Shown piece by piece: positions 1-64,000 of a stretch of DNA of 64,000 bases. Origin of the DNA: Owenia fusiformis (Eukaryota > Annelida > Polychaeta > Sabellida > Oweniidae); NCBI GenBank assembly GCA_903813345.2, contig CAIIXF020000009.1, forward strand, positions 4,706,030-4,770,029, written 5' to 3'. How positions within the stretch are numbered: position 1 is the first letter of the stretch; every line of letters begins with the position of its first letter. The notes under the pieces are model-generated. The model worked only from the letters and a program-made list of their open reading frames with translations, did no database searches and was not told the DNA's origin. A program made the translations under genes and the position numbers.

Positions 1-1843
1 GAATTATTATACCCATTTTTAAGAATAAGGGGAGACAAACTGACTCTGAGAATTACAGAGGCATCACATTATTGTCTTGTTTAGGAAAGCTATTTACAGC
101 AGTATTAAACAAACGCTTGTATTTATTTGTAGCTAAAAACAATTTAATGAATATTAAACAATCTGGCTTTATGCCAAATCAAGGATGTAATGACCAAATA
201 TTCAATTTATATAACATCATTGATCTTATGCTTAATATGCAAAAGAAAAAAATATACACTGTGTTTGTAGATTTTAAACAATGTTTCGACAAAATAGATA
301 ATAGATAGAGCAAGTTTGTGGTGCAAATTACTGAATTATGGAATAACTGGTAAAATATTGAAATGTATCAAAGATGTATATTCCAATGCAAAATCATGGG
401 AAGAAACATCTGAATATTTTCTATGCATGAATGGTATGAGAACTGGCGAAATTTTGTCTTCATTATTATTCTCATTATTTGTAAATGATATGGAAGACTT
501 TATTGTAAATAGCCAAGGTTGTCAATATTTGAAATTGCCTGAATGTATTGATTGTTTTTTTCAAATGTTTATCCTCATGTATGCTGATGACACTGTTATC
601 TTATCAGAAACAAAGCAAGGTCTACAAAGTGGTCTTGATGCGTTAAAATCATATTGTGAGCAAAATAAGCTTGTCATTAATGCTAAAAAGACCAATGTTG
701 TAATATTTTCTAAGAAAAAAAACAAAGAAACATTTAGATTTTTGTATGATGGAGAACGAATCAAAATTGAAGACTCATTCAAGTATTTGGGAGTCTGGTT
801 CTCTTATAATGGTAATTTTCGCAAAAATGTTAATTTATTATTACGAAATGCAGAAAATGCTATGTATGGTGTCTTAGGCAGATATACAGAGATGAGCTTG
901 CCACTCGATATATAATTACATTTATTTGACTCATTAATTTTGCCAATTTTTACTTATGGATGTGAGGTATGGGGATGCTCCAAAGCAATGCTCATGTGTG
1001 AAAAACTTCATTTAAGATATTGTAAATATATCTTGAGAGTTAAACGAGCAACACCATCATTTATGATATACAGTGAGTTAGGTAGATACCCTATTGAAAT
1101 ATCAATAAAAACAAGGATAATTAATTTTTGGAGTAAATTAGTCACAAGTGACACTTTAAGTAGTAAAGTTTATAAGGCAATGTTAAAACTATACCAGGAG
1201 GGTATTTATAAGGCACAGTGGTTAAATTGCGTAAAGAATATTTTAAATGAATGTGGTTTTCGAAATATCTCGACATCTCAAAGTTTTGATAGTAGATTTG
1301 CACTGAAATTAAGAGTTAAACGCAAACTAAAAGATCAATTTGTTCAAAAATGGAATACAAACCTTCAGGAAAGCACATATCATTTATACAAGGCAATTAA
1401 GACCAATATTAACTTTGAATCTTATCTCCATCACCCATTGAGCATACGTCTGTACGTGACAAAATTTAGGATGTCAAATCATAATTTACCAAAAGAAATT
1501 GGAAGGTACAATAACATACCAAGACATTCACGAATATGTAAACATTGTAACAAATTAGGTGATGAATATCATTTTATACTAGAATGTTTATTATTTAAAG
1601 ATCAAAGGGAGAAATATTTAAAACCATACTTCCAAAACAGGCCAAATATGTATAAATTACTGAACTATTTACAAACAAAAGGTATACAATTCAACTAAGT
1701 AAATTTTTACAAAGTATTTTGAAAGGATTAAACTAAATAACTGTCATTAGATATTGTATAAATTTTGTATTACATGTATATTGTATATGTATTTATACAC
1801 ACAGGTGTGGGTAGAAATAAAATCTAAACTGAAACTGAAACTA
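1..1843 (+). mobile_element. Non-LTR (LINE) retrotransposon, 3' part, decayed
   Basis: Seen: the window opens inside a reverse transcriptase reading frame that continues to about 1698. An AT-rich 3' UTR follows, ending near 1843 in a short repeat, AAACTGAAACTGAAACT. The element runs off the left edge, so the 5' UTR, any ORF1 and the endonuclease are out of view. A 3' end made of a short tandem motif instead of a long poly(A) is common in Jockey/CR1/L2-like clades. The C-terminal CCHC-type knuckle fits the same broad group, but the clade cannot be fixed by eye. Frame damage (see the ORF entry) shows this copy is dead. Confidence 0.85.
3..1698 (+). pseudogene. Broken LINE ORF2: reverse transcriptase and C-terminal zinc knuckle
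   Basis: Frame 3 from base 3 reads an RT start (ENYRGITLLSCLGK, then QSGFMPNQGCNDQIF, then VDFKQCFDKID). It stops at 306-308, and the reading resumes one frame over at about 309 (SLWCKLLNYGITGK), so a single-base indel lies near 303. The catalytic YADD is intact at 580-591, followed by LVINAKKTNVV and FKYLGVWFS, the usual thumb-side motifs. An in-frame TAA at 913-915 breaks the chain again. The same frame then continues as LPIFTYGCEVWG to the natural stop at 1698, passing a Cys/His knuckle (CKHCNKLGDEYHFILEC) near 1537-1587. One frameshift and one nonsense codon make it non-functional. Confidence 0.88.
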
Positions 1844-1924
1844 TTAGTACATTGTGATATTGCAAGTGTGCCAAATTAAGTAGCTGCCAAATGTCCAAAA
1901 CAGAAACTCTGCCAAAATTAGTAG

Positions 1925-3300
1925 AGCAAAATTAAGTAGAAATACAGTAGATTGCAAGCAATATGTACAATTGATCTACCAATGTAATCCTTACAAGCTC
2001 AAATATAATATCTCCCAAAAGATACGTGATATGTAATCAATTGGTGAAGTTATTTAAGATTCTAAGTGCAAAAAGGGGGGAAATATACTTAAATTCTCCC
2101 AAATTATAATAAAAAATAGGACCCACGGTCCTGTGCTCACACAGTTTGGAACCTTCAGAGGAATGTATATCCTGACTTTCAAACAAAAATATTGATTTGG
2201 ATTTGTAGTCTCGAACTTTGAGAAACTTAGACAGCACAGTTGTGTGACCTAGTTTGATGACCTTTGACCTTGAAAATTTTACTTATTTAGAGCTCAGTAA
2301 GGTCTTTTGTGATTAAGCTGACCAAAATTTACATCCAAAAATCAATTTGAAAAATCAACTTTTTTGACCTTTCAAAGGTCACTGAAGGTCAAGTAAAGGT
2401 AAAATCCTAAAACTAATGTCAGATTTGAACTCCTGGTAACTTGTAGATGATTTTCAAAAAAAGATTTGGTCAAATTGAAGCAAGTTGAAAAATAACTTAT
2501 TTTTACTGTTTTTTGACGTCAAATATCTCAAAAACGGTAAAAATTTAATGCTGACATATATTGAGCAATATGTAGGGAATGCTTAAATCTAGTTATGATG
2601 TAATTCATTGCAAGAAATGATCAAGAATAAGGCAAACTTTGAGAAACTTGTCAATCACAAAACCTGCCATTGACTTTATACATAAGTTTCCTGAAAATGG
2701 CTTAGTCCTACTTTTTGTCAAATTTTATAAGATAAACACCAAAAACTGTAATTCCAAGAGCTTTGAAATCTTCAGAGGACATAAGCTGCATATATAGCAA
2801 CTACTACAAGTTATTTGAAAGTTCTACTTCAACAAAGTGTCTAGTATTTATAGAAAATTTGACTTTTTGAAGTCAAAATCAGTGATTTCTCGGAAACCGG
2901 GCGAACTTGGCGATGATAGGCCAAATAGGCATTATGGATATGCATAAAATGACTGTACACACGACTCAATCCAAATAGCAGTTTTAATTTGTGCGGCCAA
3001 TGTTGACAGACGGACCAATGGACGGACGGACCAACGGACGGACGGACCAACGGACGGACGGACGCCTGGTCGATCCCATAGGCTCACTGTGTGAGCCAAA
3101 AATCATTTTTATAGACAAATGATTGCATTATTGTAAAAATCTTTAGTTTTCCTCAAATAAAGTACATGTATATACTTGGGTAATTTTTAGAGAAATAGAC
3201 ATGACAAGGAATGATATAAGCCCAGAATAATAAATTGAAACAATTTTCGTCAAGATGAAGCACCAAAGTAATTGCTAGATCTGATTCTGCCTTTAAGAAC
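1925..3300. repeat. Old dispersed repeat, split by a younger insertion
   Basis: About 190 bp at 1925-2117 and 200 bp at 3098-3300 match, in reverse complement, the uninterrupted stretch at about 63050-63380. Shared anchors include caatatctcccaaaaga, aattggtgaagt, acattattgtaaaaatct and agacatgacaaggaatga. The paralogue runs straight through the point where this copy is interrupted by the element at 2118-3097. The repeat has no coding capacity. Confidence 0.75.
2118..3097. mobile_element. 980-bp pearl/CvA-like element with hairpin ends and (ACGG)n
   Basis: Seen: the left end begins with a perfect small hairpin, AGGACC-CAC-GGTCCT (2118-2132). The right end is a perfect hairpin, GGCTCAC-TGT-GTGAGCC (3081-3097). 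Just inside the right end lies an ACGG/GGAC tetranucleotide tract (about 3008-3063). The same 6-bp word, aaaaat, flanks both sides (2112-2117 and 3098-3103). The body holds TGACCTTTGACCTT-type text shared with the array at 51841-54775. Known: bivalve pearl elements such as oyster CvA combine tandem cores with a tetranucleotide microsatellite and terminal inverted or hairpin structure, and are thought to be non-autonomous relatives of Helitron/DINE-type elements. Assignment is inference. Confidence 0.72.
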
Positions 3301-3303
3301 CAA

Positions 3304-4064
3304 ATATTAGTTCATACAAGGATGCAAGCTAGAAAGTTCATGATTCCGTGAGGTAGTTCATGTAATGATCAAGTTGTATACAATATCACACACTACACTC
3401 ATTTAAATGTTATCAAAAAAGAAAGTGAGAAACAAACTTGATTTCATCATATATGGAGAACACAATGCCTTAATGGCTTTTATTGGTCTATTTACCATAT
3501 AAACATAACCTTTTGGCTCAAAGCATTAGATTTCCAGTTGAAGACACATCGCCAGTTTTTCACCTTGTTTTGTTTATGTTTTTATCACCTTGAGAACTGG
3601 ATCTTTTATTTAAACACATGCAATGAAAATAGAAGCAAACAACTTAGTTCAATGATTCATCCGTGAATTTATTGCTTTCCTCAATGGAATGGGGTACATG
3701 TGATACCAATAGAGGTAATACAATAAAAATAGGTCAAATACAGAAAATTCTTTATTCAGTGTGACAAGAAATGCCAAAGCCGACTCCTGAATTTTTCGCA
3801 GATGTCAAAGTGAGCCGATGTTTCACATAGGAAATTTTTCACGAAGGGAACTCTTAGTTTATGCAAGTGAATGCTGTTCAACGTGTCTTGATGCGTGCAT
3901 TCAGTTCTTTTCATATCTTCTGAATTTCTCAGTTTTTCCTCCATTGTTGAATTTATGATACCTGAGTTTCAAATTACTATCAATGTTAAAGTGATCGATT
4001 ATCTACATCATGTAATTTTCATAATATTATTACATGATTTATCAAATTTTCTTGGATATGAATT
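3304..4064. other. UTP6 3' UTR and 3' flank
   Basis: No coding exon was seen. The UTP6 3' UTR should start at 4064 and run downward on the minus strand. The nearest good poly(A) signal is AATAAA (plus strand tttatt at 3751-3756), about 310 nt past the stop; other AT-rich candidates exist. The rest appears to be unique AT-rich sequence. Confidence 0.4.
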
Positions 4065-4219
4065 CTAGTCTAGATGTCCAGTTTGTAATAGGGTGTATTC
4101 TGTCATGAAGCGATCTGTCACCGTCAGAGTCTTTACTGCCCTCCAATGTAGTTTACTAGCATTCTCTGGCTGTCCTTTGGGGTGCTCTAGCTCCATTTTA
4201 ATATAATCTAACCACAATC
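4065..4219 (-). CDS. UTP6: UTP6 terminal exon
   Basis: 155 nt; acceptor TTCCAG|GAT, stop TAG at 4067-4065. Encodes LWLDYIKMELEHPKGQPENA and on to TLLQTGHLD, the conserved UTP6 C-terminus. Confidence 0.95.
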
Positions 4220-7200
4220 CTGGAACCAGAATGAAACGCAATATATTCACATGTATGTACAAAAATAATTGAGGCTACCGAATATTAATGAGAACACAAC
4301 ACTTAAACATCTGACACAAAAAGATAAACAATGGTGGCTATAACAATACATTTAAAATAATAAGTAAATAGTAAATGATTTAAATTGTGATTCTAACATG
4401 ACTGTAATCGTGCCTTCTATAAACTGCAAACAAAGTCAACATTTCACCCGGGTATATTCGCGATTCGTAACATTTTGGTGAGTTTTCATGTTCGAATCGT
4501 AATATAAACCTCAGAGCAGGTGTAATATCGCTGAATACACCCCTTAGGGCTAAGCACAAACGCTTTCGAACCCCTCACTCCCTTTAGTCGTTCTGGGTAC
4601 AGAAAACCTTTTTTCCTAGCCCTGCGGGATGTATTCGACGATATTACCTCTGCTCTTCAGTCTATATTTCTTAATTACATTATATTCTATTCTCAACCAA
4701 AGCCACAATAGTAACACTCATGACAATACATTCAACTGCTCCATCGTTAGAATACATGGACATTCAATGATAGAAAACACCATCTTTACAAGACAACGTG
4801 AATATCTATTTAATTTATGAATTTGAAAGTGTATTAAAGAGGTCACTCTCTGTACCTAAAATAAAAGAGGTCACTGTCGGATCGTTTCATTACTAGAAAA
4901 GTACAATGTTACAGCAAGACAATTGAGGTGATATATCTGAATGACGTTATGCCCATTTGTGTATTATGAGACTGTAATTTCTCTCTTAGGCCTCCTAGAC
5001 TTCCACTCAAGCGATCATCAATTCTGACCTCGTGAACTACGTTCCTTCCGCCCGAACCACAGTTCTCACAACACAAATATCAATTATTTAGTTGGGAATC
5101 ACCAATTCCTCTTTCCTGAACATATTTCTCCACCCGCGCATGGAGTTCCCACGTCAGATGTTAGGTTGCAATGTGGGAATTCAGTGATGAGTGGAGACAT
5201 ATGTTTGGCAAAGAGGAAGTTATGGTTCGCAACTAAAGAATCAAATCTTTGCGTTGTTGGAACACACATATGGCATTTCAATACAATTCAAAATGTTGAC
5301 TATCGTATGCCTGTTTAAGTTATTTTTGGCTGATTTGATTCATTTGTACTCTATTTTGCAATCTAAAACATGACATTTCTATACAGTTAAGGAATGTTGA
5401 CTACATGGCTGATTTCTTCAAAAAGGTCATATTGTCAACTTTCTCAAATTACCTGATTCTGACTCCCCAAACTCTGATAGTGCATCATCGTAGATTTGTC
5501 GCAGATTCTTGATCCGTGGCTCCACCTGGCTTTTTTCTAGTCTCACTGCACAAAGGAAAAACTCAACGGATAAAGGTTTCTGAGACTTCAGACTGAAAAT
5601 ATATTTTGAAAGTAAACAGTATAAGTAGAATATCAATATATTTTGAAAGTAAACAGTATATTAAGTAGAATATCAATTAATTAGTTATATAGATTTGGTG
5701 TAGATTGGTTACAGATGCTGAATGCCGAACACCAACCACTGGACATCAACCACTAACCACCGAATGCCAAACACTAGAGGTGTCAAGTATTAACCGGTTA
5801 ACCGCCGATAATGCCTTGACCGGTCTGTGTTTTTATGGGTGGTTAGTTGACCGTGTATAATTCTGTTATTTCCCGCGCTTATATTGCATGCTAATCTGTT
5901 TAGTTTTAAAGTGTCAGTTTCACATAAGCTACTCATACATGTCTTAAGTTCGATAACTCCTTACAAACATCCAATTAGCAACATTGGATGTTTGTCACAT
6001 GCCACATTGCTTTCCCGTGCTTACTTCGCATATTAATCTGTTTTATTTTTCAAGCGTCAGTTTCATGTGAGCTACTCATACATGTGATAGATCCGATAAC
6101 TCCTTACAAACATCTAATCAGCAACTTCAATCCCTGCATTGCTTTCCCGCGCTTACTTTGCATGTTAATCTGTTTGTTTTTCAAGCGTCAGTTTCATATG
6201 AGCTACTCATACATGTGATAGGTCCGATAACTCCTTACAAACATCCAATCAGCAACTTTAATCCCTGCCACATTGCTTTCCCGCGCTTACTTTGCATGTT
6301 AATCTGTTTGTTTTTCAAGCGTCAGTTTCATATGAGCTACTCATACATGTGATAGGTCCGATAACTCCTTACAAACATCCAATCAGCAACTTTAATCCCT
6401 GCCACATTGCTTTCCCGCGCTTACTTTGCATGTTAATCTGTTTGTTTCTCAAGTGTCAGCCATGTGTACTCAACTTATAGGCCAGATAATTCCCAAACAT
6501 GTTAACATCCAATCAGCATCTACATGTATAATCCCTGAATTTTAGATATTTATTCTATTTAATAATTTTACATATTGCAAAACAATTTCATAAATAAATT
6601 ATATGCATTTTTTAATTCGTCCGTTTTGTTAATAGAGACCTTAAGATATACGGACGACCTGTACGTGTACCTGTAATTACACGTACACGTACAGGTTTTT
6701 TAAATGTTCCTTTTTGTGCGCCTAAAACAAGTCCTTAGTCACTCGTCGACGTGTACGTGTACGAAACAAGGAATTAGTGGGTATCTGGTGATGAAAGTAT
6801 GATATTTTAAATCGGCCTACACACATATCCATAGTGATTCTGTATGGGGAAGTGTAATTTGCTTTAGGCATACAGATATACCAATGGGTGCTAGGTGTTT
6901 GGGCGAGGTAAAGATTTTTTATTTCCAATTGTTGCTATTGTAAATGGGCGATGGAAAGCCCGTGGGTGGCAGATAAAAGTCACAGAAAAATGTATTTAAA
7001 ATATCTAAAATAATCTATTTTGAAAGACTCTGTGTCCATGTTCAGTTCATAAAACTACAAGGCAACTACTTCTGCTACTGGGCCAACACCCAAACTCAAC
7101 TGAGTGAATGCGATTGCCATATATAGGACACAAAACATTATAAAAAGAAACACAGCAAGGAAAAGTAACAAAACTGGTTGGAACAATAGATTGTGAAACT

Positions 7201-10200
7201 GAATAGTAAAACATATACAAAGGACAAGAAAACAACGGGATTAAAATACTGATGTAAAGAGATGAAGGGACCTTTTAATGTGTAAAACTGTTAGATGAAT
7301 GAGGATTGATCATTATAAAATAATATGATTCAAATGACTATGTTACACTATGTAGATATTTATCTCTTGATAATTTGAGGAGATTTGTTTGTGTATTAAT
7401 CTGCTTGATTGCTTGTTTGTTTTATGTAGTGGTTCTTACTAAAAGCACAGTGGTCTGTCTGCCTGCCAACATGTCGTTCAGCCTGTTAGCCTGTCGTTCT
7501 GTCTGCCAGCCTATCGGTCTGCCAGCCTGTCCGTTCGTCCGCCCGCCCGCCCGCCCGCCCGCCCGCCTGTCTGTCTACAGTAGGTCAGCCTACTTTTTTC
7601 GTTCATGAAGTATCATCTTTCTATTTCTAAGTTTTAGGCTCAAACAAATTTGAAAAATTTGAATTTTTTTGTTTTATTTGAATTTTTTTAAAAATAATTC
7701 AAACAATAATTTGAAAGAAATCAAAAAATGCGACAAAAAATTTGAACAAAAAAATAATTTTGATTAAAAAGTGATATTCGATGGTTTGGGACATTTTTTG
7801 CTAAAATATGATATCTTAATCCACATATCAAATATATATCTTCACGTGATATTCGATCTGTATCCTTGCAACCACGGGATAATATAGGAATATCTCATGG
7901 TTTTGTAAAAATATCATTTATATCCATGAGTGGATATATGATATCTTCACGAGTGAGCGCAATTGATGAGTGTCGATATTGATATCAATGAATGGATATA
8001 AATGATATTTTTTAAAACCATTGGATTGTCCGTTTATCCCAGGGAAATCATTACCCATTAATGTCCATGAGTGGATATATGATATCTTCACAAGTGAGCG
8101 CAGTGAATGAGAAAAGATATTGATATTCATGAGTGGATATAAATTATATTTTTTCAAAACCATAGGATTGTCCGTACATACATATATATCCCCCGCTGTA
8201 TATCTCTCGCTCCAATATTCCGGGGAAAACGTTTTTGTCCAGCATAGAAACAGTCAATTTTTTATGTTATATCTTGCAAAAGCGAAACTGTCAAAATGGA
8301 TGCAGCAGACGGTAGCATTTCTTTTGACCAAAATGTTGATGGTTTTTTCGAAAATAATGAGAATGAGAACACTTTAAAAATTAAATCTGCACTATTGGTG
8401 TCCTAAAAACCGCACTCGTGAAATCTTACTTGTCATGAGATAAATCAGTTATGCGATGCTCGGTTTTGAATATGGGGTATATCCCTCGAGAAATATGGTA
8501 TCTTACTTCGTACCGTCCGGGCCCTCGGTAAGATATCTATATTCCCCTTAGCAAGATAGGATATATCCAAAATACAGAACCTCCCATAACCCGCACTTAT
8601 CCCATGGTTGCAAGGATATAGATCGAATATCACCTGAAGATATATTTGATATGTGGATCAAGATATCATATTTTAGCAAAAACAACCATCGAATATCACT
8701 TTTGAAACCATCTTTTGAATCTCACTTTTTCATATTTGAAATCTTGAAAGCACTGAATATCACTTTTTATATTAAAAGTGATATTCCATGGTTTCAAAAG
8801 TAATATTTGATGGTTTCGATTTTTTAAAATTTTCGCATACTTTACATCAAACAACTGATCAACAAAACACTCTGGCATGTAAAGGAGAAAGCGAAATAGT
8901 CTAGTCTGCCGGAACAGTATGGCTTTCACTTAAGTGATACAATAATGGCAATATGAATTGCCATTATTTCATACTTGAAATTAACTGCAACTTTACCCAT
9001 AGGATTCGTTATTCATTGAACCATAGCACATACACAGCTATTCGACAGATATGTTACTTTTAAATTAGTAACATAAATAAACAGCACATTGTTTTTTTAG
9101 TCATTTATCAATGGTTCAAAACTCACGTTCCAACCAACCTGTAAAGTGCCAAATTCACGTCTTGCCGCACGTGTAAAATGAATGAGACCGTGAAATAAAT
9201 AGTACATAGTTATGTAATACTGATCTCACTCACAATCTTTCGCGTACAGGTTCGCAACAAGACGACAAAAACGCCAGGCGCTATTGAATTTACACGTCAA
9301 CGGGATTATAAAACAAGTCAGACGTGTCGAATGGAGCATAAAGTTACATGATTTGTTGCGCGCGCATCATGTTTCACGTACAGGTACAGGTACAGGTTAC
9401 TATTTGGTGCAATCTTAAGGTCTCTAATATTGTTGTCTATCAACGTCGCCAAAATGTCAAAGGTCAAAGCCTTGCTTTGGTAGTGAGAAAATTAAAATTA
9501 AAATAATCAGCTGCAATTCTCATTATTTATGGTGCGTTCGTGGAGATTCCAAGGGTAAACCAGTCAGTGATAAGTAATTGAGAGGTACCGGTAGTCAGGT
9601 AGTGTATGAATAGAATCGAGTAAAGCTTGACGAATGTAAAAAATAAACGCCGATATATCATTTTTCCAATTTTTTCAACTTTCAAGATCGAAGATGAAGA
9701 TTTCATTTGAAATTATCAGTTCAAATTTCCCGCCGGTTAACCGACTTTAACCAGTAAAAACACCCAGTTAACCGGTTAATGCTCAAGCAGTTAATTGACA
9801 CCACTATCAAACACCATCCACAAAAAGGTTGGAAACTATAGCAATATGTCACAACTTCTGTTGGTGACATAATAATATGGAATGTACATTTTAACAAAAC
9901 ACACAGATATATCATTTTGATAAAGTGCGATAAAAAACAAAATTGGGAGACATGGATGTGAGTAGGAAATCAAAATGACCAGACTTGACTTGGTAATATG
10001 TAAAGAATATTGTTTTCTGAATTCCTTACCATCTAAATGTTACGTCTCTTATGATTGTTGCCCTTCACAATCTCTGATTTCATAACAATAACATTTGAAT
10101 GTACCCACCCATTATAGACTTTCCTTGCTGTGTGTATTCCTTGAGTTAGTGCTGACCATTCTAAATACTGCTCTTTCAGTATTACGGACACCTCCCTGCA

Positions 10201-13200
10201 TGCCTCACAGCCTCTCTGTAAATACATTATATTGTATTGTACCATATCATATTGTATTTTTTGTATCATATTGTGTTGTATTGTACCATATCATATTGTA
10301 TTTTTTGTATCATATTGTGTTGTATTGTACCATATCATATTGTATTTTTGTATCATATTGTGTTGTATTGTACCATATCATATTGTATTTTTTGTATCAT
10401 ATTGTGTTGTATTGTACCATATCATATTGTATTTTTTGTATCATATTGTGTTGTATTGTATCATATCATATTGTATTTTTTGTATCATATTGTGTTGTAT
10501 TGTACCATATCATATTGTATTTTTGTATCATATTGTGTTGTATTGTATCATATCATATTGTATTTTTTGTATCATATTGTGTTGTATTGTATCATATCAT
10601 ATTGTATTTTTTGTATCATATTGTGTTGTATTGTACCATATCATATTGTATTTTTGTATCATATTGTGTTGTATTGTATCATATCATATTGTATTTTTTG
10701 TATCATATTGTGTTGTATTGTACCATATCATATTGTATTTTTGTATCATATTGTGTTGTATTGTATCATATCAACTCGTATTGTCTACCCTTACATATTA
10801 CATGAATAATACACAATATGAAGGAGAAAGTCCCTTTGGAAGTATCATCCTTTGAAAGCTTTACCTTAAATATTTGCTCTATCTCAGAAGAATTGACAGC
10901 CAGACACCAGTTGATTACTACAGTATACAGAGGTAGACTCTCCTGGAATTGTATAATAGTAGATATTAATTGCAGGTGCTTCTTTGTTTGGGCAAAGGTC
11001 TGCATTTTAGTGCTTTATCTTTCTTTCTCAAATAAAGATGGCATTAGTAGAACATCTCAGTGATTTTTTCTCAGGTGGGTGCAAAATTCTCATTTTCATA
11101 ATTTAGACCAAAATAAGTCAAGTAAGTCAATTTTCATGATTTTTCTCATTTTCAAGTGAGTACAACTGGATTTTCTGGTGGGTGCAAGCCTATTTTAAAA
11201 ATCTCAGGTGGGTGCTGCGCCCACTTGCTGAAATGCTTGGGAGACATGTATTTATCTGCATTTGCGTATTGATAGGGCAATATAATTGTCCACTATAAAA
11301 TAATATAACCCTAGGTATATGTATGTGTCTTTTGGCACAGTATTGCAATAGGGAAAGGGTCTGACATTGTCTTGTCTGCCATAAATATTAATAAATCTTA
11401 CTTTAGTGCTATTTCTTTCTTGTGCATTTGATAGATGGCATTAGTAGTCAAATTGCTCATACACTGTAATTACCTATGGTAGTTGCAATATAAGAACAGA
11501 GTTACAGTACATACCTTTGGATCTACAAGTTTTAAAGCTTTATTAAACACATCAAAGAGACTCTGTTGTGTGTCTTCATTAACAAGTGTCTCTGCCACAG
11601 CTGTTAGGTGACGTGTCCACAGCTGTACAGATGTAGGGTGTTGTTTGGTACATTTAGAGCACACTTGCAAAAGTGACTCAACTTTACCAAGGTTTGAAGT
11701 GGCCTCTATCTGAAATGAGAAAGCATGTATGACATTAGACTTACCCTTTTCAAAAGTGGAGAGTCTTACACACTGTACTCTTACACACTGAACAATGTAC
11801 TGTACATGACTGATATGTCTATTTATGGGATGGTAAGATGGTAGCATGCTTATAATTGAAATTAAGGTATGTTTTATGATATAAATTCACTAATATCAAA
11901 TCTGTCAGGGAAGCCAAGATGGATGTCCTTTGAGGCAACTGATTGGAAACATGGACCACTTTATAATGTCACCACCTGCCATTTATGCCGCTGAACCCCA
12001 TCTGTTAGAGACTATAACAATATGTCACTACTTCTGGTGGTGACATAATACCATGGTTCATACATTGCAAATGAAGAGTCTCTACTTACCCATTGCAAAG
12101 CCATTTGTTGTGATAGAAGACCAATATCGGAGGCTCTCTCACACAGTTCTAGAAACCTTGCTCCCCTCTGGAAATATACACAGTACATAGAATGTAATTT
12201 TCTATACACAACTTTTTAAAAATATAATTTTATGTTCCATTATTTAGGCCCATAGTTTATGTATGGTAGGATGTTTCATTTTGGAAGTTCCTCGGAAGGA
12301 AACCTGAAAGATTTTGGCAGTCTTTAAAATTTCTCAACTGGAATGTTCTGAATTACGATTCCTGAAATTCAATGACTGTCTTCCAAGAATTTTTAATCAA
12401 CATCATCAAAGACAAGTAAATTCTAAAAATCGTAACTCAAGATATTTTCGAAAAACATGTGGTGTAAGTCTAGAACCTTTCTAACTCAAAATGATCATAC
12501 TATACACCACCCAAATTCTCCAAAAATTAATCATGTAAAATATATCAAACAAGATAAAATGCTTGACTGAACAGAAAGTTTCCATCAAGCAAAATCGTCC
12601 AAATTAACCATGATACAAGTATCAAACTAAGATAAAATGCTAAAGTGTACTAAAATATTTCAGCTATTAATCATAAGATATTGCTATCAAATAATTAATC
12701 CTATGAGACTTAGGGTATGCCAAATGTTGAAAACTCAAAATATTAGTATTTTTGCCAGAATCGCAACATTGCTACTGACTTAACCAAAGTTGGTCTGGGG
12801 AATATTCAAATGAGATTTGAGATTTAAATTTCCTCATGAGCAGAGTATTAGAAAATGTTAGGAAATCGTGAGAATTTATCAGTAAAAAACAAGCTACCAA
12901 AATGTTTCTTCAAAATGGCTTGATTTGATTTTAAGGCTCATTTTGGCATTAAAAATCTTAGTGCTCAAGTCTAAAAAATTATTCATGAAAATAAATTCTA
13001 CTTTGAGGTTTCTAAATGTACTTTCACGCAATATCTGAATGGGAATCCTGTATGTCATTTTTTATAACAGATATTTTTGTAACTTTTTTGAAATTTAATA
13101 TTTTGACAGATCACAGTGTTCTCAATTCTAAAAAACAAAATGTAATACAAACACCTGGTGTTTGCATCTTTTTAATCCAGGTCACTATAACCTGAATATC

Positions 13201-16200
13201 TATTTATTAAGATATCAAGTTACACTTTTAAGAAAACTAATTTCGAATATGTTCCAAAATAAACACATTGATACAACATGAAAAGAATCATATTTTTACA
13301 AATATCTCATTGATAAAACCAAAGGCAGCATGCATCTCTGTTTACATTGATATTTTTTCTTTTTATCTGAGTTATTTCCATATTAAGAAAACCAGTTTCC
13401 CCAATGAAATCATAGAATAAGGCTGAAGTAAAAAAAAAATGTTTAGCATCCATATATGCTCTTATTCAAGACTAGAATTTCTTAAAACGGGTATAACGGA
13501 AATTAGAACGATAAATAAAACTGATAATTTCAATATAGAAAAGATGAGATTTTTCACAGAAACAGTCGCAATCTTCCTCAAACAGGCAATTAAGGTAGAC
13601 AACTGAAGAAAAGAAAATCACTTGTTGCCTGCTGCTAATGCCCCCCCCCCCATATTTGAATGAAGGGCATTTTGTTCATAACTACTACATAAGCCCCATT
13701 TTGTTGAATGGCCTTATTGCTCTTTCTTCTACAATAACAAAACAAGGCATTAATATGCATAATGCCACCACCTGTCATTTGTTACAGATGCTGGACTCTG
13801 ATCACCAATCACCAACCATCAATCAACAGCCAGTGAACGATGTCTTAAAAGAGTTGGAGACCATAACAATATGTCACCACTTTTGGTGGTCACATAATGA
13901 TGCTAAATATCAGATCTAATTGCTCTAGCCTCATTCAGTATAGTAACAATGGACCCTGTTGATCTGAACCCAACATAAGGAGATAACAAAACTATGGAGA
14001 TTTATAGCAAAACTTCACTTTATCATCATAGAACATAGAATATCTATATCCGACATCCCCTGTGAGGCATTGAAAAATTACGCAAACTCAGTAGATTCTT
14101 TCTTTATACCTCTGTGGTAGAACCCCAGGATATTAAAGCAGAAATGGCATTTCCTTTACATGTACATTTATTGCATCTAATGTTTAATTCCAGCAATTTA
14201 ATCTCTTAACAAATTGGGATGGTACGTCTGGCAATTTAGCATCTTGATCACTGGCGGATCCAGAAGCTAACAATAAGGGCCCCAAATTTTGAGTCAGGAA
14301 AAACATTTGGGCCCAAAATTTTGAAAATGTTGATAATTTGAACTAAAAAGGCCAAATTATGCCCAAAAAGGCCCATTCTTGAGGCCCTACAAAACTTTTG
14401 GTGGGCCAAATGCCATGCCCCCCCCCCTAGATCTGCCAGTGCTGATCATAATGTTATATGTTTATATTGCATTATTTTCCTATTTTTCTAAAGTAATCAC
14501 AATTGTATTAATTTGTATTTACTACATTTAGGTCATGTTCTATCATGATTGTAGAAATGAAATGTACGATGAATAGAGGGATGGGATAATGTTAAATTAT
14601 TTCAATCTACATGTTTCTGTATGTCATAATTACAATGATATTGGTATGACATATTAAAAAAAGATAGGGATATGTTTTATTTCTAACAATGACTAATTAT
14701 CAAAAATAAAACACATATTCCAGTCAAAATAGAAAAATGTTCAAGAAAAATAATTTACTTTTTAACCCAGTTATATCCTTGATCCATATGTAGTACCAGT
14801 ATGTGAGTAGTTTGAAATACAACAGATGAGACAAGAAAAATCTGTAGAAATCTCTTGGAGTTCATAATCATTTCAAACTTACTAAAAAACATATATCTTC
14901 TGTCAGCACTGCTGTGTACATTTACACAGACAAAATATGATATCTGATATAAATATGATGTTTATGTAATTTATTCCTAATTCCCATGGAGGCGATGACA
15001 GATAAAGGGAACTTTATCTCCCCAATGTGTTTTCTTAGGTGATAAAACATATGTTAAGCCACAGTCTCTGACAGTGGGTTGGTACTTGAAATACCACAGT
15101 TTCGACCCTTGAAAATCGTCATGACGGTCGTGTTTTTGTAATTCAAAAAAGAGTGGAAATTTGCAGAATATGCAAGGATTTAAGTGTATGGGTGTTTTGT
15201 GGACACTATGATCTCTCTAAAAATGACAGAAAATCGGAAACGTCATTCAAATTTTAGAGAGAAATGAAGAGAAATTCGTTTAGGCAGAGAGAAATCTTAA
15301 ATCTCTCTCAGAGTGAGATTCAAAAGTTCATTATATTAACAATCAGCTGGAAATTTTCATTTTTTATGAAACACATAGGAATTCGAAATCTTCATAATAT
15401 TATGATGTTTTACTTTTTTGACATATCTGACTAAATTAAAGTGACAATAAAATGATGCAATGATCTCCCCAGCATTAAGGCAAGTGGGCGCAGCACCCAC
15501 CTAAGATTTTGAAAATAGGCTGCACCCACCTGAAAATCTATTTGCACCTACTTGAAAATGAGAAAAATTGTAAAAATTGGCATATTTTGACCAACTTTGG
15601 TCTGACTTGTGAAATTGAGAATTTTGCACCCACTTGAGAAGAAATCCTGTGGAGATCACTGTGATGAGTTGACAAATACCTTTTGCTGAATCATCCCTTG
15701 TTATGTTTAAAACATATAGACATTCTGATCTTTTATAATTATTCTTTGATTCTTAAGGTTATCTCGCAATATTTTTGAAAACTTTGGACATCCCCTCTTT
15801 CATTTCTATAATAAATTTGTACATTTCTGTATCTTAAATTTTCAGTTACCTCCATATTTGATCAGACAATATATAGTGTGATACAATAATATATACTTTT
15901 GTCAAATAATGAAATTAGAATTGAGAGGAAACCATTTTCAAGACTCGTCACAATTTGTACTATTTATATTTCCTATCCCTCAAACTTGGTATGATGACCT
16001 TCAAAGTAAAATGTTATAAGAAACCTAAAGTTTTCCAATTACCTTTTTTGTCAAACCAGATGGAGTCAATCTGAACATACAGGAACACATGATATCTTTA
16101 TTATCTCGCTATGTCTCTCTTCTGGTTTTTAAAAAGTCTCCTTGAGCAGAGACAACCTAACATTTGATCTCATAAAAAGATGACTTACTGAGGGTCTCAA

Positions 16201-19200
16201 GTCAGCTTTCATCAGGAAGGGGGCTTTACTTTTTCAGGGGGGAGGGGCTCTTATTATTCACTGTGGGTCTAAAATTTTGCCAATAATGCTTATTTTGATT
16301 TCAATTTTGAAAAGAGCTCTAACATGACTGTAGAATTAAACCGACAGTATATAAATAGTATAGTCATGGACATTTTATTAGATCGAAGGTATGCTACTAC
16401 TTTTCAGAATTTGTGCTTTTGAATTGGAGATAAAAAAATAGATTAAAAAGTTCCCAGATGCACTCCAGAAAGCCCAATGATTGCCAGGGAGACCAGAGGG
16501 AGTATTGTTTCTGTACATGCATTATTCAATAACACAGAAAACAACAAACAATCGCAATGCTTTTTAAAAGTCCATCCAGGAGTAGTACATAAATAAGACA
16601 TAATATTACTAGTATAACTAAAGAGTGATTGCAAGGAACATTCTTCCTTAAAATAAAAATTGATGACTGAAAAAATGAAAATTCCAAAGATCATTAGATC
16701 ATTAGAGATTCAATTGAAACTTATTTATTCAAACGATTCAAGAAATCCTGACCTCATGTAACAAATCACACTCAACTCCCATTGGTTAAAATTAACAGTC
16801 AAGACAAAATACAGGGTGTTCCATATGTTTCAGGAATGATGCTGTATTTTATTGGTTTTCTTTTCAATCTAGCTGATATTTTGACAAAATGTGTCCAAAT
16901 ATGTTGTGAATAAGTTGAAAAAGTTTAATATCATGAAACTCAGTAGACTGAATAATATGGTTGCTGTAGTAACCTAGGGGTAGGGTAGGTGGAGCAGGTG
17001 AAACAACGCGCAAAACCTGACATTTTTGTAAAAAATAGTAGTTTTTGAATAAAGTGTTCAAAGTATTAATTTGTCATAGTCGCATCAAACTTGTTGGAAA
17101 TTTAAAAGAATAAAGGTGGATGCCTGGAAATTAAAAATGTTATCACACCCTTTATTAGCCATCATCATTATTTCAGCATCTATCCCTTCTGCATTAGTTA
17201 GCGCTCTCACTGTTCTCGGATGTCCACATTTTGGATAATCGGTCTTAGTTTCCCTTCCAGATTTGGACCGCTTATACCACTCATACACTCTAGAGGTTAC
17301 CATCATTGAGTCCCCATGTGCATTTCGTCAGGAGTTTAATTGTGTCTGCTGCAGAAAACTGTTATTCACACATGTCATGTATTGTCACAGATTGTTGTGT
17401 GTTGACTTAGTCGAAGGTTTTCCTTTGCTAATGGCCTTTTCACTTTTCAAGATGGCTGCTCATCCAAAGTGACCGGTGTTTATTCTCCTTTGTGACTCAT
17501 GACATGACAGGTGTTTAAATTGTGATGTGGTCAAGGGTGATGACATTCTTTTACTTTCTTGGAATCCACCTTCATTTTTGTTTAATTACTGACAAGTTTG
17601 ATACAACTCTGACAACCTAATACTTAGTCACACTTTCTATAAAAAAACTACTTTTACAAATATTTCATATATTTTGCGCGTTGTTACACCTGCTCCACCT
17701 ACCCTACCCTAAGTTACTATAGCAACCATATGATTAAGACGACTGAACTTCAAGATATGAAACTTTCCCAACTTATTCAAAACATGTTTAGACACATTGT
17801 GTCAAAAATTCAGATAGATTGAATAGAAAACCAATAAAACACAGCATCATTCCTGAAACATATGGAACACCCTGTATATAGGAGGATACATATTCGTTAT
17901 TGAAAAATAAATTCCAAAGGCAATTAGAGATTTAATAGAGATTTATTTATTCTTATGATATATGCTCTACTGAGGCTATTGTGGCATAAATTCCCTTCAA
18001 CAAAGCTATTGATCTCGATTTCCTCATCATTAGTTTCCCATCTTTAGCTCTATGTAGAATTAAACAAACATCAGAAAAGATTTATTCAACGACTGAACAA
18101 TTTATCTATATGCGATGACCACTATATGGAATTATTTGGACATAATTCACAATTACTGAATTGTTCCCTTTTTGAATTGAAATAAATAAATGCCGTCACA
18201 AAAAAGGAGACAATAACAATATGTCACCTCATCTACATCTACATCTACATCAATAATCCGCAAAAGGCTAATAAGCCCATTTAAAGCAGATATATAGTTT
18301 AACAGTGATATTATTTGAATAGAATACAGTTTGAACCTTAACATTTAAAAAATAGATCTATGGTTTGCAACTCATTTTAAAATGTACACTGAAATCATGA
18401 AACACTTCTCCACTTAAGGAGCTCTTTTTGGTGGTGTATAAAAAATGCGAAAAAATCATCGAAAAAATATTAAATAGCAAAAAAGTGTGGCCAAGATTTT
18501 AAATCAGGCTATCATACAATACAGTAGTACAGTCCATCATGTTATCTCCCACCAAATAGAATTTCAAAACATCAATATAACTGGACCCCAAAGATAGATA
18601 TCTGTAAAAGTTCACAGGTCTCAACTTTCACGCATGTGCTAAAAACAGTTCCAATTCTGCTGCATCATTGACAACAATGCTAATTGCTCCATATTGAATA
18701 TCACGAATGGCCAAACAAAAATTATTTTGGGTGTGGTTTTCTTTTGGTGAAATCTGGAAAATGAGTGGAATTATCAAGGAATGGAATAAACAGGGATGAA
18801 GACAATACTCTAAATTGCGTAGAAATGTATGAAAATCAGGAAGTTCTTTCAAATTCTATAGAGAAAAGCAAAAATTAAATTTGACAACATAGATTTTTCT
18901 GAACTACCAAGACAACTTTTTATAATGGTAACTTACTGATAGGGCATCTGGGTATAGATCTTTTTGGATCATACAAGGCCACTAGTGCCTTTGTAGTAAA
19001 TTAAACTAAATACAACAAATAGAATGCAGTCTGAAAATGCTCCAAGAGAAAAAGGGTATACATATTTTCCTCAAATTAACATGCTCCTTTGTATTTGAAC
19101 TCCATTGTCAATGTAACAATTTTGAATGGTGCCTATCAACAATGGTGCCACAATTGACAATGGTGCCAATACTGACAATGGTGAAATGATATATTCCATC

Positions 19201-22200
19201 AACAGAGGTGCAATCAAGACAAAAACAACATGTTTCCTGATACTTATATGTGTAAGGCTACCATACAGCATCAAGTCGGGTGTTAATTATTCCATTAAAA
19301 ACTGGTACAAAATCATAATAAAAAATAAAAAATTAAATAGAAGAAAATTCTGCATCTATCGCATATGCAGATTATCAAAAGTAAAGTTCTTCACAATGTG
19401 AAACCCAAACTTGCCTGCATCAACCAAGAACTAATGCTCTCCAATTTACCCCCCACCCTCAACTATAGACCTGCCATGAACTTATTGCATTGTAGAGAAA
19501 TTCATTTTTTCTATAGGTCTAAAGCTTTATTTTGCCAACAATAAAGGATTAAGAAATCAAACCCAGTGTCACAAATCAAAGAATGTAAATCAAATTAAAA
19601 ACAATCGCAGTCTACCTACAAAAAATTTGTAACATGACTGTGCTAATCCAGTAAAGATTAGTATAATCCAGGATTAAAAGCTTCTGATAGGCTACTTAGT
19701 CCACCAACAATCGGAACAAACTCACCTCACAAAAATCTCCCAGAGAGTTTCATATACAATTACTGGACCAACAACTTGGAATCTAAACATTAAAGACACA
19801 AAACCAACAGGGCAAAACAGAAAAGTAAACTCTCTAAATATCATAATTACTAAAGATAACACACTCAAAAATGACAGGTCCCCAGGGTGATCGGCCATAA
19901 ATCACTGAACCTCACTGGGGAGTCGAAACTTACACTCCCAAATGAGATCTAAACCCATAGTTGAAAAACTGAAAACAAACTCATCTGACCAATCAGATAC
20001 CAGAGATTATACTAAATCATCCAAGGAATGCTGGGATTGCTTGGACTACAGTGTAAAATATCCTGAACATCTTGAAATGGCCTAAGAGCAAAAGGAACAT
20101 TGAAGGAAAGATGCTGCATTAGATTGCATCCTGCCTATATCTTCCAACACATTCTGGATATATACCACCATACATCAGAGACAAGCTAACTCAATTGGAA
20201 ATTGGAAAAAAGAACTGTAGAAAAAACAGGTAAACAAATTTGTTGACATCTGCATTATTCTGTAATAACTTTTCATAATCATTTATTCATTCACAAATAA
20301 TATAATCATATACATCTTTGAAGTGGAAACAGCTAATCATATTTGTTGACATGTGCATTTTCCCGTTAATACTTATTTTCTTTCCAATTATTTGTTTAAT
20401 ATAATAAAATACATCTCTAATTGGTGGTAGACGTCCTGCCCTATCCAGGTGTCAAATAGAATGCTTCAAAATATGCAACTAATGAGATTGACCCTTGGAT
20501 ATAAAGTTTGCAACTAAAGGGACAGATGGATAGATAGGGATGTGTTATAAGACAAATTGTATTATGTTTGTATTTTATCAACAAAAGGGATAAATGGAAA
20601 GATAGGGCAGCAGAAAGTATTTCATCAATACAGAGTACAATTTTTTGATATTTATTTGATATAAAATTCTCCATTGTTTCCCAGAATTAATTCATTCCAG
20701 GATTTCGTGTTGTAGTTATAAATTGGGATTGATGAGATGTGTTTACTAAATATTTATCTAAGTCTGTATCTTGTCCGTTTAAACCAAACTTGTCAATACA
20801 AACTTCATATCTTGAAATCATCAATTTCTACCAATGTAGGTGTCGAAGTTAAGTAAGTGGATGCTTGAAAGTGCCAGAAATACTGTAAATTGTTTTGAGT
20901 CTGTGGCTTGTCAATCCTTTGAAGGATTGAAAAAATATTTTCATTCCAAAGATATTGTAGATAAATAAAAAGATTGTAGATGTTTACATTATTTCAAGGA
21001 ACTCAACAGACTTTAGTTAAAACACTGATTTTCAAGAAAATATCTTAACGATACATTTTCTGTATATTGTTATAGTGTTCTTATTTGCATTTAATGCTGA
21101 AAAGTAAATACTAAAAGTAAAACTAAAGTTTTATGATATTTCTAAAAAAATGAGATTAGTCCAGCATACAAGCTGGGAAGAGTGTTTTAAGATAAAAACA
21201 TGTTTATAGGGCTTGACAAAATGTAAATTTCTACTTTTCCTGGCCTGTATACAGGGCTATTCTGATCAGAAACAGTAACCAGTGGCCATAAAGCAGCCAG
21301 AAAACCAGATACCCAAAATATTTTTACTGGAGGCTATAAAACAGCTAATACGAACTAAATAGGGTCCTTATACCAGCTTATTAGGTGTTTAGTACCTATC
21401 AGCAACTTAATTCAGTATTTTCTTTCACAACTGTTTCTTTCATATGATCACCATAGCAACCACCAAGTTACCCTAGCAACCACGATTTAATGTAGTCTGC
21501 CCATAGAAATACTGCAATGATGGCAGTATTTTGACAAGAACAATGAATATAATAGTGTCAAAAAAATAAATATCCACACATGCCTGAGTACTCTAATGGT
21601 AAAAAGATCAGAAAACCGTTTACTTCATTCAAAAGAGAGAAAATGACATTGAATTAATCAAAAACAGATTCAACAAGTTTTTAGGCCAAGTTTTTAGGCC
21701 AAGTTTTTATGGTAATAAGATTTGTTGCTGGCTTTGTTGCTAGCTACTAGACCTACTGTTCATAATATTTATGTATTCCCATAGCTGATTAATGTCCCAC
21801 ATATGCTTTGCCTTTTGAAACTAAAGGAAATAATTTGCAGTGATCTGTTAACAGGGTACTCAAGGACTATAACAACAAATGTTAACTTCATAAATAATTC
21901 CCAAAGTCAAGAATCTGTTCATCATTGAGAGTGAATAAGCTAAAGGGAGTTAGTGTTGAACATGTGGAGAAAGAGAAACTGATTTTGCTGGGATATTATC
22001 CATAGGGCAGAACAAATTGTGCAAAGTGATTTTAAACATATGTAACCACGGTAACAAATAGGAGATTAATTCTTAAAAAATTGAGGTGCAAGTCACAAAG
22101 GACAGTATAAGAGGTAAGAATGTATTTTTATCAAATTTGCCTTGATTTTTTAAAACAGAACATCAGTGTTGAACCAGATTGGTTGATTGGCATTTATTTG

Positions 22201-25200
22201 GTTGATTGGCATCTTATGTTCCTCAGACCTTCTTTGATTGGCATACAGTTTGTCAGTGATTTTAAAATCTTTTACTTTCTCATTAAAGTTGTACAAATTT
22301 CTATTGCTCAAGCACTCCAAACATAGCTGAACTCTGGCCAAAGTTTGATATCAGTTCGCACCTGGTGGTAAATACAAATCCAATATGTTTCTAGTTGCTT
22401 TAAATCAACAAAATTTCACCAGGTAAATACACCACTTCTATATGAGTCAAACACTCCAAAAATGGTCATTAAGCTGATGTAAAAAGTGAATTGGTCATTA
22501 AATTAATAAATCAATACTACACATAAACCTATAGGTGGGCGATTTTAATAAACATATAGCACTGTATCAATATTTAACGTCTCAAAGAAATTGATTGTGG
22601 TCACAAAATTCTGAATTTTAAGCTAAAATTAACCAATCATATTTGTGCATCCTAAAATAAGACCACGATGAATCATGGGAAAAGGTACCATGCTTTGCAT
22701 AAAACATAGTTGTGACTTTACGATTCTGACCTTTAGAGAAGCAATTTTTCTCTACCCAGGGGGAGAATAAAGCTAAACACAGTAATAAAGCATCATGTTT
22801 TAAATAAAATGTCATATATTGGTACTTATTATTGTATTTAATTAGCCAATTGGGAAATATAAGCTATATTTAACATCTTTAAGGAGGAGATCTTAAAGTG
22901 AAAATATCTGTCTTATAATGCTTGACAATTATGTTCTAAAAACATCTTGAGTTGGGTGATAGCCTTGTATTAAATCTCTGTGATATACCCTCTCTAATAC
23001 TTTTCAATAATCCGATTTTACATCCATATCTTCATTTACATGTACATGTAGTTACTATTGCTAGACTTGGGACCTCAGGGTAGTTGGTTACTTTCTCGTG
23101 CTAAATACATTTTGAAGGGACAAAGTCCAGAAAGGGGATGGGAGACATACGTTAAGGTAGTATGCATGGTGAGTATTTTCATGCAGTTTTACAGGGTTGA
23201 ATTGAAATTACATTTCACAAATCATGTTTTATTTTTTCTGATGTTCCGTAGCCAGGACGGAGGGAGGTTGGAGTGGAGTGATTTTGGCCATTTTTAGACC
23301 ATAGTATCAAATGTGAACCCCCTGGAATTTTTTAAAAAGTGAACCCCCCTTGAACTCTATCGAATAGATCTCATGCTTATACATATATTTATTAAGACTT
23401 TATTTAGTAATAAGATGTAACACTAAAATAAGCCATCTAAATAATGTTCCCTTGTATAAAGCACATATGAAGCACATATAAATACACATATTCAAACCCA
23501 AGAATAAGGTCCTCCATGTCTACAAACCATATGGTTTGAAAATCACAAATTACTACATTGATACCAGATATCTATAAGACCATGCTACTAATCATTCACA
23601 CACTTTAGAGTGTAATTTGATAATTAGCCTATTGACTAAAATCACTATAAAAGGGTATTTAGCCAAAATGATGGTGTGAAAAAGATTAAATCGGAAGCTC
23701 TGTTAAGACCACTTGTACACGCAGTACATGACATCATCAAAAGACTCGAAGTTTGCCCAAAGCAGGCTCAACTATGGGTAAAATAACAATACATTCCGCT
23801 TTGTTTTTTCATGCCGGTTTTCAAAGAGAGCAAAGTTCTTTTGGTTAACATTTTTCAATAATTTTGTACTTTTATGAATTCCACGCAGCTGTTTCCTAAC
23901 AATGAGATAACATTTGTTGTAAAATTATTCATTAGAATGATGAGAAAATGGAGACAAAACATCTAAGTAAAATCAATAAGTGATCCATTAAAACAAATAT
24001 AATCAAACGATAACCATTTAAAAAGAGTATATCAAAGAACAGCTATACTTGGCAAGGGGTAGACTTCTTAACTCTTTGAATCAGAAGATTTTCTTTGAAC
24101 CAGCCTATAGCTAAAATACAGGGTGTCCATAAAGAACTTGTTACACTTAAAACAGATTTTGCATTGTCACTGTGAAGAGACTTCGTGGACCCCCCCCCCC
24201 CCCCCCATTGCTAAAGTTTATTTCAAAATCATGCAGTTTCTCTCCATTTTGAGCACTTTCAAGTGATTCTGGTCAAAGTTGTCAAATGTGAATTCCATCA
24301 CAAAGTGACTCCCCCCACCCCTATGGCAAAAGCTGAATACGGGCATGGAGTATCATACATACCATATCCAGATGCTTGGTCTGAGTTTGCAGAAGCTCTA
24401 GGTACATTCCCAGGTACAAGTCCCACATATGCTCTAAAAATACAGAATGAAATCACATTAAGTCAGACACAAATCACTCAGAACCCATATTGCACAATTG
24501 ATGCAATATACTAATAGAAGTTATATACTAGGAGGGATTGAATATTGGTTATATTCGCAATATAAATTATATTGCCTGGTGTTATTCACCAGGATATAAT
24601 AGTATCATGGTACAAATATGAGTAAATTACTGTATATCACTCCTTAATAAACCTCGTGCACATGAAAAATCAAGGGATTCTAAATAAATGAAAAAATAAA
24701 TTCCATAAATAGAGGGTCACCCTGTATGACCATAAATTAAATTCATATCTGGGGAAATTCTATTCTACCTTTCTACTTGGGTCCAGTCTACATTTCTTTG
24801 TATTTTTTTCAAAGTATATTTTGAGATTTGAATTTTGCTGGGTTTTAGAATGAAAATGGTGACAAGGTAAACCTAGCTAAAACTAACAGGGCAGAACAAT
24901 CTAACATTTAGAAATATTAAAGATGGACAAATTCAGATATTATGCTTTAATCAAAATACAATTTTAAAAGTGACATTTTAAAAAGTAACAAAATTGAGAA
25001 ATCATGACAAACACTGCTAAGATTTTGAACATACATCAAATAAAATAAATACAATAAAATAAATGTTTTTATAACCTCTATTGAAGAAGTGTAATCAAAT
25101 AAAGTCAAAAATGGAATGCTAACCAAACATGGTGGTCTAGATGATTGATAATGTATCATTTTTTTATACATGAAATTCTAAATATCAATTTTCTCCCAAT

Positions 25201-28200
25201 TAAGTACTTGAATAAAGCTATAAAGGAAACTTAAAGATTAAAGATAATGACATCAATATCCTTTGGTTTTTACCTTACTTCCACAGGAACAAATAGAAAT
25301 AAAGAAAATCAAATCTCCAATATTCGAAATGCTTTTTAATATAAAATGATTTCTGAGCCTTCAATATGTAGTCATATTGTTACCCACAAGGGACAACCAC
25401 AGATTGAACTTTGAGGTTACTTTAATAAATTTCATTTCTACCATATTTGAAATTGTATCAAAACCCTACAAGGCTAAAGAGATGAGACACCTTGGCCTAT
25501 ACTTCCAGACAACAACAGCTTCTATTTATGTGTTGATTAATTCATTTTGATTATTTACATATTAAAGATTGGACACATTGACACCCCTGTTATCACACGC
25601 CTCCATGAAGTGGCCGCCATCTGGGACTGTTAATAACCAAGACACAAAGCAAAACAACAATTAATAAAATATTTCCCACTAATACGAGCTCAGGCTCTGT
25701 AAAAACAAGGATGACACACACAATACAAAATATGAGTTATTTTTTGCAGTGTTGTATGTTTTCTTAAAGTTTATTCAGAAACGTCTGATTTATACCAGGT
25801 CATGCTAACCTGGGAAATGTCAGTAAAAGTTGCAATATTTGAAGAAATAAATTGATTGGAATTTCCACATAAAAAATCTTGTCAAAAGTTATTGGATTAT
25901 ACCAACTGCACAATGTAAAAGAATATCTGTTTAGGAGGGGCTTGTTCGTGCAAAACACGATGCGCGATACTCCTGTCATAGTCAATTCCATTGTCTCCAA
26001 TTTCTTGACAGTAAAATTCTTCACTTTTATGCATCTCTGTACAATTTCAAATACAGATATTAGCATGGTCACTAAATTCCTTGCTGATTTCTTCCATTTC
26101 CACTCTGAATTCATTAAACCCTAGACTATTCATTCATAAGTCAGTCCTGTTAGGTGCTATTGATCGCAGGTATGTGTACTCTAACACTTTGCAATTGGAT
26201 TAAATCTACAAATAATCATGTTGCAGTCAGACAAATTCCAGAAAAGATTATGACATCAAAACCAATTCCAGAAAGTTAATATAGACTATAGATTCTGTAA
26301 ATGTATGCAGTATTTATGTTGGCCACAAAAATGTAAAATGTTGAGCAGTTTTGAATATCTAGGAAATATTTCGACATCAAAGGGCTCTGAGTTATTCTCA
26401 TTTATTATCAAAGAAGGCCAGCTTAAATAATTATTTTCAGATATTTTTATTTTATGAAATGCAGCTGAAAAATTAAGATATTGCAAAATTGTCAATAAAA
26501 TCATTTTGATCCAATTTTAATATATTCAAAATGAATTTTATCCAGAGCTACTTATTTGTGTCTGAATTTATGTCTAAACAATATCATCCAAAGATTAAGA
26601 ATCAAACATATGACAGGTTTTTTCACTTCTATTGACAAAAACACGTACAGCACAAGTCTTCGACGTGCCTTATGTTTGTTTTAGTCGAGAATATGACAGC
26701 GCAGTGTCACCCTCGCATCAATCCACTTCTTTAAAGTTAGCATATAACAAAAATATATTCATCCTTAATTGAAATAATTCAAAAAGAAACCTCCATCAGA
26801 AATCCCCAAAATAAAAATGCAATCTTAACACAAAGGGAAACCAAGTGTCCATCGACTCCCTATTAAAAACGTGTCATTCATTCAGTTAAGATTGAGGATA
26901 TGATAGTTGGTTATAATTGCTACTAATGGTCAGTCTGAAATTTGCAAAATGTGATTTATAATTGAGGGAGACAGTTCAAAGGTTGGAAGAGGCTGAAGTT
27001 GTCATATTTGTCAGAACACCAATTATAGGTTGTTGAAATGGGGATGGGGTTTCAAACTTGAGATTTTAGATATTAAATGTTGATAAGGACAACACCATTG
27101 TTAGAGACATAACTAACTTTTTTTTTAAATATTTTTTAATTATTGAACCAGCTAATGTTACAATCTGATGATTTTTTATTTCACATGATCTTTATTAAAA
27201 AACACAACCAGAAAATCACAAGGGGCAACATTTCAATAAGTCAAACCCACTAAAAAACTGATAAATCATAAAATAGCTAGATTACATCAAGAAAATAATC
27301 CATTTTGAGCCATCTAAATCTCAACTTTTGCTACTCAACTGAGATTAACCTAATCCACTTTAATCCTCTTCTAGGCTAATGCCCCAGATCAGCTAAAACA
27401 ACTTGAACTCTAAATTACAATGTTAAAACAACAACTCTATCTTAAATGTGTTGTTATTTGTGGTAAATGTACCATTCCCAATGAAAACACATCAGATCCC
27501 AGAAACTACCAAAAGGTGCAAAACTCATTTAATCTAAATTAATCCTATGGTTTCAATTACAATCAACTCTGTGCTAAATGGTCAAATCAGGTCATGTGAC
27601 CTACAGGGGAATTATGGGATGGACCATCAGTAGCATCCAGTGTAAACTGAGATAGTAGACCATTTTGAAGAAGTCAACTTCTGGATTGACTGTTCTCATA
27701 TTTTATTGACGTTGGCTCATGTTTTACAGGATGTGAACATTAACATTAAAAGGTTGGGACATTCTCAGACATATCGTTGTTCAAATGTCATCAAATTTCT
27801 ATTTAAAATATTGGCGTTAATTGGGCTTACGTCATGTGGGCATTTGGTTTGTTTTTAATAACGCAATCCTATCAAAATCAAAAAGTCTTGGTATTAATAT
27901 ATGATTGCATTAATTATCATGAACATACATTTTGTACAATTCTTCTATACATAATTGTAATATGCCAGACTGAATCTCTGTAGTTAATATTGTTTTTAGG
28001 GGTTTTAATTTGCTTTCTCTCCAGTAAACAACCCTTGCATTTTCTGGTTTCCAAAATTGAATATAAAGATTTCCAAGAATGTTTCTTCAACTGGTTAAAA
28101 ACTCAACTACCCTGACAAAAAAACAAAAGAATATTATTTCAGCAGATTTACGCTCTTTATAATCTTACCCTTCAACCAGGTAAATATACTCTAAACTGGA

Positions 28201-31200
28201 CGCAATGTGATTTTCTAATTCTTAACTGGGAAGTACTGGGAAGATCAGCTGTTACAATTGTATTTTGTGTTGTATTTTAAGAGAAAATTATATTTTGAGT
28301 TTTCAATGATTTGAATAAATAAAATTATTAAGTAAAAATGTTAATATTTAATGAAAAGTCTAATAAAGCAGATCTCAGATATTACTCAAAGCAAATTTGT
28401 ATCACATTAACTTGAACAATTATGGCCTACTCAAGTTTATTTCTTACTGTATTTTTACATACTGTATTACAGGAAACTGCAAATTCTGCATTGCATTTTG
28501 TAAAAGAAATGGTAACCATCTCTCTTAGAACATTTCTGCCAATATTCAATCATCTAATGAACAAATATGAATGTCGTGCAAATAAAGAAGCTTTCAAATT
28601 ATCTGAGTGTTATTATACTGGGATTCCAATTGATAATAAGTAGTATTAATAATGATATAGTCAATTACTATAATAGATGCTTTTCAATTACCGTATATAT
28701 TGCCAGGATTAATGATTATATTGGAGAACTCTAAAATACAATTATTCTTCCCAAATACATGGTACAGTGTGTTATGCAATTTCTGAATATGAGGATGGGG
28801 AATTGATATTTTATAACAAATATTTGATTTTAATCATTCTTTAGATTTCACATAAAGTTATAGACCAGCTAATTGTTCACCTCTACAGAGCTAGAAGTAG
28901 ACTGAGTAGATTGTTCACCTCTATTGTCGAAATCAAGTGAACACACTGAATAGTTGACAGTAGTTTACAGGTTGATTTAAAAAAAAAAAAATTTCCTGGG
29001 GTAATATACACAAACTATCTACCTCTGATTAACCAATCAAAACAGAGGAAATAAATTGCTACACCACCAAAACAAGAAAGTGTATCTATGATATTCAATC
29101 ATGCTCCTCATATGCATGATAATCATACAGAATCCTTCATTTACTATATGATACCAAGTGAAACAGTGTTGAAAATGCCATAAAACCCCACGGTTATAAT
29201 CCACTTGAGACTGTCAATAAAGGCAGAATACACGCAGACATGTCAATAAGTTACTTTACAACTCTCTCTCTTAGCTGTCAACGAAGCTATTCATGAATTC
29301 AACACTGTAACACATGATACATCTGGAGATACTGTATGTGAATCTGCTATGGGAGCCTGCTTAAAAAATTACCAAATCTTTAATTCAAACATTGAAACAT
29401 AAATTCACTTTATATATATATACTTTACACTAAACAGGTTTTATTAGGAGTACTAACAACAGGCAATTTGAAGGAAAACAACTGACTAAATTATCAGAAA
29501 TTAGAATTTTAACATGGAAACAGTTGCTAAATTTCCTCAAACAACAGGTGACTTTGGGGAAAAACAAATAGAGAAAACTGACTTTTGTCTGTTGCTAAAC
29601 CACTGCTTAGTGTATGAAATGATTCAACTGCTTTTTTAGCAGGTATTTTAGCAAAGATTTTATACCAAATGATCTGGAAACTTGGAGATCGAGACATGCA
29701 AAGAAGTTTTCACACTCAAAAGATGCAATTTAGATGATTTTATGTCAGTGCCCATTTGTTTGGCAAAACCATAAATTACACACAGTATTGTTGTTTTGTC
29801 AATATTGTTTTCATTAATCGGGTCTTTGTTTATTTTTGTTTTTTAAATGTTGCCAATTATCCTTTTTGATTTCAATGATTGTTTTTATTCATGAGTTGCA
29901 ATGATCTAGTTGGAAACTTGTGTAATCAGGTCTTCTTAGTTATTTGTTTGTTAGTACAGAATTTCATAACAACGAAAAAAGGAATGATGAAAACAAAATA
30001 ACAAACAATACAAAAAGGCAAACAGATGCGAATGATTCACAAAGTTTATCATCAACCTATGGACTACCAAAACAAAGAGTTCATTTTGAAGATAATACAC
30101 TTCATCATTTAGGTAGCTTGGAGACATAACAGTAGTTGGTGACTTTCTTGGGAAACCATGTGGCACTCCCTTGAATAAAATCACACTACCAACATTTCCC
30201 TTTCCTCTGATTTGAGAACTAAAGCATGGGATTTACAGGAAATAAAGAAAACAGATGTGAAGTCAATATTGTAATGTGTATAAAATGCTAGAAAATCAAG
30301 CAATTTTTGAGAATTTACAGAGAAAATTCAAGAAATATCCATGACATTTTTCCAATGGGTAGTTATCAAAAAGTAAATGAATAGCTGATAAACACACCTT
30401 CTATTTTCTAATACACCATTGAAATTGCTATCTTTCAGATAATGGGACATTATACATGTTGAATGCAAATATCCGTATCTCAAATACCCTAAATATCTAT
30501 AAACTAACTATATTTCCCTCTGAGTATTACTGATTCTTCTTTCGGTTTTGATCCTGGTATCAATTATCCCAAATATTCATCATTCATAGCTTTTTACTGG
30601 ATTTGGAATGTAAACTGAATCTTAACAACAGAAAATTTTCGTCCTGGTTTTCCAAGGTGTGAGATTTTCCCACATTAGGAATGTTGGGGTCTAAATTATG
30701 CCCAAAAAATACTTGTTCATAGATGGCTCTGAATGGAGCATACCTCTTGGTATTTATAAATTAATAATTTTCTACTGTAAGATTTAGAATGCCATAGACT
30801 AGACAAGATGATTAGATACATGCTAAATCAAAGAAAAAGAGTAAAACAATTGTTGAGTTAAGACAACTAAGGTACGTATATTAGCCAGATTGATGTTGCT
30901 AAAGTTTTCAATCTCCAATGTTACCAAACAAAAGCTTAAGAAGTTTTTGAAAATTAGTCAAATTGAATATGAGTTAATCCTATCTGTTTTGTGAAACTGT
31001 AAGAAAGACATCAAAACAATAGGTAACATAACATGATATACTGAATTGCAATCAAATTTGAAGAGTATAGTAGCAATCAAAGTGAAGGTCTAACACAGGG
31101 TATATCTTAAGATAACTTAATAAGAATTTAGATTATTATTAAACAGTCATACCATCAGGTGAACTTTAAAGTGCATGTTGAATATGAGGATATTAGAAAA

Positions 31201-34200
31201 TTTAATGAAATAGTGATTTCACAATTGAAAAGGAACATGGAAAACACATGATATTAAGGTATGGTGATATTTTAATGAATTTATGAATCAAACTACTATT
31301 TATTTAGCAAACTGAAGTTTCATTAGAATTTCAGGCTTCAGGGAAGCCGACAAGTTATTACGAATGATTGTTTTAACATAGAAAAAATCCTCAAAACAGG
31401 CGATTTTTGTAAAAACAACTAAAATAATGTCAATTGTTTGCTCCTAAGGAAGCCCATATAAATTGAAAAATGGTATCAAAACATGCTCCACAAATCTAGT
31501 TTATTTCACCGAGATTTTCTACAATAAAAGCAAATGGTATCATCAGTCATGATTCTAATAATGATCAATACTCAAAATAATACAATTGGAAAGGATCTGA
31601 AGATTTGCAGTATTTATCATCATATCGTAAACCTGATTTAAAGCGAAATATGGTATTATTGAGGCTATTTTTCAATCATAAATGTTCTTCCTTCATTTTA
31701 TTCATTGTTTTCATCCGAAGGAAAGCTCTGGAGTCACGCTTCAGTTTGTCTGCCAGTATTTCAATTGGGGAAAAAAAGAATGAGATTTTATCATATGTTA
31801 TACAATTTTTCAAACGTCAGGATCGTGCAAAACAATATGTATTGTGGGAAAATGAGCAGTAATCTCATAAACGACAATTCATTCGTAGCCCTGATATATT
31901 GAAATTGATTAAAAATGCATCATTAGCGTAAAACACTGGCTAGACTTTATATTCCCATGCATAATTTTCTTTTTCTTTTCTGTCCCTACTTTTTGATTGC
32001 TTCTTCTGAATTAGGTCATTTTGTATCTTTATTTAGTTCTGCATTAATGCCTCAGCCATACAGCAACCATATGGCAGCTGTAGCTTCCCAAATTGAAAAT
32101 ACAATGTAGATTCTCTATATCAGTTTTGTAAAACTACAGCCCCTTTGCGACTGACAAAGACCAAATGGGACCGAGGCTTAAGTCTCTGTCAAATTCCCTT
32201 CCATTTCAAAATAAAGGTTTATATTAGGATATAATCCAGGGTTTGGTGCAAGTATTTTAAGAGAATATGTAAAAGAGAGTGGAGAATAAGAAAAAAATTT
32301 CTAACTATCACAAGTAGTCTTTCATTAAACCCCCATTCCCCCTCCCCTTTCATCTATTTCTTCCTCTATATTCTGTATAGAAGTTGTGTTCGTTTGTGGG
32401 AAATATGCATGAGTTTGAAAAAAGACTATATCGCAAGATCTTGACATTCAAAGAGTTGCGTTTATTGTATAAATAAAAACGTCCTGCCACAGTTATCATC
32501 ACTTATCAAGTCAGTCTGACTCTCCATGGGAAGGACATTTTTCTACAATTTTCTACAAATTACAGAATGTTGGGTTAAAATATAGACATCAGTGAAGCCA
32601 AAATGTAATTAATCACGTTTTAACTTTACCCCCTCCCTCTGGAATCATCATAACAAAACCACAAATGTTATAAAAAATTAAGTGAAAAACATTATGATGC
32701 CACAACATCATGAAATACCTTTCACCCCTTAATGTAATCTATTGCATTTTTTGACATAGAACCCATTATTTGAGTAATTTCTTGCTTGCAAATAAATTCA
32801 CGTTTTTCACGACAGCTGATTAATTTTTTGCAATCTGTCTGGAGGTTAACCCTATCTGCAAGTTGCAAAGATTAGAAGTTAAATGGTTTTTTATTTATGG
32901 GCTCTACAGGGCAATAGATCTGCAATGGGGAATGATTATTTTCTGAGGATTACTCCCATCTTGCCCTTTGTCACATATTTCAGAGACAGTACCAACTTCA
33001 AGATTCAGAGGTCCAATTTACGAAGGTGTCATTACTTACAGTTTAGTTTAGGTTTTTGTCTGATTATGAAAAAAAAATAAATTGAAAAGTTAAATAGATC
33101 TGCAATGAGGAATGATTATTTCCTGAGGATTCCTCCCATATTGCCCTTTGTCACATATTTCAGAGATAGTACCAACTTCAAGATTAAGAGGTCCAATTTA
33201 CGAAGGTGTCATTACTTACAGTTTAGTTCAGGTGATTGCATTGGTCAGCTGAAAAGGAGATCACGGGACAATTTTTGTCTGATTATGAAAAAAAAAAATT
33301 GAAAAGTTAAATCAGAGAAAAGAACATCAAATCTGTGTGTTATCGAATGAGACCTCAAATATACTGCTGTCCCAAACTGTTTGGTACCATCTGGAATTGT
33401 ACTTTAAAACTTCAACTAAGTTTCTTATACTCCGGTCGTTGAGATATCATAAGGACCCCTTTAACTGACATGAAATGACTAATCATAATTCATAAAATGT
33501 TTTATTTGAATTTTTTCATGATGATATTCTTAATAATGAGCATTTGATACAAAGTATACAACCACATGTTTGACAAATAACAATAGAAAATATTAAACTT
33601 GTGTACCTCTGAAAATTGTATAAATAATTACAAACTTATCCTGACAAATGAACACTTGAGTTTATTCTTAAAACAAGAAAACAATTCCTTGAAATGGGAT
33701 TCACAAAAACAATTTGCATTTCATGAAATTCTTCTAAAACAACATGAAAAAGATTAAAATGTCATTTTTCATTATCTTCAAATCATGAAACAAAAACATG
33801 AACTTTTAACTTTTTGATATTTTGATCAAAAGTCGAATGAAATCCAATAAAATGTAAAACTTTTATTAAAGAGTCACAATTGTTCAACGACACTCCAAAC
33901 AAATGTTGTCAATATTTGCCGAAAATGTTGACTTTCAAATTCACGAAAGCCTCTGTTGAAAGCTGGGAATCGCCCCAATAAGTCACAGAGAAAACTTTAA
34001 CCCGTATGAATAAAACAAGGTATTCAAAAATTACTTTAAAACACTTGAAACTGTACAGTCAAAACTGAAAGAGGCTAGCCTATGGGAACAATCAATGGTT
34101 AACCCATTCAAAAAATCAACAGAGATCTTTGTAATTTCCTGAATTTCTCAAAAATATTTGAATAAACTCTCTAATATTTTTGCATTTCTTTACAATTTAG

Positions 34201-37200
34201 GATATCCCCTTTGAGACTGTTTACTTTTTATCATGCTAATTTCTCTCATTTGTGCTGAAAATCGCAAAAGAAAACATGACCATGTACCAATTTCATGCCA
34301 CTTTCTATATAGAGAATCATTGATCAATATGTACATGCTCTATAGAAGAGCTCATTCACTGCTGAGTACACACAAAGTAACACGGGGAATCTTTGCTCTT
34401 TTACATGCTAGAAAACCAATAACAATTAGAAGGTTGGTCCAGGTAGGACAAAAACCCACGACACATTCTGACAAACAAACGGAACTATCGTTAACAGTGG
34501 CAGTAACACGATAATAAACACTACAAAAAGATCAAACTAAATTAGCAGAACTCAAAGATATGGATCAGTATCAAGTCAAGTAACAACAAATTAGAAATAG
34601 TTGCGAGATGAAAAAGCAGTACCCTTATGATAGCTGGAGTAATTTTGACAGAAACATTTGCACAAATCATAAATATGCTTCCGGAAATCATGGATATTAA
34701 ATGTATCACAAAGTGGAAAATTGCATACAGGTATTATTTAACAATGTATTGTGTATTAATATCGTATTATGGTGTATCATATAATGCACTCTAGACAGAT
34801 CACAGACAGACAGGTATATTGATATAACATATGGTACATAAAATAAACAATATAGCATCAATATCATGTCAGGAGGGTTAGATTTTCCCATAATAAACAC
34901 CAACATTGACTTTCAATGATTTTTATTACATTTGGTTGAGTCATTAAAATTCTAATTGAAAAAATCATATATTTAAATTATTTGAGGAATTTGCAGCATC
35001 ATAAAATTAGTCAAACTACCCTAGCTAAGAATCTTACAAAGAAATGAAATACAGTCATGAAATTAGTAGCATTATCACCAGTACCCCTGTATCAAGGTGA
35101 TATATCATTTTAAAGCTTATTGGTACACAGGGGGTTATAATAGCCAGTAGGTGGGACCAATGCCATTGATTAGCTTCTACCTAATCCTCAGTCTACAATA
35201 ACATTATTCTAAATCACCCAGTTATACACCTTGAGTCTACTTTGACTACAATACCCCCAAAGTCCAGTCTCTAATTGCACTAAATCCTTGTTAAAACCAC
35301 CATTTTATTTGAGATCTTGTTTCAATATTTTCAGAGGCATTCTAAGCATTTCAGCTCAGAGGTGTTATATTTGGCACTCAATTTTTATTTTTGGGGTTTA
35401 TTACTTATACAAAGTATTTCGTAACAAACGGTCGAGATTATTTCATAAATTGGTTTGGGAAAGTAGTGTGACATTTTTGACTTTCTGATTTGATTTTTTG
35501 ACATTTTGCTAAAGGTTCTCAAATATGTTAACTCTTTTCTCAATAATTTGTCTTCACTATATGCGAGTTGTAAACATCACTGTTATCAATAGAATGAGTT
35601 GACAATAACCAACTCATAATAAAAACTTAAAACTGAGCTCGATAAATTGCCAAAATGAGTAAAAACTCAAAATGCCCTTGTTACTGAGACTCTAAGTATT
35701 ACAAAACTCAGAAAAGTAGGTAGTTCATATAAATCTTAGAGAGAAAAAAAGCATTAAATAGGTTTAACAATCGTGAAATTTTAAGGAAAGGTTCGCTGAA
35801 TACTCACCTGTGAATTCTATTGTTATTCATTCTTTGAAACTTAAGACATTTTTGTCTGAAGTCATTCGTGACATTATAACATAGTCGGCAGAAAATATTT
35901 ACACAAAATATCATAATAATCATTTTAATATTTGAAATAAGAAAACATATCAGTAACACCTGACCTATGGAAATATATTACGTATGAGATATTTTCGCAC
36001 ATAGACCTTGAGTTTATACCGTTGGCACGATGACAATACTTAAAGCTTCGTTAAAATATGATGTCATGAGCAAATAGGTTCGTTTAATGCTTTGGATATT
36101 ATCGTCAAAACTAAAATGAAGTTAAGATTTACCGAATCAAGTAAGGAATCAGTATTTGAAATATTTCAAGAAGTTGATGAATTCAATAAAGGTGAGAGAA
36201 AATTGTTTTTTGTAATTAGAAACTAATTACTTATTGTTTGCAGTTGGCTAGTTTCAGTAAACAGACGGAAATTGAGAAGAAACCTTTCATAAAGTAAGAT
36301 CTATTCAGCTTAAATTAGCGTTTTATCGTTCCGAAAAATGTTATCACTTTTGAAAAATAAAAATGTCATGAACATCTATTGATTTTCGTACCATTTATAA
36401 ATAGAGGAATAAATTTTTGGCAAGATCGTAAGTTCATTTTGATGATGTAATAAACAGGGTGGTTGCATAAAGATCACCTGTGGGGCAATATCTCTCACTG
36501 ATGCGATCCAATCAGAATACTCCTGCAAAAATCATCCGTCTGCTTATGCAAAATCATCCTAATCTCTCTAAAATTTGAATGAACTGTCTAATTTTATGTG
36601 ATTTTTGAATAATTTAGAGCATCACCTTCATATCTATTTAATCAATTTCTTGCAAATTCCTCAATACTTCTGATAATTTCTAAGATAAAAACATCACCAC
36701 CATGAGATTATATTTCTGAGTGCACAGAATTCTTCAGATAGAAGTGCCAAATTTATCGTCTGAAATGTGCTTATTACTTCACAAATACTGTACAAGTTTC
36801 TGGATGAAGGCAAAATTGATCAAAAACATGTTGATAAGTACAATATTTCATCTTAAAAGCACAAAACTAATTCTCACTGACAAGGATTATGGAATACCTG
36901 ATATTGCTATCATAAGGGCTATCTTGACTTTTGACTGCTGATGAGAGTCGACTGACCTCGTGATTTTTCTTTTTATGTTTAGTTAATGAGTGGACCATCG
37001 AGTCTTTAATTAATTCAAAGGTCTTAATGGTCACCTGGAATTCTAAAGTGAATTGCGTCATTGTGAACTCTCTAACTCAAATATAGAGAAACTGATACAA
37101 TGAAACTGAATGGGAAATTCAAATATATGAACAGCAAAGTGTATATACCGTAATATAGCAACACTCTGTGTAGAACAATTGCAGAGTACATTGTATTTAC

Positions 37201-40200
37201 ATAAGTCTGTATACTAAATTATTCCTCAAAGTATGTTGAATAATATTGCATGCGTTCCTAGAATAATAGTGTACATAACGTAACTGAATGGCAGCTGACA
37301 AAGCATCTATCGTTGTTGTATTCATCTACATATTTCTCTGTAGCTTAACTTCAAAATAGTCACACACATTTCCAAAATGTCCATATTTGGACATTGATAC
37401 ATTTTCCTTCCTCTCACATGCTCTTTTAGTATTTTAAGATTTAAAACGGAAGATACAAAAAGTAATTTCTGATAAGATCAACTCAAGTAACATGTTAACT
37501 TGAGTATGAGACCAAATGGTTCCTATATTTGAAGGCCATTGATTGTCTTGTTTTAAAATCAAAATTACAGTAGAAAAGAGTGAAATCAGCAAGGAATAAA
37601 GTAATCAGGCATGTAGCAAACACTCTAAATTGTATAGAAATGCAGAAAAATTGGGCAGTTCATTCAAATTTTAGAGAGAAATAGAGTGAAATAAGCAAGG
37701 TCAAGTTATAATTTATTTGAGATCCTGGATAACGACTACAAACAATCAATAACAATCATAACAAGGTTGATAAAATATTCATCACAGAAAATTACCAGAA
37801 ACTTGACACCAATCGCGTAACAATTAATTGTAAAACAAATATGGAAAATAAACGGTCAATTCTCTGCATACAAGTGTGAAAGCTGGGTAGCTTCCGGGGT
37901 GTTTGAAAATCTACAAGTTGCTTTATGTAATCGCGTGATTGTAAATGTTTAAACAGCAATGTTACACGTATCACATTCTGTAGACTTAAAGAGAATATGG
38001 ACGATGTTGGCTCATATTGTAAGTTTGTGTACAGAGCATACAATTAACTCTCAATTAGTATTGGAGTGCCATGTTCAGCGTTCCTAGACAAACCAAGTTT
38101 GTTTTCTTTGGTACTTCTTACATTTTGTATAATAATGAGGCTTTTTCATGGTCTTGCATCAAATCTCTACTTACATACATGTTCACATATAGTTTTGTGA
38201 ACAGTATGAGAAAAAAAGGGCAATATAGCGCTTGAATCAAGAGAAGCTACTTCCATGATCTGCGTACTAGACTTTCATTGCATGAAAAATGCCCTGGGTG
38301 TTTAAATGGGCCTTCAATGACTTTTGGTTTGAGAAAATTAGCCCTTTGAGAGAAATAAGCCATTTTTGCAAAAATAGGCTCAAATGTGCAAAAAAACGCC
38401 TAAATGTTTTGATATATGGATTTTCAAAATGGGTACAGTCTCCTCTCCCTTGTCACTATGACTGCAGATATGTCCGTGAATAATTGTAAAATTACATATA
38501 CATGTAATAGAGGTTCGAATCTAACTCACGTGAACTATCATGAGAGCCATGAGGGCTATTACTATTAAAATATTCACAAGTTTCATTTTCACATTCACTT
38601 TAAATCATCTGCTCCATATAGCTCATAATGTTCACTCTGTCAAGGAGTTAATGATATGATTTAGGATTTAATGATGAATAACTAAGAGGAGTAGTGCAAC
38701 ATTAAACTACAGACATTCCCCAGGGTAAAAAATTATATTGAAGTTTTCAAGATGAAGAAAATAGTTTTACCCTATACCCATCTAAGTGAATGAAATTGTA
38801 CTTTTTAAACCTCAAAAAGTTCACGCACCCCCTCCCTCCCTCATTGTGGGTAAAATCAATGAATGATCAATGCAAACTATATGTATGACATCATCTACAA
38901 ATATGTTGAATGGCCCATGTTATCGAGACCTTACTTTGAAACTTACAAAGAACTCAATGATTATAAGACAAGGGTTTTCAATCGATGTTGTGTAGTACTC
39001 TCTTATCTCTAGATAAGTTAAATGGGAAAACAATTTGGAAGGTCCACTACATGAAAAACCACTCAAGTATAAGTCCTGATTGCATTGGAGAAAATACCAC
39101 ATCCTTTTTATTATTTTGCAAACCAGATAACCTTCAGTAGATAAGCTAAAAGTTAAAATGTCATCTCTAAAATATCAGAGTGCCGCCCGAGGCATTTTAA
39201 CCTTACTTTTATAAAGACAAACAAAAATATCTGCACGCAATCTTAACACTAATATCTTGTATATGAAGCATCTAACATCTAATTTAACACAAAATTAATT
39301 AAACACTGCCAAAATTAAAATGCCATAGGCCTCGTACCTAGCCTTTATATCAAGCTGTATACACATACCCTTTAGCAATTTCACTTTTCGTTTAATGACC
39401 AGTTATTAACTATACCAATATCAGCATGAGATAAAATAGATGTGCATTCGTCAAAAAGGAACCAAACAAGGTAGACTGCTGATATTGAGTCGAAAAATAT
39501 TTTTTCAAGATTTGATTTTGTCAGACATAAAAGAGTTTGAATTTCAATGTTGACGGGAAATCTTTCATAAATACATTTGGAAATGACACATGCGGTAAAT
39601 CAAAAGTGTTAATTGAAAAAAAATATTGGTGGTTCATTTTAGTGACCTCATCCATGTATAAGTTGACAAATTATTTATTAATGATAAATTGAATGTGATT
39701 AATTGTAATCAAATGTTTGTTATTACTATTTCAGTTGTACGTGACCACATTATGACTCTTGATTGTGGATCGACTACCAAACACCTGTGACCTGAAACTA
39801 ACCAATCAACATGTGTAGAACTAGCCAATCAACAATTTTGATAAATTAACAAACGTGTAGATATAATCGGAATCACGCTATAGATCAAAGGCCTACGACT
39901 GATCAACCTGTTTGATGCCAAAGAAAAAAGGTGACAGTCCATCAATCAGAAAATTAAAAACTGTCCCGTCAAAAAGTAGGAAATAAAATACATGGACACC
40001 TGTGTGCGTTGGATGGAATATTATTACACAGAGAATAATGATTTAATATCGTAAATCAAATTATGCAGTGTACATATTTCACATAAGGTGCAAGTACTGA
40101 AATATTGCCAAAATGTTATCGAAGATGTTTTATATCGGGGTTCTTACCCCAGCATGCATCACTGTCGCCTTTTTCGTGGCTTTTCTCATCTGCTGGTTTA

Positions 40201-43200
40201 AATGTGGACTACGTGAAAAATTCCTCCGAAAACGATATCCAGAACATTTTAACAAAAATGAACCGAACGTGCAATTTACAGACTTAACCTACCGAAATAG
40301 GAATTGTGGATTCACAGAAAGGGATGTTCCGGAAAGTGACGGAGGACGTCAATTAAGCACCCCATCATCAACACATAGTTATGAGACAATGGCAGACTCC
40401 CATTCAGCAGCAGAGAGTGATCATAGTTCTATTAGTAACTCTTCAACTCAGAGAATGCTTGGAGTTGGAAGCAAAGAAGACCAAAGAAGGTCACAGCCTC
40501 ATTTTGAACCTAAGCAGACGGCTTTACCTACCTTTGGTGAAAGCCCCATCTATGGGGTACAGCGACAAGGCTGGAATTATCCCACCCAGCACCAAGACTA
40601 TATCACCCAAAAACATACTCAACAAACAATAAACAAACAAAATGACAAATGCAGATATACAAATAAACAATCATCAAATAATGCAGAAGCACCATTTTCT
40701 ACTGACAGTAAAAACATTACCCAGGAATGGATTAAAAATTACAGATGCAGTTCGCTAGAAGATCATTATAAACACTGTGTTATTGGAATACATAATAATA
40801 GCGACATTAAAACCTCAAATTATGTCCCAGGAAATTATGTTTCCTCGTCTTACCCAGAAGCCCCAAAAGACATCACTAGAGGGCAGCAGTATTTACAAAG
40901 CCAAATAAGAGACTTCAAAGGGTACCATCCCCCTCCCCCAGATGTTACCTATAATCATCCCCCAGCACGCCCTGGGACATACATCCCCCGTAGTCTGTCT
41001 GACACATATGGGATGTTTGTCACTCCCCAGAACTACCCCCAAGTGCATAGTGGACCCAATTATTACCAAGGCATAGACACTGATTCAGAATATAACAGAG
41101 ACTACATGTATCAACCCCCTAGCCAAAATGAACATAGGGTTGCTATACAAATGGTGTCATAGAATTTGAAATAATTTTGTGATTAGAAGTTATGAAGATC
41201 AGTCCCCAAAAATATGCATCTAAATGTTATCTTCATGATGAAAGTTTCAGTTTTAATGGAAATCAAGTATTATTTCAAAATTTATGTGTTGTTATAATTT
41301 TGAAATTTTCAGTTTTTAATGCCTGAGAAAACAGAAAATCAAATATTATTTTGTCAATGTAGGTTTCAGTTGTCACACATTGAGATACCCTTTTCAAAAA
41401 TAAAAGAGTGATTGAATTCATTTTACTCTTTAGATTTCTGATAATCCTTTAACTCTGAGCTTATCAGATGCTTAATCATTAAATGATGGTTCTTGAAAAG
41501 TTAACACATTATTGCAGCCCTACAATGTTCTGATTGGTTGAGCAACTTAGTTAGAGGATGGCGACTTGGCACTGAGCCCAGGGTAGCAATACTGTGGAAT
41601 ACTAAGCCATATACTCCCATCCCGACATAGCCGTGCCCCCTTTGTCTTATCCTTCCAAATGGCTGATAAGAGGGGCTCTGGCATACCAGAATGATATGCT
41701 CCTACATGCTCAGATACTAGCATGTTATTGGTTTGAAATGCCATTCATTGATTGTAATGTCACACCAGTACTAATTAACACCAAATAAATATTTACACAA
41801 TCATTTTGTATCTTTCTCTCTCCCATTTGGGGAATCAATAGTCTGAATAGAGACCTGTGTTACTGCATTGTTAAATCAAAGGTGACTTTGACTACGCACA
41901 TTATGCATAATAAATCATGATTTGTAAAAATGCATGACTTTTTTACTACATGTGTGACTTACTTCTGTCTAAATGTATGACTACATGTATTCAAAACACT
42001 AGATCAACTGCCTTATATGACTGTTCTGTGAAAATGCTTGACTGTTTGATAATTATTTCAAAATTAGAAACTGGAAAGATACATGACTGTTATAGCAATA
42101 TGCTTGACTATTCTGTTAAGACACAGGACTATTCTGTTAAAGAGACACTATATTTCTGTCAAAATGGATGACTGTTATGGAAAAACTGGTCTGTCAAAAT
42201 GTGCTACGTTCATGGCAACTTAACCTACAATTCTGTGGGAGTACTTTCTACTGTTCTGTCAAAATATGTACGGAAAGTATTACTTTATTTATAACTGTAC
42301 ATGTATATAAAATATTATATGATGTAATGTAACTCTGGACTAAAAGTTTTTGTGATATCTGAGCACTAAACATTGTAAAGTATCTTATCAGACATGTATG
42401 TACACGAGGGGAAAGAGTACCCGTGTATATACAACCTACCGCCGAGCAAGACACGCACATACCGCCGAGCAAATGTTTGATAATGTCATCTCGTAGGAAA
42501 ATGGACAATAAAGGTAATATAATGTCACTAACAATTCCCTTGGATGGTTAGAGTTGTTACTAAGATGTTCTAGCAGGCGCAATTGGCCTAGAATTATAGT
42601 TGAAATATATTTTTATGTCCAAATTAAGAGATAAGGTAAACGTATAATGGTTTTCGATTTGTTTTTCTCATTCATACTCGCTTTAATTGATAATGAGCCA
42701 TACATAAGACATACTTGGGTCGGTAAATGGATGTGCATATGCATAATATATTAAGTGTCAAAATATTAGGTCAAAATAGCACTTTTGAACAGCAAAATCT
42801 TCACTTAAACTTTGTCCTAAAAGATCCGAGGTTATCGGACATCGGACCCGATGTGATCGACGAGTAATATTATAAAGATCCGAAAATATCTTGAGTAAAG
42901 GATCTCAGAATCCGAACATTACTTGAGTAAAATCTGTTGAGATCCGATTATATCGTCGAGTTTATGACGTGCTGATGAAAAAATAATAAACATACAATCT
43001 GCATCATTCATGTGAATCATTTTGTTGTGAACAATAAATGAAACTGAAAAAAATATGGCTATCACCAGTTACCACTGCACATCGAAACATTGTATTTCAG
43101 GTCCTCGGTACAAATGCTTCCACTGTAGTTATAAATCACACGAGATGGATGACTTTGTGGTCCACTTCAGTCAGCACCATCCATTACTGATTATTAAAGT

Positions 43201-46200
43201 TAATGTGCCTGAGTTAAATGGCAAAAAATGGATTTACAATGTTTTTGACTATGGTATTGTATTATCAAAGAAAGATCACGGTAATTTTCGTTTCGAGGAT
43301 ATGAAGCTTGTGAAGCTTGGGATTCTTCAAGTTGTGTTCTTTGAGTAGAATGGCGCTTGTAATGCAGAATTAAATGTTTTTGGGTTGCACTCTTACCATA
43401 GACACATAGGAAATAATGGTGATTCAAGTGTAAGCATGAATTCAATGTTTTAAAGAACTTTGCCAGAAACAGACGTTGACGTATAGTGCTGCGGGAATTA
43501 TATCATATTATATTATATCCCGGTGCCAGGAGTATATGATAAATAAAAAGGAATATTTGTGATATCGTCATGATATTATATGCTCATTCGAAAGCTTACT
43601 CACGGTATAGTCGGAATAGCTCGGTGGTAGCTTCGGGTCCTATATAATCGTACTCGTGACATAATCGGGTCTTTCATTTTCAACTTTCACCGGTGATTTC
43701 AATGATATGCAACGTATGGCAGTGAAATAAATATGATACATTTACACCTATTGTATCTTTGAATCGAATGAAGTAAAGACAGCCATGGTTGTTACTTATT
43801 CAAGATGTAAATCATCATTCAAATATTTAAAAGTTGAATTTAGCGATTGGATAGTAAACATTGCGCTAAGTACTCATTATTTTGCAAACATGAGTGCCTG
43901 GAACAATAACTTTATCAGTTACACACAATTCTGTGTTTTATCTGTTTCTCATATTGAGAAATTCAAGATATAAACAAAAGTTTATAACTCACCCCCTACA
44001 TTTTCAGACATCTTCGGGTCTTTGCTCGGCGGTAGGTTGTATATACACGGGTACTCTTTCCCCTCGTGTATGTATTTGCCAGCAAAAAGTATCTGGTCAA
44101 ACTTAAAGTGTTATTAATCAAATAACTAAGCTCACGTGGAAAACTCTTTCAGACTCGTGTACAAGACTTTTAATTTGAAATGCTACTACCGAAGCTTACA
44201 AATGGTTCAGTCACACATACATCAATACGACTCAAATAAATTCTTTCATATAATGGTATGACGGATTGTAAAATCAAGCAAAATAAATCTTTTCTATAAG
44301 AAACACGAAAAGTTGATTTGTTATGACTTTCTAGCTTTATCAATGTCATTATTATAACCCCTGGGTTTTCTCCAGGACATGCCTCAAGTTGATTGCGGCA
44401 CAGTTTCGATGTAAGCGTCCAATCATATGCAAGGAGAAATGACCCTTGGGATGAGGGATTTCTAAGGATAAAGGCCAAAAATATCACGATTCCAGGGTGT
44501 CAATTTTTGGATGCGTTCTATAATTCAAGAAATTTAATCATCTGGAAAGTGATCAATCAATAGCCTAAGTAATCAATCAACATAAAACATTTGCCCCTTC
44601 GTAACCAATCAACTAGAAATATTCTAAGAGTTGTCCAGTCTTTGGTATATTTTTCTCAACCTCATTTATAATCTTATGACATCCTGAGGAAACAGAATCT
44701 ACTCTATGAATGGATCTTCTCCTTTTTTGAAAAGCTAATAGATACAACATAAGTAAAGCAATATATCACCCTTTGAATTTCGAGATCTTTAATGCAAGCA
44801 GGGTCTTTAAGCCTACTCTAATACATGGAAAAATTGTTATTTGGCAAAACCCTAAATTAAAAAGAATATGTCCAAAATCAAACACTCACTCTTCTTCTCT
44901 TCTTGATGCCTTAAACCTTCAAAATAAAAATCATTTAAAAAGTTACAAGGCATATAATTTTCTTTTCTGTAGAGATATATCATTTATTTAAATCCCAAAG
45001 CATCTTTGTTCACTCGGCTCCCATCGCAGTGAAGCTGGAGAGTGTGAAGATGCTTTTAAAGATGAATTGCCTGATACAAGTATGAGATGTAAAGCATGGG
45101 ACACTTTCACCATTTCTGATTATGAGCCATGTAAGAAGAGGTCTTTGCTCTTTTGACATCACACAAATTCATTAACATGCAACCCCAATAGGCACATGAC
45201 CTCATGAATACTAATGCAAATTTACATTTGCTCCAGTGAAAATGTGACTTCTGGAAGACAAATCACATGCATTTACTGATGCAAAACATGAACAATTAGA
45301 ATCAAAATGACAACTTATAATCGTAATAGCTCAATTAAGGTTTTCACTTTTAAGAATAGCTAACGAAAGTTAATCTTTATAAATTGCTTTCCAATGGTGT
45401 AAATTTCTCTGGAATCCTATCAACTTTAATCTGGGACAAACAATTTGTTAAAGCAATAAATTCCATTTGAAAAACTGAGAACTTAAATCAACGAGACAAC
45501 ATCATGCTTTGTTCTAAATGCTAAAAACTAATCTCACTTATAATTGTCTCCCTAAATACTTGTACTTTATATTGATAAATATGACTTAAATAAATATGAC
45601 AGTATGAAAATGTCAGCTACACCAACTGCATATAGTAAATATTCACAAGGTTCCTATAAAAAAGAGCAAAACACATTTCTTCTGAGGTGTTAACTCGACC
45701 GAAAGCAGACATACATCATTTACATATAAGGGGTTGCATCAAAAATATAGAAAGTTCCTCTACTAGACTGGACCAATTTTAGTGTCTCATACATTTTAAT
45801 TATAAGATTTGAGAAAAAAGGTAATATTTATGCATGGCAGCCCATGCATGAGTTTTGCCATGTATATTCCACTCCTAGTCTAAAAATTTGTAGCCTCAAA
45901 ATTTGTAGTTCCAGATTCCTTTGCTTCATTATTTGAAATATATGACATTCAAGCCCATTCATATTTTTCCTCATAGATTTTTTCCCTTTGTTCTGTAAAC
46001 AGAATGTGTATCAGTACATTTTGGTTACAGGTTATCGAAATAGCCAGTCAACGTGGGGGTATTTTTATTAGAACTTGAATTATAAAGATGTACCGCTGCA
46101 AAATGCAGAGATCAGACATTCCAGATAAGACATATTTCTTCAAAATTGTTTTATAACAAGCAAGTAAGTTCCAGGGAAAACATAAATTGGTTTTATTTTA

Positions 46201-49200
46201 AATGTGGTTTTCTGAAAAAATGTGAAATTCATTGAAAATACTTCATTCACATCAAATTATGGCAACAAGGTCTAAAATATTTTTCAAGGTAATTATTTGG
46301 AAAGAATAATGAGTGGTTGATCAATTAAATACCAATCTAAAATCATTTTTATAAAGTCAATCGTTGGCTTTAATGTTAAAAGCCTTACATTGCCGATTGA
46401 CATTATATATGCAACAATGCAATACATCATCAATTTTTTTTTTAAAAAGGAAGCTTAGACAAAACAAAACATCAAACAAACATCCAACAATTTCACCCAT
46501 ATGTTTCCTAAAAACTTGTCCCAGGGTAATCATAACTCGAAAGAGATCATCAGAACACCGATTCAGAATCTGTATCGATTGCTTAGATAAATGTTAGTGG
46601 ATTCACATATCAGCAAATTAGTTTTAATGGCTACAATCGAATATGTTTTCGACAATAGAAGTAAGACTTAAAAAAACAACGTGGAGGAAACCAAAAACTT
46701 GTCAAACACAGTAGTTGTATATAAATTGAAAAATATCAGTTTTAACCAATATTTTGTTTGACATGTTTTCAATAGCTATTTTAGTCTCATAATTCAGAGT
46801 TTATTGAATAACATGCCACATCAATAAATGTCACACAAAAATGTGATCTCTGACATTCTATTAGACATCATTGTGTAGTTATGGTATTTCATGTGGTAAA
46901 AATGGCTGAATATTTGTCATATGAGAAATTTGAACTCTGAAATGAGTATGATAAAAGTACGGTAAAACTTGTTTATGTGAATATAACTAAGATTGGTCAA
47001 AAGTGTTCAGATTAGCAGGTGTTTACATTTCAAGATTTTTTAACATGAGAGTCAATGGGGGATAGTAAAATTAGGACTGAGAGAAAGTGGGTGTTTGATA
47101 AGAGAGGTGGAGAATACCCAGGTTTAATGTACACAATATATTGTAAAACCAATGTTTTTTCATCAAATATTTTCAGAAAACGTGTTGATAACTTTGCCGT
47201 CTCACATTTCTATAGCCAAACTTTACTCTATCTGTTAATCTTAAAAGTATAGTAATTGCCAAGATTATTCATATTTAATACCACAGATCTGTCTATTTAC
47301 AGATACACATTACAGCCATCACTTGGATCAAAAATAGGTAACTGAAGAATTAGAGGTTCATTGTAAAAACTTGTTAAAGCACACCTTGTGTGAAACTATA
47401 TGTTTGTAGTTTATTCTTTCTGAAATAGCTCGGATCTAGCGAGAAAATTTTGAAGTTTGGTTGTATTTGGAGTGTATTTGCACCAATCTGTGCATACCAT
47501 GCGTACTGGGCGCTACAGCTATGTCTTAATTAAAGGAAATTTTCCAATGAGAACTGGGGTGTGCTGCAGAAAGAAACTTTCCTACCTGTAGGTATGTTCT
47601 TGACAGCCTCTTCAAACACCATACAACACCTTTGCTCCATCTTTCTACTGATAGCTGAAATAAAAACAAATGACTTGAAAACAGAAAGAGCCATAACATG
47701 ACAAAATGTCACCACCAGGTTGCCATTAAAAAATGACATAACTGTTACAGAACTGAAATGAACACCAACTGCTGGCACCAAAAATTGTGACTATAACAAT
47801 GTTATATGTTAACATTTCTGATTTCTCATCCTCCTAAGCAGGTATCCAGAATCCATACCTATAACCAATTTGAAAGTGCCCGATTAAACTGAATCACGTA
47901 TCTAATTATGCGCAATGACTTATACATGATTTCTGTCGCAGTGTCGACAGCCAATCAGATTGCGAGTTCTTAATCGGGGAAATGCTAACTGCTTATCGCA
48001 GGGGGTAAAATGAAAGAATATATTCTGGATTTTGAAGCCCTGTGATCGGAGGATGACATTTCTTGGTGGTGACATAAAATGAGAGCCATATATTTTTGGC
48101 AGTACTAGTACATAGTAAAGTGTTGTTAGTCTCAAAATTTTGAAGTCTTACAATATATTCGTCAACACATTTAGACAAATAAAACCTGTTCAGTTGAACA
48201 CCTCTGTAATCGGAAGACCTCCATAAGTGGAACAGTTTTTGAGGTCCACTAAAAAAGTCCTTGTATGTGGAATATTTATTTTCTTAAATTATGGGGGAAT
48301 ATATTAAACAAATGAAAACTGTTCAGTTGAACACCTCTGTAAATGGAAGACCTCCATAAGTGGAACAGTATTTGAAGTCCACTAAAATAGTCCTTGTATG
48401 TGGTATATGTCTATTTTTAAATTATGCAGGAATATATTAACAAATGAAACCTGTTCAGTTGAACACCTCTGTATCACCTCGATATTATGAAAATGATTCG
48501 ATACAAATTATTCGATACGCATATTCATGTAAATGTCTGTGTATACATAGAGGAGTGGGGGTTCGAGTCCCCCGCTAAAAAATCTTTCAAAGTTACCCTT
48601 CTGAGCATAGAAAGTGGTGTTGTTATTGAATGTTGGGCTTTTAAAAGACCTCAACACCTCAGATTTACCTTTTGGGTTGTGTTTATTGCGATGATCTCCA
48701 TATTACGAATATCAGCAAATTTAAGTGAATTAAATCTTGCCGAGGTTTCGCTAGTCATTAAATATTCGAGCGTCATGTTTGATTGTCGTTTGCTAAATAT
48801 ATCGCAAATTGGAAAGATACTATAACATATTAAAATAAAGATATGTCTATGGCCCTATCGCATTTATTACGTATTAAGATAATTAATGGTATAACATTTG
48901 GTGTGGAAATGCACATAGAGCATCTAAAATCACAAATTTTCGCAAAATTATTGAATATCTGTTTATTGCTCAAAAGTTCACATTCAGATTGAATCATGAA
49001 TCATTGAATCGGAGGTGATTCCTAGCGATTATATCGGTGCATCGACCAATCGTGCGATCCCTAGTTCATACATAAATCTATGACTTAAGATTAGGGATGA
49101 TTCAGAATATTCAAACACTGTCCATTGGGGATAATAAGGTTAAAGAGAGATCAAATAGAACAAAAAATCCGAATAATCATCAATATACGTTCTTCCACAT

Positions 49201-52200
49201 AACTGATGTCATATTTGAACAGGTCTAAAACAGGTCTATCTTAAGCCTCAGTCGCATTTGCTCTAAGACGGCCATACAGTGGCCATAGCTTCGCAAAATC
49301 CAAAAAATCTACATCATACTACTTATCCCTCTATTTTATGCTGCATATTTCTCTTGATTTTGGGATGCTACAGCCACTGTACAGCTATCATGAATCAACT
49401 GTGACTGAGAGGCATAACTCAGTTTTTTTAACATTCAATGCAAGTGAAAGAGTTTTTAAAAATTTAGACATCTTCAGAGTTAAAAATATTTTACCTCCTT
49501 GTGCAGCCAAATGTTGCTTAGCAACAGCTTCCCATGTGACCTCTTTGTCACCATGTCGCTCTCTGGCAAAGTTTAAAATCTCAGTCTGATGTGGTTGGGT
49601 GAAATCGAACAATCTGGCAATTGGCAAAAATGAGAGCCACATTTCTATATCTTCATCAAATTCCTCGACAGCTTTGCGGAAGACAATAAGAGCCACCATT
49701 CCTTTAAGAACTGCGTCACTTGGACCCTCTTCATTCATCGCACCAAGAATCTCGCTTCGTTTTCGTAACTAAAACCGAAAGACAATGTATTTTCATCATA
49801 ATGTCAGTTTAGAACCACTTGTAACAAAATATTGGAAATTGAAAATTGTTTTTCTCTTAATATGGCAGACAACTCATATCACTTTTGTTCTCAAATGCAG
49901 CAGGATTTTATATCAAAACTTGTTTTGACCTGACATCTATAGTTGAGTCATTATACTATTTCCTAATAAACTGATGAATAGTAAAACAGAACCTCTAAAT
50001 GAACACTGTTTCAGTAAATTGAGCTAGATATGAAACATTTCTTGAAATCTTAAATTGTGGCTAGCTTTGATATCAAGGCAATCAATATTTGGTAAGTATA
50101 CTTTTTTCTAATTTTTCTCTTATATTTATAAAAATTGTGGCGCTTACATATTCATTCCACCAGGCAACAAGAGAAAATCAGATTGTGTTAACTAAATTAT
50201 ACATGTTAAATGGAACCAAATCCATGCAAATGTCTCAAATAATTTTGCTCATTGTTTTGCTGTGGAGATTTTATTGAAATTAAAGAAATACTTTACCTTG
50301 TCTGCATATAGGAGCTCCATTCTGTAGGACTATAACATAGAAAGATAAATATATTTATCCTGAATAATACAACTTGGTCGAGAGAAGCAATGCTCATATT
50401 TTCATTCTGGCCATGCCTTCGACCATGCAATTTATATGATAATTCTGATAATGGACTTTCTAGTATTAACGGTTTTGAGTACTGTCAAGAGATGGCAAAA
50501 AATTCAGTGGGTCAGATGTAGACATTAGCATTAAAAGTTACATTAAAGATATATCCAATAATACACTTTTAATCTTAATTTAAAACCACAATTCCATTCT
50601 GATACTCATCAAATATCAACAGATGGGAGGGGGACAACATTTTAAGTGTGATTGTTATCAAGTATTGGCCCTTTAATGTTGACACATTACAAATGTTACA
50701 TAATAGTGTATTGTCACTTTGTTAGTGTCTCAAGTGGTATCAACTCATTTAGTTTTATGACCCAATTTAGGGTAAGATAAGGATGGCCATCAAGATGTTC
50801 ATAGTCTCTAAAATGATCTCATTGGTCAATTGATCTCTATAATTGATCTGATTGGCCCTCAGCATTTTCAAAAAACTGTACGGGCCTTGATCGAAGGTAG
50901 GCACCAACTGTCTCATGGCATACTAGTGTGAAGCCATTCTGATACTCATAGCATCTTTCTGTTTCACTTGAAACAGGACTGAGAAGATTTGTGATGTCAT
51001 GGTTTATCATGATGGTGTGAAGCTAATAGGAGGCCATGATTTCTCATGATGCCACAATTCAGTAATTTACTTATGTGCAAATGTTTCTTGCTATGCCAGA
51101 AGATTGAAAAGGTATGTCTATATTGAACAAATACCTCTCGCCATAACTCCTTTGATTTTGGGTTAAACCGTAGCCCCCTCTGGAGGAAGTTTCTAGCATT
51201 GTCTGTCGATAAGGCATCTTCCATTTCCCATTTTGCCGCTAGGATCCACAATTCTGAAAAAAAATTGTTGCTTATATTCAAATGAATCAATCACCCCCCT
51301 CAACTGGCTCACACTCCAAAAACTGAAACTACTATATAGAGTTATATATTATTCATTTCTTTAAGGCTTTATAAACTAGACAACTGCAACGCCAAAGCGT
51401 AGCAAATCCCATCGAACAGCCATGGCTGGCATATTTACAAACAAAGTATATAGCAAAAATGGCAGCCATTTTTCAAAATGGCCACCTTCTACCAAAAGTG
51501 TCATTAGACAGTGTGCCATGCTTATGATATAGTGATATATGATATAGTGGCCTTAGAAGAAGGTAAAACTATTATACCTGGTTTTCTTGTGTGTATCTGC
51601 AGCATTTGGTTATAGATTCTGCTGACACTTGCCTTCTCTCCTCTCTGTTTGCTGAACTGTATGTGAGATAACCACAGTTTAACATCATCTTGGAATCTCG
51701 ATAAAGCAAGCTGAAAATGTCAACAAAAATTAACGAGACAGTAAAATATAAACATCAAAAAAAGCAGGTATTAAATATGAAGTTACTTTTCAAGAAATTT
51801 CAATGAGCTGTTTTCTGGACCTACAATGACATAATCTATCAACAAGACACACAGTGATAAATATCGCACTTTGAAGAGCAAACTGGCCACCATGCAATTT
51901 ACCCAGCATAGCCAAAACCTAATCAGACCTTGGCACTAGTCTGCTCTTCCATCTGTAAACATTTCAAGTTGACAAGGTTAGCCGTTTTCCTGCAATTTTG
52001 ATGACAAGAATTTATTTGTAGTCTTGAACTTTGGGAAAATTTAGATAACATTGTTTGTGACCTAATTTGATGACCTTCGACCTTGAAAATTTCACTTTTT
52101 CAGACCTCAGTAGGTCTTTTGTAATTAGCTGACCTAAATTTAAATCCAAAATATCAATTTAGAAAATCAAATTTTTGACCTTTTCAAGGCCACTGAAGGC

Positions 52201-55200
52201 CAACGAAAGGTCAAATCTGAAATATAAGGTCAGATTTGAACTTCTGAGAACTTGTAGATGTTTTTAAAAAAAAAATTTGGTCAATTTGGAGCAAGTTGAA
52301 AAATTCAAAATGGCCGCCAAATTGAAAAATTCAAAATGGCCACCATGTAATTCAGCCAGCATACCCAAAACCTAATCAGATCTTGGCAATAGTCTGTTCT
52401 TGCATCTGTAAAAATTTCAAGTTGAACGGATAAGTGGTTTTCCTGGAATTTTGATGACAAGATTTGTTGAAAAATTCAAAATGGCCACCACGTAGTTTAC
52501 CCAGGATGCCCTTAACCTAATCAGATCTTGGCACTAGTCTTCTATTGCATGTGTAAAAATTTCAAGTTGAACAGGTTAGCGGTTTTCTTGGAATTTTGAT
52601 GACAAGAATTGATTTGTAGTCTCAAACTTTGAGAAACTTGGATAACATCATTTGTGACCTAGTTTAATGACCTTGACTTTCGACCTTTAAAATTTCACTT
52701 TATCAGACCTCAGTAGGTGTTCTGTAATTAAGCTGACCTAAATTTAAATCCAAAATATCAATTTAGAAAATCAACTTTTTTTACCTTTTCAAGGTCACTG
52801 AAGGTGAATGAAAGGTCAAATCTGAAATCTAAGGTCAGATTTGAACTTCTGAGAACTTGTAGATGTTTTTAAAAAAAAAATTTGGTCAATTTGGAGCAAG
52901 TTGAAAAATTCAAAATGGCCGCCAAATTAAACAAGACACACAGTGATAAATATCGCACTTTGAAGAGCAAACTGGCCACCATGCAATTTACCCAGCATGG
53001 CCAAAACCTAATCAGACCTTGGCACTAGTCTGCTCTTGCATCTGTAAACATTTCAAGTTGACAAGGTTAGCGGTTTTCCTGCAATTTTGATGACAAGAAT
53101 TTATTTGTAGTCTGGAACTTTGGGAAAATTTAGATAACATCGTTTGTGACCTAATTTGATGACCTTCGACCTTGAAAATGTAACTTTTTCAGACCTCAGT
53201 AGGTGTTTTGTAATTAAGCTGACCTAAATTAAAATCCAAAATATCAATTTAGAAAATCAACTTTTTTGACCTTTTCAAGGTCACTGAAGGTGAATGAAAG
53301 GTCAAATCTGAAATCTAAGGTCAGATTTGAACTTCTGAGAACTTGTAGATGTTTTTAAAAAAAAATTTGGTCAATTTGGAGCAAGTTGAAAAATTCAAAA
53401 TGGCCGCCAAATTGAAAAATTCAAAATGGCCACCATGTAATTCAGCCAGCATACCCAAAACCTAATCAGATCTTGGCAATAGTCTGCTCTTGCATCTGTA
53501 AAAATTTCAAGTTGAATGGATAAGTGGTTTTCCTGGAATTTTGATGACAAGATTTGTTGAAAAATTCAAAATGGCCACCACGTAGTTTACCCAGCATGCC
53601 CTAAACCTAATCAGATCTTGGCACTTGTCTGCTATTGCATGTGTAAAAATTTCAAGTTGAACAGGTTAGCGGTTTTCTTGGAATTTTGATGACAAGAATT
53701 GATTTGTAGTCTCAAACTTTGAGAAACTTGGATAACATCATTTGTGACCTAGTTTAATGACCTTGACCTTTGACCTTGAAAATTTTACTTTTTCAGACCT
53801 CAGTAGGTGTTTTGTAATTAAGCTGACCTAAATTTAAATCCAAAATATCAATTTAGAAAATCAACTTTTTTGACCTTTTCAAGGTCACTGAAGGTGAATG
53901 AAAGGTCAAATCTGAAATCTAAGGTCAGATTTGAACTTCTGAGAACTTGTAGATGTTTTTAAAAAAAAAATTTGGTCAATTTGGAGCAAGTTGAAAAATT
54001 CAAAATGGCCGCCAAATTGAAAAATTCAAAATGGCCACCATGTAATTCAGCCAGCATACCCAAAACCTAATCAGATCTTGGCAATAGTCTGCTCTTGCAT
54101 CTGTAAAAATTTCAAGTTGAACGGATAAGTGGTTTTCCTGGAATTTTGATGACAAGATTTGTTGAAAAATTCAAAATGGCCGCCACGTAGTTTACCCAGC
54201 ATGCCCTTAACCTAATCAGATCTTGGTACTAGTCTGCTCTTGCATCTGTAAAAATTTCAAGTTGAACAGGTAAGCAGTTATCCTGGAAATTTGATGACAA
54301 GATTTGGTTTATGTACCGCCCGCCCGCCCGCACGCCCGCCCGCCCAACAGCACAAGACGACGGCAATATAGCACTTTTTCAAAGTGCGATAAAAATTCAA
54401 AATGGCCACCATGTAATTCAGCCAGCATACCCAAAACCTAATCAGATCTTGGCAATAGTCTGCTCTTGCATCTGTAAAAATTTCAAGTTGAACGGATAAG
54501 TGGTTTTCCTGGAATTTTGATGACAAGATTTGTTGAAAAATTCAAAATGGCCGCCACATAGTTTACCCAGCATGCCCTTAACCTAATCAGATCTTGGTAC
54601 TAGTCTGCTCTTGCATCTGTAAAAATTTCAAGTTGAACAGGTAAGCAGTTATCCTGGAAATTTGATGACAAGATTTAGTTTATGTCCCGCCCGCCCGCCC
54701 GCACGCCCGCACGCTTGCACGCCCGCCCAACAGCACAAGACGACAACAATATAGCACTTTTTCAAAGTGCGATAAAAAACTTCAAAAATGGCTGCAAGAA
54801 AACAAAATGGCTGCCTGAAAACTTAACATAGAATATATTTAGTTGGGCAAAGTCTCATATATCATATTCACTGTGAACAATTAAAGTCTAGCATACATTT
54901 CATAATTCTATTTTATTTCTATCAAGCACAACATATGTTTTATTCGTTAACTATTTTTTCTCTCCTTACCTGGAAAAGCTTATGGATACGCTGTACTATG
55001 GCGACATCTATTTCAACACGCTTGAATGTGTATCCAATTTTCTGTCTCCTTTTTCGCACCAAATTGAGCACATTGATTTCATACTGGAATACATGTTATT
55101 CAATTAACTGCATCAAAACTTATCTGTACATGCAAAAAATACAAAACTTGTCTAAAGGATCCTTTTTCAAGAAGCGGTTCCGATAAAATAAGAGCCATTG

Positions 55201-58058
55201 CGATCTGAAAAGGTAGTGTCTTCAAGAAAAATGTATGTGTATATTCAACATTTTTACTGTGAATCGAATTAAGATAGCCACATATTCTTATGAAACATCT
55301 GCATACTTAAGTAACAAAAGTATTGTGTAGAAGGTATTTTCATATTTGTTGGGGTACTCAAGGGCTTTTAGGACAGTGAGACTATATTTGTGGGGGACTG
55401 GGGGTACTCAAGGGCTTTTAGGACAGTGAGACCATATTTGTGGGGGTACTCAAGGGCTTTTAGGACAGTGAGACCATATTTGTGGGGGTACTCAAGGGCT
55501 TTTAGGACAGTGAAACCATATTTGTAGGGGTACTCAAGGGCTTTTAGGACAGTGAGACCATATTTGTGGGGGACTGGGGGTACTCAAGGGCTTTTAGGAC
55601 AGTGAGACCATATTTGTGGGGGATTGGGGGTACTCAAAGGCTTTTAGGACAGTGAGACCATATTTGTGGGGGTACTCAAGGGCTTTTAGGACAGTGAGAC
55701 CACATTTGTGATGGGGACTGGGGGTACTCAAGGGCTTTTAGGACAGTGAGTCCATATTTGTGGGGGTACTCAAGGGCTTTTAGGACAGTGAGACCATATT
55801 TGTAGGGATACTCAAGGACTTTTAAGACAGTGAGACCGTATTTGTGGGGGACTGGGGGGTACTCAAGGGCTTTTAGGACAGTGAGACCATATTTGTGGGG
55901 GATTGGGGGTACTCAAAGACTTTTAGGACAGTGAGAAAATATTTGTGGGGGTACTCAAGGGCTTTTAGGACAGTGAGACCATATTTGTGGGGGACTGGGG
56001 GTACTCAAGGGCTTTTAGGACAGTGAGACCATATTTGTGAGGGTACTCAAGAGCTTTTAGGACAGTGAGACCATATTTGTAGGGGTACTCAAGGGCTTTT
56101 AGGACAGTGAGACCATATTTGTGGGGGTACTCAAGGGCTTTTAGGACAGTGAGACCATATTTGTGGGGGACTGGGGGTACTCGAGGGCTTTTAGGACAGT
56201 GAGACCATATTTGTGGGGGTACTCAAGGGCTTTTAGGACAGTGAGACCATATTTGTGGGGGACTGGGGGTACTCGAGGGCTTTTAGGACAGTGAGACCAT
56301 ATTTGTGGGGGTACTCAAGGGCTTTTAGGACAGTGAGACCATATTTGTGGGGGTACTCAAGGGCTTTTAGGACAGTGAGACCATATTTGTGGGGGACTGG
56401 GGGTACTCGAGGGCTTTTAGGACAGTGAGACCATATTTGTGGGGGTACTCAAGGGCTTTTAGGACAGTGAGACCATATGTGTGGGGGTACTCAAGGGCTT
56501 TTAGGACGTGGGACCAAACACAATTTGTTTACCTGTATATATTGCAAGAAATCTTCCTTTAGCTTTGATTTTCTTCTCAGTTTGTATTCATATGCTTTTC
56601 TTTTCTTTAAGATACTCCTAAAAGCATAAACATGTATATAGGAAATAAAACAGGATATCAAAATGTAGTGAACACTTCAGTGGTCTCCATAAGATTTAAT
56701 TGATCGGTGCTCCAACCTGTTATTCATTCCAACCAAAATGTTATATCCACCTACTATGCTGTCAAACTTTAAAATTTGCTAATTAAACTTACACTCACAA
56801 TGTCAACCTAACCAACCCAAAATTGTGTTGAAAAAAGAGACAACTGTTTATAAAAATTTGGATGCAAAAAAGAGATAAGAACAACAGGCTAAATAAATGA
56901 AAACAACAGGCAAAATTAATGAAAATCATAAATTTAAGATCAGGGTGCACTTTGTTGAAATGTCATGACCATGTGCTCTTTTCAAATAAAGAACTCATCT
57001 ACATCTTTCAGTCTTGCACAAAGATGCATTAGTGTACCTAGACTATTAATTGAGGGTTTATAAGTCTTCAGAATGTTTGAATAACTAGAATATTCAGTGC
57101 TTTACTTTTCAAAATTGCAAATCGTTTGTTTTGATGTATCACCGTTCAGTTCTTCCTCCAGAAATATTTTGGAATTATCAGGTAAAATGCATATTTGTGT
57201 GACATATTCTATCACACACAAAAAAGCTGGAGTGACTTCAATTTCTCCAGCAAATGCGTGACAAATACACTAATTGTGGGACAGTTGGATGGCCTGTGCC
57301 TCTAAGGAGCTGTAGCGTAACAAGCCAGATCCTGCACATGAAAGGGAGCACTTAATTTAATGGTTATCAAACCCTGGACGTTCTACTCCATAGATGGTTG
57401 CTCTTCTGCTTGAGACGATATGGGGCTAGAAACTATAGAATCTACAGCTTGGCTGCAGTAGCAACCTGCTATCTTGGGTCATTACCCATTAAGGTTCAGC
57501 TGGAAAGTAACATTTTGGTAAAAAATTGCTATACCTGCACATGTTATTTTCTGGTACAGAATTAAGTATGAAGTCATGTGTGTATTTCCTTGCTTTTTTC
57601 AGGAAAGTATCATTACACTGTTTACTTTTATAATATCTGGAAACAGGTCAATGGTAGCTCCTGTGTTGTCTGGAAATTTTGAAAGAAAATTTGGAAAAAT
57701 AGAAAGTGTGAAATATCAGAGTTTCCTGGAGTTTCCATTGAACCCCTACCAGATATTCTAAAAGAAGACAATGTAATGATACTTTCCTGAAAAAAAAAGA
57801 CTCTCCGGGGGTAAGAGATGACGGAAGATGAACATCCATAGTGTTCAACTGTCTTGACAGGCACTAACTAATCCACTGACTAATTTCATTTTGCCTTTTG
57901 GTGAATTTGTCGATCTATTTTTTTCCACGAGTGGGCGATAATATAGTAAATGTAACTTTTTCTGACCTGGCCTCTTCTTTTGTGAATAGTTTCACTCTTT
58001 CCATCTGCTCCAACTCTGGGAGCATTTCCTCAATTCTCTGTTGAACGAATTCTGCCAT
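4065..58058 (-). CDS. UTP6: UTP6, U3 snoRNA-associated protein 6 homologue (14 of about 15 coding exons found)
   Basis: UTP6 is a nucleolar HAT-repeat (half-a-TPR) protein of the U3 snoRNP/SSU processome, needed for early 18S rRNA processing. The start is MAEFVQQRIEEMLPELEQME, closely matching the animal UTP6 N-terminus. The conserved N-terminal domain spans about residues 1-97, followed by helical HAT repeats (for example DDVKLWLSHIQFSK, AAKWEMEDALSTDNARNFLQ, QRCCMVFEEAVKNIPT). The end is the family's typical TLLQTGHLD. Exons on plus coordinates: 57967-58058, 56533-56617, 54970-55083, 51578-51710, 51135-51253, 50297-50329, 49495-49768, 47586-47654, then a gap, 12090-12167, 11515-11709, 10865-10942, 10109-10215, 5453-5592, 4065-4219. 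All have GT-AG borders and compatible phases. The sum is 1672 nt, so one exon of length 3n+2 (about 74 nt, around 24 residues with the MW..YI.FCLE-type HAT helix) is missing. With it the protein would be about 580 residues, close to the roughly 597 of human UTP6. Expression cannot be judged from sequence. Confidence 0.95.
4220..5452. other. Last UTP6 intron
   Basis: About 1.2 kb between the last two exons. AT-rich; no further gene, tandem array or TIR element seen. Confidence 0.6.
5453..5592 (-). CDS. UTP6: UTP6 exon: SQKPLSVEFF...ALSEFGESES
   Basis: 140 nt; acceptor TTTCAG|TCT, donor TCAG|GTAATT. Aligns with the family ESRPFSVDFF...ALREFGSADS segment. A 38-bp tandem duplication begins within a few nt of the acceptor. 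Confidence 0.92.
5598..5678. repeat. Two tandem copies of a 38-bp unit by the exon acceptor
   Basis: The unit atattttgaaagtaaacag...aagtagaatatcaat occurs twice back to back, immediately upstream (minus-strand sense) of the acceptor of the 5453-5592 exon. Confidence 0.85.
5705..5774. repeat. Left half of a dispersed 'caatatgtcac' repeat
   Basis: Text from gttacagatgctgaa to caaccactaacc matches the copy at 13640-13905. It is cut at 5774 by the hAT-like insertion and resumes at 9807. The last eight bases, ccaaacac, are the target-site copy. Confidence 0.7.
5870..6535. repeat. 134-bp tandem repeat, about five copies
   Basis: Unit starts such as cccgcgcttactttgcatgt recur at about 5873, 6012, 6146, 6280 and 6414. 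The three inner units are nearly identical, the outer ones diverged. Open reading frames through the array (for example the repeated ICLFFKRQFHMSYSYM) are artefacts of repetition. Confidence 0.9.
6659..6696. repeat. Near-perfect 38-bp palindrome of CACGTAC motifs
   Basis: CCTGTACGTGTAC on the left is mirrored by the reverse complement on the right around TGTAATTACA, with about two mismatched positions. It lies just inside the left TIR of the nested element. Confidence 0.85.
7515..7572. repeat. (CCCG)n microsatellite
   Basis: A run of gcccgcccgcccgcc flanked by degenerate gtctgcctgcc text from about 7455. Similar tracts end the pearl-like units near 54.3 and 54.7 kb. Confidence 0.9.
7771..8698. 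repeat. Inverted repeat, about 100-bp arms
   Basis: 7771-7881 (gtgatattcgatggttt, then gatatcttaatccacatat, ending in aaccacggga) is mirrored at 8597-8698. The loop holds two diverged direct copies of a tccatgagtggatata...aaaccattggattgtccgt block (about 7922-8035 and 8069-8172). Related fragments lie near 59870-59970 and 63600-63645, so this is a dispersed family. Confidence 0.75.
9807..9880. repeat. Right half of the split 'caatatgtcac' repeat
   Basis: Starts with the second target-site copy tcaaacac, then ggaaactatagcaatatgtc and a short hairpin (gtcacaacttctgttggtgac), as in the intact copy at 13640-13905. Confidence 0.7.
10109..10215 (-). CDS. UTP6: UTP6 exon: VILKEQYLEWSALTQG
   Basis: 107 nt; acceptor TTTACAG|AGA, donor AATGG|GTGGGT. 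Encodes RGCEACREVSVILKEQYLEW and on to TARKVYN, matching the LKNKYLDWAYRSGGYKKARAVF region. The acceptor AG is only about 15 nt from the end of the 45-bp minisatellite. Confidence 0.88.
10231..10785. repeat. 45-bp minisatellite (44/45-bp variants), about 12 copies
   Basis: The unit runs tgtattgtaccatatcatat, then tgtattttttgtatcatatt, then gtgt. A T5/T6 difference gives the 44-bp variant and a C/T difference gives acca/atca variants. All three plus-strand frames stay open because 45 is divisible by three and the unit lacks stops. These are not genes. The array occupies most of the UTP6 intron between exons 10109-10215 and 10865-10942. Confidence 0.95.
10865..10942 (-). CDS. UTP6: UTP6 exon: ESLPLYTVVINW...IEQIFK
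   Basis: 78 nt, phase 0 at both ends; acceptor TTCCAG|GAG, donor AAG|GTAAAG. Aligns with the CLPLWISWAEWSE...VFK HAT repeat. The first aromatic is Tyr where vertebrates have Trp. Confidence 0.85.
11040..11230. repeat. Dispersed 'ggtgggtgca' repeat, copy 1
   Basis: About 190 bp rich in caggtgggtgca motifs. It matches 15470-15665 in inverted orientation, including the ctgcgcccactt / aagtgggcgcag end. Confidence 0.8.
11515..11709 (-). CDS. UTP6: UTP6 exon: IEATSNLGKV...LVDPK
   Basis: 195 nt, phase 0 at both ends; acceptor TTTCAG|ATA, donor AAG|GTATGT. A HAT pair including SVQLWTRHLTAVAE and SLFDVFNKALKLVDPK. Confidence 0.9.
11955..12054. repeat. 'caatatgtcac' repeat copy in a UTP6 intron
   Basis: Contains gtcaccacctgccattta, then gagactataacaatatgtca and the hairpin cacttctggtggtgac. 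It ends about 35 bp from the donor of the 12090-12167 exon. Confidence 0.7.
12090..12167 (-). CDS. UTP6: UTP6 exon after the gap
   Basis: 78 nt, phase 0 at both ends; acceptor TTCCAG|AGG, donor TGG|GTAAGT. Encodes RGARFLELCERASDIGLLSQ then QMALQW, aligning with the RGKRLE....LLSE segment of vertebrate UTP6. Confidence 0.88.
13640..13905. repeat. Most complete 'caatatgtcac' dispersed repeat
   Basis: Includes gttacagatgctggactc, then caatcaccaaccatcaatca, then gagaccataacaatatgtc and the hairpin caccacttttggtggt. A C10 run lies at 13640-13652. Copies or parts occur at 5705-5774 + 9807-9880, 11955-12054, 18206-18230 and around 47700-48080. Confidence 0.7.
15470..15665. repeat. 'ggtgggtgca' repeat, copy 2 (inverted)
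   Basis: Reverse complement of the 11040-11230 copy, moderately diverged. The two copies are 4.2 kb apart; nothing shows they bound a single element. Confidence 0.8.
16810..17876. mobile_element. Mariner-type element with ~295-bp terminal inverted repeats
   Basis: The ends read TACAGGGTGTTCCATATG and CATATGGAACACCCTGTA with TA on both sides. The arms stay alignable for about 295 bp (16810-17105 against 17580-17876), sharing tagggtaggtggagcagg. Such long arms are far beyond the 20-30 bp of classic mariners. A decayed transposase fragment lies between them on the minus strand. Confidence 0.9.
17150..17310 (-). pseudogene. Mariner transposase relic (N-terminal part)
   Basis: Minus-strand text reads RVYEWYKRSKSGRETKTDYP then KCGHPRTVRALTNAEGIDAE. 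This fits the second helix-turn-helix and GRP-like linker of mariner transposases (family pattern (V/R)F.W.K.F..GRE...D..R.GRP.T). Upstream, LNS-stop-RNAHGDS shows a nonsense codon in the first helix-turn-helix. The DDD catalytic domain is absent. Confidence 0.82.
18206..18255. repeat. 'caatatgtcac' fragment fused to (ACATCT)n
   Basis: gagacaataacaatatgtca followed by four catctacatcta hexamers. The rest of the repeat is missing. Confidence 0.6.
19115..19190. repeat. Short degenerate tandem 'acaatggtgcc'
   Basis: Four to five imperfect 15-18 bp units of (gac)aatggtgcc(a). Small and non-coding. Confidence 0.6.
24117..24726. mobile_element. 610-bp mariner-like MITE
   Basis: The ends TACAGGGTGtcc and ggtCACCCTGTA share nine perfect terminal bases plus TA, like the element at 16810-17876, but the interiors do not match. 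The interior carries a 17-C homopolymer at about 24190. No transposase. Confidence 0.5.
32905..33300. repeat. Tandem duplication of about 180 bp (second copy with a 44-bp extra block)
   Basis: Text from atagatctgcaatg to gattatgaaaaaaaa occurs at about 32913-33078 and 33092-33295 with few differences. The second copy carries an extra caggtgattgcattggtcag... block. ORFs over it are chance. Confidence 0.85.
39700..40112 (+). promoter_or_regulatory. Presumed promoter/5' UTR region of the nested gene
   Basis: About 400 bp upstream of the ATG is AT-rich and carries no recognised repeat. No convincing TATA or Inr was singled out; the region is defined only by position. Confidence 0.25.
40113..41162 (+). 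CDS. Intronless single-pass membrane protein, unknown family (nested in the UTP6 intron)
   Basis: A 349-codon ORF with no interruption in strongly AT-rich DNA. An in-frame TGA at 40098-40100 with no AG between it and the ATG fixes the start at 40113. Residues about 6-29 form one hydrophobic segment (FYIGVLTPACITVAFFVAFL, then ICWF), followed at once by basic residues (KCGLREKFLRKRY). This predicts a type III or signal-anchor protein with a long cytosolic tail. The tail is Ser/Thr-rich (residues 85-115), then Gln/Asn-rich, then Pro/Tyr-rich (YHPPPPDVTY, HPPARPGTYIP, YMYQPPSQ). Its many Tyr and PP-x-Y-like stretches suggest SH2, WW or SH3 contacts, which is inference. There is no signal peptide or Cys-rich ectodomain, unlike Shisa-type adaptors. 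A candidate poly(A) signal AATAAA is at 41399-41404. It lies opposite UTP6. Confidence 0.78.
   Translation: MLSKMFYIGVLTPACITVAFFVAFLICWFKCGLREKFLRKRYPEHFNKNEPNVQFTDLTYRNRNCGFTERDVPESDGGRQLSTPSSTHSYETMADSHSAAESDHSSISNSSTQRMLGVGSKEDQRRSQPHFEPKQTALPTFGESPIYGVQRQGWNYPTQHQDYITQKHTQQTINKQNDKCRYTNKQSSNNAEAPFSTDSKNITQEWIKNYRCSSLEDHYKHCVIGIHNNSDIKTSNYVPGNYVSSSYPEAPKDITRGQQYLQSQIRDFKGYHPPPPDVTYNHPPARPGTYIPRSLSDTYGMFVTPQNYPQVHSGPNYYQGIDTDSEYNRDYMYQPPSQNEHRVAIQMVS
41925..42265. repeat. Degenerate 'ctgtcaaaatg..tgact' minisatellite
   Basis: Roughly ten loose units of about 30 bp built from tgactattctgtnaaaatg. It ends about 135 bp before the left TIR of the next element. Confidence 0.55.
42401..44070. 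mobile_element. 1.67-kb TIR element with a zinc-finger ORF
   Basis: 49-bp perfect terminal inverted repeats lie at 42401-42449 and 44022-44070. They begin TACACGAGGGGAAAGAGTAC and end with an ACCGCCGAGCAA box, which is repeated once more inside the left end (about 42461-42472). A TA duplication (element CACGAGGGG...) is the simplest target site. The interior carries GATCCGA/TATCG-rich repeats (about 42820-42960; related text at 43600-43670) and the ORF at 43055-43348. No transposase or recombinase is visible. The perfect arms imply recent activity. Superfamily not recognised. Confidence 0.88.
43055..43348 (+). CDS. Small C2H2 zinc-finger protein inside the TIR element
   Basis: 97 codons. Residues 21-41 form a canonical C2H2 finger (C21-x2-C24-x12-H37-x3-H41), preceded by an extra Cys pair (C8, C13). 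An unfamiliar region after it includes NGKKWIYNVFDYG. The ORF is central in the element, with ATG context aaaaATATGG. It could be the first exon of a larger element gene now deleted, a DNA-binding accessory protein, or a captured host exon. No catalytic domain is present. Confidence 0.5.
   Translation: MAITSYHCTSKHCISGPRYKCFHCSYKSHEMDDFVVHFSQHHPLLIIKVNVPELNGKKWIYNVFDYGIVLSKKDHGNFRFEDMKLVKLGILQVVFFE
44071..47585. other. Distal part of the giant UTP6 intron
   Basis: AT-rich. I scanned the minus strand for the missing UTP6 exon (acceptor, ATGTGG, YI.FC) and found none convincing. Fragments near 46960-47020 resemble pogo/Tigger-type terminal text but are too short to call. Confidence 0.4.
47586..47654 (-). 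CDS. UTP6: UTP6 exon 8
   Basis: 69 nt; acceptor TTTCAG|CTA, donor ACAG|GTAGGA. Encodes AISRKMEQRCCMVFEEAVKN then IPT, matching the ERCCAVYEEAVKTLPT HAT helix. It ends one base into a codon, so the next exon must begin with two bases. The next exon found (12090-12167) starts in phase 0, which proves an exon is missing between them. Confidence 0.94.
47706..48075. repeat. 'caatatgtcac' repeat copy split by the 236-bp MITE
   Basis: Left part: atgtcaccacc at 47706-47716 and gactataacaat at 47789-47800. Right part: tggtggtgacataa at 48064-48077. The hairpin arm of the host repeat was the insertion point. Confidence 0.6.
47820..48055. mobile_element. MITE with CATCCTCC ends, 8-bp target duplication
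   Basis: The inverted ends are catcctcctaagcaggtatc and ...tgtgatcggaggatg. Perfect octamers acatttct flank it at 47812-47819 and 48056-48063; a 7-bp gatttct sits between the left octamer and the CATCCTCC end. Same family as 62837-62942. An 8-bp duplication fits hAT or Merlin-like transposition. Confidence 0.75.
48180..48470. repeat. Tandem repeat, about 133-bp unit, 2.2 copies
   Basis: acctgttcagttgaacacct with tggaagacctccataagtgg and ggtccactaaaa recurs at about 48183, 48318 and 48448. The cacctctgtaa...gga text recalls pogo/Tigger terminal sequence; this is inference. Confidence 0.8.
48552..48571 (+). other. Isolated tRNA-like T-arm / B-box
   Basis: A 5-bp stem GGGGG-TTCGAGT-CCCCC matches the Pol III B-box GGTTCGANTCC. 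No matching A-box, acceptor or anticodon stem was found upstream, so this is not a tRNA gene. It may be a SINE remnant or chance. Confidence 0.3.
49495..49768 (-). CDS. UTP6: UTP6 exon 7
   Basis: 274 nt; acceptor TTTTAG|TTA, donor GGAG|GTAAAA. Encodes LRKRSEILGAMNEEG, then GMVALIVFRKAVEEF, then WLSFLPIARLFDF, then VTWEAVAKQHLAAQG. The LRK start and IARLFDF block match the family. Confidence 0.95.
50297..50329 (-). CDS. UTP6: UTP6 exon 6 (33-nt small exon)
   Basis: Acceptor TTATAG|TCC, donor AAG|GTAAAG. Encodes SYRMELLYADK, matching the EYFRMELMHAEK segment of vertebrate UTP6. An alternative AG 8 nt into the exon would break frame, so the 33-nt form is preferred. Confidence 0.88.
51135..51253 (-). 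CDS. UTP6: UTP6 exon 5
   Basis: 119 nt; acceptor TTTCAG|AAT, donor GAG|GTATTT. Encodes ELWILAAKWEMEDALSTDNA and on to FNPKSKELWRE, the best-conserved HAT repeat in the family. Confidence 0.96.
51578..51710 (-). CDS. UTP6: UTP6 exon 4
   Basis: 133 nt; acceptor TTTCAG|CTT, donor CAG|GTATAA. Encodes LALSRFQDDVKLWLSHIQFS and on to QMLQIHTRKP, a canonical HAT repeat (W in helix A, then a family-typical MLxIHxxKP turn). Confidence 0.95.
51841..54385. repeat. Pearl/CvA-like composite array, ~1086-bp higher-order unit
   Basis: The block starting aacaagacacacagtgataa recurs at 51841 and 52927 (period about 1086 bp). Inside are about 160-bp core repeats beginning ttcaaaatggccaccatgta (52330, 53400, 54020 and others). 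The series closes with a CCCG microsatellite (54316-54348) and the hairpin GCACTTT-TTC-AAAGTGC (54370-54386). It fills UTP6 intron 3. The TGACCTTNGACCTTGAAAAT text links it to the element at 2118-3097. Confidence 0.85.
54386..54780. repeat. Second, shorter pearl-like end unit
   Basis: Two core repeats followed by another CCCG/CACG microsatellite (54687-54730) and the same GCACTTTTTCAAAGTGC hairpin (54752-54768). It duplicates the 3' end of the upstream array. Confidence 0.85.
54970..55083 (-). CDS. UTP6: UTP6 exon 3
   Basis: 114 nt, phase 0 at both ends; acceptor TTCCAG|TAT, donor CAG|GTAAGG. Encodes YEINVLNLVRKRRQKIGYTF and on to HKLFQ, the end of the conserved N-terminal domain and start of the first HAT helix. 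Confidence 0.95.
55345..56520. repeat. 42/50-bp G-rich minisatellite, about 25 copies
   Basis: The short unit is tttgtgggggtactcaaggg plus cttttaggacagtgagacca plus ta. The long unit adds actggggg. Short and long units are interspersed in a semi-regular higher-order pattern. The plus strand carries GGGGG runs with quadruplex potential, and the UTP6 transcript would carry the C-rich strand. It occupies most of UTP6 intron 2. Confidence 0.95.
56533..56617 (-). CDS. UTP6: UTP6 exon 2
   Basis: 85 nt; acceptor TTTTAG|GAG, donor CAG|GTAAAC. Encodes SILKKRKAYEYKLRRKSKLK then EDFLQYIQ, matching the KEDFINYVQ block of vertebrate UTP6. The minisatellite at 55345-56520 begins within about 15 nt of this exon's 5' splice site. 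Confidence 0.93.
57594..57799. repeat. ~205-bp imperfect palindrome (foldback) in UTP6 intron 1
   Basis: ttttttcaggaaagtatcat at 57593 is mirrored by atgatactttcctgaaaaaa at 57777. The arms stay alignable (tttactttta.aatatctgg / ccagatattctaaaag) nearly to the centre at about 57697. It would fold into a long hairpin in either strand's RNA. Confidence 0.75.
57967..58058 (-). CDS. UTP6: UTP6 exon 1 (residues 1-30 plus 2 nt)
   Basis: ATG at 58058-58056, reading MAEFVQQRIEEMLPELEQME and then RVKLFTKEEA. The donor is AG|GTCAGA. The exon ends two bases into an Arg codon, completed by exon 2. Confidence 0.95.
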
Positions 58059-58489
58059 TATTTGCGGAGATATATGCAATAATTACCAAGGAATATTTTT
58101 AAATTCACGTGTGATTTTCGAGTTTCCTTTTTGAAGAGTACCTTTTAGGGACCTGTCAATCTCTGATTTTCAAATCGCAGGCAAGATGCGTACATTGAAT
58201 TAGCATGGGTTATTGCTACTGGCCCTTATATTTTTGTTCCTCATATCCCATAAAATGGTCTACAACACCGCGGGATTCCCTCCACCTCTTTCACACCACC
58301 ACTTAGTGACTACACACAGCCAGCCCCCCCCCCCTTGGGTAGGCCTTACGCACTTCGAGAGCCATGTTAGATTTTGAAACTTATAGCTATTATATCAAAA
58401 TCCAAATAGCTTTCGCAGGAAGTAAGGTAGGCCCAGAAAAAATTGTGCCCATGAGCCAAAAAGGCCTTAAGAACTATTCCAAAGGATAG
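58059..58489 (-). promoter_or_regulatory. UTP6: UTP6 5' flank
   Basis: The region upstream of the UTP6 ATG has no evident TATA at a suitable distance, as expected for a housekeeping gene. It contains no other gene. Specific factor sites are not claimed. Confidence 0.3.
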
Positions 58490-59338
58490 TAAGGGAACAT
58501 GGGGCAAAGCGGCCCAAAAAAATTAATTTTAAGTTGTTCTGTACGGGGTATTTTCGTATCTGTCAATTATCGCGCACTTTGATGTTCCACTTTATTAATG
58601 GTTTGTGGTTTACATTTTTCGAGTGTTTTATACTTTCCTAAGACTATCTTCTGTGATTTTTCAATGGTCAAAAATATTGTCGAGAGTGGGGCAAAACGGC
58701 CCATGGGTGGGGCAAAACGGCCCACCCTCTGTTACACGGGTTTTGAAACCAAAATTAACCAATTACAAGACTCGTCCACAAACATCTTATCTCAGACGTT
58801 CAAACCTTTGACAGATAAAGTATTCTTAACCCCTACCATAATTCTAGTCATTCGATATGTGTCGGAAGGAAATAAGGCACAAGCCAGATGTTAAAATTGT
58901 TACATTTGAAAACCAATTGTTCTTGCACAATAAGATTTTTGTATGTTATAACATGTGTGGGCCGTTTTGCCCCAAAGACATGTGAATTTTCAAATAGACG
59001 TCATTTTAATTTGCCTAATATTTGAAGCTCGAAATTTTTACAAATAAAGAATAAATGTGCACACTCTATGTAAAATGTTAAATCAAAACGATATTCTATT
59101 GTTGCCGGATTTTTTATAGATTCTCGTGAGAGGGGTAATTTCCAAAAAAGAGGGTGAAAAGTAGAATTACCTCTTACGTAAAGCGAGACGCTGCTTGGTT
59201 AAAAATGGACGGTCGAGAAGGTGGCAGATATTTCAAAATTCGATTTTGTGACTTTTGAAGAACCATCTTTTTATAGTTCAAAAGATATTTCGATGGGCCA
59301 CTTTGCCCCAGAGGGCCGTTTTGCCCCATGTTCCCCTA
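58490..59338. mobile_element. 850-bp MITE with 'GGGGCAAANCGGCCC' termini
   Basis: Ends TA-AGGGAACATGGGGCAAAG and its mirror TTGCCCCATGTTCCCC-TA with TA on both sides. The core word ggggcaaaacggccca recurs inside at about 58688 and 58710, and inverted at about 58958 and 59294. No transposase. The TA duplication points to the Tc1/mariner/pogo group (inference). Confidence 0.82.
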
Positions 59339-61200
59339 AAGGCTGTGGATCCCACAATGGATCCGCCCCTGTTCCCACAGAGTGGTTGTGTTCACTGAGA
59401 AGGGGATCCCAGAAGCAAAACTAACCATTTTATGGACACTTATTGAGAAATATCAAATTTTGGTCCTACTGTCTCAGTTATTCCACACATTAAGCTTAAT
59501 GGACTGATATCCTCACATATTTTAGAGGAGGGTCTTAAGTTTTTATACCAGGATACCATTATAAAGGTCACTCAATCTTATGATCTTCATGCAGAAGTTA
59601 CATGGCATCACTGGCAGATATGCTTGATTAAACGATGTGCTCAATACACGCTTCACGGTTCTGCAACACAAATGTGCAACACGAATGTTGAAGTTGTTTG
59701 AACTACTCATCCAGCATATCTATGAGTATTTAGTATTTTCAGGGAAAAAATAAAGTTGTTAGAAGTTTTTTGAGTTGATATGTTCATTTGCTGTGCTTTA
59801 CCCTGCGCGCAAAGTCTAGTTAAACTAAAGACGAAGCTCTCTTTTAAGAAGTGAAGTCAAACGAATGCAAAGGGTAGCTGTGCTCACTCGTGAAGATACC
59901 AATTTCTACTCGCGAGTATAAATGTCAAATTATTTCAAAACCATAGTGTTGTCCCTTTATCCAATGGGAAATTATAACATCTTGAATGATCCATGTGCAC
60001 GTGATAGCAATGGGATGTAATACATGATATTACAAAGCAATATAAACGTTAAGGATTTGATCCCATGTTTTAAAATATAGCCCAACTTTACAAGGATCAG
60101 TTAAAACATTAGCGTTAACACAAAAACATGAACGTTGTCTGGTGATACTGGATCCACGGACTTGCCCTTGACAGCCCATGCATGGTTGATCTGAGGAAGA
60201 TTGATTTCGAACCCGTCCCCGTCAATCGTTGATACCACAATATTGTGATTTAATTGTAACAAAAATATTGGTAATCTATTAAAAATCAGTTTCTGCAAAT
60301 CTACACTCCCACTCAGTCAGAAAGTACATGTATTCTGGTCATGCATTGTTCAAACCATAGCGGCTCAGTGACTGTACGCACAAAGCACAACCAAACATTA
60401 AAACGCAATCGCTCCCTAAACACTAGAATTACCAGGAAATGTTAATTATCATTATCATTGTTTTAGAATATATCACAATGTTATGATTAATTAGTTAAAC
60501 TTCAGAATCGACGATGAGAATTGGTATCAATTAGTAAATTATCTCAAACAGTTAGCAGTTTGACTCAAATATTTTTGACCTAGATTTCCCGATAATGTAA
60601 TTCAATGAAGTAAAAAGTTGTCTCGTATTTTAAGCGTTTCCCTATTTAGTAATCTAGAATTCAAAACAGTTTTCAAAAGCTTTGATATATTTCTATCGTT
60701 TTATCATGTATTTTACGTGTTATTTAATGTAACTCGATCACATTGTAACAGGAAAACGTTGAGGTATTTTTCGATCTTCGTGAGACCAATATGGCGGCCA
60801 ATCGAAATATTTGTGTTTGTTGCCCAAATTCAATAATTAATTTCGGCCCGTGATTTAAATATATGGTTTGTGAATTTGATTCTATCTTGTAATATATATG
60901 TCTAAATTATTATTTATGAATAAAGATTAATGTCCTTCTGTCAATTATGATGAGATAAACACTTGTGAACGTAGAATTTCGAAGATTTTTAATCAACAAA
61001 TTACATTCAAACAGTAAAATTCGTATTAAGCAATCAACGCAGTGCATTAACTGTAATTTTGTGATAAAATATAGTATCATAGCTTTCTATATAGTTCAAT
61101 ATATCATACATATATTGGATAGCTAGTATAGAAATTAATATTTGAAATATATCGACAAGCACACTTTGAAAATCACATCAGACATTTTGATTCTCATTCA
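59339..61200. other. UTP6-H1 intergenic region
   Basis: No supported gene. About 59870-59970 carries a diverged member of the 'aaaccatagnnttgtccnttatcc' family. At 60786-60805 two CCAAT boxes flank an ATGGCGGCC (YY1-like) word, which could be promoter-like, but no gene follows it closely. Confidence 0.4.
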
Positions 61201-61207
61201 GTGAAAA

Positions 61208-61283
61208 CCGGAAGTTTGTTCTCTAACGTCCGCGCGATTTGTATAAATCAACAACACATTCGTCAAAGTTCTATACATTCAGT
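61208..61283 (+). promoter_or_regulatory. Histone H1 core promoter
   Basis: TATAAAT at 61242-61248. About 30 bp downstream is ACATTCAGT (61275-61283), matching the histone cap-site pattern YCATTCR. CCGGAAGT at 61208 is an ETS-like site. The canonical H1 AAACACA box was not seen immediately upstream. Confidence 0.7.
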
Positions 61284-61338
61284 TTTATCTGACTAGAAGA
61301 CATCGTAGACAATCTACAGCAACCAACAAACTCGTACA

Positions 61339-61887
61339 ATGGCAGACACAGCAGCAAAGAAGGCAGCAAAGCCAAAGAAGCCAGCCAATCATCCCAAATA
61401 CAGCGAGATGATCCAGCAAGCCATCACTTCACTGAAAGATCGTACAGGATCCAGCCGAGTTGCCATCCTGAAGTACATCCAGGCTAACTTCAAGGACCTT
61501 GGTGGCGATGCATCCGTCAACTCTCACTTGAAGATGGCTCTTCGTGCTGGTGTGAAGAATGGTGCTCTCAAGCAAACTAAAGGAACTGGTGCATCTGGCT
61601 CCTTCAAAATTGGCAAGGTAGAGAAACCAAAGAAGGTCAAGGTAGTGAAGAAGAAACCAGCTGCCAAGAAACCCAAGGCAAAGAAACCAGTGGCCAAGAA
61701 AGAGAAGAAAGTAAAAACCCCCAAGAAGGCAGCAAAGAAACCAAAAACACCCAAGAAGGCTGCCAAGAAACCAGCAGCCAAGAAGGCCGTCAAAAAGACT
61801 CCAACCAAGAAAGCTGCCAAGCCAAAGAAGCCAGCTGCAAAGAAAACACCCAAGAAGAAAGCCGCAAAGAAACCAGCCAAGAAATAA
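61339..61887 (+). CDS. Linker histone H1
   Basis: A 182-residue, intronless, lysine-rich linker histone that binds nucleosome entry/exit DNA and compacts chromatin. A short N-tail (about 1-16) precedes the winged-helix globular domain (about 17-92; [61 protein letters not shown]). The C-tail (93-182) is made of KKPAAKK and TPKKAAKKP repeats. Length and domain order are normal for invertebrate replication-dependent H1. Codon use is more GC-rich than the surroundings. It has a TATA/cap promoter and a 3' stem-loop instead of a clear poly(A) signal. It is a lone copy here; no core histone genes are adjacent. The open minus frames across it are shadows of the Lys/Ala repeats. Confidence 0.97.
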
Positions 61888-61918
61888 ATGCTGAAACATT
61901 AAACACCAACAACCCAAA

Positions 61919-61934
61919 GGCCCTTTTCAGGGCC
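61919..61934 (+). terminator. Histone mRNA 3' stem-loop
   Basis: GGCCCT-TTTC-AGGGCC in the context ACCCAAAGG...CCACCCA, a perfect match to the metazoan histone stem-loop bound by SLBP. It lies 31 nt past the stop. A purine-rich histone downstream element candidate (aaaagag, 61948-61954) follows at the expected distance for U7 snRNP pairing. Confidence 0.97.
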
Positions 61935-61959
61935 ACCCATTACTTACAAAAGAGTACTA

Positions 61960-62700
61960 GGTTTATGAATTTTCGAAAGGTCGAATGTGTGCTTTAATTT
62001 GACACCGAGGGATCTTTCAACATATTAAGTCTTCTAGCATGTTTTAGGGGGTTAGTAAATGACTCTCGAATTATTTGTGAGAAAATAACGAGCGTTTGCA
62101 CAATTCAAAAAGAAGCAAGAATGTCTGGTTCCTCACCTTTATTACCGATCGAAAATACGGCCAACACCTGGTCAAGAACTACTCTTCTCAACTTCTGAAA
62201 CGCTCGCACGTTTTCTTTCCTGCTCCGAGATACTGAATTTTGACCAAACTGAGCTTAGATCGATGGCTAGCGAGAGATTTCTCTGTTATGTTGAGAAATA
62301 ACATATGTAACAAAGAAAGTAATTTAGTCTTGCTTAAAGACCCTGGAGATAAGGGGGACCCCGAGAACGAGACCCTCCCGGGAGACTACCACTTATGATG
62401 ACAACAATTCGAGAATTGTTTTGGTCTGAACGTGCCGACGACTGTGAACCCCATCCCCCCACCCACCGCTTTCAAATCACCACTAGTACACACAGCATTA
62501 CCACAAAGTGGTGGGAAAGTAGATAAGGGAGGGGGGTCCCAGAAGCTAGTTCAACAAGTTCCTAGTCTGGGCCTTATCTGTTATCTGACATATCTTGTGG
62601 CCCGTCCTTTAACGTCCGTGCCTATTCGGCCCATGATGCAAAACATTTAATGGTGGCCTATGACAACGCAATTCATGCGCGTTTGATACTGATAGTGAAA
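61960..62700. other. 3' flank of H1
   Basis: No gene recognised. Somewhat GC-richer around 62340-62540 with C/G homopolymer runs. Confidence 0.4.
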
Positions 62701-62836
62701 ATTTGCAACAAATGAAAGCATAGCACGGAAGTTAAACTCAATCACGGCAACAAGAACATTCAGATTAATAAATACAAGCCGTGGTATTGGTTTTAACTTG
62801 AACTACCCAGATAGGGAAACAGCGAATTATGCAACT

Positions 62837-62942
62837 CATCCTCCGATCACAGGGCTTCAAAATCCAGAATATGTACATGTTCTTTCTTTTTACCCCCTGG
62901 GAAGAATGAGGTACGGATTCTGGATACCTGCTTAGGAGGATG
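62837..62942. mobile_element. 106-bp foldback MITE with perfect 8-bp duplication
   Basis: CATCCTCC...GGAGGATG ends with inner inverted text atccagaat / attctggat. Flanked by atgcaact at 62829-62836 and 62943-62950. Same family as the copy at 47820-48055, shortened in the middle. Confidence 0.88.
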
Positions 62943-63049
62943 ATGCAACTCTTTTTTGGACCACTCTGAATAATAACCTACTGATGATAAGTGAATTTTC
63001 AAGGAATTAAAGAGAGAATCAGATATAGCGAACAGGCTAAACAAAAAAA

Positions 63050-63385
63050 TGTTTCAATTTTAGAATATTTTTGGTTCATGTCATTCCTTGTCATGTCTAT
63101 TTTCTAAAAATCACAAAAGTGCTTACTTTATTCCAGGAAAACTAAAGATTTTTACAATAATGTATTATTTTTCTATAAGAATGGTTACCATCCTTATTAT
63201 TTGGGAGAATTTAAACATTTTTCACTCATTTTTGCACTTTGAATCATTAATTACTTCACCAATTCATAATATATTGTGAATCTTTTGGGAGATATTGTAT
63301 TTGATGTTATAAGGAATAGATTGGTAGGTCAATTATACATGTTGCTTGTAATTTTGTCACCCCCTATAGATCAGATTCTGCCTTT
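63050..63385. repeat. Uninterrupted paralogue of the repeat at 1925-3300
   Basis: Its reverse complement matches both halves of the split copy and reads through the insertion point. It ends near agatcagattctgcctttaa, with a mirrored form near 63005-63025. Confidence 0.72.
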
Positions 63386-63797
63386 AATATACGCCTACGC
63401 ATTTGTTGAGTGTACTTGTTCCGGGCACGTTCAGGCCAAAACAATTTTCTAAAGTGTTGTCATAAAGAGTAGTCTTGTTTCTGGGTAGTTCAAGTTAAAC
63501 CCAATACCACGGCTTGTATTTATTAATCTGAATGTTCTTGTTGCCGTGATTGAGTTTAACTTCCGTGCTATGCTTTCATTCTCAATATTCACTATTAATT
63601 CAAAACCATAGGAATGTCCGTTTATCCCGTGTGAAATTATTACCCAGCAAACATTGAACAATAAGATAAAATTAGATTTTGATAAAACAAAAACGTTTTG
63701 CAGAATTAATAAAAAATCGAAATCATCGATTATCATACACTGTCATATTTGAAACCAAAATATATCACTTTTTAGAAGTGATTATGCTTTTTGCTAG

Positions 63798-63860
63798 ATG
63801 TCATGGGCTTTCGATCCATCCATGGGCTTTCGATCCATCCGTGGGCTTTCACCTGGAGCC
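63798..63860. repeat. 20-bp tandem repeat, three copies
   Basis: catgggctttcgatccatc occurs twice nearly perfectly, followed by a third diverged copy. Short and non-coding. Confidence 0.85.
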
Positions 63861-64000
63861 CATGATCCATCTGGTTGATCTTATTAAGGACGATTGTATT
63901 TACTTGCCGATTTCGCAACCCGCCAATCGTTCATGTCAGCTGGTTATGATTTAATTGTAACTAAATTTATATTTTTATTAATCTTTATTGTAAATCAATT

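Follow-up and report, generated by a model that had tools for sequence, protein, structure and literature searches.

A probable non-autonomous DNA transposon of 1666 bp with perfect 47-bp inverted arms, TATGTA flanks and a putative C2H2 zinc-finger reading frame

The DNA transposons closest to the element described here are presented below as they appear in the portions of the cited papers used for this comparison. The Mutator-like elements (MULE) generate target duplications of 8-11 bp (PMC6446971). The arthropod Mutator-like element Spectre carries a transposase, is flanked by 8-bp duplications and has terminal inverted repeats (TIR) of 74 bp in its complete copy, according to the text; the text also assigns its C2H2 domain to an ORF of its own, next to the one for the transposase, whereas the table of the same paper gives one ORF and 76 bp (PMC6446971). 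For MULE-Cg of molluscs, a table gives TIR lengths of 48 and 296 bp (PMC6446971). The IS3EU elements have 6-bp duplications and TIR longer than 30 bp, and their fungal families end in TAYGG..CCRTA (PMC12730594). Duplications in the CMCT group measure 2 to 5 bp; the fungal EnSpm ends read 5'-CAC..GTG-3' and ESTA duplicates TA (PMC12730594). Duplications of 6 bp are also those of hAT6, as named in PMC12730594, and of Dada, which is devoid of terminal inverted repeats and is inserted in small-RNA genes (PMC3706591). The MITEs and other non-autonomous elements are abundant in bivalves (PMC10294476).

The locus studied here lies in a 64-kb stretch of DNA, the whole of which is termed the window. 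Its simplest account is a non-autonomous cut-and-paste DNA transposon, 1666 bp long and bounded by TIR, to which a probability of about 0.8 is assigned. This account is supported by a perfect TIR pair that is unique in the window, a 6-bp direct repeat, subterminal boxes and little CpG loss. The locus has the attributes of such an element, namely perfect 47-bp arms between TATGTA flanks and no transposase recognised by scans of limited sensitivity. The features are the following, with positions counted from the first base of the window:

42397..42402, no strand: target site duplication TATGTA, left copy, an exact match to 44069-44074
42403..42449, plus strand: left terminal inverted repeat, 47 bp, which begins CACGAGGGG and holds the box TACCGCCGAGCAA
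42457..42472, plus strand: inner box copy ACATACCGCCGAGCAA in the left end, just inside the arm, from the repeat search and box count
42820..42965, no strand: CpG-rich cluster with GATCCGA at 42823, 42877 and 42941, ATCCGA at 42910, TCGGGTC on the minus strand at 42845 and TATAAAG at 42871
43055..43348, plus strand: 97-codon ORF with one C2H2 finger (C21, C24, H37, H41), which may be an accessory gene or a remaining N-terminal exon
43617..43629, minus strand: degenerate inner box copy of the right end, with 2 mismatches
43658..43674, plus strand: GACATAATCGGGTCTTT, a copy of the stretch adjoining the right TIR, containing TCGGGTC
44007..44023, plus strand: GACATCTTCGGGTCTTT, which adjoins the right TIR and contains TCGGGTC
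44022..44068, minus strand: right terminal inverted repeat of 47 bp, fully complementary to the left arm
44069..44074, no strand: target site duplication TATGTA, right copy, matching the left copy

The first-pass annotation had reported perfect inverted repeats of 49 bp. The arms at 42401-42449 and 44022-44070 are indeed complementary at all 49 nucleotides, and no other match to them was found within the window (23-mer with at most 3 mismatches; blastn, E <=0.01). Their length needs revision. When ten boundary offsets were tested, the span 42403-44068 left TATGTA on both flanks as an exact 6-bp direct repeat, the longest exact flank match at any offset. Random pairs of positions in the window share six bases with a frequency of 6e-4 for one fixed boundary and of 5e-3 when ten offsets are allowed. 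Shifting the boundary outward by one or three bases gives matches of 4 bp (ATGT, GTAT), which fall short of TATGTA and are less likely. Most likely, then, the outer TA of the 49-bp arms is part of the 6-bp duplication; being self-complementary, it had been counted into the inverted repeat. The element thus spans 1666 bp with arms of 47 bp and runs from CACGAGGGG to CCCCTCGTG. Folded back as single-stranded DNA, the left end scored no better than its shuffles (z 0.49).

Inside the arms, short words recur. The box TACCGCCGAGCAA occurs exactly at 42437, 42460 and, on the minus strand, 44022, with a fourth copy at 43617 (minus strand, 2 mismatches). These are the only four matches in the window at up to two mismatches, for 0.26 expected, and at least four were reached in none of 100 shuffles. 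The exact copy at 42460 bears out the earlier observation that the box is repeated inside the left end. The word TCGGGTC, or its complement GACCCGA, is present four times in the element, including an additional site at 43633, and five times in the whole window; 1000 shuffles of the element gave a mean of 0.06 and a maximum of 2, so that none reached four. GATCCGA is found three times (0.14 expected on either strand from shuffles, 0/1000 of which reach three) and TATCG three times, against 0.83 expected from its density in the window. The interior had been described as full of GATCCGA/TATCG words; the description is overstated, and GATCCGA is confined to the 125 bases of 42823-42947. Transposases of many superfamilies bind repeated sites near element ends, and by analogy the boxes and TCGGGTC words inside these ends may be protein-binding sites. 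The cluster at 42820..42965, upstream of the ORF, is likewise a candidate regulatory or protein-binding block, to judge from its word content. A bacterial-type promoter scan is uninformative for a eukaryote.

The base composition of the element also stands apart. Its CpG observed/expected ratio is 1.05. The 591 other overlapping stretches of equal length average 0.45, and the two 2-kb flanks have 0.20 and 0.41; leaving out the TIR and the CpG-rich block still yields 0.87 for the element. The little CpG loss and the perfect arms fit a recent arrival, which agrees with the earlier view of a compact and probably recent TIR element. The high CpG is no proof of it, since seven of the 591 stretches, which begin at 7.7-8.2 kb or 59.6-59.7 kb, reach the same value.

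The coding content is small. No transposase domain was recognised by Pfam in the six frames of the element read with stops as X, in 10 of its 22 reading frames scanned singly or in the finger ORF, and within the limited sensitivity of these scans the element is, as had been claimed, without a recognisable transposase. The scan with stops as X is weak: it missed a HAT-repeat match that a single ORF gave (E 6e-5, below the Pfam cut-off). The longest other frames lying wholly within the element, of 100 residues on the strand opposite to the finger ORF and of 78 residues, are not long enough to encode a whole DDE transposase in a single exon. The element may hold a transposase remnant that has decayed beyond the reach of Pfam or is split into small exons. 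The matches to ATP-synt_J (E 0.019 in the six-frame scan and E 0.00033 as a single 40-residue frame, below the cut-off), TEADIR3 (E 0.29, six-frame scan) and Ski7_3rd (E 0.15, six-frame scan) were rejected as chance matches in AT-rich frames.

The 97-codon ORF at 43055-43348 exists as first described, and its residues C21, C24, H37 and H41, counted by eye, are in the places given. That this ORF is itself a product of chance, the element being a plain MITE-like element without a gene, is a possibility of some weight, held at rather less than even odds; it is a variant of the non-autonomous transposon and compatible with it. The length of the ORF says little: 80/1000 dinucleotide shuffles contain an ATG frame of at least 97 codons, and so do 31 of 147 other, overlapping segments of the window. 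Loose finger patterns within ORFs of length at least 50 turned up in 5/1000 shuffles but in 11 of these 147 real segments, a frequency that likewise favours chance, and the G+C by codon position (0.44, 0.26, 0.42) is not decisive. On the other hand, the aromatic and hydrophobic residues that accompany the C2H2 residues are in place. With a strict pattern, in which an aromatic residue precedes the first C and a hydrophobic one the first H, the ORF gives the only match in the six frames of the window; the pattern occurs in 3/2000 shuffles of the element and 0/60 of the whole window, a rarity that is somewhat flattering since the pattern was written after the ORF had been seen. The match to a ZHX1 finger, the best in PDB, is weak (E 0.22) but sensible. 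The best Pfam match of the ORF, to a ZNF462 finger, is below the cut-off (E 0.014; 15.5 vs 27 bits), and a weaker one is to Actin_micro (E 0.11). From its sequence the finger is plausible, and the ORF as a gene is putative only.

A further alternative concerns the family of the element rather than its nature. It would belong to the CMC/CMCT group (EnSpm, ESTA, Mirage, Chapaev), its ends being CAC..GTG and its duplication the 2-bp TA, and the agreement of the other four flank bases would be coincidental. The assignment is unlikely, and it is compatible with a non-autonomous transposon. At the boundary 42403-44068 the sole other direct repeat, read by eye from the printed flanks, is the shorter TA. 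A duplication of only 2 bp, TA, is a viable alternative, given that TATGTA forms part of a short TATG-like stretch and that the TA at its end reads the same on either strand. The CAC..GTG ends and the TA common to both flanks resemble the fungal EnSpm ends and the TA of ESTA in the part of PMC12730594 used here; the flanks, however, agree over six bases and not two, and the range given there for the group is 2 to 5 bp (PMC12730594).

The first-pass annotation had left two readings side by side, namely a non-autonomous derivative retaining a single accessory gene and an element class with a separately encoded DNA-binding subunit, and had put the element forward as a candidate for an undescribed mobile system. 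The first reading is the simplest fit; neither the separate subunit nor an undescribed system is supported by anything that was found, and nothing requires the latter. In a two-part or helper-dependent system the C2H2 protein, as the only gene product of the element, would serve as the subunit that binds the ends, and a separate locus would provide the catalytic protein; the finger protein would bind the GATCCGA or the TCGGGTC repeats and recruit the enzyme. We regard such a system, binding step included, as very improbable. It draws on the strict C2H2 match unique in the window's six frames (3/2000 and 0/60 shuffles), on the GATCCGA cluster above chance (0/1000 shuffles reach three) and on a start codon with A at -3 and G at +4, the positions of the start-context rule. 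Against it, the ORF length is matched by 80/1000 shuffles, a frame of 100 residues exists on the opposite strand as well, and an upstream ATG at 43038, in a different frame, overlaps the ORF start. Furthermore, the Pfam value of the ORF (E 0.014) is below the cut-off, as is the E 0.00033 of a random-looking 40-residue frame, and an AlphaFold2 model from the single sequence is unreliable (mean pLDDT 42.9). A whole class of transposons that carry only a C2H2 end-binding protein for the GATCCGA/TCGGGTC repeats, with the catalytic subunit encoded apart, is less probable still.

Under the favoured account of a non-autonomous transposon, a longer relative elsewhere in the genome would supply the transposase in trans, a dependence that is widespread among such elements. 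The enzyme would bind the boxes at both ends of the element, cut at CACGAG/CTCGTG and insert the element into a staggered 6-bp cut. The finger ORF, if a gene at all, could be what remains of that transposase, its N-terminal DNA-binding exon, or else a small accessory gene that the parent carried; in either case it would have survived an internal deletion.

No second copy of the element was detected within the window (blastn, E <=0.01). Two 20-mers of the TIR gave no match in viral contigs, and one of them matched 34 stretches of prokaryotic genome contigs, all presumably actinobacterial. The 20-mer falls in one conserved segment (consensus of the 34 loci, 12 aligned rows inspected). In locus L006 this segment is located upstream of, and on the strand opposite to, an ORF taken by eye to encode ribosomal protein S12. 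Blastn of the element against the loci returned, among the matches listed (30 of the 34 loci), only the 20-mer and one 15-base match in L028, and these loci were rejected as relatives of the element, the identity being treated as a chance one. Relatives of the finger ORF were searched with tblastn in viral contigs (5 pattern stretches) and in prokaryotic genome contigs (33 pattern stretches), both poor places for an animal transposon, and none was found. The literature searches returned no paper carrying the end sequence and no description of a C2H2-only transposon, which does not imply their absence from print; a single one of four fragments of the end sequence matched an unrelated virology paper.

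The surroundings hold other recognisable features. Two further pairs of long inverted arms occur, one at 16809-17877 (arms of about 340 bp that are 83% alike) and the other at 62711-63580 (101 bp, 99%), and inverted-repeat elements are therefore not rare here. A linker histone gene occupies 61345-61884 and is followed by a histone 3' stem-loop at 61914-61960, and an exon resembling human UTP6 lies at 49388-49768 on the minus strand (E 9.9e-11). These genes point to a eukaryotic and probably animal host, conceivably a mollusc. The insensitive Pfam scan with stops as X (E 0.01) returned nothing in 44071-49400 (the three minus frames and two of the three plus frames), 34001-42400 (six frames) or 10001-15400 (three minus frames).

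As an ordinary element it would contribute a single, clearly delimited family that can be sought in the host genome by its defined ends, its subterminal boxes and its 6-bp duplication. Should the finger ORF prove to be conserved among copies lacking a catalytic gene, binding and catalysis would be divided in a way unusual for an animal transposon, and a test system would be at hand.

Compared with the known superfamilies, the ends and the duplication appear, from their sequence, to match no single one cleanly. With Spectre, in the portion of its description used here, the element shares perfect long TIR and a C2H2 domain; it differs by the absence of a recognised transposase, by TIR of 47 bp and by a duplication of 6 bp (or TA) in place of 8 bp. 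Membership in Spectre or the MULE was rejected on the 8-bp duplication, as the longest flank match is 6 bp. The 48-bp TIR of MULE-Cg are close to the 47 bp of the element in a comparison by table row alone, a row that includes no zinc finger and gives no duplication length. Dada is ruled out, as far as its cited description goes, by the 47-bp TIR; the window contains no tRNA and no Rfam snRNA at the gathering threshold. The 6-bp duplication and the TIR longer than 30 bp are those of IS3EU, but the element ends in CACGAG..CTCGTG, or begins TACAC when the TA is counted, and not in the TAYGG..CCRTA cited for the fungal families. The hAT6 elements have the same 6-bp duplication. The hAT end consensus does not fit CACGAG, at which the element ends, and no transposase was recognised in it. 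The EnSpm and ESTA elements of CMCT, as cited, come near in the CAC..GTG ends, which comprise CA..TG, and in the TA beside both ends; they differ in duplications of 2 to 5 bp, where the flanks of the element match over TA and also over six bases. With the MITEs, finally, the element has in common the TIR, the target duplication and the lack of a recognised transposase. A length of 1.67 kb is long for a MITE, and the element differs from them in reaching it and in carrying one candidate ORF.

The window also contains tandem arrays, a histone gene and, together with the main terminal inverted repeat (TIR) element, three inverted-repeat elements.

Other features of the window
10232-10773: long tandem array, unit of 44 bp
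16809-17877: third inverted-repeat element, arms 16809-17146 and 17537-17877
51841-54792: long tandem array, unit of about 145 bp
55341-56516: long tandem array, unit of 42 bp
61345-61960, plus strand (gene): linker histone H1 gene, then histone 3' UTR stem-loop
62711-63580: inverted-repeat element, arms 62711-62811 versus 63480-63580

The arms of the element at 62711-63580 are about 101 bp long, are 99% alike and enclose about 0.67 kb. The element at 16809-17877, whose outer end is ATACAGGGTGTTCC, has arms of 83% identity and is apparently older. The histone stem-loop, at 61914-61960, is placed 3' of the H1 gene.

Two neighbouring frames of identical phase occupy 298-1698. The first (298-912) contains a reverse transcriptase domain identified by Pfam, a search in which the second had no match, and the region is probably a broken non-LTR element. 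The exon at 49388-49768 (minus strand) resembles residues 204-285 of human UTP6. A HAT-repeat-like frame, with a Pfam score under the cut-off, is found at 11473-11886 (minus strand); a link between this frame and the gene of the UTP6-like exon was sought and none was established.

The 34 actinobacterial loci matching a 20-mer of the main element's TIR, an identity treated as chance, share a conserved segment (consensus GCACGCACGAGTTGCCC..GGGCACGAGGGGAAAGAGTACCCACC), within which the 20-mer that selected all of them is itself located. An Rfam search of four of the 34 returned no match. At L006, the sole locus inspected, the segment lies upstream of, and on the strand opposite to, ORFs which by eye we take to be ribosomal proteins S12 and S7. 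The conserved segment is possibly an rpsL leader.
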